Shown here: positions 1 through 64,000 of the stretch, one piece after another | Layout: each line of letters opens with the position of its first letter | Position numbering within the stretch: position 1 is the first letter of the stretch | Source: Herbiconiux sp. | GTDB lineage: Bacteria > Actinomycetota > Actinomycetes > Actinomycetales > Microbacteriaceae | Reading direction: 5' to 3' | Length of the DNA stretch: 64,000 bases | NCBI RefSeq assembly: GCF_023264855.1 | Contig: NZ_JAHFUW010000010.1 | Coordinates: 33,790 to 97,789, forward strand | Program-made: the position numbers and the translations under genes | Notes under the pieces: model-generated | The model's input: only the letters and a program-made list of their open reading frames with translations | What the model was told of the DNA's origin: nothing | The model's database searches: none

Positions 1-1212
1 CGGGTCGCCGCCGGGTGTTCCGGTGGCGGGGTCGCAGCCGGCGGGTGCGCCGGTTGCAGGCTCGGGCAGGTCGGCGGCGTTGTGGGCGTTGAGCCAGGCT
101 GCCGGGTCGGTGTGCTGGCCGTTGGTGCCGCCGTCACGGACCTCGAAGTGCAGATGTGGGCCGGTGGAGTTGCCGGCGGAGCCGACGTCGCCGATGTGCT
201 GTCCGGCGGTCACGGTGTCGCCGGCGGTGACGTGGATGCCGGTCTCCCACATGTGCGCATACGCCGTTGCGACGACTGCTCCGTCGATGTGGTGTTCGAT
301 GACGACGAGTCCGCCGTAGCCGCCGGAGAACTCGGCGACGGTCACGGTTCCGTCTGCCGCGGCGAGGATGGGAGTGCCGTCGGGGGCGGCGAAGTCAGCA
401 CCGGTATGGAACGAGTTCTCCCCGCTGATCGGGTGGACCCGGGGCCCGTAGTCCGAGGAGGGAACCCAGGTGCCCTCCGGCAGCGGGAACACCACCCGCG
501 ACGACTCCGCCGCGGTCATCACTAGTGGCGCTACTGTGCCGCCGGTCGAAGTGCCCGCAGTGGTCGTGGTGGTGGTGAGGGTGGTCAGGATGGTCTCGGC
601 GACGGGCTCGTAGTTGCGGTACCGGTCGGGGTAAGCAGATACCTCGACGGCCTGGGCGGCTTCGCCCTTGTCCATCGACTCCCAGCCGGGGATGTCCAGC
701 AGCCCTCGGGGACTGGGGTAGTTCGGGCCGTGTGGTCCTCCGAAGAACGCCCGCGCCTGATAGGTGGGGTCCATGAGGTCGGCGACCGTGCCCCACCCGG
801 ACTGTGGCCGCATCTGGAACAGGCCCAGCGAGTCGTGGTCGGAGCCGTCACCGTCGTTGGGGTAGTTCCCGGACTCGGGGTAGCTGCCCGTGTTGGCGAG
901 CATGCGCAGGGTGGATTCGGTGAGCGCGGCCATCAGCGCGATCTGGAGCCCGTCCCGGGTAACCCCGTCGATGCTCGCGCCGGTCTCGATGATCGTTGCG
1001 GCGTGGGTGAGTTGCTGGTTGTTGAGGGTGAAGGTCTCTCCGTTCGCGGTGGTCACGGTCAGCGACTCGGGGATCTCGCCGATCGTGATGTCCTTCCCGG
1101 GCAGGGTGCACGCGGCTGTGGAGGCAGGGTTCATCAGGGCCCCGATCCCGACCAACGCGAACGACGGACCGAGCAGGATTAGAGCGAGAGCGGCAGTGAC
1201 GAGCTTCTTCAC
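1..1212 (-). CDS. Secreted cell-wall hydrolase of conjugation module (transglycosylase-like region + M23 peptidase domain), GTG start, 3' end beyond window
   Basis: Manual minus-strand translation from GTG at 1212: VKKLVTAALALILLGPSFALVGIGALMNPAS...; C-terminal SSDYGPRVHPISGENSFHTGADFAAPDGTPILAAADGTV...GNSTGPHLHFEVRDGG is M23 signature. Absent from the ORF track because it runs off the window edge. Confidence 0.85.
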   Translation of the reverse strand, partial: MKKLVTAALALILLGPSFALVGIGALMNPASTAACTLPGKDITIGEIPESLTVTTANGETFTLNNQQLTHAATIIETGASIDGVTRDGLQIALMAALTESTLRMLANTGSYPESGNYPNDGDGSDHDSLGLFQMRPQSGWGTVADLMDPTYQARAFFGGPHGPNYPSPRGLLDIPGWESMDKGEAAQAVEVSAYPDRYRNYEPVAETILTTLTTTTTTAGTSTGGTVAPLVMTAAESSRVVFPLPEGTWVPSSDYGPRVHPISGENSFHTGADFAAPDGTPILAAADGTVTVAEFSGGYGGLVVIEHHIDGAVVATAYAHMWETGIHVTAGDTVTAGQHIGDVGSAGNSTGPHLHFEVRDGGTNGQHTDPAAWLNAHNAADLPEPATGAPAGCDPATGTPGGDP

Positions 1213-1230
1213 GAGTGATTCCCCCCGGCC

Positions 1231-1923
1231 CTATCGGAGGGGGTTGTCGAGCTGGGAGAGCCGCAGCAGATGGCAGGTGTCGTAGGTCGGGCCGCAGACG
1301 ATGAACACCGTGAACGTCACCGGATGTTCGGAGGCGACCGGTTCGTTGTTCCAGAGGCCAGAGCGGTGGCGGGTGCCCTCGATTGTGTAGGCGGTCGTTC
1401 CCGCAGCGAGCTGTCCCGGGTGAGCCTGGCCGATGGCGGTGTCCCAGGCATCGGGGACGAACAGGGTGTCGATGGTGAGGTGCTGGGTCGTGGCGTACTG
1501 GCGCAGCTCGACCCACGCTTCCCGGGTGGGCAGGTAGGTGGCGATGTCGGAGGCAAGCCCGGCTTGCTCGGCGCCAGTGGGGTCGCCGACAGCAAGGAGA
1601 ACTGAGGTGTAGTCCAGGGGCATGAATCCGGACGCGGTGTCCCAGGCGAACAGGGCGGTTGCAACGTTGCGGGCGAAGGTCTCCGGATCGTCCGACCCGG
1701 CTACGACGGGCAGGTGTGGTGTCGCAGTCGGCGCCGGGGCGGTAGGTGTCGTGGCGATTGGCCCAGGACCGGTCGAGCCGCTGTCGGTGCCTGCTGGCGT
1801 GGGTGGTCCGGTGATCAGGCCGTAGACGCCGACACCGGCCAGCACGAGAACCGCCGCGACTGCGGCGAGCACGGCGATCCACCGGCGACGGATACGGGGG
1901 TCAGTGAGGTCGGGTGTCTTCAT
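1231..1923 (-). CDS. Membrane-anchored conjugal transfer accessory protein
   Basis: MKTPDLTDPRIRRRWIAVLAAVAAVLVLAGVGVYGLI N-terminal TM segment; position directly upstream of the M23 gene. Confidence 0.6.
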   Translation of the reverse strand: MKTPDLTDPRIRRRWIAVLAAVAAVLVLAGVGVYGLITGPPTPAGTDSGSTGPGPIATTPTAPAPTATPHLPVVAGSDDPETFARNVATALFAWDTASGFMPLDYTSVLLAVGDPTGAEQAGLASDIATYLPTREAWVELRQYATTQHLTIDTLFVPDAWDTAIGQAHPGQLAAGTTAYTIEGTRHRSGLWNNEPVASEHPVTFTVFIVCGPTYDTCHLLRLSQLDNPLR

Positions 1924-1964
1924 GCCCCGTAGGTGCACTACCGGAACCCAGCGGCGCGGAGTAG

Positions 1965-2978
1965 TCAGAGGGCGCGCAGGTGACCGCCGACGGGCGCGAG
2001 GTCGCCGCTGGTCTGTCTGTCGTGGGCGGCACGCAGCTCGTCTGCGAACCGGCCAGTCCCGGCGACAGTGTCCAGGAAGGACTCAATCTGTTCGTCGCTG
2101 AGTTCGGCGGCGAGATGATCGGCGTCGTAGTGGGTCCACCAGTCGACCAGTTCGCCCCAGGTGAGCACGAACGCCCGTACCGGATACCGCACTGGCTCAC
2201 CACCTCCATCGGAGGGCGGGATGGGGCGGGGTGTGTGTTTCTTCGTCTTGCTGTTCTTGGCTCGGGCGAGTGCGTCGGAGGCGAGTTGGTGCAGGTCAGT
2301 CTCGCGCTGATCTTGAGCGGTGGTCGCGGTGGCGCGGACGGATTCGTATATGGGATGCACCGGTGCGCCGGCATCGATGCGTGCCAACTCAGCGGTGACG
2401 TGCGCGCGGAGTTCGGTCGGTTGGGCGGGGTCGGCGGCGATCTGCTCCAGGTAGCCGATCTTGTCGAGGGTCTTGTAGGAGGCCCCGCCCGGGATCATCG
2501 CCGCGGCCTGCTCGCGGGTCTTGCCGCGAGGGCCGGGTGACGGTGGTGGAAATTTTCCACCACCGTCAGCTCCCGGCTGGTGGTCGCTGCTGAACATGGT
2601 TGCTGCTTGTCGCCGTTCGGCGTCTTCGGCCATCAGGGTTTTCAATTCCCGGTAGAGGGCGGCGGCCTCGGTCTGCGTCAGTGGCTTGTGCAGCGCGTTG
2701 TCGTCCTGTTCGGCCAGGAGATGTCCGAGGCGGTCGGATATTCCGGAGCGGACCCACACGTTGACTTTCTTCCATCCGAGACGTGTGATTGCCGCCAGTC
2801 GGCGTGCACCGCACACCAGCATCCCATCGGGGGTGATCGTGATGGGTTGCAGGAGCCCGTCGCGCTCAATAGACGCAGCAAGTTCATCGATGTCGCCCAG
2901 CTCGGTGCGATGCCGGCGTCCGACCCGAATCGAGGCGACCGTCCGCTCCAACTCGATGAACCCCGATGGCGCTCTCAC
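1965..2978 (-). CDS. ParB N-terminal-domain (ParB/RepB/Spo0J-like) protein
   Basis: DIDELAASIERDGLLQPITITPDGMLVCGARRLAAITRLGWKKVNVWV is a ParB N-domain signature. Confidence 0.8.
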   Translation of the reverse strand: MRAPSGFIELERTVASIRVGRRHRTELGDIDELAASIERDGLLQPITITPDGMLVCGARRLAAITRLGWKKVNVWVRSGISDRLGHLLAEQDDNALHKPLTQTEAAALYRELKTLMAEDAERRQAATMFSSDHQPGADGGGKFPPPSPGPRGKTREQAAAMIPGGASYKTLDKIGYLEQIAADPAQPTELRAHVTAELARIDAGAPVHPIYESVRATATTAQDQRETDLHQLASDALARAKNSKTKKHTPRPIPPSDGGGEPVRYPVRAFVLTWGELVDWWTHYDADHLAAELSDEQIESFLDTVAGTGRFADELRAAHDRQTSGDLAPVGGHLRAL

Positions 2979-3865
2979 CGCGACCCACCCCCGCCAGGTT
3001 CGCGAGGTGCGGCGAGAGAGACGGCGAGGACGAGGTCGTCATCACGCAGCAGCACCGCGACGGGCTCGCCGATCAGCAGCCGTAGCAGCACGCCCCGCCC
3101 GGCAGCGGTCGCGGCATAGGCCGGGTGGGGATTGCCCAGCGCCGCTTTCAATAGGGCAGTCCAAGAGGTCCGGGGGATGTCGAGCTGGGCGCGAGCGTGC
3201 TTGTCGCGTCGCAGCGCCTCGTAGGTGGCCTGGCGGGTGCCAGCCCTGGTCAGTGCCCCGCAGACGTGTTCGATCCCGGCTCGCGCGGTCGACGGCGGCC
3301 AGTCCAGCAGGGTGAAGAACGCGATGGCATCCTCTACCGCAGCCGACGCCGAGGTGGACGCCCCCGCCGAGGGCTCGTCCTCATCCTGGCTCTTGCCGTC
3401 GCCGGTTGGCGTTGGATCGGTGACGTGGAACGCGGGATCGTAGTCGATCAGGGGATTGTCGCGGTCGCTGAACCGTTCCGGGTCATGGAACGCCGACACA
3501 TGCGGGCGTCGTGCCTGATGCACTGAGCACAGCAAGCCTTGGGCACGTTCCTCGAAGATGCAGGTGATCCGTACCGCATGAGTGACCACCGCCCACGGAT
3601 CGATCGCGGTCCGGGCGGCCCGGGTGCGCATCACGTCGAACGCTGCGGACGCGGCCTCCCACGGGTCCAACCCGTGCTTGCGCGCCAAGGGCGCGTACTT
3701 CTCGGCTACGAATACCATCAGCTCCGCTGCCATTGGGTCGCGTCGCCATCCGCCCGGCCCTGAGTCGTGGAGCCGGTGCAGCAGGACCCGTAGGCCTTCG
3801 CTGGTTGTGTAGTCCTCGACGCTCTTGGTCGGGCGCTTGGTGGTGGTGTGCGTGTTCTCGGTCAT
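2975..3865 (-). CDS. Hypothetical protein of actinobacterial conjugative elements
   Basis: ORF with GGAGG-type SD before ATG at 3865; 4-bp overlap with ParB-like gene. Confidence 0.6.
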   Translation of the reverse strand: MTENTHTTTKRPTKSVEDYTTSEGLRVLLHRLHDSGPGGWRRDPMAAELMVFVAEKYAPLARKHGLDPWEAASAAFDVMRTRAARTAIDPWAVVTHAVRITCIFEERAQGLLCSVHQARRPHVSAFHDPERFSDRDNPLIDYDPAFHVTDPTPTGDGKSQDEDEPSAGASTSASAAVEDAIAFFTLLDWPPSTARAGIEHVCGALTRAGTRQATYEALRRDKHARAQLDIPRTSWTALLKAALGNPHPAYAATAAGRGVLLRLLIGEPVAVLLRDDDLVLAVSLAAPREPGGGGSR

Positions 3866-3955
3866 GGTCAGGGCACCTCCTGACACACAGGTGCGCACGC
3901 GTCCCCAGCAGACGTCATCGGCGACGTGTTGGTGCTGGGGGCGCGCATCGTCAGC

Positions 3956-4396
3956 TCACCCCAACCCGATCCCCGAACGCGTCACCCACGACTGTGACCC
4001 ACCCGAACGACCGAAGTCCGACACCGGCGGTAAACGCCGTGCCCGCTCGGCCTCGACGGCTTGTTCGTCGCTGATCCGGCGTCTGCCCGCACGGACGGCC
4101 TGTCTCGGGAGGCTACGGGTGCGGCGGGCCAGCTCGACCTCGAAATCGATACCCCGACCCGCCAACGCGGCACCGTGACGAGCCATCAAATCGGTAGGCC
4201 GCACCCACTCCACACCCCGCACACGGCTGACGGACGCTCCTGCCGGCGACGTGTCGCTGCCCGGACGGCTGACTCTTGCGGCCTGCACCGCCTCCGGGGT
4301 TTCTGTCCTATCGGCACGCTCCGATGAGGCGGGCGTCGTATCCGGTTCGGGCGCGTGTTGATGGCGCTCGTCTGGCTGGGCGAAATGGCTGCTCAT
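3956..4396 (-). CDS. Hypothetical protein
   Basis: Open frame in the same operon; start overlaps DUF2637 gene end. Confidence 0.45.
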   Translation of the reverse strand: MSSHFAQPDERHQHAPEPDTTPASSERADRTETPEAVQAARVSRPGSDTSPAGASVSRVRGVEWVRPTDLMARHGAALAGRGIDFEVELARRTRSLPRQAVRAGRRRISDEQAVEAERARRLPPVSDFGRSGGSQSWVTRSGIGLG

Positions 4397-5133
4397 GAGT
4401 TCTCCGCCTCCTCGACGTCGGCATCTTCGGTGTCGTCGGGAAGGTGCGCGCTGGCGAACCACCGGCCCACAGTCGAGGGATGCACCTGGAGCTCGCGGGC
4501 AATCTTCTTGTTAGACCACCCCCGGCCATGGAGCTCCCGGGCATGGTCGCGCCGATCCGCGGCAGCAACCGTGCGGAGCGGTGCTTCCTCAACAGCGGGG
4601 AGTCGTTTCAAGAGCGTGCTCCCAACGCGCGGCGGTGCGACGGGGCTTCGTTGCGCGGTCGTGGTGCCTGAGACTTGCGGCGTCTCCTCAGCGGTTGACG
4701 GCTCCCCAGCGGTGGGGAGGGGGCGGGTGAGGATGACGGTCAGATGGGTGATCGCCAGCAGCACAACCGGCGGGACTGCCGCCACACTCGCGGCCAGCAC
4801 ACCTGGGACATCGGCGTCGGCGGCGACGACGGCGTGAATCGCGTTCGCGGTCACAGACACGGCGGCCCCGCCGACCAGCAGCGCCCATGGGTACCAGGCC
4901 GACCGCTGTCCGGCCAGAGCGACGACGGCGACCGTGGCGACCACGATGATCCCGTCCACGATCAGCGGCCAAGCCCACGCTTGTTCCTCACCGATCCCGG
5001 ACCGGGCGGCGAGATCCGACAACGCCGTGAAGCTGAGCCAGAACGCCCCGGCGGCGATGAACACCGTCCCGGCCACAGCCGTCACTACCGCCCAGTGCCG
5101 GCCCGCCTGCTTGTCGAGAACGGAGGTGGCCAT
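4393..5133 (-). CDS. DUF2637 domain (SpdB-like) membrane protein with C-terminal HTH
   Basis: Several TM segments (AWAWPLIVDGIIVVATVAVVALAGQRSAWYPWALLVGGAAVSVTANAIHA) and C-terminal HTH-like GWSNKKIARELQVHPSTVGRWF. Confidence 0.75.
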   Translation of the reverse strand: MATSVLDKQAGRHWAVVTAVAGTVFIAAGAFWLSFTALSDLAARSGIGEEQAWAWPLIVDGIIVVATVAVVALAGQRSAWYPWALLVGGAAVSVTANAIHAVVAADADVPGVLAASVAAVPPVVLLAITHLTVILTRPLPTAGEPSTAEETPQVSGTTTAQRSPVAPPRVGSTLLKRLPAVEEAPLRTVAAADRRDHARELHGRGWSNKKIARELQVHPSTVGRWFASAHLPDDTEDADVEEAENS

Positions 5134-6077
5134 CACAGGACCCGCGTATTCGACGGACCCACAGCAGCAGGATCTCCGGCAAACCAGATGTCTGCCTCTG
5201 AAGGTGCCAAGGCTCGCACCGAGGCCGAGGCCGCCTCCCTGTCGGGATGAGCGGCACGGTAGGCAGAACGGATGGTTGTGATGATCTCCCGTTCACCCAA
5301 ACCCGCATCCGAAGCAGCAGCGCCCAGTACGTCGAGGGCATTGGAGGTTGGCAGGCCGTTCTCCGCAAGCCGGCACGCGGCCCAGAACAGGCTGCGGTTC
5401 CGCTCACCCTCCGCGCGTCCAGCGACCCACGCCGCCAACCGCGACACATCCGCACCTTGCCGCCGAGCTGTATTCATGGGCTCGCGAACTGTGGGGCGCG
5501 GGTCGAGGAAATCTCGCAACCGATCCGAGTCGAGCACCGAGGACGTTCCGGCCTCGACCCGCCGCACCCGATAACCGACAACGTCTCCGGCGATGGACAT
5601 CCGTGAGGGTGGGACGACGATGTATCCGCCGTCGCCACGGAAGTCGATCCCCGCGCGCGCCGCCTGCCAGGACCGTTGCACCTGACCAGGCGTTGATCGG
5701 TAGTAGGCGTGCATCCCGCCGGACGGCGTGGATACCAGGAGCTGCCACCCGTCCAGCAGATCCGCTCGATGGGCGCGCGAGAAACCACGAAACCCATCGA
5801 TAGGGCCATGGACATCGACATCCACCACGACCATTCCCGAGGGTGCGCCGGTCGGGACGCCGATGTTCGCCCCGGGAGACCGGCCCCACCATGCGGCTAC
5901 TCGGTCGGCGTCGGTGGTGGCGTCGTGGAAGCCGTGCTCGGTCAGCGGTCGCTTCCCGCCCGGTATGCACGGGAACACCGGTACTCCCACGCGGGCCAGC
6001 TCTTCGGCGGCAGCAGGCAACGACTGCGGGGCGGATGGTCGCGTCAGCGCACGGGCGAACACGTCTGGAAGGGCCAT
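5133..6077 (-). CDS. Bifunctional DNA primase/polymerase (Prim-Pol) domain protein
   Basis: GVPVFPCIPGGKRPLTEHGFHDATTDADRVAAWWGRSPGANIGVPTG...VVVDVDVHG; typical replication protein of actinobacterial mobile elements. Confidence 0.85.
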   Translation of the reverse strand: MALPDVFARALTRPSAPQSLPAAAEELARVGVPVFPCIPGGKRPLTEHGFHDATTDADRVAAWWGRSPGANIGVPTGAPSGMVVVDVDVHGPIDGFRGFSRAHRADLLDGWQLLVSTPSGGMHAYYRSTPGQVQRSWQAARAGIDFRGDGGYIVVPPSRMSIAGDVVGYRVRRVEAGTSSVLDSDRLRDFLDPRPTVREPMNTARRQGADVSRLAAWVAGRAEGERNRSLFWAACRLAENGLPTSNALDVLGAAASDAGLGEREIITTIRSAYRAAHPDREAASASVRALAPSEADIWFAGDPAAVGPSNTRVL

Positions 6078-7183
6078 CACATGCCTCTCTCTCGCGCCGT
6101 TGCGGTTGCTACGGTCGTGACCCGCGCGCCAGCGTCATGTAGTAACGCTGCGCGTTCGGGCGCTGACCGTTCGCTACCGGGCTGGGTCCGTTGCGGTGTC
6201 TCGCGGTCCAAACCCGGTGGGGTGCCGTCCCCGATCTGGGTGGTATCGAGCTGGTCGAGGATTCCCATCGCGGTCTTGCGAACCCGCTCACCGGTGGTCT
6301 TGACGATCTCGACCGGCTCCTTTCCGTCGACCCTGGCCGCCCACGTCGACACGTACGGAATCGTGTAACCAGACGTGTCCATGCCGTGGGCAGCGCCGAT
6401 CATCAGCGCGACCGACTCTGCCTCGACCTCCCCGATTCCACGATGCTGGCGAGCGTTCTCGGCGTCAGGGACGTGCATGAGCACATGACCGAGTTCGTGA
6501 GCGAGAGTCTTCACCTGCGAGGCCGGGTCCATGTTTTCTCGCACCGCCACCGTCTTCGCGGTGTAGTCCGTCATCCCGTTGGCACCGTGGATCATCCCCT
6601 CATGCGGGACCCGCAGCACCTCAAACCCGCGCTCCTCGACCACGGTTGCCAGTCCGCGCCATAGACCGGCAGGTGCCTCGCCTTTCAGCAGGCGTGGTGA
6701 GGGCGGTTCCGGGATCGGGTCTCCAGCCGTCTGCGCGACATCCCACACGTAGGCAGGGCGGGCGGCGATCATCTTCGACCGCACGACCTCGCCCGGCCGG
6801 GGCCTATCGCCCTTCCCAAGCCGACGCCATGAATCGGAGGCAGCGGGATTCGATGAGGCGAAGCGTCCCGTTACCGGGGCGAAGATCATGTACCCCGACT
6901 GGCCCTTCTCCACCTGACGGCCCAACCCCTGCCACTGCCTGTAACCCGCGACAAAGGACGGCATCGGGTCGGGCACGCGACCTGCCTCGTAGGCGGCCTC
7001 ATGCTGCGCCCAGATCAGCAACGTGTTGGAAAACGATCGCGCCCGAAACCGTGCCGCGAACGCGAGCGCCCGAGCCCAGTCATCACCGGAGACGAGCTGT
7101 TCCACAGCGCCGGTCAGGCGCTCATGCAGCTCGTCGAGCTTTGCCTCCCGCGCCTCCTGGGATTGCTCCCGCGTTCTGGCCAT
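6077..7183 (-). CDS. ArdC-like antirestriction / ImmA-IrrE-type metallopeptidase-like protein
   Basis: FSNTLLIWAQHEAAYEAGRVPDPMPSFVAGYRQWQGLGRQVEKGQSGYMIFAPV and LAHELGHVLMH (HExxH) motif. Confidence 0.8.
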   Translation of the reverse strand: MARTREQSQEAREAKLDELHERLTGAVEQLVSGDDWARALAFAARFRARSFSNTLLIWAQHEAAYEAGRVPDPMPSFVAGYRQWQGLGRQVEKGQSGYMIFAPVTGRFASSNPAASDSWRRLGKGDRPRPGEVVRSKMIAARPAYVWDVAQTAGDPIPEPPSPRLLKGEAPAGLWRGLATVVEERGFEVLRVPHEGMIHGANGMTDYTAKTVAVRENMDPASQVKTLAHELGHVLMHVPDAENARQHRGIGEVEAESVALMIGAAHGMDTSGYTIPYVSTWAARVDGKEPVEIVKTTGERVRKTAMGILDQLDTTQIGDGTPPGLDRETPQRTQPGSERSAPERAALLHDAGARVTTVATATARERGM

Positions 7184-7416
7184 GGCCTGGTCTCCTCCCG
7201 ATACCCTGAGCACCGGGCCGATCGGGCTCGGTGACCATCAGGTACGCCGGGACCACCAGCAATGAGACGGACAGCGAAACGAGCGATGTGACCGTCGGGC
7301 GCGGCGGTGAACCCAACGAGTCTTCACCGGATTACCAGCCAATTAGCCACCTCGGGCGAAGCATCGGGCGAGGATGCGGATGCATGTACCGCCGATGCGC
7401 ACATGTGTATCGCGAC

Positions 7417-8346
7417 TCAGACTGTGAACGTTTGTCGGCTCAGTTGTCGGTACCTGACCGGAGTTACTCCAACGGCTTGGCGAAACATCCTTGCGGCATG
7501 GCCCCGGCTCTGCCAGCCCACCTGCCGCATCGCCACTTCGACGGGTAGGTCTGTGTCTCGCAGCAATCGCGCTAAACCCTCGGCGCGCACGGTCGACAGG
7601 TAGGTCATTGGCGTCTTACCGTAGGCATCCACAAACACTCGGCCGAGTTGCGACGGCGACAAGTGCACAGCAGCGGCGAGAACTTGGAGTGTCCACTGTT
7701 TCTCGGGGTGGTTGTGGAGCAGTTCGAGCGCCTCTCGGGCTTCGGCGCGCAACGGTGCAAACCGGCGAAGCGACGGAGGGCCAGGCCGGCGGGTCGTCTT
7801 CCGATCGCTAGGAATGCGGCGCACTGGGGTGGTCCTCATATAGGGAGTAATCACGTCGAGCACCGCGAAAAGTAGGGCTTGCATCCGAAAGAACCGATCC
7901 GAATCTGCGCCGTCGATGCTCAGTGCCACTAGTTCGTCCAGCCAGGGCATGAGCATCCCGGCGCGCTCCTCGCCGAGGCGCACTATTTGGGCTGGTTCGG
8001 AGTACAGCTCGTTAGCGAAGCCTTGCGCATCCCATCGGTCGGCGAGCAGCGCGGCGTGCTGCCAAAACACCTGGTCGATGATGTATTCATGGTCGAGGTA
8101 AAGGGTGCTGACAGTGATTGAGCCTTCGGGCTCGCTTCCACACAGCGTGTCGGCAGCAAGAGCGATGACGTCACCGACTTTTACGGGTTTCTCGCCGAAC
8201 TCACTTCGCACGATCGCGGAGCCATGACGAACGAAGATCACCTTGACACAGTCGTAGGCCACCGGCTCCATGGGGTGATGTATCGTCCGGGTGCGTGCCA
8301 CTATCGGACTGAACGGACGCGCCGGACCAAGGTTGGCGTGATTCAT
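7417..8346 (-). CDS. AraC family transcriptional regulator
   Basis: C-terminal double HTH: LQVLAAAVHLSPSQLGRVFVDAYGKTPMTYLSTVRAEGLARLLRDTDLPVEVAMRQVGWQSRGHAARMFRQAVGVTPVRYR. Confidence 0.9.
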   Translation of the reverse strand: MNHANLGPARPFSPIVARTRTIHHPMEPVAYDCVKVIFVRHGSAIVRSEFGEKPVKVGDVIALAADTLCGSEPEGSITVSTLYLDHEYIIDQVFWQHAALLADRWDAQGFANELYSEPAQIVRLGEERAGMLMPWLDELVALSIDGADSDRFFRMQALLFAVLDVITPYMRTTPVRRIPSDRKTTRRPGPPSLRRFAPLRAEAREALELLHNHPEKQWTLQVLAAAVHLSPSQLGRVFVDAYGKTPMTYLSTVRAEGLARLLRDTDLPVEVAMRQVGWQSRGHAARMFRQAVGVTPVRYRQLSRQTFTV

Positions 8347-8384
8347 GACGGCGGCGGTTTGTGATATCCGGACAAGTGCGGCAA

Positions 8385-8760
8385 CTATCTGCCGGAGGCG
8401 CGTCGACGATTCAGGCCGAGTTGCCCGCGGAGGCGCGTCACGGTGCGAGCGCTGATTTGGACCTGGACTTGTTGGAGTTTGAAAGCGGTTCGAGATGCCG
8501 ACAATTTGTGTTCACGGCGCATCCCTTCGATCTGCGTCTTCGCATCGCCGCCCGTCCCAGGGGGCTTCCGGTCGAGCTCGCATGATCTGTCGAGAAGTCC
8601 GGCCGCGCTGAACTGCCGGTATCGATTCACCCGCTTGGACGCGGTTGCCCGCGAGATTCCCATCTCGCGGGCAACTTGAGCGATCGGGCGGGATCGGCAG
8701 CGTTCGAGGAGCCGATGGCGGCCCTCAACCGTGAGCGGAGCGTTCGCGTGCGTGCTCGAC
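8385..8760 (-). pseudogene. IS481-family transposase N-terminal remnant (catalytic core missing)
   Basis: PLTVEGRHRLLERCRSRPIAQVAREMGISRATASKRVNRYRQFSAAGLLDRS...ISARTVTRLRGQLGLNRRR then stop; no DDE region follows. Confidence 0.75.
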
Positions 8761-8799
8761 TTGCGACGCCGTGGAGCCGGCGCCCTCTCAGTCAACGAC

Positions 8800-9543
8800 T
8801 CAGCCGAGATGGCGGGCGAAGAAGCGGACGGCATCCTCACCTGCGAATCGCGGGACGCCTGTATGACCACCCATATTGGCGCAGAGCGTCTTCTCAGTCG
8901 ATGAGAAGGCGTCGAAAAGATCGAGAGCCATTCCCCGGTCATTCCCCTCGTCATCCCACTGGAGGAGAACGTGCAGCGGGATGGTGACCTGGCGCGCCTC
9001 TTCCATCGTGACACGCGGCACGTAGCTGCCAGCGAAGAGTCCCGCTGCCGCGATACGCGAGTCGATGGCCGCGAGGCGTGTGCCAATCGCGATCACGCCG
9101 CCCGAGAAGCCAACTTTCTCGCCGATCTCGGGGAGGTCGAGGACCTCGTCGAGAGTGATCTGCCACTCTGGTACAGCCTGGTCGGTGAGCGGAAGGATCA
9201 GTCGGTCTACAAGGTCCGCTCCGGGCTGGTCGCCCGTGGAGATTGCACGGATGAGGTCTGCTCGAGCCTGCTCTACGCCGGGTAGCGGGATGCGGGTGCC
9301 CGCCCCAGGCAGCTCTATGGAGACCGCAGCGAAGCCTTGCGCTGCGGCGCTGAGCGCCCGTGCAACGAGGCGGGGATACATCCGTCGAATCCCAAACCCG
9401 CCGGGCTGGCCCAACAAAATGAGTGGAACTGGCGTGGACGAGGAAGCTGCTGCTGGCGTCCACAAAATGCCGGAGAAATCACCGAGAGTGAACTCACGCT
9501 CGGTGGTGCCGTCGTCGAGAATCTGTTCAGAAGTGAGGTGCAT
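8800..9543 (-). CDS. Alpha/beta hydrolase (dienelactone-hydrolase-like)
   Basis: VPLILLGQPGGFGIRRMYPRLVARALSAAAQGFAAVSIELPGAG...VGFSGGVIAIGTRLAAIDSRIAAAGLFAG. Confidence 0.75.
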   Translation of the reverse strand: MHLTSEQILDDGTTEREFTLGDFSGILWTPAAASSSTPVPLILLGQPGGFGIRRMYPRLVARALSAAAQGFAAVSIELPGAGTRIPLPGVEQARADLIRAISTGDQPGADLVDRLILPLTDQAVPEWQITLDEVLDLPEIGEKVGFSGGVIAIGTRLAAIDSRIAAAGLFAGSYVPRVTMEEARQVTIPLHVLLQWDDEGNDRGMALDLFDAFSSTEKTLCANMGGHTGVPRFAGEDAVRFFARHLG

Positions 9544-9790
9544 GGTCGTGCCTTTCGGGAGTGCTGCAAATATGCGGCGCTCCCAGACGACCTATCGCCC
9601 GACCGTGACTCCCCAGAGGAGCACCAACGTCAATTCGTTCACGGGTACCACCTCCTCAAATTCCTGCACGGACGCCTCAGCATATCAGCACCCAGCTCAG
9701 CAACAACTAGCAGTTCAGTGACGAGCCGTCGCGCGGCGAGAGTCGTAGGCGCACCCGCGCGGAGCCGCCCGGAACAAGTCCTGTCCCGGC

Positions 9791-9839
9791 GCTGCCAGAT
9801 CCATTCACAGAGCTGCCAGATCCATTCACAGAGCTGCCA
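9791..9839. repeat. 21-bp tandem direct repeat (2 full copies + 7 bp)
   Basis: GCTGCCAGATCCATTCACAGA at 9791-9811 and 9812-9832, then GCTGCCA. Confidence 0.95.
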
Positions 9840-9886
9840 CGCCTCTTGCAGGTCGAGGAGCGGCACCCGTGCCGGAGAATGGGTGA

Positions 9887-10972
9887 ATGCCTGAATCTTG
9901 TGCTTTCTGCGGGTCGGTGGGGCCCCTGACCCGCGAGCACGTTTTCGGTCAGTGGGTGAGCAGGACTGGCTTGGATCTCGCTCCGATGCGTCATCACGCA
10001 GGCCCGTTGAATGCTCTGCCGCGCGACATGGGGGAGCAGCCCGCATTCCGGCTGACAGTGAAGAGCTTCTGCGCCTCTTGTAACAACGGGTGGATGAGCA
10101 ACCTCGAAACGGTCGCGCAGCGAGTGCTCACCCCGTTGATCCTCGACGAGTCCGGGACGATCGCGCTGGAAGATCAGGCGGCGATCGCAACGTGGGTGCA
10201 GAAGACCGCGCTGACAGCGATGCTCCTCTCCAGCAAGGAGCAGCGGGAAAACGGCTACGGGCTCGCCCCGTCGGAGTACAGGGCACTCTACGAGCGCCGC
10301 GAGCTGGTGCAACCGCTGGATTTCAGCCAGTTCTGGGTCGGCCGATTCGAAGGAGTCCAGGGATTCTCGGCTGTACGCGTCACGCCGCTGACAGTTCGCA
10401 TCCCAGGCTTTCCCGAGCCGCCGCGGCCTCAGGGCTACGCGATGACGATCGTCCTTGGAGCGCTCCTCCTGCACGGCGTGCGGTTCACCACTCCAGGTCT
10501 TCAGGCGGACTCGAAGACGGAGCTGGGGATGCCACCGTTGTGGCCGTCGGAAACGTCGTTGATGTGGCCGGCGGGGCAGACGTGCACGGAGAAGTCTCTG
10601 CTTGCTCTCGCGGATGGGGGGACGTTGCGTGCAACGGGTGGGGAGGTGCGACTGCAACCCTGGTCTCACGCAGCTCACCTGCCGCAGAGCGCCTTCGAGA
10701 ATGGTGCAGTCAAAGTTCCGGCGCTGTGCCGTAAGCACGACATCTACTACCCCGCGGCGCTTTTGCAAGAAGCGCAGCAGGGGCGGTTCTACGCATTCAT
10801 GACTTCGTGCGAGTGCAGTGCCTATCTGATCCATACGGATTCTGACCGCATCCGCTTCCGAGCCGCGGGCGAACCGGAAGGCATCGGGGCCATGTACGTG
10901 GACATGGTTGGCGACGAGTTCCTCATCGAGGACCATATCGGGGAGTTCGCCTGCAAGAGACTGCCCGCCTGA
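9887..10972 (+). CDS. HNH/zinc-finger-like protein of mobile elements, function unknown
   Basis: N-terminal CAFCGSVGPLTREHVFGQWVSR...CASCNNGWMSNLE Cys4/HNH-like pattern. Confidence 0.6.
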   Translation: MPESCAFCGSVGPLTREHVFGQWVSRTGLDLAPMRHHAGPLNALPRDMGEQPAFRLTVKSFCASCNNGWMSNLETVAQRVLTPLILDESGTIALEDQAAIATWVQKTALTAMLLSSKEQRENGYGLAPSEYRALYERRELVQPLDFSQFWVGRFEGVQGFSAVRVTPLTVRIPGFPEPPRPQGYAMTIVLGALLLHGVRFTTPGLQADSKTELGMPPLWPSETSLMWPAGQTCTEKSLLALADGGTLRATGGEVRLQPWSHAAHLPQSAFENGAVKVPALCRKHDIYYPAALLQEAQQGRFYAFMTSCECSAYLIHTDSDRIRFRAAGEPEGIGAMYVDMVGDEFLIEDHIGEFACKRLPA

Positions 10973-11015
10973 CGCGACCGGCAGCGCCAAGCGCGGGCAG
11001 GTGCACCTGCTGCAT

Positions 11016-14000
11016 GTGACGGTCTCGATGCGAGTGATGTCCGCAGGTGACGGCTACAAGTACCTCCTGCGTACGGTCGCCGCCGCAGACGGCGACAGGT
11101 CGTTCTCGACGCCCTTGACTCGCTACTACGCCGAGGCGGGAACCCCTCCAGGCCAATGGCTCGGGTCGGGCGTAGCGTCCCTCGGGAGCGGTCAGCTCGC
11201 GGTGGGTGATCGAGTGTCCGAGGCGCAGCTCCAGCTCCTCATGGGGATGGGCCGTGACCCGATCACCGGAGATCCCCTCGGGCTAGCGTTCCCGGCCTAC
11301 AAATCCACCTCAGAGCGGATCGAGGCGCGGATCGCAGACCTCGCCCCAACGATGTCTCCCGGTGCAATGGGAGACGCGGTCGCGCAAATCCAGGCCGAGG
11401 AGACCGAGCGCGGGACGCGACGGGCGGTGGCGGGCTTCGATTTCACCTTCTCGATTCCGAAGTCTGCATCCGTGTTGTGGGCGGTCGCGGATGCGGGGAC
11501 GCAAGCGTTGATAGGGGAGGCGCACCACACGGCGGTTGCGGAGGTAGTTGCATTCATGGAACGCGAGGTTGCAGCCACTCGCACCGGCGCGACCGCCGGC
11601 GACGGGGCCGTTGCGCAGGTCGATGTCACAGGCCTGGTCGCGACGGCCTTCGACCACTTCGACTCCCGTGCCGGTGATCCCCACCTGCACACCCATGTCG
11701 TCATCTCCAACAAGGTCCGAACCGCTCTCGACGGGAAGTGGCGGAGCCTCGATGGACGGCCGATGCACGCCGCCGTCGTCGCGCTATCCGAATTGCACGA
11801 GGCCGTGTTCGCCGACCACATGACCCGCACGTTCGGTGTCAAGTGGGAAGCCCGTGACAGGGGTCGTGACCGCAATCCCGCATGGGCGATCAGCGGCGTG
11901 CCGGAAGAGTTGGTGGCCGAGTTCTCGACTCGCGCCCGGCACATTGATACCGAGACCGACCGCCTCATCGCCGACTACGTGAGCAAACACGGCAGGCGGC
12001 CAGCCCCGGCGACGATCTTGAAGCTGCGCGCCCAAGCAACCCTCTCCACACGGCCCGACAAGGAGGTCCGATCGCTGGCTGACCTCACTACCGAGTGGCG
12101 GTCGCGCGCCACCGCCGTTCTCGGTCAGGACGCCACGACCTGGGCACGCAACCTCACAAACAACAACAGCCCGCTCCTGCTGCGCGCCGACGACGTGCCG
12201 CTGGAGAGCATCGAAGAACTCGGTACCGCGGTGGTAGAAATTGTCGGCGAGAAGCGGTCGACCTGGCGGCGATGGAATCTGATGGCTGAGGCCTCGCGGC
12301 AGACGATGCGCTGGCGCTTCGCGTCCATGCGGGATCGAGAGGCGATCGTCGGGATGATTGCTGACGCTGCCGAACAGGCGTCGCTGCGGCTGACCCCACC
12401 GGATCTTGCCACCAGTCCAGCCGCGTTTCGCCGTGTTGACGGAACCAGCGTGTTTCGGCCCAAGCACTCGACCGTGTTCTCTTCCGAGCTGTTGCTGGCC
12501 GCCGAAGACCGACTGGTCGACCGCTCTCGCACGCTGACGGCACCCGCGGTCTCGGTGGGCTCGGTCGAGAAGATCACCTCTCGCCCCGACTCCGAGGGCC
12601 GGGTTCTGAGTGAGGACCAGGCCGACGCGCTCATGAAGATTGCTGTCTCTGGCCGGATGCTCGACGTACTGGTCGGCCCCGCTGGCGCGGGCAAGACGAC
12701 GGCGATGAATGCCCTGCGCCGCGCGTGGGAAGTCGAACACGGGACAGGGTCCGTGGTCGGGCTCGCGCCGTCCGCGGTGGCCGCGCAAGTGCTGGCGGAC
12801 GATCTTGGCATCCAGACCGAGAACACGGCGAAATGGTGGCAGAACCACCTTGTGCACGGGACCTCGTTTGACGCAGGTCAGCTCGTCATCATCGACGAGG
12901 CGTCGCTGGCTGGCACCCTGTCCTTAGATCGGATCACGCACCTGGCTGAGCGGGCAGGAGCGAAGGTGTTGCTGGTCGGCGATTTCGCCCAGCTCCAGTC
13001 CGTAGACGCAGGCGGCGCGTTCAATCTCGTGGTGGCCGACCGGGACGAAGCGCCGGAGCTGGTTGACGTTCACCGCTTCACGAACGCGTGGGAGAAGTCA
13101 GCATCGCTGGCTTTACGGCACGGACGTACGGAGGTAATCGGCACCTACCTCGACCATGACCGCATCCGAGGCGGTGAGGCCGATCTGATGACCGATGCCG
13201 CCTACTCGGCATGGCGAGCCGACAGAGATATAGGACTGGCATCGGTGCTGGTCGCGGAGACCCGCGACCAGGCGACCGCGCTCAATACCCGCGCCCGCGC
13301 AGACCTCATTCTCGACGGCACCTTGATGCCAGGCCCAGAAGTCGAACTCGCTGACGGGACGATGACCGGCGCGGGGGACACGATCATCACCCGCCGCAAC
13401 GACCGCAGACTGCGCAACGGCAAGGACTGGGTCCGCAACGGCGACACCTGGGCCATCAACGACGTCCGCGACGACGGGTCGGTCACCATCCGCCGGACTG
13501 GACGCCGCTTCGGCGGGGCGATCGTGCTTCCGGCTGCCTACGTGGCTGAGCACGTTGACCTCGGCTACGCAGTCACGGCCCATCGTGCACAGGGCATCAC
13601 CACCGATACCGCGCATGTCTTGGTGGAGCCGACCACGACGAGGGAGAACTTCTACGTCTCGATGACCCGCGGCAAGCGTTCCAACCACGCATATGTGGTC
13701 CTCGACCGAGCCGACGACGGCCACGCCGCCCCGCACCCGGGCGACAACCCCGATGCCACAGCACGTTCCGTGCTCTACGGCGTCCTGCAACACGTCGGTG
13801 CCGAGCTGTCCGCGAACGAGACCATCACCAACGAACATGAACAGTGGGGCTCGATCGCCCAGATCGCCGCGGAGTACGAGACCATCGCGGCGGCCGCCCA
13901 ACGAGACCGCTGGGCCACTCTCATCCGCGACTCTGGTCTCACCGACGATCAGGCAAGCTCTGCTGTCGACTCCGATGCATTCGGGGCTCTGACTGCCGAG

Positions 14001-14567
14001 CTACGCCGGGCCGAGGCAAACCATCACGACCTCGACCGCTTGCTCCCGCGTCTCGTGGCCGCGCGGGGATTCGGTGACGCCGACGACATCGCCTCGGTCC
14101 TCCACCACAGGGTGGCGCGGGCAACCGCACGGCCGGCACGCTCGGGCCGCGTACGCGAGGCACCGCGGCTGATTGCCGGACTTGTCCCGGCTGCGAGCGG
14201 TCCCATGGCCGACGACATGCGCCAAGCACTCGACGAACGACGCGATCTGATCGAACAGCGAGCCGATGCCGTGCTCGACAGCGCCCTGAACGATGGGGCC
14301 ACGTGGACGAAAGCTCTCGGCTCGCCACCTCGCCCGCAGGCGAAGCGACAGGCCTGGTTCAGAAACTCCCGCACTGTGGCCGCCTACCGCGACCGATACG
14401 GCATCACCGACGACACTCCTCTCGGCCCCACCCCGGTGGCGACCGCGCAGAAGATCGATGCCGCCCGTGCGAAGGCGGCGCTCGACGGGGCACGTAGTGT
14501 CACAGCCGGCCAAGAAGAGGCGCTGGGGCGGCAACGTGGACGCGAGCCGTTGGGCCGTTCGTTCTGA
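11016..14567 (+). CDS. MobF-type conjugative relaxase-helicase (TraA/TrwC-like)
   Basis: GDGYKYLLRTVAAADGDRSFSTPLTRYYAEAGTPPGQWLG; HFDSRAGDPHLHTHVVISNKV three-His motif; helicase Walker A VGPAGAGKTTAMNAL; AVTAHRAQGIT. Likely start GTG 11016 or ATG 11028. Confidence 0.93.
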   Translation: MTVSMRVMSAGDGYKYLLRTVAAADGDRSFSTPLTRYYAEAGTPPGQWLGSGVASLGSGQLAVGDRVSEAQLQLLMGMGRDPITGDPLGLAFPAYKSTSERIEARIADLAPTMSPGAMGDAVAQIQAEETERGTRRAVAGFDFTFSIPKSASVLWAVADAGTQALIGEAHHTAVAEVVAFMEREVAATRTGATAGDGAVAQVDVTGLVATAFDHFDSRAGDPHLHTHVVISNKVRTALDGKWRSLDGRPMHAAVVALSELHEAVFADHMTRTFGVKWEARDRGRDRNPAWAISGVPEELVAEFSTRARHIDTETDRLIADYVSKHGRRPAPATILKLRAQATLSTRPDKEVRSLADLTTEWRSRATAVLGQDATTWARNLTNNNSPLLLRADDVPLESIEELGTAVVEIVGEKRSTWRRWNLMAEASRQTMRWRFASMRDREAIVGMIADAAEQASLRLTPPDLATSPAAFRRVDGTSVFRPKHSTVFSSELLLAAEDRLVDRSRTLTAPAVSVGSVEKITSRPDSEGRVLSEDQADALMKIAVSGRMLDVLVGPAGAGKTTAMNALRRAWEVEHGTGSVVGLAPSAVAAQVLADDLGIQTENTAKWWQNHLVHGTSFDAGQLVIIDEASLAGTLSLDRITHLAERAGAKVLLVGDFAQLQSVDAGGAFNLVVADRDEAPELVDVHRFTNAWEKSASLALRHGRTEVIGTYLDHDRIRGGEADLMTDAAYSAWRADRDIGLASVLVAETRDQATALNTRARADLILDGTLMPGPEVELADGTMTGAGDTIITRRNDRRLRNGKDWVRNGDTWAINDVRDDGSVTIRRTGRRFGGAIVLPAAYVAEHVDLGYAVTAHRAQGITTDTAHVLVEPTTTRENFYVSMTRGKRSNHAYVVLDRADDGHAAPHPGDNPDATARSVLYGVLQHVGAELSANETITNEHEQWGSIAQIAAEYETIAAAAQRDRWATLIRDSGLTDDQASSAVDSDAFGALTAELRRAEANHHDLDRLLPRLVAARGFGDADDIASVLHHRVARATARPARSGRVREAPRLIAGLVPAASGPMADDMRQALDERRDLIEQRADAVLDSALNDGATWTKALGSPPRPQAKRQAWFRNSRTVAAYRDRYGITDDTPLGPTPVATAQKIDAARAKAALDGARSVTAGQEEALGRQRGREPLGRSF

Positions 14568-14720
14568 TCGCCGGCCCTTCCCGGTGTCGCCGCGAAGTCG
14601 TATCGTAGATGTCGAGGCGGCCTCTATATTGGCGCTGTCGCTCCTCGCGACAGTATGACCTTCCCGGCAACGGGCAGTCCTTTCAGGTTCTTGTCGCCGA
14701 ACCCTTGAAGAGGACTGTCC

Positions 14721-15062
14721 ATGTTCCGAATCATCTGGGCCATCAGCGTCCGCACCCGGTACTTCCTGCGCCGCTACATGCCCACCAACATCCTGCTCGA
14801 CGCCATCCGCACCAGACGCGGCCTGCGATGGGGAGTCCCAGCGATGGCGCTGGCGATCCCGTACCTGTACGCCGCGAGCATCAGCGCACAGCTCGCTGAA
14901 GGTGGCGGTCCCGGGTGGCTGCACCTCTTCGTGATGCTGTTCATCTGGAACGCGCTGAAGTTCGCCTTCATCGGGCCCATCAGCCTCGCCCTGCTGATTC
15001 GTGTTCGCCTCAAGGAGGACTCACGCTCACATCGTGCCGTGGATGTCGGCGCGGCTCAGTAG
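14721..15062 (+). CDS. Small membrane protein following relaxase
   Basis: 113 aa with two hydrophobic segments; sits directly downstream of the MobF gene. Confidence 0.6.
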   Translation: MFRIIWAISVRTRYFLRRYMPTNILLDAIRTRRGLRWGVPAMALAIPYLYAASISAQLAEGGGPGWLHLFVMLFIWNALKFAFIGPISLALLIRVRLKEDSRSHRAVDVGAAQ

Positions 15063-15125
15063 CCTAATGACCGCCACCGGTAGGATTGGCGAAGGATGTC
15101 AGCACTCAACTGAGGGAGGCGAGAG

Positions 15126-16082
15126 ATGGCGCGCGCCGACCTGCTTCTTGACCTCGTTGAGGCCGAGCGTCACGGGGACCGTGATCGGTTCCGCACCCTC
15201 GTAGAAGCGGTGATCGCCGAAGAGCGTGCCAACCAGCACCACCTCGTGGCGGACCGTCTCTCTGAGCTGATTACCACGACCGGGCAAGGGCTTGTCCGCG
15301 ATGATCGCGCCACCGCGATTCGAGACCTGGTTCACGAAATCGTCCCCAGTCGTCGCCTCGATGACCTTGAACTCGCCCCCGTTCCACGGCGGGTCGTCAC
15401 AGAACTGATTGAGGAGCAGAAGCGCGCTGAGCTGCTCCGCAGCTACGGGATCGAACCTCGCAACCGGCTCCTACTGTCCGGCCCCCCGGGCAACGGTAAG
15501 ACCAGTGTCGCGGAGGCGATTGCTTCCGAACTGATGCTCCCCTTCTACGTGATTCGTTACGAAGGCGTCATGTCCAGCTTCCTCGGCGAGACAGCCGCCA
15601 GGCTCGACAACGCCTTCGAGTTCGCGCGCACGCGACGATGCGTATTGTTCTTCGACGAACTCGACACCATCGCGAAGGAGCGGTCAGATCAGCACGAGAC
15701 GGGCGAGATCAAGCGCGTCGTGTCCACCCTGCTGCTCCAGATCGACCGGCTCCCTGCGCACGTACTCTTCGTCGGCGCGACCAACCACAGCGAACTACTC
15801 GACCGCGCCGCATGGAGGCGCTTCCAGATTCGGGCCGAACTCGAACCCCCGAGCCGCTCCGAAGCAACGCGGTTCCTAGAACGGCTCGCCGCACGGCTCG
15901 GCGGTGACCTCGGCTTCGCTCCACGCACATTGGCAGACAAACTCGCTGGCGCCAGCTACTCCGAACTGGAAGAGTTTGCTCTCGACGTGCGCCGCCGAGC
16001 GGTGCTGGAACTGCCGGACAGCAACCTACGGCGGATTGTGCAAGAACGTCTTGAGCACAGGCGCGGTCAGGCCACTGCGTGA
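15126..16082 (+). CDS. AAA+ ATPase (IetA-like)
   Basis: Walker A LLLSGPPGNGKTSVAEAIA, Walker B RCVLFFDELDTI, GATNHSELLDRAAWRRF; GGGAGG SD before ATG; 4-bp overlap with downstream subtilase. Confidence 0.9.
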   Translation: MARADLLLDLVEAERHGDRDRFRTLVEAVIAEERANQHHLVADRLSELITTTGQGLVRDDRATAIRDLVHEIVPSRRLDDLELAPVPRRVVTELIEEQKRAELLRSYGIEPRNRLLLSGPPGNGKTSVAEAIASELMLPFYVIRYEGVMSSFLGETAARLDNAFEFARTRRCVLFFDELDTIAKERSDQHETGEIKRVVSTLLLQIDRLPAHVLFVGATNHSELLDRAAWRRFQIRAELEPPSRSEATRFLERLAARLGGDLGFAPRTLADKLAGASYSELEEFALDVRRRAVLELPDSNLRRIVQERLEHRRGQATA

Positions 16083-18691
16083 CCGCGGAGCGCCGACCGC
16101 TCCTGGCATTCGGTCCGCCAGTCGTCGCCGAACGGCCCACGCAGACTCCGCGAGACATGCCGCGCCTATCCAAACCCAGTGCGGGCAGGCAGGGAGAGCG
16201 GTTAGCGCCTCAATTCGGTGACCTGACCGCAGCGTTCGACGCCGAGCGGGTGCGTCTCTCCGCGGAAACCCCCGACGAAGTCGATCCGGCGCTGGTGGTT
16301 GTTTTCGACCTCGCAGGCAGCATCAAGGACTTCCGCAACGCGATCGACCAGATCGACGGCCTTGAGTTCCTGTCGGAGTTGCTGGGGGACCAATCCGATC
16401 CAGACGACGACTTCTACATGGCCGAACGGGAAGCTGGGCGCACGGACAAACCCATCACGCACTCCCTCTACCTCGTGATGTCGAACGCCAAGGCGATCGA
16501 AGAACTCTTGAGATTGTTCACCCTGTGGCAAGAGGATCCATCGGCCTCATTCGTGCACGGCCTTGGCAAGTTCAAGTCGGCGTTCCAACAGTTGACCGCG
16601 ATCCGACGATGGGGCCCAGAGGACCGCATCCGTGAGACAGGGCTACGCGAGCAGTGGCAGGAAACCCTCGACCTCGTCGGACAGTCCGTCAGCACGGTCA
16701 CGGTCGAAATCGAACTCTGGTACCGACGCGACGCGGTGCAGCGCGTCAGCGCCCAGACCCACATTGAACAAACCATCACTGCCAGCGGTGGACGGGTTAT
16801 CGACCAATCGCAGATCGGCGACATCGGCTATCACGCAGTGCTCGCGGAACTTCCTATCCAACAAGTTCATTCCGTACTCAACAATGGCGCGGAATCCATC
16901 CGACTGCTCACAACCGACGAGGTCATGTTCGTCAGCCCGTTCACGCCCATGAGTGTCGCGCCACCTACCCTCGAACCCGTCGCCGAAGTTCGACTCCCAC
17001 CCGGAGATCGAGTGGACGGCCTACCACGCATCGCACTCCTTGACGGGCTTCCGTTTCCGAACCACGACGCCCTCGCAGGCCGGCTAGTGGTCGATGACCC
17101 TGACGGCCTTGCTGAGCGCTACCCGCTGTCATCACGCAACCACGGCACTGCGATGGCGTCACTCATCGTGCAAGGCGACCTCTCCATCGGCGGCGAACCG
17201 CTGGACCGCCCCTTGTACGTGCGACCCATCATGCGGCCCCACGAGTTTGCCGCAGGGTACGAGCAGATCCTCCCCAACAGACTCCTCACCGACCTCCTAC
17301 ACCAGGCCATCAAGCGCATTGTCGAGGGCGAAGGGGGAAGGGCAGCAGTCGCACCCAGCGTCCGAATCGTCAACCTCTCCATTGGTGCCCAAGCGAGAGC
17401 CCTCGTGAGAAGGATGAGCCCCGTCGGACGTCTGCTCGACTGGCTCGCCCACTCCTACAACCTGCTTTTCATCGTCAGCGCAGGCAACCACAGCGACCCG
17501 ATTATCATCCCCGCCGCGGCCCTTACGGATTCCGACGCCGCGCGGTCAGCGGCAACCCGTTCCGTCTACGACGCCGCGCTCCTGCGGGGCATCTTGCCCC
17601 CGGGCGACGCACTCAACGCACTCACCATTGGCGCTACTCACGAAGACGGACTCGGAGACATCGACGTGCCCGACACCGTCTGGGACATCACCCACCCACG
17701 CGCGCCGGCTCACTACGGTGCGACAGGTCCCGGTGTCGATCGATCCGTCAAGCCGGACCTCCACCACACCGGCGGAAGGGCGCTCTACACCCGCCCGATC
17801 ACCACGCCCGGTGACGAAACAGTCACCATCGAGCCGGCCCATACAGCAATCGCGGGCCCCGGCCTCCAAGTAGCCGCTCCCGGACGAGCGGGCGCGACCA
17901 ATAACACCGTGTTTACGGTCGGCACCAGCAACGCCACCGCATTGGTGACGCGCGAGGCGAGTCGCCTGTTCGACATCCTGGAAGCAGGCGCACCCGATGC
18001 TCAGGACGCAGCATTGCCCGATCCGCAATACCACCCACTGCTCGTACGCGCCCTCCTTACCCACGCAAGCAACTGGGGCGACTGGGAACCGAGACTTCGC
18101 CGCGAACTTGGACTCAGCAATCAGCAGGCCCGCCGGAGCCTGACAGCGCTTCTCGGATATGGGCGGCTCGACGCCAGCCGGCTCGGAACCGCCGCAACAA
18201 ACAGAGCTGTACTCGTTGGCGGAGGACTGATCGCGCGGAACCAGCGCCACACGTACGACTTGCCGCTGCCGCGGTCTCTTCGCGCGCGAGCGGAGTGGCA
18301 CCGCTTCACGATCACCCTCGCATACATGGTTCCGACCGTGGGTCAGCTCACAAGGTATCGAGGTGCCAAGGTCTACTTCGCGACACCCGATACCAGCCTC
18401 GCCGGCGGAGACCGAACGGACGCTGAGCACAACGCGGTTAGGCGGGGGAGTCTCCAGCACGAGATCGTCCAAGGGACTCGAACGATGGTCTTCGGCGACG
18501 GAGACGCGTTCCCCATCCACGTCGAATGCATGGACGATGCCCAACGGCTCCGTGCAGGCAAGACCGTCCGGTACGCGCTCGTGGTCTCCGTTGAAACGGC
18601 CGAGGAAACTTCCACGACCATCCACGATGAGGTTCGCGCGCAGCTCCGGCAGCAGATTCGCGAGCGTGCCCGCGGGCGTGTGCAAAGTTGA
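16079..18691 (+). CDS. Subtilisin-like serine protease (S8; IetS-like)
   Basis: Catalytic D in RIALLDGLPFPNH (~17042), H in NHGTAMASLI (~17141), S in VGTSNATALVTR (~17927); GTG start overlapping AAA+ stop. Confidence 0.92.
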   Translation: MTAERRPLLAFGPPVVAERPTQTPRDMPRLSKPSAGRQGERLAPQFGDLTAAFDAERVRLSAETPDEVDPALVVVFDLAGSIKDFRNAIDQIDGLEFLSELLGDQSDPDDDFYMAEREAGRTDKPITHSLYLVMSNAKAIEELLRLFTLWQEDPSASFVHGLGKFKSAFQQLTAIRRWGPEDRIRETGLREQWQETLDLVGQSVSTVTVEIELWYRRDAVQRVSAQTHIEQTITASGGRVIDQSQIGDIGYHAVLAELPIQQVHSVLNNGAESIRLLTTDEVMFVSPFTPMSVAPPTLEPVAEVRLPPGDRVDGLPRIALLDGLPFPNHDALAGRLVVDDPDGLAERYPLSSRNHGTAMASLIVQGDLSIGGEPLDRPLYVRPIMRPHEFAAGYEQILPNRLLTDLLHQAIKRIVEGEGGRAAVAPSVRIVNLSIGAQARALVRRMSPVGRLLDWLAHSYNLLFIVSAGNHSDPIIIPAAALTDSDAARSAATRSVYDAALLRGILPPGDALNALTIGATHEDGLGDIDVPDTVWDITHPRAPAHYGATGPGVDRSVKPDLHHTGGRALYTRPITTPGDETVTIEPAHTAIAGPGLQVAAPGRAGATNNTVFTVGTSNATALVTREASRLFDILEAGAPDAQDAALPDPQYHPLLVRALLTHASNWGDWEPRLRRELGLSNQQARRSLTALLGYGRLDASRLGTAATNRAVLVGGGLIARNQRHTYDLPLPRSLRARAEWHRFTITLAYMVPTVGQLTRYRGAKVYFATPDTSLAGGDRTDAEHNAVRRGSLQHEIVQGTRTMVFGDGDAFPIHVECMDDAQRLRAGKTVRYALVVSVETAEETSTTIHDEVRAQLRQQIRERARGRVQS

Positions 18692-20409
18692 CCCGGGAGA
18701 CGGACCACGATTCCGGCGGCAGGAGTGCCGTGTCAGCGTACGAAGAGTGGTACCAGCGGGTTCTTGCCAGCCACAGCGAATCTGCGGATCTTCGTGTCGC
18801 CTCACAGAGAGTGTTGTCCATCGCGGGGGAGATCGACGGCTCACCACTCGTTGGCGACGAAAAGGCTGCGCTGAGATACGTTTGCTCGTCACTCGTCATC
18901 AACGCGGGGGCCGACCTTGCCGATGTCGGGCTCCTCACCGAAGGCCAAGAGCTTGCGTCACGCGCGCGCAGCGACACTACTCCCGAGCAGCCGCTGCACT
19001 TTCAGTGCATGTACAACGTCGCTAACGCAATCGTCACAGCATCTGACCTCGGCTTGCCCACGCAGGCAACCTCCGAAGAACGAGCGAGCGACCTTGCGGA
19101 AAATCGTCGCGCCAACCGAGTAGAGCTTCGCCGTGCGAGGCAAATGTTTCTCACCGTCGGATCTTCGCCGTACGCAGATCCACACACGCGGTCGGCTGCA
19201 TACTGCAATCTTGCGAACTGTCTCGACCACTCCGGGCGATGGGCTGAAGCCTACGACTTCTACCTACATGCGCTCGAAGCCGATCCATCGAACGGCAACG
19301 CCGCAGGAAATCTTGCCCAGCTCCTCATGAACAGAGTCCAATCAGGAGTCGGACAGACCGGTCACATCGCAGCAGTCTTCGACAAGTACGTGAAGATGGC
19401 CCAGTCCCTGCGCGACGGCACCATCAGCTTCGCCGGCGCGGACACGGCCAACCGATGGGATGGACTCGAGCCCACCGAAAGCCCAGGACACCTTTCGCAC
19501 GGCTTGGATGGCGTCGAGGACGAGTACCTCAAATGGATCGCCGCGTACAGACTCGCCCTGTCACCGGCCGTTGAAGGACTCGGCACCGAGGACCCACACT
19601 GGGACAGCGCCTCGATCGAAGTTTTATACGGCGGTTCTCCAGAGGAAATGTCTCCGCCGATTCTCGCCGAGATGAATGTCTTGAAATCTGACTTCCTCGT
19701 CTCGCGTCAGTTGGCGTACGAGGGGTATGTGCAAGTCGCCGAAGGCCCGGAGCAGAAGGATGACGACTCCGGATACTACGTTGAGACGCTCGACTATTCG
19801 CTCTACGGCCTTCAATATTCGAAGCTCCTTCTCGCTCAACGATCCGCCCTCGACGTTCTGGATAAAACAGCCGTCGTCGCCAACGATCACTTCGAGGTGG
19901 GAGACGAGGCGCGTCGAGTTTCCTTCCGGAAGTTCTGGGCAACCAAGGACGGCACTGTGCGGCCTGAGCTGGTGAAGGCCCCACGACACGCATTGCCCCC
20001 GTACGCGCTTTCCGAACTTGCATACGACATGGAAGATGCAGGCATGTATGCCCCCTCGCAGGCTCTTCGCAACGCCGGCACCCATCGAATCGTCCATGCG
20101 GCATTCCTAGACCCGACGGGTGTGACGGTTGACGCCCGCAGCCGGGTTGATCTCTTCGAACTCGTTGACTCAACGATGCTCGCACTCCAAGTAACTCGGT
20201 CCGCTTACCTCTACCTCATCGACCTTGTCGCGAGCTGGAACCACCCCGCCGATCATCCTGGTACGTACATGCCCTTCCCCTCCTTCGAGTACATGCAGTT
20301 CCCCGAAGACCCCGAACAAGATCCGCAGGCCGACGCGCACGAATCCAGGGAATCAGCTGGGGCACAACCAGGCCCGGACACTGACAGAGATGCAGGACCG
20401 GACTCGTAG
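18688..20409 (+). CDS. TPR protein with C-terminal HEPN-like domain (LA2681-type candidate)
   Basis: TPR-like AAYCNLANCLDHSGRWAEAYDFYLHALEADPSNGNAAGNLAQLL; C-terminal LDYSLYGLQYSKLLLAQRSALDVLDKTAVVANDHF...QALRNAGTHRIVH with RNxxxH; TTG start overlaps the subtilase stop by 4 bp. Confidence 0.75.
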   Translation: MTRETDHDSGGRSAVSAYEEWYQRVLASHSESADLRVASQRVLSIAGEIDGSPLVGDEKAALRYVCSSLVINAGADLADVGLLTEGQELASRARSDTTPEQPLHFQCMYNVANAIVTASDLGLPTQATSEERASDLAENRRANRVELRRARQMFLTVGSSPYADPHTRSAAYCNLANCLDHSGRWAEAYDFYLHALEADPSNGNAAGNLAQLLMNRVQSGVGQTGHIAAVFDKYVKMAQSLRDGTISFAGADTANRWDGLEPTESPGHLSHGLDGVEDEYLKWIAAYRLALSPAVEGLGTEDPHWDSASIEVLYGGSPEEMSPPILAEMNVLKSDFLVSRQLAYEGYVQVAEGPEQKDDDSGYYVETLDYSLYGLQYSKLLLAQRSALDVLDKTAVVANDHFEVGDEARRVSFRKFWATKDGTVRPELVKAPRHALPPYALSELAYDMEDAGMYAPSQALRNAGTHRIVHAAFLDPTGVTVDARSRVDLFELVDSTMLALQVTRSAYLYLIDLVASWNHPADHPGTYMPFPSFEYMQFPEDPEQDPQADAHESRESAGAQPGPDTDRDAGPDS

Positions 20410-20756
20410 GTGCACCCGACTCGGCGAGCCAGCGTACGGAGCACGCTAGGACAGGTCGCCCACGTTGATAGATCGCTCGGCACGCAGAATCGCTTCCAGC
20501 ACCACATTCGGATTACACCGGTGCCCGGGCTCAAAGAGATGCTGGCGCAGACCGACCTACGTGCCCGAGCGGATGCCGACACGACGGTCGCGCGTCCACG
20601 CTTCGCCGAGGCGACCTGACCGCGGTGCGATATCCGCGGCACTCGTCTATGCCTGCTTCCCCCTGCTGGAGCCCGCCCCGTACAAGATGCGGTCAAATCA
20701 TGCTCGTACGGCGGGGTCAGATCGGATTGGCTCGATGTGCGGAGCATCATGGGAAT

Positions 20757-21767
20757 GTGAGTCCTCGCCACCACCTCGTTCCGCAGTTCTACCTGCGAAA
20801 CTTCGCCGATAGCAACCAGCAACTGGCACTGGTCGATCGCGACCGACCAGACCGCGTCGTACGAAGCGCTGTTCGGAAAGCCTGCGCCGAAGTCGGCTTC
20901 TACCGGATTGAGACCGAGGTCCTTGCTCGCGACGAAGATCGTGCCGGCCACGACCCAGAGTCGATCGAGCACCACCTGAGCCAGTTCGAACAGGCCGCGG
21001 CTCCCGCCGTGTACAAGCTGCTCCGTACAGGCTGGGCCGACTTCACCACGGAGGACTGGTACCACCTGATCAATCACATCGCTCTCCAGACCATCCGCGG
21101 ACATCGGTGGCGTGAGGACTTCAACGCGATGGCCACCCACCACATGCGGCTACAACTCGGAGAAACAGTCACAGACGACAGCGTCCGGACCTGGCTTCAC
21201 GCGAACGGCCGCCCCGCCTCCGCGGATGACGTGGGCATCTTCAAGGCTGAGATGCTCGGCCCGTCCGGGCCCAAGTTGGTGGCACCCGACGCTGTGATGA
21301 TCCAAGAGGGCATCAAGCTCGCTTTGGGCGAACTCGGAGAACGTCTGGCCCACCAGATGACTTGGTCACTGATCCTGAGCGACACCGAGCCCGTCCTCAC
21401 CTCAGATGAACCAGTGTGCTGGTGGTCACCAGGTGATGCGCCAGTTGGCTATCTGACGGCAAGCATCGTGTGGCTTCCTTTGAGTCCGCGCGTGATACTC
21501 CAGTTGCGTGACCGCGAGGCTGAGCATGAGGAGTTGGGCCTTCCTCCGTGTTCCACTCCCGCTGGCCGCGATGAACTCGTCCGCCTAGTCAATAGTCAGA
21601 TCGCGAACCAAGCACACCGATGGGTCGTCCATCACCCAGACGACCGTCCGCTCGACGGCCTCCAGATAGCGCTGCGAACAACGTGGGGCGACCAGTTCAT
21701 CAGCGCTAAGAAGGACGGAAGCACGAGTCATGAGCTTTGGGTCCACCGACGGTTACCCGCGCAATAA
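20757..21767 (+). CDS. DUF4238-like protein
   Basis: N-terminus VSPRHHLVPQFYLRNFADSNQQLALVDRD matches the HxxVPQFYLRNF hallmark; conserved W(x)LxLSDTEPVLTSDEPV-type block (MTWSLILSDTEPVLTSDEPVCWW). Confidence 0.8.
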   Translation: MSPRHHLVPQFYLRNFADSNQQLALVDRDRPDRVVRSAVRKACAEVGFYRIETEVLARDEDRAGHDPESIEHHLSQFEQAAAPAVYKLLRTGWADFTTEDWYHLINHIALQTIRGHRWREDFNAMATHHMRLQLGETVTDDSVRTWLHANGRPASADDVGIFKAEMLGPSGPKLVAPDAVMIQEGIKLALGELGERLAHQMTWSLILSDTEPVLTSDEPVCWWSPGDAPVGYLTASIVWLPLSPRVILQLRDREAEHEELGLPPCSTPAGRDELVRLVNSQIANQAHRWVVHHPDDRPLDGLQIALRTTWGDQFISAKKDGSTSHELWVHRRLPAQ

Positions 21768-21770
21768 ATG

Positions 21771-21807
21771 ATCATGTCGACATGATTGTGTCGGCCGCCG
21801 CGACAAT
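21771..21807. promoter_or_regulatory. Perfect 16-bp palindrome plus adjacent imperfect hairpin
   Basis: ATCATGTCGACATGAT (21771-21786), then attgtgtcggccgccgcgacaat hairpin (21785-21807), 3 nt after a stop codon. Confidence 0.6.
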
Positions 21808-21971
21808 ACGGGAGGCGCATTGTCTGATCGAGATACGCTGGCTGACCAGGAACTGATGACCGCCCCGAAATCACGTTCATGTGCAGAGATCCCAGACACG
21901 GCGTCCGAGACTGCGTCTCGACGCGCGCGGTACAACCACGCAAAGACGCACCTCTCCGCCAAGATGGGCAG

Positions 21972-23834
21972 ATGGACGATGATCCTCCTGCAGCCTTGAA
22001 TCCCGACGCGCTCGCCGATCGCGCATGGGACGAGGCGCTCGCCGCGGCGGTGGCGGCGGGTGGTGACTACCACGACTACTGGACGGCTATCGGCAGTGCT
22101 GCCAAGGCGGCTCGCGAATCGGCCCCCGAGCTAGAGCGGACCTTTGCACTGTTCGCGAGTATTGCATCGCTTATGCTGCAACCCGACAAGCCGGCCGAGC
22201 CATACACCCCAGCAATCGTGATGAGCACGGGCAGGACCATGGCCGAAGAGGACTTGGGGCAGGAGGAGTTGGTGTTCCTCGGGTCGGTGGTCAGCACGCT
22301 CGAACCTCCGAAGTTACGTGCAAGGGTGGGGGACATTCTGTGGCGAAGGAGCGAGCGTGAGAGTCGATATAGGTTTGGGGTGATCGCGCTTGACGCTTTC
22401 CTGCTGGTCGACCTGACCCCTGACTCTTGGGCCGGTGATGGCGAAGACTGTTGGGCGCGGGCGATCGAAATTGCCTATCGCAGTAACGCGAAAGAGAAGC
22501 TAAGCCAGATCTGTCAGCACCTCCTGACTCTCTTCGACGAGGCCACAGTCAACGACGGCTACTACTTCATGGCGCTTGCCACCCTCCTGTTCCGGTCGCG
22601 GGTTCCGGAGGCAGACACCCACAAGGTTGCCGATCGCTTGCACGCCCTAAGCAGCGAGCTGGAGGAAAGCGGCGACCTCTGGCGCGCGAGAGATTTCCTA
22701 CTTGAAGCGGAGCGCTGGTATCGCAAGCTCGGGGCGCGCGACACAATCCTCGACATCCACGTTCGCGAAGCGGACCTATGGCAGCGCGAAGCCGCCATGG
22801 CGTCGTCGGGGGAGGCAGCAAGGCCCGCGTTTGTAGTGGCAACCTATCTGGAGAGCGCGCTCAAGGCATTGCTGAAGGTTCCGCGGGCGCAGCGGGGACC
22901 ACGCGGACTCGACCCCAGGATCGAAGTGATTAGGTGGGAGATCCGAGACGCACACGCCGCCGCGGTGCAGCAGATGGTTGCCTTCGACTCACCGGTCATC
23001 GACCTGACCAAGGCAGCACAGCAGGCTCGCGCCCGGGTCAAAGAACTCGACGTGATCACCGCCTTGAAGAACTTCGTGACTCTCGCACCGTATGCCTCAG
23101 ACGCGGAGAGCAGGCAACAGGCGACCGCAGCGGTGAACGAGCCACGCATATTGAACCTGGTAAGCCGTGTCGTCTACACCCCGGACGCCCGAGTCGCGGC
23201 ACGAAGCACGCCAACGCTCGGCGAGGAGAACCAAAACGAGCGGATCTGGCATGTCATGGTCTCAGAGTTCAGCGAACGCGCGACCCGGATAGCGCACGGG
23301 GTGATCTTGCCGGCTTTGTCCCAGCTTCACGTCGATCATGGTCTCTCACTTCGAGACTTTAAAAACATTGCTCAGTCCTCCGCCGTGGTGCCGGCCGACC
23401 GCGAGGGACTGTTTGCGCTTGCGCTGTTCCACGGGTTCAACCGAGATTTCACGTCGGCTCTGTACATCTTGGCGCCGCAGATGGAGAACCTTGTCCGGCA
23501 AGTACTGAAGTCAGCGCGGGTCTCCACCAGCACCTTCGACGCCGACAATCTCGAGACCGAGAACAGCTTGAACGCGCTGCTGGAGCGTCCTGAGGCGGCC
23601 GAAATCTTTGGCCCGGACCTCGTATTTGAGTTGCGGGCGCTCTACTGCGAGCAGGTCGGACCGAATCTGCGCAATCAGGTAGCCCACGGTCTGCTCGACG
23701 ACGATGAGTCGGCCTCCTCTCACGCGGTGTATGCCTGGTGGCAAGCGCTGCGGCTGGTCTACATGCCCTACTGGAATCAGTACCGGGCAGAAGCGGTACC
23801 CACAGACGAAGACCGAGATGACCCAGATCAATAG
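21972..23834 (+). CDS. DUF4209-like protein with HEPN-type RNxxxHG motif
   Basis: C-terminus LYILAPQMENLVRQVLKS...FGPDLVFELRALYCEQVGPNLRNQVAHGLLDDDE; RNQVAHG at 23670-23690 matches DUF4209's described RNxxxHG. Confidence 0.8.
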   Translation: MDDDPPAALNPDALADRAWDEALAAAVAAGGDYHDYWTAIGSAAKAARESAPELERTFALFASIASLMLQPDKPAEPYTPAIVMSTGRTMAEEDLGQEELVFLGSVVSTLEPPKLRARVGDILWRRSERESRYRFGVIALDAFLLVDLTPDSWAGDGEDCWARAIEIAYRSNAKEKLSQICQHLLTLFDEATVNDGYYFMALATLLFRSRVPEADTHKVADRLHALSSELEESGDLWRARDFLLEAERWYRKLGARDTILDIHVREADLWQREAAMASSGEAARPAFVVATYLESALKALLKVPRAQRGPRGLDPRIEVIRWEIRDAHAAAVQQMVAFDSPVIDLTKAAQQARARVKELDVITALKNFVTLAPYASDAESRQQATAAVNEPRILNLVSRVVYTPDARVAARSTPTLGEENQNERIWHVMVSEFSERATRIAHGVILPALSQLHVDHGLSLRDFKNIAQSSAVVPADREGLFALALFHGFNRDFTSALYILAPQMENLVRQVLKSARVSTSTFDADNLETENSLNALLERPEAAEIFGPDLVFELRALYCEQVGPNLRNQVAHGLLDDDESASSHAVYAWWQALRLVYMPYWNQYRAEAVPTDEDRDDPDQ

Positions 23835-23845
23835 GGCAAGCAGCG

Positions 23846-24619
23846 ATGTTCAGGACGGAGCACGTCAGAATGGCTGAGCAACACGCACCCGACCCGGAGC
23901 AGGAGTTCGGTGTCAACGTCCTTGAGAACTTTTTTGTGACGTGGGTCGAGCCGGAGCTCGCCCGACGTCGACTGCCCGCCGATCGGAGCTTCGTGTGGGC
24001 AGCCGTCGTGGAGCTCCTTCCTGGTGGTGGCTCCAAGACGACGCTCAATAGTGAAGCCAAGATCGCCGCAAAGGCGGCCCCCTCCGCAGGGATCGCGCCG
24101 GGCACGCCGCTGACCGAGCAGAACATCGAAAGCCTCGAAAGTTTCCAACCGGCCGGAGTCGGGGCCGACAGCGGTTGGATCGTCTACGTCGTGTTCGCAG
24201 GGGCTCCGTACCTTGCGTTTGACTTCCGCTACAACAAGAGCCGCGTCGGCGAGCTACTCGATCTCGCCGACGACTACATCACGACGGCCCGGGCGTCCCA
24301 CGCGACGGCCGTTCGTCCCGCTATCGATAACCTGTACTCCGCGGCCGAGCTCACCGTCCAAGCGCAGATGCTCGGCGAGTCCCAGAAGACCACCTTCCAC
24401 CGAGTCCGCGCGGAGTGGCTGAAGAACGCGGCCGACATGGCGAACGTTCCGCCCACGCACAACGACGTACTCGACCGCCTGCATGGCCAGCGGGCAGCAG
24501 CCCGCTACGCAGATGGCCCACTGCACATGACGGTCACCGACGTCGCCGAAGCGCTTGAGGCAGTGACCCAGATGATCGACTTCGCGCGCCAGCGCACCGG
24601 CGTTCCTCGCCAGGATTAA
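23846..24619 (+). CDS. Hypothetical protein with C-terminal HEPN-like helical region
   Basis: IDNLYSAAELTVQAQML...FHRVRAEWLKN...THNDVLDRLHGQRAAARYADGPLHMTVTDVAEALEAVTQMIDFAR resembles HEPN helices but lacks a clear RNxxxH; starts 12 nt after the previous stop. Confidence 0.55.
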   Translation: MFRTEHVRMAEQHAPDPEQEFGVNVLENFFVTWVEPELARRRLPADRSFVWAAVVELLPGGGSKTTLNSEAKIAAKAAPSAGIAPGTPLTEQNIESLESFQPAGVGADSGWIVYVVFAGAPYLAFDFRYNKSRVGELLDLADDYITTARASHATAVRPAIDNLYSAAELTVQAQMLGESQKTTFHRVRAEWLKNAADMANVPPTHNDVLDRLHGQRAAARYADGPLHMTVTDVAEALEAVTQMIDFARQRTGVPRQD

Positions 24620-25014
24620 GGATGCCGTCGGCTCCGCATACGGCAGCGCGGACGGGAAGCGGCGCGAGATGACGAGTCGCCGCGGCGTGTCGTCAAGGCC
24701 AAGCTTGACTGGGAGCGCGGACGGCTTTGCTTGCCCCTCGCTAGCGGCATGACACCGCCTAGTCATGTAAAAGATGAGCAGAATACCGAGTTGTGGTTCG
24801 GATTGGTTACTGGTCTGAACTGAAACCCGACTACGGCATCGCGAGGGGTTACCGGACTGCCGCACGAGTTGAGTTCATCCTCGCGCTCGTATGCTGGAAC
24901 CGCGGCTCGGGCGCGGGGCTCTGCCATTTCGCGCCCGACTCGACCTGGGTGATCCTCCGCGACTCTGCCAACAAAGTGGAACGTCAGTCTGTGTAGGAAG
25001 ATGAGGAGGCTTCG

Positions 25015-25695
25015 GTGGCTCGAGAAATCGGTGCGCACATGATGCTGGCCGAGTGGCTGTTCGTGGAGACGGTCGCCGATCTGCGCAACCGCAGCCGTGA
25101 CCCAGCGTCTCGGCGCCGGTACGAGCTGCTTGGCATTGCACCGTTGCTTCGGAAGCTTCTCACCGATCGCGGTGACCCCTTGCTCGTAACCGTCAGGCGG
25201 GCACGACACGAAATCACGCCGGGATTCCGGATTCGACCGTGGCAGGTTCCTGGTAGCGCAGACGAGTCGCTCAACTATCTGATTCGCTTGAGCGGTCCTG
25301 AGCTTGTTGGCGACGCGGCGACTGACGCGCTGATGGCGGATCAATTCCTTGCGGCGAGAGTTGGGATGATTGAGGGTCAGGACCTGTCCGTCAAGCAGGT
25401 CATCCGCTACTACGCCCATGTCGAGGGTGGCGTCCACTTCGGTGACCCGGACGAAGACGGTCAAGAAGCGATGAGCAGTATGGCTCCCGTGCTGCTGGGG
25501 CACACTACGGGGCAGATCGAGATTCTTGGATACCTCGGGCAGGTCGTCGTCGACGCTCTGACGCCGCTGTGCGATTCGATTCTCACTTCGCCCACGATCG
25601 TCCCGGAGATGCACCGCCTCAACCGCTCGGGCTTCTACGACCATCACTGGACCACGGAGCACCACGCGAAACGCCAACCAAAGACAATTCGATGA
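25015..25695 (+). CDS. Hypothetical protein
   Basis: GAGGAGG-type SD upstream of GTG 25015; 4-bp overlap with next gene. Confidence 0.6.
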   Translation: MAREIGAHMMLAEWLFVETVADLRNRSRDPASRRRYELLGIAPLLRKLLTDRGDPLLVTVRRARHEITPGFRIRPWQVPGSADESLNYLIRLSGPELVGDAATDALMADQFLAARVGMIEGQDLSVKQVIRYYAHVEGGVHFGDPDEDGQEAMSSMAPVLLGHTTGQIEILGYLGQVVVDALTPLCDSILTSPTIVPEMHRLNRSGFYDHHWTTEHHAKRQPKTIR

Positions 25696-26486
25696 CAGGC
25701 CTCGCAGAGAGAGCCGAGCGGATTGCAGCACATTTGGTCGGCTACGAAACCGGTGCCAAGGTCGTTCCTCATGACATCGACGGTCGACAAAGTGCTGTCG
25801 ACTATTTACTTGTCTGGCCGGACGGACGCCGTGGCGCTCTTGAAGTAACGCTCGTCATAGATAGAGCGTCAATCGCATGGCAAGGCATGGCGATGAAAGA
25901 GGGCTGGCGTTGGCCGGCGGCCAGCTCGTGGGAGTTCCGCTCAGCTGGGCCAAATTTTCCCTACAAGTTCGTACGGCGAGCGGTTTTGCGGGCAGTCGCG
26001 CTCTGCGACGCCCACGGTGCAGACCGGCCCGAAGAGCTGCCCCTGGCGGTACTTGAAGACGAGCTAGAACTGGCGCAGTTCCTCGCCGAGGAGCTCGGCA
26101 CGCTCCGACGTGCGAAGCTCGATCCTGGCGTGGTGATTTACCAGTCCATGCACGCAGAGTTCGTCGACAATGCTCCTTCCGATTTCGCTCGGGTCGTCGA
26201 GACCTTGCATGGAGAACCCCACATGGCGTCGCATCTCAAGAAGCTGAGGCGCACGGCAGATGTTTCAGAGCGCCACCTGTTCTTGGTTCCGACGGACGAT
26301 GTGCTGCCGGCCCGATTCTTCACCGATGATTTCCAGCCGCCCATTTCTGCTCCAGCGGGCTTCGGCTCCGTTGATGCGCTTTGGATCTGGTCGAACTACT
26401 GGCACCGGTACCTCGCGTTCCGGAACGATTCGTGGGCTTGGGTCGACTTCCCGCCCCGTGTTCAAGCACCAGCGGGTACTACATAA
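25692..26486 (+). CDS. Hypothetical protein (possible PD-(D/E)xK-like segment)
   Basis: ATGA overlap with upstream gene; AVDYLLVWPDGRRGALEVTLVID resembles D...ExT strand arrangement. Confidence 0.55.
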   Translation: MTGLAERAERIAAHLVGYETGAKVVPHDIDGRQSAVDYLLVWPDGRRGALEVTLVIDRASIAWQGMAMKEGWRWPAASSWEFRSAGPNFPYKFVRRAVLRAVALCDAHGADRPEELPLAVLEDELELAQFLAEELGTLRRAKLDPGVVIYQSMHAEFVDNAPSDFARVVETLHGEPHMASHLKKLRRTADVSERHLFLVPTDDVLPARFFTDDFQPPISAPAGFGSVDALWIWSNYWHRYLAFRNDSWAWVDFPPRVQAPAGTT

Positions 26487-26681
26487 TCGGCGGGATGAAA
26501 CTCGAATTCATCCGCAAGTCGGGGAACTGAGATCACGAATATGGCAGTTCTGTGGCCCGGGAAGTGAAGTGGACCAATCAGGTGACCAACAGTCTGCAAA
26601 TTATGCAAAACGTGACGCGCAGAGCATGCCGTGAAAGGTGAAACCCCAGATCAGGTGGCCCGGGAGTTTTGTTCCTGGCAC

Positions 26682-26724
26682 CTGGGGGTCAAGGGGTCGC
26701 AGGTTCAAATCCTGTCAGCCCGAC
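26682..26724 (+). other. Candidate attachment site: 3' half of tRNA-Pro(GGG)
   Basis: ctGGGGGTCAAGGGGTCGCAGGTTCAAATCCTGTCAGCCCGAC: anticodon loop, T arm and acceptor 3' strand of a tRNA-Pro; upstream sequence does not form the tRNA 5' half. Confidence 0.8.
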
Positions 26725-26730
26725 AGAAGG

Positions 26731-26763
26731 AGCCCTGACGAGAAACTATTTCTCGTCAGGGCT
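26731..26763. terminator. Rho-independent-type hairpin following the tRNA-Pro 3' end
   Basis: 15-bp perfect inverted repeat AGCCCTGACGAGAAA-cta-TTTCTCGTCAGGGCT. Confidence 0.85.
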
Positions 26764-27295
26764 TCGTCGTCACATCCGCTGAATCGAAGAGCGGCGCGCT
26801 GGGGGTGACGACCGGTAGGCCCGTCGAGTCGATGCCGACGCGGGCGCCGGTTCGCAGGGCGAGCGTACCTTTCACGATCTGGAGTTCGCGCCGGGCCATC
26901 AGGGCCGACGGCGCGGCCCGCCTCCCTGAGACCTCGATCGGAACGGACCAGGCTGCATCGGGGAGATCACGGCAGGCCACGTTCAGGTGCACGACGGTGT
27001 GGTGGTGCAGGTTGCGCAGCGCGCTCGCCCCGAGGGTGGCTGTGAAGTCGACGGCCGCGCCCCATTCCCCGACGGGTTCGTAGTCGGGGTGGGTGATCGA
27101 CGCCAGCCCGTCCAGGGCGATGGCCAGGGCTCGGGCCTCGAGGGCGACATAGGCGACCACGTGCGACCTGCTCCACCCCGGCGCGGTCGAATCGCCTCGG
27201 AGGTCCTCGTCGGACAGGTGCTCGAGCTCCCGGGAATACAAGGCGGTCGCCCGCCGGGCCGCCAGCAGCGTGTCGCCCGGCACCCGGCCCGTCAC
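26756..27295 (-). CDS. Maleylpyruvate isomerase (mycothiol-dependent-like)
   Basis: LSDEDLRGDSTAPGWSRSHVVAYVALEARALAIALDGL; GTG 27295 overlaps the gentisate dioxygenase stop; pathway context. Confidence 0.8.
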   Translation of the reverse strand: MTGRVPGDTLLAARRATALYSRELEHLSDEDLRGDSTAPGWSRSHVVAYVALEARALAIALDGLASITHPDYEPVGEWGAAVDFTATLGASALRNLHHHTVVHLNVACRDLPDAAWSVPIEVSGRRAAPSALMARRELQIVKGTLALRTGARVGIDSTGLPVVTPSAPLFDSADVTTKP

Positions 27296-28407
27296 GCTCG
27301 AGACGGGATGTAGGTGCGGGAGAAGTGCAGCCGTTCGACGATCGGGGCGTCGCTGAAGCGGAACAGATCGAACTCGGTCTCCGCCTCCAGGCTCCAGGCC
27401 GTCCACGAGGGCACGACGAAGAGGTCACCGGTCTCCAGCGCCATCCGCTCACCATTCAGCACGACGGAACCGCGCCCCTCGAACACCTGCCAGACGGAGG
27501 AGCCGACCTCGTGACGAGCGGGCGTCTGCGCGCCCTCGCGGAGCCGGTGGAATTCGCAGCGGATGGTCGGCAGCACGTCGCCACCGCTGGTGGGGTTGGT
27601 GTATTTGATCGCGGCGTGGCCCTGCTCGACCGTGGCCGGATAGCCCTGATCCTCGAGGTCGAGCTGCGCGCGCAAGGCGGCATCGGTGTGCTCCCAGCGG
27701 TAGGCGGCCAGGGGCGTGCTCACCGATGCGCCTTGGCTCGACAGGGGAGTGAGTCCCGGGTGGGCCCAGAGCTGCTCCGAGCGGGAGATGGCCGGCGACG
27801 ATTCGTCGGTGACCCGCTCCGACCCCAGTTCGAAGAAGCCGAAGTCCAGGTCGTGGGCGAAGGGCACGTCGAGTCCGTCGATCCAGGCCATCGGCTGGTC
27901 GGTGTCGTTGTGGTGGCCGTGGAAGTTCCAGCCCGGGGTGAGCAGCAGGTCGCCGCGGCGCATGGCCACCGGGTCGCCGTTGACGACGGTCCACACTCCC
28001 TCTCCCTCGACGACGAAACGGAAGGCGTTCTGGGCGTGCCGGTGCTCGGGCGCGGTCTCACGGGCACCCAGGTACTGGATGGCGCACCAGAGCGTCGGCG
28101 TGGCGTACGCGGTCGGTGCCAACCCGGGATTGGCGAGGCCGATCGCCCTGCGCTCACCGCCGCGGCCCACCGGAACGAGCTCCCCGGACCGCTGCGCGAT
28201 GTCGAGCAGCGTCTTCCAGCGCCAGACGAACGGGATGGCCGCCGGGGCCGGGGCGAACGGCATCAGGTCGTTCGTCTGCGTCCACAGCGGGGCAGTGCTG
28301 ATGGCGGCGAAGTCGCGGTAGAGCTGATCGAGCTCGGGGGAGGGAACCGGCTGGCCGTCGTGCGACGGCACCGGATCGGAATGCTTCGTCGTGTCATCGA
28401 GAGTCAT
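27292..28407 (-). CDS. Gentisate 1,2-dioxygenase (bicupin)
   Basis: YLGARETAPEHRHAQNAFRFVVEGEGVWTVVNGDPVAMRRGDLLLTPGWNFHGHHND and second cupin half. Confidence 0.92.
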   Translation of the reverse strand: MTLDDTTKHSDPVPSHDGQPVPSPELDQLYRDFAAISTAPLWTQTNDLMPFAPAPAAIPFVWRWKTLLDIAQRSGELVPVGRGGERRAIGLANPGLAPTAYATPTLWCAIQYLGARETAPEHRHAQNAFRFVVEGEGVWTVVNGDPVAMRRGDLLLTPGWNFHGHHNDTDQPMAWIDGLDVPFAHDLDFGFFELGSERVTDESSPAISRSEQLWAHPGLTPLSSQGASVSTPLAAYRWEHTDAALRAQLDLEDQGYPATVEQGHAAIKYTNPTSGGDVLPTIRCEFHRLREGAQTPARHEVGSSVWQVFEGRGSVVLNGERMALETGDLFVVPSWTAWSLEAETEFDLFRFSDAPIVERLHFSRTYIPSRA

Positions 28408-28487
28408 GGTCGAGGTCTCCTTCATCGGGACGCCTCGGCTCCGGCGCCCGCGAGCCCACCCTAAAAGGGCACGCCGACGAGGTGGAC

Positions 28488-28512
28488 AAGAATTCCGTGA
28501 TACGGAATTCTT
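28488..28512. promoter_or_regulatory. Perfect inverted repeat upstream of gentisate dioxygenase (candidate IclR operator)
   Basis: AAGAATTCCG-tgata-CGGAATTCTT, 10-bp arms. Confidence 0.75.
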
Positions 28513-29281
28513 ATAGATCGGCGTGGGCGATGTCCCGCTCGATCTCCCGTCGCGTGTCGAGGATCAAGGGGGCCAGCCCGTCGCGGATCGTGACACCGAA
28601 ACGCGAGGTGGGGACCGACACGCTGATCGCCCCCACGGCCTGGCCGGACGGATCGACCAGGGCGGCACCGACCGCCGCGACGTCGCGCTCGGTCTGCCCG
28701 TGGTTGACGGCGAAACCCTTTGCGCGGACGACCGCGAGCTCGGTCATCAGCTCATCGATCGACCGGCTGTCATCGTCGCGCTCCGAATCCACGAGTGCTC
28801 GTGCCGCGCTCGGATCCAGCGTCGCCAGGATCGCCTTGCCCCCCGACGAGGTGGCCGCCGGCATGATCACGCCTTGCCGGTCGCGGGTGCGGCCCGGGGC
28901 CGCCGCCTCGATCGTCTCGAGGAAGCGCACCTTCGAGCCGACGCGCACCATGAGATTCGTCGATTCTCTGCTGCGACGCGAGAGCAGCACCAGGTGCGGG
29001 TGGCAGATCCGGCGCAGTTCCCGGTTGCGCGACAGGTGCGCGGGCCCGGCCTCCATCGACGGACCGGGCCGGTAGATGTGGTCGTCGTCGGCCACCGCGA
29101 AGCCGCGGTAGACCAGCGTCGACAGCAGCCGGTGCGCCGTCGATCTCGACGTTCCGAGGTGCACCGCCGCGTCGGCCACGCGGAGACTCCCGTCGTCGCG
29201 GAGGATCTGCAGCAGGCGAAGCCCGCGGTCGAGCGCGCCGACCCCGTAGGCCGGGGGAGCGGGAAGCGGAGTGTTCTGCAT
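28511..29281 (-). CDS. IclR family transcriptional regulator
   Basis: GALDRGLRLLQILRDDGSLRVADAAVHLGTSRSTAHRLLSTLVYRGFAV. Confidence 0.9.
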   Translation of the reverse strand: MQNTPLPAPPAYGVGALDRGLRLLQILRDDGSLRVADAAVHLGTSRSTAHRLLSTLVYRGFAVADDDHIYRPGPSMEAGPAHLSRNRELRRICHPHLVLLSRRSRESTNLMVRVGSKVRFLETIEAAAPGRTRDRQGVIMPAATSSGGKAILATLDPSAARALVDSERDDDSRSIDELMTELAVVRAKGFAVNHGQTERDVAAVGAALVDPSGQAVGAISVSVPTSRFGVTIRDGLAPLILDTRREIERDIAHADL

Positions 29282-29296
29282 GACGGAATCTTACGC

Positions 29297-30520
29297 ATGA
29301 TGGCCGTCGCCGGTCAGCAGGATGGGCGCGTGAAGCAATACAGCGAAGTATTTCCTCGTTCGACCGTGTTCGTCATCGGCGGCGGAATCGGCGGCCTGGC
29401 CGCTGCTCTCGCCCTCGCCCGCGCCGGTCACACGGTCACGTTGGCCGAGCAGGCCGCCGAGTTCGGAGAGGTGGGCGCCGGTCTGCAACTGGCTCCGAAC
29501 GCGACCCGCATCCTCCGCGACTGGGGCCTGCTGGATGCCGTGGTGCACGCCGGGGTGGTGACGGAGAACCTCGTCGCCCGTGACGCCATCGACGGCTCGG
29601 TGCTCACCGTGATGCCCCTGGGCGAGGCATTCCTCGCCCGCTACGACGCCCCGTACGTGGTGATCCACCGCACCGACCTCCATCAGATCCTCCTCGACGC
29701 CTGCAGGGCGTCGGCCGGCATCACGCTTCTGACGGGCACCACGATCATCGACGTGCAGACGGAAGCGCAGGGCGCGACGGTCACGGCGGAGGACGGCCGG
29801 CGCGCGACCTATCCCGTGGTCATCGGAGCCGACGGCCTGCGCTCGCGCACCCGGGATGCCCTGGTCGGCGATGCTCCGATCCCGTCGGGGTACGTCGCCT
29901 ATCGAGGGACCATCCCGTCTGACGGCCAGGCCTCGAACGACGTCACGGTCTGGATGGGTCCGGGCTGCCATCTCGTGCAATACCCGCTGCGTCAGGGCAC
30001 GCTGCTGAACAACGTGGTCGTCTTCAAATCGGCCGGCTTCGCACGCGGTGACGTCGAGTACGGCGGAGTCGACGAACTCGACACGGTGTTCGCCGGCTGC
30101 GCCGAGCCGGTGCAGGCGGCTCTGGCCCACGTGGGCCGCCAGCGTCGCTGGCCGCTCTACGATCGCGCCCCGGCGCCGACCTGGAACGACGGCCGGATCG
30201 TACTGACCGGCGATGCCGCGCATCCGATGCTGCAGTACCTCGCCCAGGGTGCCTGCCAGGCCCTAGAGGACGCCGATGCGCTGGCGCGACTGGCCCCCGG
30301 TTCGAAGGCGAGCGAGTGGGACGGCGCGATCGCCGGATTCGTGGCCGAACGCGAGCCCAGGGCCTCCCGCGTGCAGACGACCGCCCACGCGTTCGGTGAC
30401 CTGTGCCACGCCGTCGGCGAGCAGCGGCTGGCCCGCAACGCTCTGCTGGCGTCCCGCGCGCGTGATGACTTCACCGTGGCCGACTGGCTCTGGGCCGATC
30501 GCGCCCCGGCCCACCTCTGA
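29297..30520 (+). CDS. FAD-dependent monooxygenase (3-hydroxybenzoate 6-hydroxylase-like)
   Basis: VFVIGGGIGGLAAALALARAGHTVTLAEQAAEFGEVGAGLQLAPNATRIL; GDAAHPMLQYLAQGACQALEDADALA. Confidence 0.88.
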   Translation: MMAVAGQQDGRVKQYSEVFPRSTVFVIGGGIGGLAAALALARAGHTVTLAEQAAEFGEVGAGLQLAPNATRILRDWGLLDAVVHAGVVTENLVARDAIDGSVLTVMPLGEAFLARYDAPYVVIHRTDLHQILLDACRASAGITLLTGTTIIDVQTEAQGATVTAEDGRRATYPVVIGADGLRSRTRDALVGDAPIPSGYVAYRGTIPSDGQASNDVTVWMGPGCHLVQYPLRQGTLLNNVVVFKSAGFARGDVEYGGVDELDTVFAGCAEPVQAALAHVGRQRRWPLYDRAPAPTWNDGRIVLTGDAAHPMLQYLAQGACQALEDADALARLAPGSKASEWDGAIAGFVAEREPRASRVQTTAHAFGDLCHAVGEQRLARNALLASRARDDFTVADWLWADRAPAHL

Positions 30521-30548
30521 CTCCCGACCTCGACCGGAAAGCCTCACC

Positions 30549-31439
30549 ATGCGTCTTGCACTGTTCAACGATCACCGGCCGGGCGTCGTGCTCGGCGACG
30601 AGCTGATCGACGTCTCCTCGATCGTCCATCCGCTGCCGGCCGAAGCCGGAGGGGCCTGGGCGGTCTGGCTCGCCGCGGGATCGGGGACCGCCGCCCTCGA
30701 ACGGGCCCTGCTCTCGGATGCCCTCCCACGGCATCCGCTCGACTCGGTGCGGCTGTGCGCGCCGCTGCCACGCCCCGGCAAGATCATCGCCGCACCCGTG
30801 AACTACCTCGACCACAAGATCGAGATGAGCGAGCAGAAGACGATCGCCGAGTACGGGGTCTTCCTCAAGGCGAACTCCTCGGTCATCGGCCCGGGTGACG
30901 CGATCGAGCTGCCCTACTCCGACAAGCGGATCGATCAGGAGGGGGAACTCGGCATCGTGATCGGAACGGGGGGACGCACCATCCCCGTCGGCGACGCCCT
31001 GGACCACGTGGCGGGCTACCTGGGATTGCTCGACATCAGCGTGCGCTCGACCGAGGACCGCTCGACGCGCAAGTCATTCGACACCTTCACCCCGATGGGC
31101 CCCTGGATCGTGACCGCGGATGAAGCGGGCGATGCCGATGACCTGCAGCTGGACTGCTGGGTCGCCGGCGAGCACCGCCAGAGCGTGTCGACCGCCGAGA
31201 TGATCTTCGGTGTGGCGGAGCTGGTCGCCTACGCCAGCTCGGTGATGACCCTCCACCCCGGTGACGTCATCGCAAGCGGCACTCCCGCCGGCGTCGGGCC
31301 GCTCGCCGACGGCGACGAGGTGCGCCTCACCATCGAGCGCCTCGGAACACTCGTCGTGTCCGTCACCGGGCAGGGCGCCATCCCGTACGGAGATCGTCCG
31401 ATCCCGTCGACCGCATCGATCGCGACATCGACGTCGTGA
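30549..31439 (+). CDS. Fumarylacetoacetate-hydrolase family (fumarylpyruvate hydrolase-like)
   Basis: KIIAAPVNYLDHKIEM...DQEGELGIVIGTGG...TLHPGDVIASGTPAGVGPLADGDEV. Confidence 0.9.
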   Translation: MRLALFNDHRPGVVLGDELIDVSSIVHPLPAEAGGAWAVWLAAGSGTAALERALLSDALPRHPLDSVRLCAPLPRPGKIIAAPVNYLDHKIEMSEQKTIAEYGVFLKANSSVIGPGDAIELPYSDKRIDQEGELGIVIGTGGRTIPVGDALDHVAGYLGLLDISVRSTEDRSTRKSFDTFTPMGPWIVTADEAGDADDLQLDCWVAGEHRQSVSTAEMIFGVAELVAYASSVMTLHPGDVIASGTPAGVGPLADGDEVRLTIERLGTLVVSVTGQGAIPYGDRPIPSTASIATSTS

Positions 31440-31452
31440 GAAGGAGTTGCAC

Positions 31453-32826
31453 ATGCCGAACAGTGTCATCGACATCAGGGAACGGCTCGACCAGTCGCCG
31501 ATGAGGGGTGCCCAATTCGGCATCATCGCGGTCTGCGTCGTCTTGAACATGCTCGACGGGTTCGACGTGCTCGCCATGGCCTTCACCGCCTCGGCGATCG
31601 CCGAGGACTGGGCCCTCGGAGGAGCAGAACTGGGCATCCTGCTGAGCGCCGCCCTGCTGGGTATGGCGATCGGCTCGACGGCTCTCAGCTCGATCGCCGA
31701 CGCGGTGGGACGTCGCACGACCATCCTCGGCTGTGCGGTGGTGATCGCGCTCGGCATGCTGGTGTCGGCACTCGCCCCGAGCTACGGGGTGCTGCTCGCC
31801 ATGCGGCTTGTGACCGGTCTCGGCATCGGCGTCATGCAGGCCAGCCTGAACGTCTACGTCTCCGAGTACTCCTCGAAGCGGCGGCGCTCGCTGGCGATCA
31901 GCTTCTACACGATGGGCCAGCCGATCGGCGGTACCCTGGGCGGCATCGTCATCGCGGCACTGATCGGACCCCTCGGCTGGCACTCCGCTTTCGCCTTCGG
32001 CGCCATCGCCACCACGGTGATGATCCCGCTGATCTTCTGGCTGCTCCCGGAGTCGATCGACTTCCTGCTGGTGAAGCGGCCGCCGAACGCCCTCGACACC
32101 TTGAACCGCATCCTCCGGCGTCTGGGTCACAGCACGGTGCCCGCCCTTCCCCCGCTCGACGCCGCGGCGAACACGGCCCGGGGCCGGTGGGCGGCCCTGT
32201 TCTCGAGAGCGAACCGTACGAAGACGGTGCTGCTCTCGGTCGCCTTCTTCGCGATCATGGGGAGCTTCTACTTCGCCAACTCGTGGACGCCCCGACTCGT
32301 CGCGAGCAACGGTTTCACCGCCCAGGACGGCATCACCGCCGGCGTGATGTTCAGCGTCGGCGGCATCATCGACACCCTCGCGTTCGGAATCGTCTCCACG
32401 AAGGCGGGGGTGGTGCGCACGCTCCTGGTGACGTTCCTGCTCGGCGCGGGCGGGTTCGCCGGCTACGCGATCGCGGTGAACGGACTCAGCACGGCCTTCC
32501 TCGCCGCGGCGCTGCTCGGGCTGCTGCTGAGCGCAGGGATCGCCGGCATGTTCATCGTCGGCCCTACCCACTACGCCGCGGAGCTGCGGGCGACCGCGGT
32601 CGGCTTCATCATCGGCATGGGCCGGGTGGGCGCCATCCTGTCGCCGATCGTCGCGGGCGCCCTGATCGACCGGGACTGGAAGCCGGAGGACCTCTACTTC
32701 CTGTTCATCATCCCCATGGTCGTCGGCGCGCTCGCCATCGCCGGCGTGGGCCGGCACGACCGGCGCCAGGTCGGGTCGGCGGATGCCGGCACGCCGTCGC
32801 CCCGAGGCGGCGTCGCGGCTCGCTGA
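31453..32826 (+). CDS. MFS aromatic acid:H+ symporter-like transporter
   Basis: NMLDGFDVLAMAFTASAIAEDWALGGAELGILLSAALLGMAIGSTALSSIADAVGRRTTIL. Confidence 0.88.
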   Translation: MPNSVIDIRERLDQSPMRGAQFGIIAVCVVLNMLDGFDVLAMAFTASAIAEDWALGGAELGILLSAALLGMAIGSTALSSIADAVGRRTTILGCAVVIALGMLVSALAPSYGVLLAMRLVTGLGIGVMQASLNVYVSEYSSKRRRSLAISFYTMGQPIGGTLGGIVIAALIGPLGWHSAFAFGAIATTVMIPLIFWLLPESIDFLLVKRPPNALDTLNRILRRLGHSTVPALPPLDAAANTARGRWAALFSRANRTKTVLLSVAFFAIMGSFYFANSWTPRLVASNGFTAQDGITAGVMFSVGGIIDTLAFGIVSTKAGVVRTLLVTFLLGAGGFAGYAIAVNGLSTAFLAAALLGLLLSAGIAGMFIVGPTHYAAELRATAVGFIIGMGRVGAILSPIVAGALIDRDWKPEDLYFLFIIPMVVGALAIAGVGRHDRRQVGSADAGTPSPRGGVAAR

Positions 32827-32871
32827 GCGGCGGCAGTCAACCGTTCCGGTGGTCTCACCGAGGTCGTGAGA

Positions 32872-35100
32872 TCACCGGATGCCGGCGGCCACCTGCTCGA
32901 GCAGCGCCACTGTCAGCGCGTTCCCGCGGTCGACGGTGAGGCGCTCGATCGGCAGGTCGCCGATCATCACCAGCACGTGCTCGTTCGACAGGAGCCCCAG
33001 GGTGCCTTCCGCGCCCGGCAGGTCCGCCAGCCGGGCGCGCAGGGTCGGAGCCGCGACGGGGTGGGTCATCCACTCGCGCAGGGTCGAGCGGACGGTCAGC
33101 GGGGCAAACGGACCTGCCTCGCCCAGGACCACGCTCGCGCCCAGGCGGAGATCGCGCGAGGAGGCGCCGACCTCGATCCGATGCGAACCCTGGTCGCGCC
33201 GCCAGCCGCCGGAGCGCTCGTCCCAGCGCTGGAAGGCTCGCAGCGGCAGGTCGACGGCGAGCGTCCTGGCCTCGCCCGGCTGCAGCGTGCTGTGCACGAA
33301 ACCGGCGAGCTGGCGACGGATGCGCGGCACGCCGGCATCCGGCTGACCCACGTAGACCTGGGCGATCTCGGTTCCCGGGCGACGGCCGTCATTGGTCACC
33401 GCGAACTCCACCGTGACGCCGCCCGAAACCGGATCGGTGTGTACGTCCAGCTGCGCGTACGAGAAGGGGGAGTAGCCGAGGCCGTGCCCGAACGGGTAGG
33501 CGACCGGCTCGTCGCGGGCGTCATATCCCCGATAGCCGACGAAGACGCCCTCGCCGTAGAACGAGCGGCCGGCTTCGCCGGGAAAGGAGAGGAACGACGG
33601 CGTACTGGCCAGAGTCGAGGGGATCGTCTCGGTCAGCTTCGCCGACGGGTTGAACCGACCCGTGATGATGTCGGCGAGAGCCGTCGCTCCGTGCCGTCCG
33701 GGCAGGCCGGCCCAGAGCAGTGCCGCCGAATCAGCGGCGAAATCGTCCACGGTCATGACGCCGCCGCCGAAGCACACGGTCACGACCCGGGCAGAGGAGT
33801 TCGCGGCCGCGGCGTCGAGCATCGCCTGCTGCGCTCGCGGCAGGCGCAGGTCGAGGCGGTCACGGCCCTCCGAGTCGGCATCGCCGTCGAGGCCGACCAC
33901 AGCGATCACCACTGCGGCTCCGGTGACGGCCTCGCTCGCCTCGGCCAGCAGCTCCGGGGTCGTTCCGGACTCGCCGATCGTGTAGCCGGCCGCGAATCGC
34001 GTCACAGCCATGCCGCGCCGGGAGAGCGCGCCGAGCAGGTTCTCCGCCGAGCGGTCGTTGACCTGCGAACTGCCACCGCCTTGGATGGGCGGATGCTCGG
34101 CCAGAGCCCCGATGACGACCACCGGCACCGGCGGCTCCAGCGGGAGCACTCCGTCGTTCCTGAGGAGCACGATGGACTGCTGCGCGGCCTCCAGAGCGAG
34201 TGCGTCGTCGCCTCCGGCGGTCTCGGTGCGGCTTTCGGAGCGCGGGCCGTGAACCAGCGCCGCCACCCGTTCGGCGGATGCGCGCACCGTCTCGGCGTCG
34301 ACGAGTCCTGAGTGCACGGCATCGACGATCGCGTCGGCCGACGCCCCGCCCGTTCCCGGCATCTCGAGGTCGAGCCCGGCGACGAGAGCCGCGAGGCGAT
34401 CGTCGACCGCCCCCCAGTCCGAGATGACGGCGCCGTCGAAGCCCCACTCGTCGCGCAGCACCCGCGTCAGCAACCAGGGATCCTCGCTCGCGTACACTCC
34501 GTTGATCCGGTTGTACGAAGCCATCATCGCCCGGGGGCGCGCCTGGACGACGACCTGCTCGAAGCCGCTGAGGTAGATCTCGCGGAGCGCGCGTTCGGAG
34601 ACCTCGGCGCTCACCCGCATCCGGTCGGTCTCCTGGTTGTTGACCGCGAAGTGCTTCGGGCACGCGGCCACCCCGGTCTGCTGCACGCCGCGCACGAACG
34701 CAGCGCCCATCTGCCCGCTGACCAGCGGGTCTTCGGAGTAGTACTCGAAGTTGCGGCCGCCGAGCGGCGAGCGTTTGATGTTGAGGCCGGGGCCCAGCAG
34801 CACATCGGCGCCGGCGCGGCTCGCTGCGGCGCCGATCGCCCGGCCGACCGACTGCACGAGCTCGGTGTTCCAGGTGGCCGCGAGGTTCGCCGCCGTGGGG
34901 AACGCGACGGCTTCGACCTTGCCCCGGAAGCCGGGGAGGTTCATCGCGAGCCCGTGCGGGCCGTCGGTCATCACGACGGAGGGCAGTCCGAGCCGCTCGA
35001 GGGCGACGGTGCCGGCCATGTCGGCCCCGGAGAGCAACGAGGCCTGCTCGGCCAGGGTCGCCGCCGCCAGGGCTCCGGCAGGGGAGTCGTGCTCGATCAT
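32872..35100 (-). CDS. Glycoside hydrolase family 3 protein
   Basis: TDGPHGLAMNLPG...CPKHFAVNNQETDRMRVSAEVSERALREIYLSGFE...VISDWGAVDDR. Confidence 0.92.
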   Translation of the reverse strand: MIEHDSPAGALAAATLAEQASLLSGADMAGTVALERLGLPSVVMTDGPHGLAMNLPGFRGKVEAVAFPTAANLAATWNTELVQSVGRAIGAAASRAGADVLLGPGLNIKRSPLGGRNFEYYSEDPLVSGQMGAAFVRGVQQTGVAACPKHFAVNNQETDRMRVSAEVSERALREIYLSGFEQVVVQARPRAMMASYNRINGVYASEDPWLLTRVLRDEWGFDGAVISDWGAVDDRLAALVAGLDLEMPGTGGASADAIVDAVHSGLVDAETVRASAERVAALVHGPRSESRTETAGGDDALALEAAQQSIVLLRNDGVLPLEPPVPVVVIGALAEHPPIQGGGSSQVNDRSAENLLGALSRRGMAVTRFAAGYTIGESGTTPELLAEASEAVTGAAVVIAVVGLDGDADSEGRDRLDLRLPRAQQAMLDAAAANSSARVVTVCFGGGVMTVDDFAADSAALLWAGLPGRHGATALADIITGRFNPSAKLTETIPSTLASTPSFLSFPGEAGRSFYGEGVFVGYRGYDARDEPVAYPFGHGLGYSPFSYAQLDVHTDPVSGGVTVEFAVTNDGRRPGTEIAQVYVGQPDAGVPRIRRQLAGFVHSTLQPGEARTLAVDLPLRAFQRWDERSGGWRRDQGSHRIEVGASSRDLRLGASVVLGEAGPFAPLTVRSTLREWMTHPVAAPTLRARLADLPGAEGTLGLLSNEHVLVMIGDLPIERLTVDRGNALTVALLEQVAAGIR

Positions 35101-37760
35101 GCGCCGACCTCCTGCTGCTCGAGCATCTGCCGACGCTCTTCGGGGTCGTGCAGATTCCACGCGCGGGCGGGCCGGGCGTCGTCGAGCGGATCCCGGTACG
35201 CGGTTCGGATGACGTGCCGGCCGGGCTCGATGCGTTCGGTGCGCGCATCCATCCCCGGGTGCACGAACAGGGCGGTTCCCGCGGGCGGCACCGTCAGCTC
35301 GACGGTCAGCGAGCCCGCATCACGCACCCAGGAGATCTCGTACCGGCCGAACGGGCTGTCGTGGGCGGCCGAGGCGCGGGTGAGCCCGCCGCCCGGTTGC
35401 GGAGCGAAGCGCACGTCGGCGTAGCCGGGGGCGGCGGGAGCCAGGCCGGCGACGCGTCGGTGCAGGAAGTCGACCACGGCGCCGAGCGCGTAGTGGTTGA
35501 ACGAGGTCATCTCTCCGGGGTTCACAGACCCATCGGGGAGCAGGCTGTCCCAGCGCTCCCAGACGGTCGTCGCACCCATCGACACCGGCCACAGCCACGA
35601 CGGGGCCTCGCGCTGCAGAATGAGGTGGTAGGCGTCATCCATGTGCCCGGTCGCAGCGAGGGCGTCGCAGACCAGCGGGGTGCCCACGAAGCCGGTCTGG
35701 ATGCGGTAGTTGCCGGCCGCGACCAACTCGGCGAGCCGATTGCCGGCTGTGCTGCGTTCCTCCCCTTCGAGCAGTTCGAAGGCGATCGCCACCGACAGGG
35801 CCGTGACCGTGTCGCTGACCACCCGGCCGGCGGGGGAGACGTACTCGCGGCGGAAGGCGGCTCGCGCCCGGGCGGCGACGGCGCCGTAGCGCTGTTCGGC
35901 CGCGAGGTCGCCGAGCAGCGCTGCGCTGCGGGCCACCAACGACGCCGAATGGGCCAGGTACGCCGTGGCGACCAGGTAGCGATCGGTGGCGGAGTGGTCG
36001 GGCCGGTCGGATGGGGCGGCCGGGTCGAGCCAGTCGCCGAGCTGGAAGCCGTGGTTCCAGAGCCCGGTGCCCACGGTCAGGGCGTCGACCTGGTCGATCC
36101 AGCGGGTCATGCTGTCGAACTGGTCGTGCAGGATCTGGCGGTCGCCCGTGCGCTCGTAGAGCACCCACGGCACGATGACGGCCGCATCGCCCCAGGCGGC
36201 GGCCGGGTCGCTGGGGAAGCCGCAGGCCACCCACGGGTGGAAGTTCATCACCGAGCCGTACTCGATCTGCTCGGCGGCGAGGTCGCGCAGCCAGTTCTGC
36301 AGCACACCGGTGGAGTCGAACAGGTAGGCCGCTGCAGGCGCGAAGACCTGGATGTCACCGCTCCAGCCGAGCCGCTCGTCGCGCTGCGGGCAGTCGGTGG
36401 GCAGGTCGACGAAGTTGTCGCGCATGCTCCAGACGACGTTCTCGTGGAACCGGTCCAGCAGCGGGTCGGATGACGAGAACTCGCCGGTGCGCCGCATGTC
36501 CGAGTGCATCACCCGGGCCTCGATCAGGTGCGGATCCTGATCGGCCGGCCAGCCCTCGATCTCCGCGTAGCGGAAGCCGTGCACGGTGAAGCGCGGTGTC
36601 CAGGATTCGACGCCGTCGGTGGCGAAGAGGTAGGTGTCGACCGAGGCCGCCGTGCGCAGGGGGCGCAGGCTGAGCTCGCCGTCTTCGAGCACCTCGGCGT
36701 GACGGATGCGGATCAGATGGCCGGCCTCGGCACGGGCCGTGACGGCCAGCTTGCCGCTGACGTTCTGACCGAAGTCGAGCAGCACCCTCCCATCGGGCCG
36801 GCGCTCGACCGCGGTCGGCCGCAGCCGCTCGACGACCCTGACCGGAGGACCGGTGGGCGCCTCCAGCGCGGCCGGCACGTCACGGAGCGGGATCGTCGTG
36901 CACGCCGCCCAGCCGTCGGCGTCGAAGCCCGGCGCCGACCATCCGGCGAGAGCCCGGCCGAGTCGCTCGTCGTGCGCCTCGCCCTCGTAGAGGCCCGTGG
37001 AGATGATGGGAGAGAGTGTCCAGTCCCACTGCAGAGGCACCACCCGGGGCCCGAGGTCGTCTTCGATCTCGAGCTGGCAGAGCAGGGCGACATCCTCGCC
37101 GTAGATGTTCCAGAGGCCTCCGTTGAAGCCGAGTCGGCCGCGGTACCAGCCGTCGGCCAGCCATGCTCCGATCACGTTCTCGCCGGTGCGCAGCTGCGCG
37201 GTCAGGTCGATCGTGCGATAGCGCAACCGGTGGGCGTAGCTGCTCCAGCCGGGGGAGAGCAGGGCGTCAGCTCCCGCGCCCTCTCCGTTGACCTCGAGAT
37301 CGAACACTCCGTGGGCGGTCGCGTAGGCGCGGGCGCGCCGCACCCGCCCGGTGGTGGTGAAGGATGCGCGGAGCAGGAAGGCCGGGCGCGCGGCTCCGGC
37401 GGGTGCGGAGAGAGAGGGGGAGACGAAGTCGGTGCTCCAATCGCCTCGCTCGAGCAGTCCGGCCTCGACCGGCAGCGGATCCGACCACGCCGCCCATCCG
37501 GAGTCGAGCAGGGATCGTACCCGCACGGTCGCGGATTCGCGAGACGTCAAGGGTCGGCCGGGCCAGGGCACCAGAGTGGTGGAATCCGTGGGGGTGCAGG
37601 TCGTCTTGCCACCGCGCGTGATCTCGACCTCGCCGCCGAGCTGGCGATCGTCGCCGCGACCGTCGACGACCCAGCTCAGTCGCGGCTCGGCCGCGCCGAT
37701 CCCCAGCCCGTCGGAGCGATGCTCCACCTGCAGGCCGGTGCTGCGGGCGGAGCCCGTCAC
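35097..37760 (-). CDS. Alpha-L-rhamnosidase (GH78-like)
   Basis: FVDLPTDCPQRDERLGWSGDIQVFAPAAAYLFD...WPVSMGATTVWERWDSLLPDG...SFNHYALGAVVDFLHR. Confidence 0.93.
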   Translation of the reverse strand: MTGSARSTGLQVEHRSDGLGIGAAEPRLSWVVDGRGDDRQLGGEVEITRGGKTTCTPTDSTTLVPWPGRPLTSRESATVRVRSLLDSGWAAWSDPLPVEAGLLERGDWSTDFVSPSLSAPAGAARPAFLLRASFTTTGRVRRARAYATAHGVFDLEVNGEGAGADALLSPGWSSYAHRLRYRTIDLTAQLRTGENVIGAWLADGWYRGRLGFNGGLWNIYGEDVALLCQLEIEDDLGPRVVPLQWDWTLSPIISTGLYEGEAHDERLGRALAGWSAPGFDADGWAACTTIPLRDVPAALEAPTGPPVRVVERLRPTAVERRPDGRVLLDFGQNVSGKLAVTARAEAGHLIRIRHAEVLEDGELSLRPLRTAASVDTYLFATDGVESWTPRFTVHGFRYAEIEGWPADQDPHLIEARVMHSDMRRTGEFSSSDPLLDRFHENVVWSMRDNFVDLPTDCPQRDERLGWSGDIQVFAPAAAYLFDSTGVLQNWLRDLAAEQIEYGSVMNFHPWVACGFPSDPAAAWGDAAVIVPWVLYERTGDRQILHDQFDSMTRWIDQVDALTVGTGLWNHGFQLGDWLDPAAPSDRPDHSATDRYLVATAYLAHSASLVARSAALLGDLAAEQRYGAVAARARAAFRREYVSPAGRVVSDTVTALSVAIAFELLEGEERSTAGNRLAELVAAGNYRIQTGFVGTPLVCDALAATGHMDDAYHLILQREAPSWLWPVSMGATTVWERWDSLLPDGSVNPGEMTSFNHYALGAVVDFLHRRVAGLAPAAPGYADVRFAPQPGGGLTRASAAHDSPFGRYEISWVRDAGSLTVELTVPPAGTALFVHPGMDARTERIEPGRHVIRTAYRDPLDDARPARAWNLHDPEERRQMLEQQEVGA

Positions 37761-38659
37761 TTGACCGCTCCGGCGGTCAGGCCTTTCATGACCCGCTGGT
37801 TGAGGATGAGATACAGCACGAGCGTGCCGAAGACGTTGATGCAGATGGCGGCGAAGGTGGGGCCGTACTGCACCTGGCCGAACTGGCCGGTGAAGTTGAG
37901 CAGCCCGACCTGGATGGTGCGCAGGTCGCTGCGCGTGGTGAAGGTGAGGGCGATCAGCAGGTCGTTCCAGATGAAGAAGAACTGCACCAGCGCCACCGTG
38001 AAGATGGCGTTCTTCACCAGCGGGAACCCGATCGACCGGAAGGTGCGGAAGATGCTGGCGCCGTCGAGGGTCGCGGCCTCGAAGATCTCACGGGGCACGC
38101 TGCGGAAGTAGGTGGCCATCATGAACACCGTCAGGGGCAGACCGATCGCCGTGTAGGTGATGATCAGCGGCAGCAGCGACCCGGTGAGCCCGGTCTTGAA
38201 GTAGATGGTGAACAGGGGCAGCAGGATCATCTGGCCCGGCACCATGATTCCGGCCAGGAAGGCCAGCAGGACGACACCGCGCCCCTTCCACACCATCACC
38301 TCGAGGGCGAAACCGGCCGCGACGCCGAAGACGATGGTGAGGAACAGGGCGGGGGCGGTGGCCAGGATGCTGTTGCGCACGTAGGTACCGAGGTTGCCCG
38401 TCGTCCAGGCCTCGATGTAGTTGTCGAAGGTCCAGGTCTCCGGCAGCGCCCAAGTGGGGGAGTTGAGGAACTCGTCCTGGGTCTTGAACGAGCCCATCAG
38501 CAGCCAGAACAAGGGGTACACCACCGTGATCAGCAGGACGCCGATGACGATGATCTTCGGCAGGGCCTTCAGGATGCGGCGCCCCCGGGGGCTCCGGCGG
38601 CGCGGGGGACGGACGTCGGTCGGGGTTCGGACCGGAGTGGCGAGTGCGGTGGAGCTCAT
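37757..38659 (-). CDS. ABC sugar transporter permease (MalG-like)
   Basis: EAATLDGASIFRTFRSIGFPLVKNAIFTVALVQFFFIWNDLL EAA loop. Confidence 0.92.
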   Translation of the reverse strand: MSSTALATPVRTPTDVRPPRRRSPRGRRILKALPKIIVIGVLLITVVYPLFWLLMGSFKTQDEFLNSPTWALPETWTFDNYIEAWTTGNLGTYVRNSILATAPALFLTIVFGVAAGFALEVMVWKGRGVVLLAFLAGIMVPGQMILLPLFTIYFKTGLTGSLLPLIITYTAIGLPLTVFMMATYFRSVPREIFEAATLDGASIFRTFRSIGFPLVKNAIFTVALVQFFFIWNDLLIALTFTTRSDLRTIQVGLLNFTGQFGQVQYGPTFAAICINVFGTLVLYLILNQRVMKGLTAGAVK

Positions 38660-38661
38660 GA

Positions 38662-39546
38662 TCAGCCCTTGGTGAGGTCGCGACGCGACGAACGGAAGAT
38701 GAAGATGGTCACGATCAGGCAGAGGATCGTCAGGAGCAGCGCGATCGAGCTCCCGTAGCCGTACTCGCCGTAGGTGAACGAGGTCTGGTACATGTACAGG
38801 GTCAGCGGTGTCGTCGCGCTGCCCGGCCCGCCGTTGGTCAAGGCGAGGATCGAGTCGAAGACCTTGAGCGTGCCGTTGATGCTGAAGATGATCGACGAGA
38901 GCAGCACCGGGAGCGACAGCGGGATCACGATGTGACGCACCAGCTTCCAGCCCGATGCGCCGTCCAGCCGCGCCGACTCGAGGGTCTCTTCGGGGATGTC
39001 GACGAGACCGGCGTAGAGCAGCACGGCGTAGAAGCCCATCGACCGCCAGACGTCCATCATGATGATCACCCAGAACGCCGAGTCGGGGCTGCTGAACCAG
39101 TCGACCGAGGGGATGCCGACGGTGTTCAGCAGAGAGTTGACCAGCCCGTTCTGCGGCACGATCTCGAACAGCTTCTGGAACAGCAGGGCCACGGCCACGG
39201 TGGGCAGCACCACCGGGAAGAAGACGAGGGTGCGCACGAGCCCGGAGGCGCGACGCAGCCAGAACACGTACATCAGCGAGAGCAGGTAGCCGAAGACCAC
39301 CTGGAGCACGGTGAGCACGAAGGCGTATTTGAGCGTGAAGACGAGCGCCTCGAGCACTCGGGGATCGGTGAACAGGTGCGCCAGGTTGTCGAAGCCGACG
39401 AAGGTGAACCCGGTGATCGGGTTGCCCTCGAACACCGTGTAGCCGAGCGACCACAGGATCGGGACGAGCATGACGAGGGTGTACACCAGCAGGGCCGGCC
39501 CCAGGAGGATGGTGATGGCGCGCCAGTCGCCGAGTACGCGATTCAT
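38662..39546 (-). CDS. ABC sugar transporter permease (MalF-like)
   Basis: ESARLDGASGWKLVRHIVIPLSLPVLLSSIIFS EAA loop; six TM pattern. Confidence 0.92.
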   Translation of the reverse strand: MNRVLGDWRAITILLGPALLVYTLVMLVPILWSLGYTVFEGNPITGFTFVGFDNLAHLFTDPRVLEALVFTLKYAFVLTVLQVVFGYLLSLMYVFWLRRASGLVRTLVFFPVVLPTVAVALLFQKLFEIVPQNGLVNSLLNTVGIPSVDWFSSPDSAFWVIIMMDVWRSMGFYAVLLYAGLVDIPEETLESARLDGASGWKLVRHIVIPLSLPVLLSSIIFSINGTLKVFDSILALTNGGPGSATTPLTLYMYQTSFTYGEYGYGSSIALLLTILCLIVTIFIFRSSRRDLTKG

Positions 39547-39619
39547 GAGTGCTTTCTTTGGTCGTCCGGAGAGATGGGGAGGGGGCGGGCGCGTCCCCGG
39601 CGCGCCCGCCCCGGTCGGG

Positions 39620-40930
39620 TCAGTTGCCGAGGTCGGCCTGCACCTTGGCCATGAAGTCGGCCGGGGACAGGGCGCCCGTCGCCAGCTGCGATCCGTTCGT
39701 CTGGCTGGTGGAGGTGGCCTTGGCATTGAAGAGCGCCTCGAACCAGAGCACGCTCTCGGGGCTGGCCGCGGCGGCATCCTGGATCGTCTGGGTCAGCGGA
39801 GGCAGGTCGGCGACCGGCGTGTTGACGGTGAAGCCGGTGATGACGCCCTGGTTCTTCAGCGAATCGGTGCCGAAGTTGTCGCCGATGCAGGTGAGCCAGT
39901 CGCCGACCTTCTCGTCGTACGCGGAGGCCGACATGCCCAGCGGCACACCGATGTTGGCGGCGAGCTGGTCGCTGCTGCCGCCGCCGCCCTCGACCTCGGG
40001 GAACGGGATGAAGCCGATGTTCTCGGCGCCGATCTTGTTCTGCGCCGGGTCGTTGAATACCGAGAGGATCCAGCTGCCCATGTAGAACATGCCGGCCTCG
40101 CCGTTCACGAACTGGTTGACGGCGGTGGTGTAGTCGATCGATCCCACCGAGGGGCCGAAGTCACCGGCGGCACCCAGATCGGCGACGGCCTGGGCGGCTG
40201 CGACGTACTCGGGGTCGGTGAGCTTCGCCTCGCCGTCGGCGACCTTCTGCATCGCGTCGGGCCCGAGCGTGCGGTAGATGTAGTTGCCGAGCAGGCGCGT
40301 GACGGGCCAGCCGTCTTTGCCCGCCGTCGACAGGGGGGTGACGCCGGCGGCCTTCAGGCTGTCGGAGGCGGCGAGCAGGTCGTCCCAGGTGGCGGGCGCC
40401 TGGATGCCGTTGTCGGCGAAGATCTTCTTGTTGTACCAGATGCCCTCGACGTTGAACTCGGTGGGCAGCACGATCTGGCTGCCGTAGAGGGCCTCGATGG
40501 TCGACTTGGCGGCCGGGATGATGTCGTCGGCGATGCCGAGGTCGTCGAAGGTCGATCCGATGTCGAGGACCTGCCCGCCGGAGTCGAGGTCCTTGATGAC
40601 CTGGGGCGAGTTGCCCGCGGCGAAGACCACCGGGAGGGCGCCCTGCCCGCCGAGCAGCTGCAGCTGCTGGTCGATGCCGGCCTGCGGCTGCGTCGTGATC
40701 GAGAGCGGCAGTGCCTCCTGCTGGGTGGCGCACGCGCCGGTGCTGAGACCGGTGAGGGTGTCTTGCACTGCCGTGTTCTCGGCCAGCGACAGATAGGAGA
40801 ACTCCGTCGGCGCGGAGCCGCCGGAGCCGTCGCCGCTGCCGGAGCAGGCGGTGAGCAGAAGGGTGCCTGCTCCGATCAGGGCCGCGACGGGTACGACGCG
40901 ACGGCGGACGTTCTTGGCTGCTGTGGTCAC
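39620..40930 (-). CDS. ABC sugar transporter substrate-binding lipoprotein
   Basis: Lipobox LLTACSGSG; extracellular SBP family 1 pattern; AAGGAGG SD before GTG 40930. Confidence 0.9.
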   Translation of the reverse strand: MTTAAKNVRRRVVPVAALIGAGTLLLTACSGSGDGSGGSAPTEFSYLSLAENTAVQDTLTGLSTGACATQQEALPLSITTQPQAGIDQQLQLLGGQGALPVVFAAGNSPQVIKDLDSGGQVLDIGSTFDDLGIADDIIPAAKSTIEALYGSQIVLPTEFNVEGIWYNKKIFADNGIQAPATWDDLLAASDSLKAAGVTPLSTAGKDGWPVTRLLGNYIYRTLGPDAMQKVADGEAKLTDPEYVAAAQAVADLGAAGDFGPSVGSIDYTTAVNQFVNGEAGMFYMGSWILSVFNDPAQNKIGAENIGFIPFPEVEGGGGSSDQLAANIGVPLGMSASAYDEKVGDWLTCIGDNFGTDSLKNQGVITGFTVNTPVADLPPLTQTIQDAAAASPESVLWFEALFNAKATSTSQTNGSQLATGALSPADFMAKVQADLGN

Positions 40931-40976
40931 TATTCCTCCTTGAATGTGCGGGCGGAGTGCGCCCGGCGCGCCTTCA

Positions 40977-40992
40977 TTAGAGCGCTTCAATT
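40977..40992. promoter_or_regulatory. Candidate LacI-family operator upstream of SBP gene
   Basis: ATTAGAGCGCTTCAAT, imperfect palindrome centred on GCGC. Confidence 0.5.
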
Positions 40993-41135
40993 CGGGATGT
41001 TACGGGGGCGTCATCCGTCTGGACAAGGCAGATCGGGGCTCATCCGATCGCTGCTGTGAATACCGGCCATCGACGAAATGGATCGTTTCACTCAGGAGCG
41101 GGCGATGGATGTCCGCGGCCCGTTATGGTGTGGGG

Positions 41136-42170
41136 GTGTCGACCTTCAATTCTGTGCCGCCCGGGGCGGGCATCTCAGATGTGGCCCGGTTGGCCGGCGT
41201 CTCGCAAGGCACCGTCTCGAACGTGCTGAACCACCCCGAGCGGGTGGCGACGGCGACCCGGGATCGGGTCCGTCAGGCGATCTCCGCTCTCGCCTACGTG
41301 CCCAACGGCGCCGCCCGCTCGCTGGCGGCGGGGGGCAGCCGGTCGATCGGGCTCATCCTGAGCGATCTGGAGAACTCGCTCTTCGTCGACATCGCGCGCG
41401 GAGCGGAGCGGGCCGCTGCCGAAGCGGGGATGAGCCTGCTGCTGGCCAACAGCGACGGCCGGCTGGAGAGCGAGGACCGATACCTCGACCTGTTCGCCGA
41501 ATCGCGGGTGCTCAGTACGCTGCTGACCCTGAACGACGACCAGCACTTCCGTCAGATCGTCGGCCGGGTCGCCGATTCGCGCTCTCTGGTGCTGCTGAAC
41601 TTTCAGGTCGATCCCGCGGAGTACTGCAGCGTCGACGGCCACAACGAACGTGGAGGCTACCTCGCGACCCGGCACCTGATCGACATCGGCCGGCGCCGGC
41701 TCGTGTTCGTCGGCGGCCCGGATTCACTGCGGCCGGTCTCCGAGCGCCACCGCGGGTTCTCGGCGGCCCTGGCCGAATCCGGTCTGACAGCCGCCGCCGA
41801 CGTCACCCCCGATTGGATCAACCGCTCGGACGGATGGCGCGTGGGAACGGGCCTGGTCGAGGCCATCGCGGCCGGCCGGATCGACGGCATCGTGGCCGCC
41901 TCCGACCTGCTCGCCGCCGGAATGCTGCAGGCCTTCGCGACACTCGGCCGGGTTCGGGTTCCCCACGACGTGGCCATCGTCGGGTACGACAACAACCAGG
42001 CCGCCTGGGACTCGCCCGTGCCGATCTCGACGATCGGCCAGCCCGGCGAGGAGATGGGCTATCGGGGGGCGCGACTGGCGATGGAGGAACTCGTCGAGGG
42101 CGATGCCCACCAGCACCGCGCCGTCGTGCTCGAGCCGACCCTGATCGTGCGCGAGAGCACGGTCTCGTGA
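41136..42170 (+). CDS. LacI family transcriptional regulator
   Basis: ISDVARLAGVSQGTVSNVLNHPERVATATRDRVRQAI HTH and sugar-binding domain. Confidence 0.93.
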   Translation: MSTFNSVPPGAGISDVARLAGVSQGTVSNVLNHPERVATATRDRVRQAISALAYVPNGAARSLAAGGSRSIGLILSDLENSLFVDIARGAERAAAEAGMSLLLANSDGRLESEDRYLDLFAESRVLSTLLTLNDDQHFRQIVGRVADSRSLVLLNFQVDPAEYCSVDGHNERGGYLATRHLIDIGRRRLVFVGGPDSLRPVSERHRGFSAALAESGLTAAADVTPDWINRSDGWRVGTGLVEAIAAGRIDGIVAASDLLAAGMLQAFATLGRVRVPHDVAIVGYDNNQAAWDSPVPISTIGQPGEEMGYRGARLAMEELVEGDAHQHRAVVLEPTLIVRESTVS

Positions 42171-42199
42171 CCGACCCGGAACTCGGCTAGCGTTCATCC

Positions 42200-43108
42200 G
42201 TGGAGTTGTCGACGATCGACCTCAATCTGCTCGTGCCGCTGAGAGCGCTGCTCGAGGAGAAGAGCGTCAGCCGTGCGGCGGAACGCCTGCATCTCAGCCA
42301 GCCCGCGGTGTCGGCCTCCCTGAGCCGGCTGCGCCGCTACTTCGACGACGAACTGCTGATCCGCGCGTCCAACGCGTACCATCTGAGCCCGCTGGCCGAA
42401 GACCTCCTCGCCGAGCTGCCCGCGGTCGACGAGCTCGTGTCACGGCTGTTCCGGCTGGAGCAGTCCTTCGATCCGGATGTCACCACCCGGCGGTTCCGCA
42501 TCATGTGCTCCGACTACGTCACGGCCGTCATCGGTGCCGAGCTCTCGCGCATCATCTCCGAGGCCGCCCCGGCGTCCCAGGTGAGCTTCGAGACCGTCTC
42601 GGACAACTACGTCGACGGCGCGCCCGACACCCTCCGCGACATCGACGGGATCGTTCTGCCGCACGGCTATCTGCAGCTGAACGATCCGCTGGATCTGTTC
42701 GAGGACGAGTGGGTGTGTCTGCTCGATCGCGAGAACCCGGCGGCCGAGGGGCTGACGGTCGACACCTTGGGATCGCTTCCCTGGGCGGCCACCTACAGCG
42801 GCCGCACCTCGGTGACGACGGCCGCGCGGCATCTGCACTCCATCGGCATCTATCCGGCCACCCAGGTCGTCACCCGCAGCTTCCTCGCCCTGCCCGATGT
42901 GATCGAGGGAACGTCGCGGGTGGCGTTCTTGCCGAAGACCCTGGTCGGGCGGGCGCTGCGGAACCCCCGGATGGCCGTGGTCGACTGTCCGGTCGAGCTG
43001 CCGACTCTGCGCCACGCGTTCTGGTGGAGCCAGGCCCGGGAGAAGGATCTGGGGCACCAGTGGCTCCGGCAGCGGCTGAGCGAAGCGGCGCAGTCCGTCG
43101 GACGGTAG
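42200..43108 (+). CDS. LysR family transcriptional regulator
   Basis: DLNLLVPLRALLEEKSVSRAAERLHLSQPAVSASLSRLRRYFDDELLIR. Confidence 0.92.
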   Translation: MELSTIDLNLLVPLRALLEEKSVSRAAERLHLSQPAVSASLSRLRRYFDDELLIRASNAYHLSPLAEDLLAELPAVDELVSRLFRLEQSFDPDVTTRRFRIMCSDYVTAVIGAELSRIISEAAPASQVSFETVSDNYVDGAPDTLRDIDGIVLPHGYLQLNDPLDLFEDEWVCLLDRENPAAEGLTVDTLGSLPWAATYSGRTSVTTAARHLHSIGIYPATQVVTRSFLALPDVIEGTSRVAFLPKTLVGRALRNPRMAVVDCPVELPTLRHAFWWSQAREKDLGHQWLRQRLSEAAQSVGR

Positions 43109-43161
43109 CCGGAGGGCGAATGGCCGAATCGGATCATCGGCAGGGCGATCTCTGACCTGGG

Positions 43162-43527
43162 TCAGGGCCTCGGTGTGAGGGACGAATTCTCGCTCAGACC
43201 GGGTACCGCGTCTGCGAGCTCGGAGAGTTCCGGGATCTCGCGGGCAGCACGCAGAGCATCGGTCAGCGAGGCGTCGTCGAGGGACTGCACCTCGGCCAGG
43301 ACGTCGGCTCCGGCTCGAGTCAGCTCGGTGTAGATGCCCCGCCGGTCGTCGTCGCAGAGGATGCGCCGGAGGTATCCGCGGTTCTCCAGGCGGGTGACCA
43401 GGCGTGTGGTGGCGCTGGGGCTCAGGGCCGTCGCCCGGCTGACCTGCTGCATCCTCATGTGCCAGGAGCCGGGTTGGCGGCTGAGAACGCTGAGCATCGT
43501 GGCTGCATCGTGGCCGCACTGTGTCAT
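43162..43527 (-). pseudogene. MarR family regulator, N-terminally truncated
   Basis: Recognisable MarR wHTH (MLSVLSRQPGSWHMRMQQVSRATALSPSATTRLVTRLENRGYLRRI) but N-terminal helix missing at the junction near 43,500. Confidence 0.65.
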
Positions 43528-43975
43528 GGTGCATTCTTCGGGATCGGATCCGTCGTTGCCGGCAGCATGATGGCGCCGGAGAAGAAGGCCAGCGCCATCG
43601 CTGCCATGTTCACCGGGTTGACCGTCTCGAACGTCCTCGGCATCCCGCTCGGCACGTTGCTTGGTCAGGCCTTCGGCTGGCGCTCGACGTTCTGGGCCAT
43701 CACGATCATCGGTGTCATCGCATTCCTCGGCATCCTCGTCCTCGTCCCCTCGGTGGGACGAGGAGAATCGGGATCGACGATCCGCGACGAGCTGCGCACC
43801 TTCCGGTCCGGCCGCGTCTGGGTGTCTCTCGCCGTGACGGTCTTCGGTTAGGGCGGGATGTTCGGCGCATTCACCTACATCGCGTACGACAGCGGGGTCA
43901 CCCTCGTGGTGCTCGTGATCCTGACGGTTTCGCTCGCATCAGGCCGTCGTGTTCTGGCTGACGCTGTCAACTAGG
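43505..43975 (+). pseudogene. MFS transporter remnant (5' deleted, internal stop, 3' truncated)
   Basis: VAALCHGAFFGIGSVVAGSMMAPEKKASAIAAMFTGLTVSNVLGIPLGTLLGQAFGWRSTFW... then in-frame TAG at ~43,849 within VTVFG*GGMFGAFTYIAY. Confidence 0.8.
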
Positions 43976-43983
43976 ATCTGGGG

Positions 43984-44547
43984 ATGACCTCTCGCGCTGA
44001 ATCCGCTGCGGCTACGGGACGGGCGCTGCTGGATGCGGCTTCCGGCCTGCTGGGCGAGGGAGGGCCTGAGGCGGTCACGCTGAGGGCTGTCGGCGCACGG
44101 GCCGGCGTCTCGCGAGGAGCCCCGTATGGCCACTTCGCCGACAAAGAGGATCTCCTCACGGCACTGGCGATCGCGGGATGGGCGAAGCTCACCGCTGACC
44201 TCGAGGCGATCCGGGCCGATACCGCCCCGTCCCACCGGGACAGGCTCCACCGGGCGGTCTTGGTCTTCCTGGCTGTCGGTCGGGAGGAGCCGCATCTCTA
44301 CGCCCTGATGTTCACGACGCCGTCTCGGGATCCGGAGACCCTGATCGGCGCCGCGTCCGGCGCGCAGGACGCATTCCTCGCCATCGTCGCCGACGTCGTC
44401 GGCTCGGACGACGCGCGATCTCGCGGTGCTCTGCTGATGTCGAGCGCTCACGGGATAGCGGGCATGGAGAGCAGCGGGCAGCTCGGCGAGGCCAAATGGG
44501 GCGTCACGGGGGACCGGCTCGTGGAGCAGCTCATCGCCCTGCTCTGA
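43984..44547 (+). CDS. TetR family transcriptional regulator
   Basis: ALLDAASGLLGEGGPEAVTLRAVGARAGVSRGAPYGHFADKEDLLTAL. Confidence 0.92.
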   Translation: MTSRAESAAATGRALLDAASGLLGEGGPEAVTLRAVGARAGVSRGAPYGHFADKEDLLTALAIAGWAKLTADLEAIRADTAPSHRDRLHRAVLVFLAVGREEPHLYALMFTTPSRDPETLIGAASGAQDAFLAIVADVVGSDDARSRGALLMSSAHGIAGMESSGQLGEAKWGVTGDRLVEQLIALL

Positions 44548-44587
44548 AGGTCGCGCCGAACGGCGGAGCTGCCGGCGCCACTTAACT

Positions 44588-44637
44588 TGACACTGTCACA
44601 TCAGTAGTCGTACCGTATTCATATGACATCGTCACAT
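44588..44637. promoter_or_regulatory. Paired TetR-type operator sites
   Basis: TGACACTGTCACAT (44588-44601) and TGACATCGTCACAT (44624-44637) flanking the SDR promoter. Confidence 0.65.
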
Positions 44638-45495
44638 GAACGCATCCACCTCGCCATCGTCACCGGAGCGTCCTCCGGCATCGGCAAGGCCACGGCCGAG
44701 CGCCTGGCGGCCGACGGTTTCCACGTGCTCGCCGGCGTGCGTAAGCAGTCGGATGCCCGCACGCTCGCCGCGCCCGGCATCGAGCCGATCATCCTCGACG
44801 TCACGGACGCCGATCACATCCGAGCGCTCGTGAACCGGGTGACGCACGACCCCGACGGCCGCACCCTCCGTGTGCTCGTCAACAATGCGGGCGTCGCCGT
44901 GAACGCGCCGATCGAAGTGCTCTCGCTCGAGGACTGGCGGTTCCAGTTCGACGTCTCCCTCTTCGGCCAGGTCGCCCTGATCCGGGCTCTGCTCCCGGTG
45001 CTCCTGTCCACCCGGGGCCGGATCGTGAACGTCACCTCGGTCGGCGGCCGGGTGGCGATGGCCAATTTCGGCGCCTACTCGGCCGTGAAGTTCGCCATGG
45101 AGGCCCTGTCGGACTCGCTCCGCCGGGAGATGGAGCCGTTCGGTGTCTCGGTGGTCAAGATCACCCCTGGGGCGGTGAGCACGAATCTCACCGAGAGCGG
45201 TCTCGCCGCCGCATCCCGGATCGCCGACACGATGACGGCCGATCAGCGCCTCCGCTACGACGAACTCGGCCGTGCCTTCACCGCCCAGGCCGAGGGCTTC
45301 GCCCGCGACGGCGTGACCCCCGAGCGCGCTGCGGGAGTCATCTCGAAGGCCGTGGCCGCCCGCCGGCCCAAGACCCGGTACACGATCGGGCGGGACGGTG
45401 CGATGTTCACCTTCATGCCGCGGATCGTCAGCGACCGGATGCTCGACAGCATGCTGCGCAGCCAGAACAAGAGCCTCGCGAAGTCGAAGGCGTGA
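44623..45495 (+). CDS. Short-chain dehydrogenase/reductase
   Basis: AIVTGASSGIGKATAERLAADGFHVLAGVR; YSAVKFAMEALSDSLRREM (YxxxK). Confidence 0.93.
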   Translation: MTSSHERIHLAIVTGASSGIGKATAERLAADGFHVLAGVRKQSDARTLAAPGIEPIILDVTDADHIRALVNRVTHDPDGRTLRVLVNNAGVAVNAPIEVLSLEDWRFQFDVSLFGQVALIRALLPVLLSTRGRIVNVTSVGGRVAMANFGAYSAVKFAMEALSDSLRREMEPFGVSVVKITPGAVSTNLTESGLAAASRIADTMTADQRLRYDELGRAFTAQAEGFARDGVTPERAAGVISKAVAARRPKTRYTIGRDGAMFTFMPRIVSDRMLDSMLRSQNKSLAKSKA

Positions 45496-45529
45496 CTCCG
45501 GTGAGGACTCCGTCGCCCCGGCCATGCAG

Positions 45530-45840
45530 TCGATCTGGTCTCGGTATTCCGAGGCCGCCGCCTGCCGGTCGTGCTCGCCGCCGTCAACGGCATTCCGGCC
45601 GGCAGGACGGTCCACCAGAGCGGTGGGCGCGAGTGCCCGCCGCGCAGCCCCGAACTCGACCACAGGCCGACGATGTACTCCTCACCCGACGCGCCTGGAG
45701 TACCTTCGGCGGCATCGGGCTCGACTCCTGCCTCCGCGGACTCGGTGTGACGCAGGTCGTGCTGGCCGGGCTCAGGACGAGCTTCGGTGTCGAGTCGACC
45801 CCTCGTGCCGCCCACGACCTCGGCTACGACGCCGTTCATC
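45530..45840 (+). pseudogene. Isochorismatase-like hydrolase remnant with frameshift
   Basis: LPVVLAAVNGIPAGRTVHQSG in one frame, then ADDVLLTRRAWSTFGGIGLDSCLRGLGVTQVVLAGLRTSFGVESTPRAAHDLGYDAV in another; truncated into the IclR 3' end. Confidence 0.75.
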
Positions 45841-46654
45841 GGGCGAGCTTTGGATGCTCCGAGAGCTCTGCGAGCGGGCGGCTCTCCCAGCGCGCCCAGT
45901 CGCTGCTGATGGCGCTCGCCGCGGTGAGCAGCGCGGGCAGGTGCTCGTCGATCAGGGTCTCCACACTCGTCTCGGCAGCGTGGGCGTTCACGTTGACGGC
46001 TGCCACGACACGACCCGATCCGTCGCGCACCGGTGCCGCGACCGAGCGGATGGCGGGACCGAGCTGCTGGTCGGTGAGGGCCCAGCCGGCGGCGCGCACC
46101 TCGCGCAGCGAGGCGAGGGTCTCGTCGCGCTCCGGGCTCGAGGCCGTCACCACGGTCGACCGCGTGGGCAACGCGAGCACCCGGTCGAGCTCGGCCGGGT
46201 CGAGCGCGGCGAGCAGCACCTTTCCGAGCGACGTGACGGGGGCCGGGAAGCGGGTGCCGATCGACACCGACAGCGTCACCAGCTTGGGCACGGCCACGCG
46301 GGCGACGTACACGATGTCGGAGCCGTCGAGCTGGGCCAGCGAGCACGACTCGCCCGTGCGCACGCTCAGCTCGCTGAGATGGGGGCGGGCGATCTCCCAG
46401 ATGCTGCTGGCCGAGACGTAGGCCATCCCCAGGTCGAGCACCCGGGCCGTGAGCGAGAACGTGCCGGCGTCGGAGCGCACGTAGCCGAGCTCGTCGAGGG
46501 TGAGCAGGATGCGGCGCACGGTGGGGCGGGCCAGTCCGGTGGCCGCCGCGAGCTCGGCGAGTGAGCGGTTCTGACCCGTGCTCCCGAACGCCGTGATGAC
46601 GTCGAGCCCACGGGCCACGGCCTCGATGAAATCCGGCCCTGTCGAGTCTCGCAT
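45836..46654 (-). CDS. IclR family transcriptional regulator (PcaR-like)
   Basis: FIEAVARGLDVITAFGSTGQNRSLAELAAATGLARPTVRRILLTLDELGYV. Confidence 0.92.
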   Translation of the reverse strand: MRDSTGPDFIEAVARGLDVITAFGSTGQNRSLAELAAATGLARPTVRRILLTLDELGYVRSDAGTFSLTARVLDLGMAYVSASSIWEIARPHLSELSVRTGESCSLAQLDGSDIVYVARVAVPKLVTLSVSIGTRFPAPVTSLGKVLLAALDPAELDRVLALPTRSTVVTASSPERDETLASLREVRAAGWALTDQQLGPAIRSVAAPVRDGSGRVVAAVNVNAHAAETSVETLIDEHLPALLTAASAISSDWARWESRPLAELSEHPKLAR

Positions 46655-46815
46655 GGCCCTCCCGGCCGTTCGTCCGTTATTCGCCTGACCCTTTCCTACC
46701 GCATGAATACTGCCTTGGGAACACACGAACCGGCTCTTGACACGTCCATACGGATGCAATTGGCTGTGGTTATCCGCACAGCGGACAGTTGACCGGAATC
46801 GATCGAGGAGTCTTC

Positions 46816-48027
46816 ATGGCCACGCCCGCCGACCTCCCGGACCCCGTCTCGGGGCCGCTCGACGGGTTGCTCGTGGCCGACTTCTCGCGGGTGCTGGCCG
46901 GTCCGTTCGCCACTCAGCAGCTGGCCGATCTCGGCGCGACCGTCGTGAAGGTCGAGAGTCCGGCCGGCGACGAGACCCGCTCCTGGGCCCCGCCCGAGCG
47001 CGACGGGGTCTCGACCTACTACCTCGGCATCAACCGCAACAAGTTCGACGTGGTGCTCGACTTCGGCGACGAGGCCGACCGCGCCGTCGCTCTGGAACTG
47101 GCCTCGCGGGCCGACATCGTGATCGAGAACTTCAAACCCGGCGGCCTGGCGCAGTTCGGGCTCGACTACGACTCCGTCGCCGCCGTCAATCCGGCCGTCG
47201 TCTACGCCTCGATCAGCGGCTTCGGCAGCGCGGGCGGGGCGGCGCTGCCGGGCTACGACCTGATCGTGCAGGCGATGTCGGGCTTGATGAGCCTCACCGG
47301 ATCGCCCGACGGCCCCGCCTACCGCAGCGGCGTCTCGGTGTTCGACGTGATGACCGGCATGCAGGCCACGATCGGCATCCTCGCCGCCCTCGAGCACCGG
47401 CACCGCTCAGGCGAGGGGCAGCACATCGAGGTCAACCTGCTCTCGACGGCGCTCGCGGCGATGGCCAACCACAGCTCGACGTACGTCGCCGGGGGAGCGG
47501 TGCCTTTTCGCATGGGCAACGCGCATCCGAGTCTCTTCCCCTACGAACCACTGCCCGCGAGCGACGGCGAGATCGTGGTGGTGGCCGCCAACGACGGCCA
47601 GTTCGCGCGCCTCGCCGACGCGCTCGGGCGGTCGGAACTGGCCGGCGACCCCCGGTTCGCACGCACGGAAGACCGCAACCGCAACCGCGAAGAGCTGCGT
47701 CCGCTGCTGGTCGAGGCGCTCGCGGCGCACACGATCGCCGAGTGGTTCGACATCCTCACCGAGGCCGGCATCGCCTGCGGGCCGATCACCACCATCGACG
47801 GCGGGGTGGCGCTCGCCGAGCGCCTCGGGCTCGAGCCCGTGGTACAGGTGGGGGAGGGCGAGCGGGCGGTGCCCGTCATCCGCAATCCCATCCGCTTCTC
47901 GCGCACGCCGGCCCGGTACGTGGCGGCGCCGCCGACGCTGGGAGAGCACGACGCGCTGATCCGCGACTGGCTCAGCGCCCCGTCATCCGTTCTGCCCGAC
48001 CTGACCTCAGGAGGCCCCCGTGGCTGA
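46816..48027 (+). CDS. Class III (CaiB/BaiF) CoA-transferase
   Basis: LLVADFSRVLAGPFATQQLADLGATVVKVESPAGDETRSWAPP...NRNKFDVVLDF...IENFKPGG. Confidence 0.93.
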   Translation: MATPADLPDPVSGPLDGLLVADFSRVLAGPFATQQLADLGATVVKVESPAGDETRSWAPPERDGVSTYYLGINRNKFDVVLDFGDEADRAVALELASRADIVIENFKPGGLAQFGLDYDSVAAVNPAVVYASISGFGSAGGAALPGYDLIVQAMSGLMSLTGSPDGPAYRSGVSVFDVMTGMQATIGILAALEHRHRSGEGQHIEVNLLSTALAAMANHSSTYVAGGAVPFRMGNAHPSLFPYEPLPASDGEIVVVAANDGQFARLADALGRSELAGDPRFARTEDRNRNREELRPLLVEALAAHTIAEWFDILTEAGIACGPITTIDGGVALAERLGLEPVVQVGEGERAVPVIRNPIRFSRTPARYVAAPPTLGEHDALIRDWLSAPSSVLPDLTSGGPRG

Positions 48028-48808
48028 GTACCCCACCGGCATCGGCACGAGCGACACCGAGTCGATCTCGCTGCTCGGCCACGACCTGGCCGGCGAACTG
48101 CTCGGGCAGATCTCGTTCGGCGAGCTGGCCTACTGGCTCGCGACCAAGCGCCGGCCCACGCCCGGGCAGCTGCGGGTGTTCGAGGCGGTGCTGGTGTCGC
48201 TCGCCGACCACGGGTTCACCCCCACGGCGATCGCCGCGCGGCTCACCTACTACAGCGCCCCGGATTCGCTGCAGGGGGCCATCGCCGCCGGACTGCTCGG
48301 CGGCGGTTCGCGCTTCCTCGGCGTGACCGAGGACACGGGGCTCTACCTGCACGGCATCGTCGAAGGGCTCGGCGACACCACCGGCTGGACCGCCGACCGG
48401 TGGGACGCCGCCGCGCTCGCCGCCCTGAGCGAAACCCGATCTCAGGGCGGCAAGATCCCGGGGCTCGGGCATCCGGTGCACAAGAACGGCGACCCGCGCA
48501 CGCCCGTGATCATCCGGATCGCCGAGGACAGCGGGGTCAAGGGCCCGCACCTGGAGCTGTTCGAGGCGATCGGACGCGTGCATCCCGAGCTGCTCGGGCG
48601 CACCCTCCCGCTGAACGGCGCCGGGGTGGCTGGAGCCGCACTCGCCGACGCCGGACTGCCGGTCGACCTGCTGCGCGGCTTCGCCCTGCTGGCGCGCACC
48701 GCGGGCCTCATCGGGCACCTCGCCGAGGAGCGCGAGAACCCGATCGGGCCGGCCGTCTACGCCGAGGTCGACCGCAACGCCGTCTACACGCCGCCATCGG
48801 CATCCTGA
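48020..48808 (+). CDS. Citrate-synthase-family / citryl-CoA lyase-like protein
   Basis: QGAIAAGLLGGGSRFLG...GGKIPGLGHPVHKNGDPRTPVI...LPLNGAGVAGAALADAGLP; 8-bp overlap with the CoA-transferase. Confidence 0.85.
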   Translation: MAEYPTGIGTSDTESISLLGHDLAGELLGQISFGELAYWLATKRRPTPGQLRVFEAVLVSLADHGFTPTAIAARLTYYSAPDSLQGAIAAGLLGGGSRFLGVTEDTGLYLHGIVEGLGDTTGWTADRWDAAALAALSETRSQGGKIPGLGHPVHKNGDPRTPVIIRIAEDSGVKGPHLELFEAIGRVHPELLGRTLPLNGAGVAGAALADAGLPVDLLRGFALLARTAGLIGHLAEERENPIGPAVYAEVDRNAVYTPPSAS

Positions 48809-48884
48809 CGCCCCCGAACGAGCGGATGCTGCGGGCTGAGAGCGGCAGGCGGGACTTCGCTGCACCGGCGTGCCAGGATCGGGT

Positions 48885-49823
48885 ATGGCCGATCGACTGA
48901 TGCTGCTGGACACCGCCTCGCTGTACTTCCGGGCGTTCTACGGGGTGCCCGACAGCATCCGGAGGGCGGACGGTACGCCGGTGAACGCCGTGCGGGGGCT
49001 GCTCGACATGATCGCGCGGCTCGTGGTGGACTACGACGCCGGGCTGCTCGTGGCGTGCTGGGACGACGACTGGCGGCCGCAGTGGCGGGTGGATCTGATC
49101 CCCAGCTACAAGGCGCACCGGGTGGCCGAGACGGTGGCGGATGCTCCCGACGTGGAGGTGGTGCCCGACCCCCTCGAGGCGCAGATCCCGATGATCCGCG
49201 AGGTGCTCGCGCTCGCGGGGATCGCGGTGGTGGGCGCGGCCGAGCACGAGGCCGACGACGTGATCGGCAGCTACGCGACCGGGGCCGCGCATCCGGTCGA
49301 TGTGGTGACCGGCGATCGCGATCTCTTCCAGCTGGTGGATGACTCGCGCGACGTGCGGGTGATCTATACCGCGAGAGGCATGAAGAACCTCGAGGTGCTG
49401 ACCGCCGAGGTGGTGGTGGGCAAATACCGCGTGCTGCCCGAGCAGTACGCCGACTTCGCCACGCTGCGCGGTGACACGAGCGACGGGCTGCCGGGAGTGG
49501 CGGGTATCGGCGAGAAGACCGCCGCCGGGCTGCTGGGGGAGTACGGCACGCTCGACGGGCTGCTCGCGGCGGCGGCCGATCCCGAGGGTGGGGTGTCGGC
49601 ATCCGTGCGGGCGAAGCTGGAGGCGGCGGCCGACTATCTGGCCGTGGCACCAACGGTGGTGAAGGTGGTACGCGATCTCCCACTGCCGACGCTCGAGGAG
49701 GCCGGGGCCCGGCTGGCACCCGTCTCGGGCGAGGATCGGGCCACGCTCGAGCAGCGCGCGGAGGAGTGGAACCTGGGGAGCTCGGTGAAGCGGCTGCTCG
49801 CCGCGCTGGACACGCGCGGCTGA
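48885..49823 (+). CDS. 5'-3' exonuclease (PolA N-domain-like)
   Basis: DTASLYFRAFYGVP...AEHEADDVIGSYA...VVTGDRDLFQLVDD...GDTSDGLPGVAGIGEKTA. Confidence 0.93.
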   Translation: MADRLMLLDTASLYFRAFYGVPDSIRRADGTPVNAVRGLLDMIARLVVDYDAGLLVACWDDDWRPQWRVDLIPSYKAHRVAETVADAPDVEVVPDPLEAQIPMIREVLALAGIAVVGAAEHEADDVIGSYATGAAHPVDVVTGDRDLFQLVDDSRDVRVIYTARGMKNLEVLTAEVVVGKYRVLPEQYADFATLRGDTSDGLPGVAGIGEKTAAGLLGEYGTLDGLLAAAADPEGGVSASVRAKLEAAADYLAVAPTVVKVVRDLPLPTLEEAGARLAPVSGEDRATLEQRAEEWNLGSSVKRLLAALDTRG

Positions 49824-49884
49824 CCGTCTTGAATAGACTCGGCGTCGTGACTGTTGACGCCGGCGTGACCACCTCCCCGCTCCG

Positions 49885-51003
49885 ATGAGCCGCATCGTCT
49901 TCGCTCCCGACAGCTTCAAGGGTTCGCTGGATGCGCTCGCGGTGGCGCAGGCGCTCGCCGAGGGCTGGCGGGAGCACGATCCTGCGGCCGAACTCGTGCT
50001 GCGGCCGATGGCCGACGGCGGAGAGGGCACGGTCGCGTGCTTCGCCCTGGCCGAGCCGGCCGCACGGCGGATGCCCGTCGAGGTGCGCGGGCCGGATGGC
50101 CGGAACCGAAAGGCCGAGTGGCTGCTGTTGCCCGGCGGCGAACGCGACCCCGGCGGAGTCGGCGTGGTGGAGCTCGCGAACACCTCGGGCATCGAGCTGC
50201 TGGGCGAGCGGCGCCTGCCCGACGACGCCGACACCACATGCTTCGGCCAGGCCATCGAGGCCGCCCTCGACCACAGCGTCTCGCGACTCGTGCTCGGCAT
50301 CGGGTCGAGCGCCTCGACCGACGGCGGGCTCGGGCTTCTGCGAGCCCTGGGCGCGACGTTCACGGATGCCGCCGGCGCGCCGGTGGCCCCGGGGGCGCGC
50401 GGACTCGCCTCGCTCGCGGCGGCCGACCTGTCGGGGCTCCGGCCACTGCCCGACGGCGGAGCGTCGGTGATCACCGACGTGACCAATCCGCTGCTCGGGC
50501 CGGAGGGCGCCGCCGCGGTGTTCGGGCCGCAGAAGGGGCTGGATGCCGACGGCGTGCAGCGCGCCGACGAGGGGCTGCGGCGGTTCGCCGACCTGCTCGG
50601 CGGCGATCCGGGCGAGCCCGGTGCCGGTGCCGCCGGCGGTACGGGCTTCGCTCTGCGTCTGTGGGGTGCGCAGCTCGCGCCCGGGGCCGAGGCGATCGCC
50701 GGGCTCATCCGGCTGCGGGAGGCGGTCGCCGGCGCCGACCTGGTGGTGACGGGGGAGGGTCAGTTCGACACCCAGTCCCTGGCGGGGAAGGTTCCCGGCG
50801 CGGTCGCCGCGATCGCCCGCGAGGCGGGGGTGCACGCCGCCGTCGTGGCCGGACGGATCGCTCCGGGCGCCGACTCCTCGGGCTTCGCGCACGCGCTCTC
50901 GCTGACCGAGCTCGCCGGCAGCCCGCAGCAGTCGATGGCCGAGCCCGCGCGCTGGTTGCGCCGTGCCGGCGCGCTGCTCGCCGAGGCGACCACGGCGCGC
51001 TGA
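49885..51003 (+). CDS. Glycerate kinase
   Basis: IVFAPDSFKGSLDALAVAQALAEGW...LRPMADGGEGTV...GIGSSASTDGGLGLLRALGA. Confidence 0.94.
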   Translation: MSRIVFAPDSFKGSLDALAVAQALAEGWREHDPAAELVLRPMADGGEGTVACFALAEPAARRMPVEVRGPDGRNRKAEWLLLPGGERDPGGVGVVELANTSGIELLGERRLPDDADTTCFGQAIEAALDHSVSRLVLGIGSSASTDGGLGLLRALGATFTDAAGAPVAPGARGLASLAAADLSGLRPLPDGGASVITDVTNPLLGPEGAAAVFGPQKGLDADGVQRADEGLRRFADLLGGDPGEPGAGAAGGTGFALRLWGAQLAPGAEAIAGLIRLREAVAGADLVVTGEGQFDTQSLAGKVPGAVAAIAREAGVHAAVVAGRIAPGADSSGFAHALSLTELAGSPQQSMAEPARWLRRAGALLAEATTAR

Positions 51004-51044
51004 GTCGCAGTCGCAGCCGCGGCGACGGCGCCGGAGACGACGCG

Positions 51045-51926
51045 CTACTGCGGGGACGCCGCGGCTGGGGTGGCCGCTATGAGCTGCAGGAGCAGGGCAC
51101 CCGCGGGGCGGAGGGGGTCGATGAGGTCGAAGTGACCGGCGCCCTCGAGCACCCGGAGGTCGATCCGCGGGTCCCGTGCCGCGTAGGTGCGGCTGAAGTC
51201 CACGGGCACGTCGTCGTCGGCGGTGCCGTGCATCAGGGTGGTCGCGGTTCCGGCCTCGGTGGGCGGAGGGAGCCGCATCGGGTCGGCGGCGGCCAGGCGC
51301 TCGGCGAAGCCCGGGCGGTCGCGGTGCAGGAGCTCGCCCACCGCATCCTGGCTCAGGCGGAGGCGCCCGGCCTCGACCAGGTCGAGCACCCCGGCGAGAG
51401 CGATCACGTGCGCGACCCGCGCTTCGGGCACGCTCTGGCTCCAGAGCGCGAGGTGGCCGCCGGCCGAGTGGCCGATCAGGGTCGTGTCCGCGGCGCTGAG
51501 CTCGTGTCCGAGGGCATCACCGTCGAGGCCGGCCCGGGTGCGCAGGTCGCGCTCCACCGGATCGCCGTCGAGGCCGGCCCCGGTGCGCCGTTCGCGCACC
51601 AGGAGATCGCCGACGATGCCGGGCACGGTCCGGATGCCGAGCAGCACGTCGTCGAAGGTTCCGGGATGCCCGCCGCCGCCTTCGCCGACCCGGCGGTACT
51701 CGAGCAGGGCGACGGCGTGCCCGCCCGCGGCGATCGCCTCGGCGAGCGGGCGCAGGTGCACACGGTCGTAGCGGGCGCGCCAGAATCCGCCGTGCAGCGC
51801 GAGCGCGAGCCCCCGGACCGGCCCGTCCGGCGGCAGGAACAGGTCGGCCACCTGCGAGGGGCCCGGCCCGTAGCGCAGCACGTGGTCGGGTTCGCGGGCG
51901 CTGCGGCTCAGCACATCCGTCATCAT
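51045..51926 (-). CDS. Alpha/beta hydrolase, likely kynurenine formamidase role
   Basis: ALALHGGFWRARYDRVHLRPLAEAIAAGGHAVALLEYRR...LIGHSAGGHLALW; clustered with TDO and kynureninase. Confidence 0.78.
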   Translation of the reverse strand: MMTDVLSRSAREPDHVLRYGPGPSQVADLFLPPDGPVRGLALALHGGFWRARYDRVHLRPLAEAIAAGGHAVALLEYRRVGEGGGGHPGTFDDVLLGIRTVPGIVGDLLVRERRTGAGLDGDPVERDLRTRAGLDGDALGHELSAADTTLIGHSAGGHLALWSQSVPEARVAHVIALAGVLDLVEAGRLRLSQDAVGELLHRDRPGFAERLAAADPMRLPPPTEAGTATTLMHGTADDDVPVDFSRTYAARDPRIDLRVLEGAGHFDLIDPLRPAGALLLQLIAATPAAASPQ

Positions 51927-51972
51927 CGCGCCCGAACCGGCTCGGCGATCGACCGCTGCAGCACGCCGTTCG

Positions 51973-53247
51973 TCATCGCGCAGGCGCAGGCGACGCGAGC
52001 GACTGCCGGATGGCGTCGATCACGGTCTCGACCTCGGCGAAGCTCGTCGACAGGGGCGAGAGACCGAGGCGGATGCCCGCGGGCGGCCGGAAGTCGGGGA
52101 TCAAACCGCTCTCCCAGAGCTCGGCGACGAGCGCCTTGAAGGACGGGTGGTCGATGGTGATGTGGCTGCCACGCACCGCACCGTCGCGCGGGGTCGAGAG
52201 CGTCACGCCGAGCGGCGCGAGCTTCTCGTCGTACTGCTCGATCGCGAACCCGGTCAGCGCGAGCGACTTCGCCCGGATGGCGTCGATGCCCACCTCCTCG
52301 ATCAGGTCGAGCATCGACTGCATGGCGAGCATCCCCATGATCGGCGGGGTGCCGCTGACGAAGCTCCGGATGCCGGCGGCCGGCTCGTAGCCCTGCGCCA
52401 TCTCGAACGGGCGCCGGTCGCCCATCCAACCCCAGATCGGCTGGGTGGCCGCATCCTGCAGCGCGGAGGACACATAGAGGAAGGCGGGCGAGCCCGGCCC
52501 GCCGTTGAGGTACTTGTAGGTGCAGCCGGTGGCGAGGTCGACACCCCAGGCGTCGAGCTCGATCGGGATGGAGCCCGCCGAGTGGCAGAGGTCCCAGAGC
52601 ACGAGCGCGCCGTGATCGTGGGCGAGAGTGGTGATCGCCGGCACATCGGCGACGTGCCCGGAGCGGTAGGCGACGTGGCTCAGCACGAGCACCGCGGACT
52701 GCGGGCCGAGAACGGCGGCGACGTCGTCGAGGCGCACCCCGGTGCTGGCATCCGTGTCGATCCAGCGGATGCTCGCCCCGGTCTCGGCGGCGATGCCCTC
52801 CACCACGAAGCGGTCGGTGGGGAAGTTGCCCCGGTCGATCACGATCTCCGAGCGGTCGGGGCGAGCGGTCAGCGCCGCGCGGATCAGCTTGTAGAGCGAC
52901 ACCGTGGTGGAGTCGGCGACCACCGTCTGGCCCGCGGCGGCGCCGAGGGTGGCCGCCGCGATCCGGTCGCCGAGCGTCTCCGGCAGGCGCATCCAGCCCT
53001 CGTCCCAGCCCCGGATGAGCCGATCGCCCCACTGCTGCTCGAGAAAGGCGGTCATGACGGGCACGAGCGCCTTCAGCGGGCGGCCGAGCGAGTTGCCGTC
53101 GAGGTAACCGCGCACCGAGGCGTCGTCGGTGCCGATGAACGCGTCGCGGTAGTGGCGGAGCGGGTCGGCGCGGTCGAGGTCGGCGGCGGTGGGGCGACCG
53201 GTGGAGTCGCCGTGCGGGGTGGTCGTGGTGGTCAGGTTCGTGCTCAT
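51973..53247 (-). CDS. kynU: Kynureninase
   Basis: YLDGNSLGRPLKA...DRLIRGWDEGWMRLPETLGDRIA...LWDLCHSAGSIPIELDAWGVDLATGCTYKYLNGGPGSPAFLYV. Confidence 0.95.
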   Translation of the reverse strand: MSTNLTTTTTPHGDSTGRPTAADLDRADPLRHYRDAFIGTDDASVRGYLDGNSLGRPLKALVPVMTAFLEQQWGDRLIRGWDEGWMRLPETLGDRIAAATLGAAAGQTVVADSTTVSLYKLIRAALTARPDRSEIVIDRGNFPTDRFVVEGIAAETGASIRWIDTDASTGVRLDDVAAVLGPQSAVLVLSHVAYRSGHVADVPAITTLAHDHGALVLWDLCHSAGSIPIELDAWGVDLATGCTYKYLNGGPGSPAFLYVSSALQDAATQPIWGWMGDRRPFEMAQGYEPAAGIRSFVSGTPPIMGMLAMQSMLDLIEEVGIDAIRAKSLALTGFAIEQYDEKLAPLGVTLSTPRDGAVRGSHITIDHPSFKALVAELWESGLIPDFRPPAGIRLGLSPLSTSFAEVETVIDAIRQSLASPAPAR

Positions 53248-53249
53248 GC

Positions 53250-54098
53250 TCAGCGTCCGATCTCGGTGCGAACCGCGAACAGTTCGGGGAAGAAGGTCAG
53301 GTCGAGGGCGCGCTTCAGGAAGTCGACACCGCTGGAGCCGCCGGTGCCGGTCTTCATGCCGATGGTGCGCAGCACCGTGCGCAGGTGCCGGAAGCGCCAG
53401 AACTGGAAGTTCTCCTCGAGGTCGACGAGCTCTTCGCAGGCCTCGTATATCGCCCAGTGCTTGTCGGAATTCTCGTAGATCTCGACGAACACCGGCAACA
53501 GCGCCTCGGTCATGGTGTGCGCCACGGTGACGTCGCGCTCGAGGATCTCGGCGGGGATCGCGAAGCCCTTGCGCGCGAGATGGCGCAAGAACTCGTCGTA
53601 CACGCTCGGCGCGTTCAGCAGCTCCTCGAGCACGGCCCGGGCCCCGGGCTCGGCATCGAAGACCTTCAGCATGCCCGCGTTCTTGTTGCCGAGCGCGAAC
53701 TCGACGGCGCGGTACTGGTACGACTGGAAGCCCGAGGAGTTCGCGAGCGAGTCGCGGAACTGCGCGTACTCGCTCGGCGTGAGCGTGGCGAGCACCGACC
53801 ACTGCTCGGTCATCGTCTTCTGGATGTGCTTGACCCTGGCCAGCTTCTTCAGCGCCGCCGCGAGGTCGTCGGCCGCGATCAGCGCGCAGGCCGCCCGCAG
53901 TTCGTGCAGCACGAGCTTCAGCCACAGCTCGGTGGTCTGGTGCTGGATGATGAACAGCAGCTCGTCGTGGTGCACCGGGTCGCTCACCGGGTTCTGCGCG
54001 CTCAGCAACGTGTCGAGCGACAGGTACGAGCCGTAGCTCATGCGGCCGTGCAGGTCGGTGACGACGGTCGGCTCGATCTCACGCGTGTTGTCGGTCAT
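53250..54098 (-). CDS. kynA: Tryptophan 2,3-dioxygenase
   Basis: [46 protein letters not shown]...[19 protein letters not shown]. Confidence 0.96.
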
Positions 54099-54130
54099 GA
54101 GGCGATCATAGATCACTTTGGTGACGCGCG

Positions 54131-54985
54131 TCAGGATTGCGTCTTATGCATGAAAGCCTGGCGCACGAAGGCGGCGCTCGGTTCGGCGAGCTGCTCGTGC
54201 AGCGTGCGGAAGAGCCTGCTGCTGCGCTCGCCGGGCCAGTCGGCGGGGAGGAGTTCCGGGGGCAGCCCGGGGTCCACGTACGGGATCACCCGCCAGCTGT
54301 CGATGCTCCGGATGTAGCGCCCGAACGCCTCGCGGGGGCCGAGTCCCTCCGCCGGTGGGGCGATGTCGGCCTCGTGCTGGGCGAGGAACTCCTCGTGATG
54401 GGCGCGCAGGGCGTCCAGATCCCACCAGCGGGCCACGGCCTCCGCGAGGGAGCCCTCGACCCGGGGCGCTTCGCTGATCAGCACGGTCGCGTATTCGCGC
54501 AGGCCCAGGTCGCCGAGGATCTCCTCGACCTCGTCGGCGAGGTACTCCGGGCCGATCCAGAGCGCCGGTGAGATGGTGCCGAAGCCGATCCAGTGCAGGC
54601 GGCGGCGCAACTGGTGGCGCTGGTCGCGCCGGTTCTCGGGGATCGAGAACGAGAGGGCGCACCAGGCGCTGTCCGGGGTCATGGTGCGGGGGTGGTAGAT
54701 GCGTCGGTCTCCGCGCTCGAGCATGCCCGTGGCATCCGGGGCCAGGGCGTAGCCGGCCACCTTGCCCCGGGCTTCCGGCACCAGCAGCCCGCGCTTCTTC
54801 ACCCGGGCCACCGCCGTTCGCGCCCGCGGTGCGGAGACGCCGAGCGCCGCCATCAGCTCGAGCAGGTGCGGGAGGGCGATCCAGCCGCCGAGCTCGCGCA
54901 GCGACACCCCGACGGTGGTGCGCAGCAGCGAGGTGGCGCTGCCCGGCCGTGAGTCGAGGTCATCGAGGATCTCGGCCACGCTCAC
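54131..54985 (-). CDS. PaaX family transcriptional regulator
   Basis: [48 protein letters not shown]-terminal PaaX-like region. Confidence 0.85.
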
Positions 54986-56315
54986 CCGCTTCCGGCACCC
55001 ACAGCTCGTCGATCGGGAGCTCGCGGTTCAGGATGCGCGACGCCGCCCGGTGGCCGGAGCAGAGCGCCGCGGTCACCGTGGCCGGGTCGTCGGTCCAGGT
55101 GGCCTCGCCGGCCAGGTGCAGCACGCCGCCGATCGGGGTGGCGAGATCGTCGTGGTCGGCCGTCGTCGAGCCCACCGTCATGTAGGCGTAGGAGCCGTGG
55201 GCGAAGGGGTCGTCCTGCCAGGCCGTGCGGTGCACACGGGCCGGGGCCGGAACGGCGTCGCCGTAGAGGCGGCGCAGCTGCTCGAGCACCGAGGCGGCCA
55301 CCTGCTCGTCGCTCCAGTCGCGCGTGGCGACGGCGGCCGGACCCGCGGCGAAGGTGAGCAGGGTCGGTGTGCCGTGCAGGGCGGTGAGGTCGTACCAGGA
55401 ATGCCACCAGGCGGCCTCCGGGCCCTGCTGGCGGATGGCATAGACGCCGTCGTCCCAGAATTTCTCGTCGAAACGCAGGAACACCTTCTCGAACGCGTTC
55501 ATCTGCAGCCGGCCGAGGGCGGCGGCGACCGGATCGGGGAGCGCCGGCTCGATCCGGAAGGCCTCCGACTTCAGCACGCTCACGGGCACGGTGACCACGG
55601 CGGTCGCGGCCGAGAAGTCGCCCTCGGGTGTGCTGACGACGACTCCGTCGGCCGACCAGCCGACGTGGGTGACCACGTGCTCCAGCCGCACATCGAGGCC
55701 CTCCGCGAGGCCGTCGGCGAGCTGTGCGTACCCCTCGGGGAACACGACTTCGTCGCCGTCGATCGAGTCGTCGTCGAGGCCGTGCGCGGCGAGATCCTCG
55801 ATCCAGGCGCCGTACTGCTCCTCCGAGCGGTGCTCGAGGTACTCGCGCACGCGGGCAGCGCGCTGCTCGTCCCAACCCTGACGGGCGATCGCCTCCTCGG
55901 TGACGTCGCGGTAGGAGGCATCCGGGGCCGACGATGCCACCACCGTGGCGAGCGTGGCATCGACCGTGTGGATGTCGTCGGCGAAGGCCTTGGCGTCCTC
56001 GTCGGGGAGCCGCGTCGCATCCGGAGCGTAGTACGCGATGGGGCGGCTGTCGGGCTGGTAGCCGCCGACGGTGAACTCGACGGTGCGCAGACCGAAGGCC
56101 TCGGCCGCCGCAGCGACCGGGCTGCCGTCGATGCCGTGGATCCAGGAGGCGCCGAGGTCGGTGGCCTCGCCGTCGCTGCGATCGGTCCACACCCGCCCGC
56201 CGATGCGGTCGCGGGCTTCCAGCACGACGACCCGTCGGCCGTTCCGCTGCAGCAGCCGGGCGGCGGCCAGTCCCGCGATCCCTGCGCCCACCACGATCGT
56301 GTCGAGGTGCTCCAT
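54960..56315 (-). CDS. Flavin-containing amine oxidase
   Basis: TIVVGAGIAGLAAARLLQRNGRRVVVLEARDRIGGRVWTDR...GVLHLAGEATWTDDPATVTAALCSGHRAA. Confidence 0.92.
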   Translation of the reverse strand: MEHLDTIVVGAGIAGLAAARLLQRNGRRVVVLEARDRIGGRVWTDRSDGEATDLGASWIHGIDGSPVAAAAEAFGLRTVEFTVGGYQPDSRPIAYYAPDATRLPDEDAKAFADDIHTVDATLATVVASSAPDASYRDVTEEAIARQGWDEQRAARVREYLEHRSEEQYGAWIEDLAAHGLDDDSIDGDEVVFPEGYAQLADGLAEGLDVRLEHVVTHVGWSADGVVVSTPEGDFSAATAVVTVPVSVLKSEAFRIEPALPDPVAAALGRLQMNAFEKVFLRFDEKFWDDGVYAIRQQGPEAAWWHSWYDLTALHGTPTLLTFAAGPAAVATRDWSDEQVAASVLEQLRRLYGDAVPAPARVHRTAWQDDPFAHGSYAYMTVGSTTADHDDLATPIGGVLHLAGEATWTDDPATVTAALCSGHRAASRILNRELPIDELWVPEAGERGRDPR

Positions 56316-56499
56316 GGTCCGACCCCTCTCTGCGGGAGGTCCGTTCCTGCCGCCGCTCCCACCCTACGAGTCCGCGGCCCCGGTTCGGGCCGCGTCAGGT
56401 CGCAGGATCGCATGGAAACGAGGCGGTTTGCACGTGATCCTGCGACCCGGGCGAACGGATGAGGGGCCGCCCCTCGCGGGACGGCCCCTCACTGGGTGA

Positions 56500-59400
56500 T
56501 CAGTTGCGCGCGGCGCGGCGGCGGATGATCAGCACCGTTCCGAGACCGGCGGCCAGCACGATCACGGCGATGATCCCGATGCCGAGAGCCGCGGAACCGG
56601 TGGCCGCGAGTCCTGCCGCCGAGCTGCTCCCGTCACCCGGCGCCGGCGTGCTGCCGGGGTCGGTGGGCACGGGGGTGTCCGTCGGAGCGACGGTCGGCGT
56701 CGGCGTGGGGGTCGGCTCCGGAGCGGCCTGCGTGGTGACGACCGACACCAGCGTGTACGCGCCGGTGTCGCCGTAGGCGACCGCACCCAGGAAGCGGGCG
56801 GGCCCGTCGAGACCGGTCCAGGATGCCGCGTACTCGATCGGCTGGCCCGAGACCACGGCGAGCGTGGCCGGACTGACCGTGAGGTCGCCGGTGGCGTCTC
56901 CCGTGCCGAGCGCGTACTCGACCAGGTCGAACGTCGCCTCCGACTGACCCGAGGGCGCCGCGTAGACGTCGGCCCTCACCTGGTAGGTGCCCGGCTCGGG
57001 GTTCTCGATGTCGACGCGCTCGTCGGCCGATCCGGTCGCCGAGACGTACGACTTCGACGGCTTTCCGGCGTCGTCGAGCAGGTCGACGTAGAGGTCGAGG
57101 TCGGCCGTGTCGTCGATCGCGTCGAGATCGAAGCGCGCGAAGCTCGTGCCCTCCTCGATCGTCGTCGTCGAGGTGAACTGCTTGCCCGCGGGCAGGGTGC
57201 CCGAGTGGCCGTCGGCCGCACTCGTGTCCTCCACGAGCGAGCCCTCGGCCAGACCCGTGACCGACAGCGGCAGGTCGCCGTCGATGCCCGGCGTGATCGG
57301 CACGGTGACGCTGCCGGTGTTGCCCTCGCCGCTGACCTCGTAGGGGGCGGCGATGGCCACCGGGCGCACCGCGATCGGGCTGCGGACCTCGCCGCCGGCC
57401 TCGTTCGTCCAGGTGAGGTACCCGGTCGCGAACTCGTCCAGCGGAGCATCCGTCACCGCGAAGCTCACCGTGTAGCTCGCGGTCTCACCGGGGCCGCTGA
57501 AGCTCAGCGTCGACGGGGTGACCGTGGTGTCCACGCCGTCGACCGAGACGTCGGCGGTGTAGGTGCCCGCGGCGGTGGAGGTGACCGTGCGGGTCACCGT
57601 CTGCACGCCGGCCAGGGAGCCGATGGCGATGGAGGCCTGGTTGAGGTCGGAGGGGTCGATCGGGTCGATGCCCGTCGGCTCGGTGAAGACGTAGCCCTCG
57701 CCCTCGAGGAAGGCGATCCAGTCGGGCACGCCGCTGTCGTAGACCAGACCCGGGTCGAGCATCCGGGTCGGGTCGACGTGGCCCGCGCCCTGGGCGAAGA
57801 CGTCGCTCGACGCGCTGCCGTCCTGGTTCACGGTGTCGTAGGCCGAGGTCATCATCGACGACTTGATCGTCGACACCGAGGCCGTGGGGTACCGGGTGAG
57901 GTACAGGGCGGCGAGACCGGCGATGTGCGGGGCGGACATCGAGGTGCCCGACTCGAACTGGAAGGTCGCGTCGTCGCCCTGGGCGTTCGCGCCGTCGGCC
58001 AGGATCGAGACGCCGGGCGCCGAGATGTCGGGCTTCAGCACGTCGGCGCCGTCGGCCTCCGCCGGTCCGCGCGACGAGAAGCCTGCGACCTGGGGGGTGG
58101 GGCGCTCGACGCCGGAGGTGTTGCCCTGCACGAGCGTGACCGTGGCGCCGGGAGTGGCGGCGTAGGCGTAGATCGCGTCGTAGGCGTCCGAGTCGATCTG
58201 GATCGAGGGCACCGAGTGGTCGTCGGCGTGGTCGGCGTTCGGGAACGGGTTGACCAGCAGCATGCCGGCGCCGCCCGCGCGGGCGACCTCGGCCGACTTG
58301 GAGACCCGGGCGGTGACGCCCGCCTCGCACACCACGACCTTGCCCGCGGTGAGCGCGGGGTCGAGGGAGTCGGCGTCGCAGATCGTGGCGGCATCCGCCT
58401 CGACCCCGTCGCCGGCCACATCGGCGCTCAGCACGATCGGGGCTTCCACCGGCTCGTGCACGGTGATCGAGGACCCGGCGAACTTCTGGCCGTCACCGAG
58501 CTCGGCGGTGGCCATGTAGGTGGGGATGGAGGAGGCGGCCACCGTGGTGTACCACGGCGAGGCGTGGTCGAGGGTGGAGGCATCCGGACCCGAGTTGCCG
58601 GCCGAGGCGGACACGAACACGCCGGCCGCGGCCGCACCGAAGAAGGCCTGGTCTTCGAGGGCGAAGGTGGAGGTGGCCGAGCCGCCGCCGATCGAGTAGT
58701 TGATCACGTCGACGCCGTCGGCCACGGCCTGGTCGATCGCCGCGAGGATGGACTCGGTGTAGCAGCCGTCGTCGGTCTCGACGCCGTTGCCGTTCCAGCA
58801 CACCTTGTACTCGGCGACCTTGGCGGCCGGGGCGACGCCCGAGATGTCGCCGAAGTCGTAGTCGCCGATGGTGGCGTCGACGTCGGCGTTGCCCGCCGCG
58901 GTCGAGGTGGTGTGCGAACCGTGACCGTCACCGTCGCGGGGCGAGAGGTACTCGGGCCGGTCGGGGGTGCCCACGAGGTCGTAGAGGGCGGTGGGCAGGA
59001 ACCAGCTCGCGCCGATCAGTTTGGTGTTGCACTCCTCGCCGGTCCACTGCTGGTCGGCGTCGAGGCCGGCCTGGCAGATGCCCGAGTAGGTCTGGCCGTC
59101 GGACTTCTCGAACACGATCCGGCCGTCGGCGAGATACGGATCGGCGCCTGCCGCGCTGCCGAGTGCAGGCCCGGCGAACGAGGGGTTCTCGGGCGCGATG
59201 CCCGAGTCGATGTCGCCGACCACGATGCCGGCTCCGGCCGCCTGCTGGCCGCCGAGCTCCGCCCAGACGCCGTCGTCGCCGGTCAGACCGAGGAAGTCGG
59301 TCGACGAGACCTGGCCGGTCTCCGGAAACGGGGCGAGGGCCGCCGCGTCCGAGGGGGCCGCGGGGGCTGCGGCAGTGGCGGCGACCGCAGCTTGAGCCGC

Positions 59401-59955
59401 GCGGTCGAGGTGCTGCACCTCCGACTTGGTCACGGCCGCCACGTCTTTGCGGGCGGCCAGCGCCGAGGCCTGGTCGCCGGTGAGGTTCGCCGAGAAGCCG
59501 TTCAGGGTGAGCGTGTAGCTGTAGCCGACGGATGCGCCGACCGCGGCCGCGACGGCCGTCTGCGTGCTCTCGAGGTGGGCTGCGTAGGCCTCCACCGCGG
59601 GGGCGGACGCGTCGAGCTGACGCGCACCCTCCGGGGCCGTCTTCTCGAAGCCCTTGTCACCGGTGTAGGTGGCGGCCGGCTCGTCGACGAGGGTGACGAT
59701 GTAGGTTCCGTCGCCGTACGACACCGGCGCGGACGGGCCGCTGGCGGGCTTGGTGGGCGATCCGCCGGGAACCGGGAGGGCGGAGGCGGGTGCGAAGGCG
59801 AACGATCCGGCGGCGATCACCCCCGCCACGGCGACGACGGCGCCGAGGGCTGTGGCGCGGCCTCTGCGGCCACCTGACCCTCTCCTCGCGATGACGGGAT
59901 GCGGTGGCAACGCAGGAGTACGGCGCACGTAGCTCAGCTTTCTTCGTAGGGACAC
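56500..59955 (-). CDS. Cell-wall-anchored S8 subtilase (Vpr-like, PA domain, LAxTG sorting signal)
   Basis: GIVVGDIDSGIAPENPSF, GDGHGSHTTSTAAG, FESGTSMSAPHIAGLAALYL; C-terminal LAATGSAALGIGIIAVIVLAAGLGTVLIIRRRAARN. Confidence 0.93.
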   Translation of the reverse strand: MSLRRKLSYVRRTPALPPHPVIARRGSGGRRGRATALGAVVAVAGVIAAGSFAFAPASALPVPGGSPTKPASGPSAPVSYGDGTYIVTLVDEPAATYTGDKGFEKTAPEGARQLDASAPAVEAYAAHLESTQTAVAAAVGASVGYSYTLTLNGFSANLTGDQASALAARKDVAAVTKSEVQHLDRAAQAAVAATAAAPAAPSDAAALAPFPETGQVSSTDFLGLTGDDGVWAELGGQQAAGAGIVVGDIDSGIAPENPSFAGPALGSAAGADPYLADGRIVFEKSDGQTYSGICQAGLDADQQWTGEECNTKLIGASWFLPTALYDLVGTPDRPEYLSPRDGDGHGSHTTSTAAGNADVDATIGDYDFGDISGVAPAAKVAEYKVCWNGNGVETDDGCYTESILAAIDQAVADGVDVINYSIGGGSATSTFALEDQAFFGAAAAGVFVSASAGNSGPDASTLDHASPWYTTVAASSIPTYMATAELGDGQKFAGSSITVHEPVEAPIVLSADVAGDGVEADAATICDADSLDPALTAGKVVVCEAGVTARVSKSAEVARAGGAGMLLVNPFPNADHADDHSVPSIQIDSDAYDAIYAYAATPGATVTLVQGNTSGVERPTPQVAGFSSRGPAEADGADVLKPDISAPGVSILADGANAQGDDATFQFESGTSMSAPHIAGLAALYLTRYPTASVSTIKSSMMTSAYDTVNQDGSASSDVFAQGAGHVDPTRMLDPGLVYDSGVPDWIAFLEGEGYVFTEPTGIDPIDPSDLNQASIAIGSLAGVQTVTRTVTSTAAGTYTADVSVDGVDTTVTPSTLSFSGPGETASYTVSFAVTDAPLDEFATGYLTWTNEAGGEVRSPIAVRPVAIAAPYEVSGEGNTGSVTVPITPGIDGDLPLSVTGLAEGSLVEDTSAADGHSGTLPAGKQFTSTTTIEEGTSFARFDLDAIDDTADLDLYVDLLDDAGKPSKSYVSATGSADERVDIENPEPGTYQVRADVYAAPSGQSEATFDLVEYALGTGDATGDLTVSPATLAVVSGQPIEYAASWTGLDGPARFLGAVAYGDTGAYTLVSVVTTQAAPEPTPTPTPTVAPTDTPVPTDPGSTPAPGDGSSSAAGLAATGSAALGIGIIAVIVLAAGLGTVLIIRRRAARN

Positions 59956-60141
59956 GCCGATCGCCCTGTCAGAACGGCGCGAGGCGCCGAGGTGAACATG
60001 TGGATCGGGTGGGAATGTCCTCCGATTATGCGGAGATTTCTTTCCCCGCGGAAGTCTTTTCCTTTTGCGAACGATCCCGTACTATCACCCCCGTTCGAGG
60101 GGGCGCGTCTCCAGACGGGGAATGACGTTTAGTCTCGGAGG

Positions 60142-60999
60142 ATGACCGATCCGGCGCTCATCGCCCCCGTCGCCGCGCCCGAACTGCACGTCGCCACCGT
60201 GAACATCCGGCTCCGGCTGGGGATGCGCCCGCGCAGCGCCGACCGATGGTCGGTGCGCGCGCCGGCGCTGGCCACGCTGCTCGCCACGGAGCGGCCGCAC
60301 CTGATCGGCACGCAGGAGGTGCTGCCCGACCAGGCCAGGGTGCTGAAGACCGCCCTCGGCGAGGACTACCGCCGGATCGGGTACGGCCGTGACGCCGACG
60401 GGCAGGGCGAAGGATGCCCGATCTACTACGACGGCACCCGTCTCGAGCTGCTGAGCTGGAGCCAGCAGGCGCTCTCGGACACGCCGGACGAGCCCGGGTC
60501 GACCAGCTGGGGCAATCGCACACCGCGCATCGTGGTGGCCGCCGAGTTCCGCGACCGGGCCACGGCGACCTCGTTCCTCGCCGTCAACACGCACTTCGAC
60601 AACTCCTCGCGCGGGTCGCGGCTGCGCGCCGCGGAGGCCGTGCGCGTCCTCGTGGCCGGCCAGGGACTGCCCGCCGTCGTGACGGGCGACCTCAACAGCG
60701 GCGAGGGCACCACCACCCTGCAGGTCTTGCTCTCCCTCGGTGAACTGCAGGATGCCTGGGTCGCCGCGCGCACGCGCCTCACTCCCGAGTGGGGCACGTT
60801 CCCGAACTACCGTCGCCCCCGGCTCGGCCGTAAGCGCATCGACTGGATCGTGGTGACGCCCGACGTGACCGTCGAGCGCATCGGGATCAACACCCGCCGC
60901 CCCGGAGGTGTCTGGCCCTCCGACCATCTGCCCGTGCAGGCCGTGCTGCGGTTTCCTGCCGCGGCTGCGCCTGCCGCCGGGCCCAGTGCCTCTCTCTAG
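60142..60999 (+). CDS. Endonuclease/exonuclease/phosphatase family protein
   Basis: LIGTQEVLPDQARVLKTAL...TSFLAVNTHFDNSSRGSRLRAAEAVR...VVTGDLNSGEGTTTLQ...IDWIVVTPDV. Confidence 0.9.
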   Translation: MTDPALIAPVAAPELHVATVNIRLRLGMRPRSADRWSVRAPALATLLATERPHLIGTQEVLPDQARVLKTALGEDYRRIGYGRDADGQGEGCPIYYDGTRLELLSWSQQALSDTPDEPGSTSWGNRTPRIVVAAEFRDRATATSFLAVNTHFDNSSRGSRLRAAEAVRVLVAGQGLPAVVTGDLNSGEGTTTLQVLLSLGELQDAWVAARTRLTPEWGTFPNYRRPRLGRKRIDWIVVTPDVTVERIGINTRRPGGVWPSDHLPVQAVLRFPAAAAPAAGPSASL

Positions 61000-61619
61000 G
61001 GCGCGACCGGCGGGGTCGTGCTCATCTCCAGACCGGGGGAGGCCTGCATCCGGGTAGGCGGCGTGTAGTTCTGGAAGGCGTCGACGAGCTCGTCGATCGA
61101 GTCGGAGAAGCGCAGCATGCCGGTGTAGCGGGGGTGCGTGAAGCCGCGGTCGCGCATCCCGTCGACCAGCGCGATCAGCGGATCGTAGTACCCCGCCACG
61201 TTGAGGAAGCCGCACGGCTTCTCGTGGATGCCGAGCTGGGCCCAGGTCCACTGCTCGGTGATCTCCTCGAGCGTGCCGGGGCCGCCCGGCAGCGCCAGGA
61301 AGGCGTCGGAGCGCTCGGCCATCATCAGCTTGCGCTCGTGCATCGTCTCGACGATGTGCAGCTCGGAGACGGCGGCGTGCGCCACCTCGCGCTCGTGCAG
61401 CGAGAGCGGGATGACACCCGTCACGTGGCCGCCCGCGGTCATCGCGGCATCCGCCACCGCCCCCATCAAGCCCACGTGCCCGCCCCCGAACACCACGCCG
61501 ATGCCGCGCTCGGCCAGGGTGCGGCCCACCTGCCGGGCGGCCTCCAGGTAGACCGGATCGTTGCCGGTGGCCGATCCGCAGAACACGGCGATGGTGAAGG
61601 GGCGGTTCTCGTCGGTCAT
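60996..61619 (-). CDS. LOG family protein (TIGR00730-type)
   Basis: AVFCGSATGNDPVYLEAARQVGRTLAERGIGVVFGGGHVGLMGAVADAAM...LPGGPGTLEEITEQWTWAQLG (PGGxGTxxE). Confidence 0.94.
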   Translation of the reverse strand: MTDENRPFTIAVFCGSATGNDPVYLEAARQVGRTLAERGIGVVFGGGHVGLMGAVADAAMTAGGHVTGVIPLSLHEREVAHAAVSELHIVETMHERKLMMAERSDAFLALPGGPGTLEEITEQWTWAQLGIHEKPCGFLNVAGYYDPLIALVDGMRDRGFTHPRYTGMLRFSDSIDELVDAFQNYTPPTRMQASPGLEMSTTPPVAP

Positions 61620-61633
61620 GGGATTCCTCCGGT

Positions 61634-62971
61634 TCAGTAACGGGCGAGGCCCAGGTGGTCGCGCAACTGCGTTCCGGTGTATTCGGTGCGGAAGATGCCG
61701 CGGCGCTGGAGTTCGGGAACGACCCGCTGCGTGAAGTCCTCCACGCCGGTCGGGTAGTGCGTGGGAACGGCCAGGAAGCCGTCGCAGGCGTCGGCCTCGC
61801 GCCACTGCTGCATCGTGTCGGCGATGGTGGCGGGCGACCCGATCATCTTGAGGTAGCTGCCCTCGGCGAAGTAGCGGGCGGTCTCGAGGATCGACAGCCC
61901 GTCACGGCGGGCCACCGACATGATCGCGGCGCGGTGCGACTTGCCCGCGTTCGACTCGGGCAGCTCGGGCATCGGGCCGTTCAGGTCGTGCCGGCGGAAG
62001 TCGTAGCCGCCGGACAGCGGGATGAGGTTGCTGATGGCGAGGTCTTCGGGGATGAGCGCCATCATCTCGTCACGGAGCGCCGCGGCCTCCTCGTCGGTCG
62101 CGCCGACGATCGGGGTCATGCCCACCAGCACCTTGATGGTCTCCGGGTCGCGCCCGAAGGCGGCGGCACGGGCCCGGATGTCGTCGCGGAACGCCCGAGC
62201 CTCCTCGAGATCGGACTGCAGGGTGAACACCACGTCCGCGGTGCGTGCCGCGAGCGCGCGCCCGGGCTCGGAGGAGCCGGCCTGGAAGATGACGGGCCGC
62301 ACCTGCGGGCTCCGGCCCAGGGTGAGCGGGCCGCGCACGGTGAAGTGCTCGCCCTCGTGCTGCAGGAAGTGCATCTTCTCGGGGTCGAAGTAGGTGCCGG
62401 TCTCTTTGTCGCGCACGATCGCATCCGGTTCCCACGAATCCCAGAGGCCGGTCACGACGTCGACGAACTCCTCGGCCCTCTCGTAGCGCGCGGCGTGGGC
62501 GAGGTGGGCTTCGAGGCCGAAGTTCTGCGCCTCGTCCTCGTTGAACGAGGTGACGAGGTTCCAGCCGGCCCGCCCCTTGCTCAAGAAGTCGAGCGACGAG
62601 AAGCGGCGGGCGGTGTTGTAGGGCTCGTTGAAGGTGGCCGTGGAGGTGGCGGCGAGGCCCAGGTGGCTGGTGTGCATCGCGAGGGCCGGCAGCACCATGG
62701 TGGGGTCGAAGTGGATCGAGCGCGGGTTGGCCACCCCGTAGGTGTCGCCGTTCAGGATGTCGTTGCTGCGGCGCACGGCCGCCCCGTCTTCGAAGAAGAT
62801 GGCGTCGAGCTTGGCCGCCTCGGCGAGCTGGGCGGCGCGCACGTAGTGGTCGATGTCGAGGTCGAACTCGGGGATCGCGTCGGGCAGGCGCCAGGCGCCC
62901 AGGTGGTAGCCGGGGAAGAGGAACAGGGCGAGGTTGAGCGTCTTGGCTGACGTCGCGGTGTCGTCGGTCAT
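61634..62971 (-). CDS. LLM class flavin-dependent monooxygenase (NtaA/SnaA/SoxA-like)
   Basis: AWRLPDAIPEFDLDIDHYVRAAQLAEAAKLDAIFFEDG...GRAGWNLVTSFNEDEAQNFG. Confidence 0.94.
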   Translation of the reverse strand: MTDDTATSAKTLNLALFLFPGYHLGAWRLPDAIPEFDLDIDHYVRAAQLAEAAKLDAIFFEDGAAVRRSNDILNGDTYGVANPRSIHFDPTMVLPALAMHTSHLGLAATSTATFNEPYNTARRFSSLDFLSKGRAGWNLVTSFNEDEAQNFGLEAHLAHAARYERAEEFVDVVTGLWDSWEPDAIVRDKETGTYFDPEKMHFLQHEGEHFTVRGPLTLGRSPQVRPVIFQAGSSEPGRALAARTADVVFTLQSDLEEARAFRDDIRARAAAFGRDPETIKVLVGMTPIVGATDEEAAALRDEMMALIPEDLAISNLIPLSGGYDFRRHDLNGPMPELPESNAGKSHRAAIMSVARRDGLSILETARYFAEGSYLKMIGSPATIADTMQQWREADACDGFLAVPTHYPTGVEDFTQRVVPELQRRGIFRTEYTGTQLRDHLGLARY

Positions 62972-63031
62972 CGGGAGGAGTCTTTCTGAATCGGCACAGC
63001 AGGAATCGGCGGAGGGCGACGGATGTCGCGG

Positions 63032-63103
63032 CTACCGATTGCCGTGTGCGATCGCGCCCCGGTTCCAGCGCGACGGGTAGCTCGAGGACTCGTGCTCGGT
63101 CAT
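63032..63103 (-). CDS. Candidate 23-aa small ORF / leader peptide MTEHESSSYPSRWNRGAIAHGNR
   Basis: GGGAAGGAG SD 6 nt upstream of ATG; lies between MFS stop and LLM monooxygenase start. Confidence 0.5.
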   Translation of the reverse strand: MTEHESSSYPSRWNRGAIAHGNR

Positions 63104-63169
63104 GCTGGCTCCTTCCCGGCTGGCGGCGGCTCGTGATCAGCACTGTAGCCAGGCCAGGTTTCGGGCGGA

Positions 63170-64000
63170 TTACGCGAGTGCGACGCCCCGGCTGCGTGCC
63201 GCCCGCCCGATCTGGAACGCGAGCAGCGCGAGTGCCACCGAGAGGGCGCCCGCCACCGGCACCGCCGAGCCGCCGCCGCTCGCGAGGGCGAGGGCGCCGA
63301 GCGGGGGCGCGAGCGCGATGCCCGCATACATCGCCGTGGTGTACCAGGAGAGCGCCACCCCGGCAGTGGCGGGCTCGATCTCGATCAAGCGGTGCTGCAG
63401 GGGCATCGAGGCACCGTTGGCCGAAGCGCCCCAGACGGCGAACAGGATGCCGGTCAGCACGAGGTTGCCGGCGGCCAGGGGGAGTGCGGCCAGGGCCACG
63501 ACCTGCGTGCCCAGCACCGCGCCGGTCACCCTGCGGTTGCCGAACCGGTCGGTGAGCCGCCCGGAGAGGATGGTACCCAGCACCCCGGCGAGGCCGAAGG
63601 TGAGCAGCAGCACGGCCAGCAGTCCGCCCGATCCGCCGGTCGCCGCCTGCGTCACGGCCGAGCTGTAGATGTAGACCACGTTGAAACCGCACACCAGCAG
63701 CAGGGTGGCGGCGAGGGTGAGCAGGATGCGCGGATCGGCCAGTACCGCGAAACGGCGGCGCACCGAGAGCACGGCTCCGATCGGCACGCCCCTCACGAAC
63801 AGCGCGACGGCGGCGGCCAGCAGGGCGGCCAGCACCGCCAGAGCGATCAGCGGGGTGCGCCAGCCCGCCGAGGCGGCGATCGCGGTGCCGAGCGGCGCGC
63901 CGAAGGCGGAGGCCGCGGTGAAGCCGATCGCGACGACCGCGATCGCGCGGCCGCGTTTCTCGGCGGGCGCGAGCGAGGCGGCGGCCGCCGTGGCCGCGGG
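63170..64000 (-). CDS. MFS transporter, 5' end beyond window
   Basis: Frame open to the window edge: ...AATAAAASLAPAEKRGRAIAVVAIGFTAASAFGAPLGTAIAASAGWRTPLIALAVLA; GLAGVLGTILSGRLTDRFGNRRV. Confidence 0.88.
   Translation of the reverse strand, partial: PAATAAAASLAPAEKRGRAIAVVAIGFTAASAFGAPLGTAIAASAGWRTPLIALAVLAALLAAAVALFVRGVPIGAVLSVRRRFAVLADPRILLTLAATLLLVCGFNVVYIYSSAVTQAATGGSGGLLAVLLLTFGLAGVLGTILSGRLTDRFGNRRVTGAVLGTQVVALAALPLAAGNLVLTGILFAVWGASANGASMPLQHRLIEIEPATAGVALSWYTTAMYAGIALAPPLGALALASGGGSAVPVAGALSVALALLAFQIGRAARSRGVALA

Follow-up and report, generated by a model that had tools for sequence, protein, structure and literature searches.

A TPR-HEPN_LA2681 gene behind an IetAS pair in a Herbiconiux defence island, a putative single-gene abortive-infection effector

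In this work we analysed a 64,000-nucleotide stretch of a Herbiconiux sp. contig, referred to here as the window, and we propose that one of its genes (18730..20409, + strand) is likely to encode a self-contained abortive-infection effector working as a single gene, in which a TPR sensor or holder is joined to a putative RNA-cutting HEPN domain of the LA2681 type. The gene is a member of an already named TPR-HEPN family and not a new kind of system, and the proposal builds on its family membership, the conservation of its motif, the selection acting on it and its genomic context, all of which we observe directly.

The family assignment comes from a match of the window protein to the Pfam profile HEPN_LA2681 (PF18733; E 2.5e-35, 122.1 bits against a cut-off of 27), which covers profile positions 4-201 of 204 and residues 319-514 of the protein, counted from a start at 18688 (window positions 19642..20229, + strand). 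The preliminary description of this DNA had tentatively named the LA2681 family, and the guess is borne out by this match and by those of the homologues, 11 of 11 of which also match PF18733. It had also placed the RNxxxH motif exactly: RNAGTH, the predicted catalytic motif, lies within the profile match at 20068..20085 on the + strand (CGC AAC GCC GGC ACC CAT). From its amino-acid composition, the protein would contain 0.029 motifs of this kind by chance, and one is observed. Moreover, R461 and H466 do not vary across the 11 aligned members, which come from Actinomycetota and from the Alpha-, Beta- and Gammaproteobacteria, and N462 is kept in all except one (10/11), so the lack of conservation that the preliminary description had named as grounds for giving up its reading is not seen. 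Similarly, all eight members of a second set keep R, N and H; five of them are prophage-type proteins found on viral contigs, and one of these five has matches at ≥99% in E. coli chromosomes. LA2681 has been listed among the HEPN families with a conserved motif and a fusion to TPR (Anantharaman 2013, PMC3710099). The window protein shares with HEPN_LA2681 the conserved RNxxxH, the TPR fusion and the strong profile match, while its clade differs in adding an acidic disordered tail and in following an IetAS pair in three loci. Our literature search found no assay or experiment on any LA2681 protein.

The + strand reading frame described earlier, 18688-20409, is present, although its first 14 codons are probably untranslated. 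This is because the homologues from Leifsonia (L002) and Sediminivirga (L004) begin, in the alignment, where the window protein reads VSAYEEW, which corresponds to GTG 18730, and because a candidate ribosome-binding site, AGGAG (18721..18725, + strand), lies 4 nt 5' of that codon. Thus, as judged from the sequence, the true start is probably GTG 18730 and the protein has 559 aa, not 573. The same two observations led us to reject a start at TTG 18688, which overlaps the IetS stop. The gap between that stop (18691) and the GTG is 38 nt, and the HEPN gene may be co-transcribed with IetAS.

The N-terminal part of the protein (18730..19449, + strand) is read as a TPR-like alpha-solenoid from Pfam matches, an AF2 model and structural matches. 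The Pfam matches (TPR_17, TPR_1 and others) fall at residues 170-215 (19195-19332), and TPR_1 is detected in 8 of 11 family members. In the full-length AF2 model, which was built with seven sequences and has a mean pLDDT of 73 and a pTM of 0.79, residues 1-240 form a helical solenoid, mostly at pLDDT >80 and with values of ~90, which contains the TPR-like helices that had been noted ahead of the HEPN domain. Beyond the solenoid the model contains long helices at 309-337, 356-388 and 475-503 and a short helix at the motif, 444-451. As a whole, the model matches mostly TPR and similar repeat folds, with TPR proteins at the top (Z up to 13.9), and the search for solved structures by sequence returned only TPR-containing proteins among the matches listed.

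Folded alone, the HEPN half gives a model with a mean pLDDT of 53 and helices at 53-80, 99-131, 161-174, 187-201 and 218-246. Foldseek with this model returned no match reaching E 0.001. HEPN proteins came up mainly in a further comparison by VIA-align, which paired the same model, at pLDDT 53, with the HEPN protein 4nqf (Z 8.4, rmsd 3.5, 121 aligned) and also with the HEPN protein 2hsb (Z 7.6), MntA-HepT entries and Csm6, the HEPN matches having Z of 6-8.4. Because the pLDDT is low and helical bundles can match by chance at these Z values, the fold match lends weak support, and the HEPN assignment is carried by the sequence profile. The matches of the low-confidence C-terminal model include several solved HEPN proteins, so that a non-HEPN fold, which would have spoken against the preliminary description, is not indicated.

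The different parts of the protein are conserved to different degrees. Compared with its two closest intact relatives, the protein is 88% and 81% identical in the HEPN part, 71% and 63% in the N-terminal half, and 46% and 38% in the C-terminal tail. The HEPN part is under the strongest purifying selection within the protein, with dN/dS of ~0.04-0.06, ratios that are rough because synonymous sites are near saturation, and this selection supports a functional coding gene. The tail (20299..20406, + strand) had been described as acidic and as a possible disordered segment with a putative regulatory or protease-accessible role, and its acidity and disorder hold: its 36 aa contain 11 D/E and 2 K/R, and it is predicted to be disordered, with pLDDT ~30. 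In the 11-member alignment the tail is absent outside the actinobacterial clade of the window protein.

Directly upstream of the HEPN gene we found a complete IetAS pair, a new context that is absent from the preliminary description. IetA, an AAA+ ATPase (15126..16082, + strand; PADLOC PDLC04232, 479.2 bits, E 1.8e-144), and IetS, an S8 subtilisin-like protease (16079..18691, + strand; PADLOC PDLC04233, 1055.6 bits, and Pfam S8), stand in tandem with a 4-nt overlap and are probably a module separate from the HEPN gene. IetAS is known from pTiC58 and from SGI1 (there called SgiAT), and its protease and ATPase have been described as forming a toxin-antitoxin pair (PMC5006074). Further upstream lies a gene for a TrwC-type relaxase (10908-14567). 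Directly downstream of the HEPN gene there is a gene for a DUF4238 protein (20625-21767; PF14022, E 1.9e-39); a single DUF4238 protein from the hotspot of P2-like phages is described as conferring resistance to T7 (PMC9122126). It is followed by a gene for a DUF7380-DUF4209 protein (21879-23834; PADLOC PDC-S39, 629 bits). This C6orf70-like protein resembles the LA2681 protein in having a C-terminal HEPN-type motif of its own, RNQVAH, within the same island, and differs from it in belonging to other Pfam families (PF13910 with PF24098). The next gene (23846-24619) starts 11 bp after the PDC-S39 gene and is possibly its partner; its product has a sub-threshold match to the HEPN profile PF05168 (20 bits against a cut-off of 22) and no evident RNxxxH. 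Two overlapping same-strand reading frames, 25015-25695 and 25569-26486, lie at the end of the low-GC region and are possibly further island genes; neither has a Pfam or PADLOC match. The GC content is 61-65% over 14-26 kb of the window, compared with ~70% beyond 28 kb. We interpret this region, with its relaxase, IetAS, DUF4238 and PDC-S39 genes and its lower GC content, as a defence island carried by a mobile element.

LA2681 genes elsewhere also have defence genes as neighbours. Among 5426 complete E. coli genomes, 11 carry an LA2681 gene. In the one genome inspected, ECCTRSRTH03 (L051, 9001-12924), it lies in that interval of a P2-like prophage which is bounded by the P2-type replication gene A and portal gene Q, and it adjoins a retron Ec67 gene. 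In P2-like phages, the gpA-gpQ interval is a hotspot for anti-phage systems that has been validated by experiment (PMC9122126). The E. coli P2-like prophage protein WP_000354145.1 has the same TPR-HEPN_LA2681 layout and RNxxxH as the window protein, but is ~21% identical to it and sits in the hotspot without IetAS. On plasmids, LA2681 genes adjoin Qat in Agrobacterium (L010, 9671-16230) and, in the opposite order, in Sulfitobacter (L011, 4660-11200), and other plasmid neighbours include CBASS and AbiEii-type genes. Across the sampled lineages no constant neighbour recurs beside LA2681. The INPHARED phage set contains no record with a match, and two single-protein scans of viral contigs gave no match either. 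The recurrence of LA2681 genes in defence islands and in a prophage hotspot points to an anti-phage role.

The position of the HEPN gene directly behind IetAS raises the question of whether it is part of that system. Known IetAS is a two-gene system of an AAA+ ATPase and a subtilisin-like protease, whereas the window locus has the HEPN gene behind it. It is tempting to speculate that HEPN is the third part of an IetAS variant, in which a phage disturbs IetA, IetS is thereby unleashed and cuts or releases HEPN, and RNA is degraded, the disordered acidic tail being an example of a site at which IetS might cleave. The order IetA-IetS-HEPN is found in three related actinobacterial loci, those of the window, Tetrasphaera (L003) and Sediminivirga (L004), with HEPN ~66 nt behind IetS in Sediminivirga as against 38 nt in the window. 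In Leifsonia (L002), a divergent IetAS lies ~5.7 kb upstream of HEPN with other genes between, and the acidic tail occurs only in these IetAS-linked relatives. However, in a comparison of 19 complete IetAS loci, 16 have no LA2681 gene downstream of IetAS in the DNA examined (~1.5 kb or more; 0.7 kb in Gordonia), and they include plasmids of Kocuria and Gordonia with 84% IetS identity. In terms of synonymous difference, the IetS genes of Gordonia (0.11) and Sediminivirga (0.14) are similarly near to that of Tetrasphaera, yet no HEPN follows the Gordonia one in the 0.7 kb examined. In Tetrasphaera, two lesions disrupt the HEPN gene (L003, 8007-9247), a frameshift close to residue 95 and, upstream of the RNxxxH motif, an insertion at about locus position 9247; the IetAS beside it is intact. 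Outside the clade, we found no IetAS within the ~4-10 kb checked on either side of LA2681 genes in nine other sampled lineages, the loci without it coming from Rhodococcus, Alteromonas, Paraburkholderia, Agrobacterium, Sulfitobacter, Roseovarius, Tistrella and viral contigs. An obligatory or constant partnership is not supported, HEPN being absent from 16 of 19 IetAS loci in the DNA examined and disrupted in one of the remaining three, and HEPN and IetAS are separable modules. We consider it unlikely that HEPN is a third component under the control of IetS; the broader reading, that one actinobacterial clade has seen IetAS recruit a TPR-HEPN RNase as its protease-controlled effector in a three-gene system, is given the same small chance. 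HEPN is probably independent of IetAS for its function. Against full independence stands the fact that the window-type HEPN follows IetAS in three related loci, and the two may cooperate functionally where they are adjacent.

Other features of these loci deserve mention. We had considered that HEPN was acquired independently in the window and in Sediminivirga, given its higher synonymous divergence than that of IetS; this idea was not sustained and we dropped it, because IetA shows the same divergence at four-fold sites (0.62 against 0.63, near saturation). In the Leifsonia locus L002, just upstream of HEPN (5264-7727), there is a possible ubiquitin-like conjugation pair, formed by a 214-aa repeat-like protein and a 479-aa protein with matches to E1-type ubiquitin-activating enzymes. 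In the Leifsonia sequence L045 (1009-2298), the long reading frame that holds a divergent IetA starts with residues resembling part of the window TrwC relaxase, as though IetA had inserted within a relaxase gene or just behind one.

Somewhat less likely than a third component under IetS control is that the window HEPN acts as a toxin whose antitoxin is a neighbour, such as the DUF4238 product, the pair serving to maintain the mobile element. Other HEPN toxins are known to have antitoxins, MntA-HepT is among our structural matches, and IetAS has itself been described as a toxin-antitoxin pair, but no neighbouring gene recurs beside LA2681 across lineages and therefore there is no conserved candidate antitoxin. 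Least probable of all is that the protein acts as a TPR scaffold whose HEPN domain binds RNA but has lost the ability to cut it, or that it serves normal RNA processing and not defence, for even though catalysis has been lost in some HEPN families (PMC3710099), RNxxxH shows no variation at R or H here, and the patchy occurrence of the genes on plasmids, in prophages and in defence islands does not suit a housekeeping role.

We therefore return to a self-contained abortive-infection effector as the preferred explanation and consider how it might act. TPR solenoids bind peptides or proteins, and in HEPN RNases two domains pair, one active site being formed from both RNxxxH motifs, and cut RNA independently of metal. 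By analogy with this general knowledge of HEPN toxins, from which we infer the RNase activity, the dimerisation, the trigger, the RNA target and the growth arrest, the TPR-HEPN protein would lie dormant, its TPR-like solenoid sensing or holding a partner, until a signal made or induced by the phage and sensed by the TPR half released it. Two copies of the LA2681 HEPN domain would then form the composite RNxxxH active site and cut cellular RNA upon infection, and this degradation would stop both growth and phage replication, halting the infection at the cost of growth.

The window gene is thus a well-supported addition to the LA2681 HEPN family. Because ordinary E. coli carries homologues in the P2-like anti-phage hotspot, the family is directly testable in a standard laboratory host. 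In addition, the repeated adjacency to IetAS offers a simple test of protease control over HEPN; if such control were true, a subtilisin-like protease would switch on an RNase in a three-gene system.
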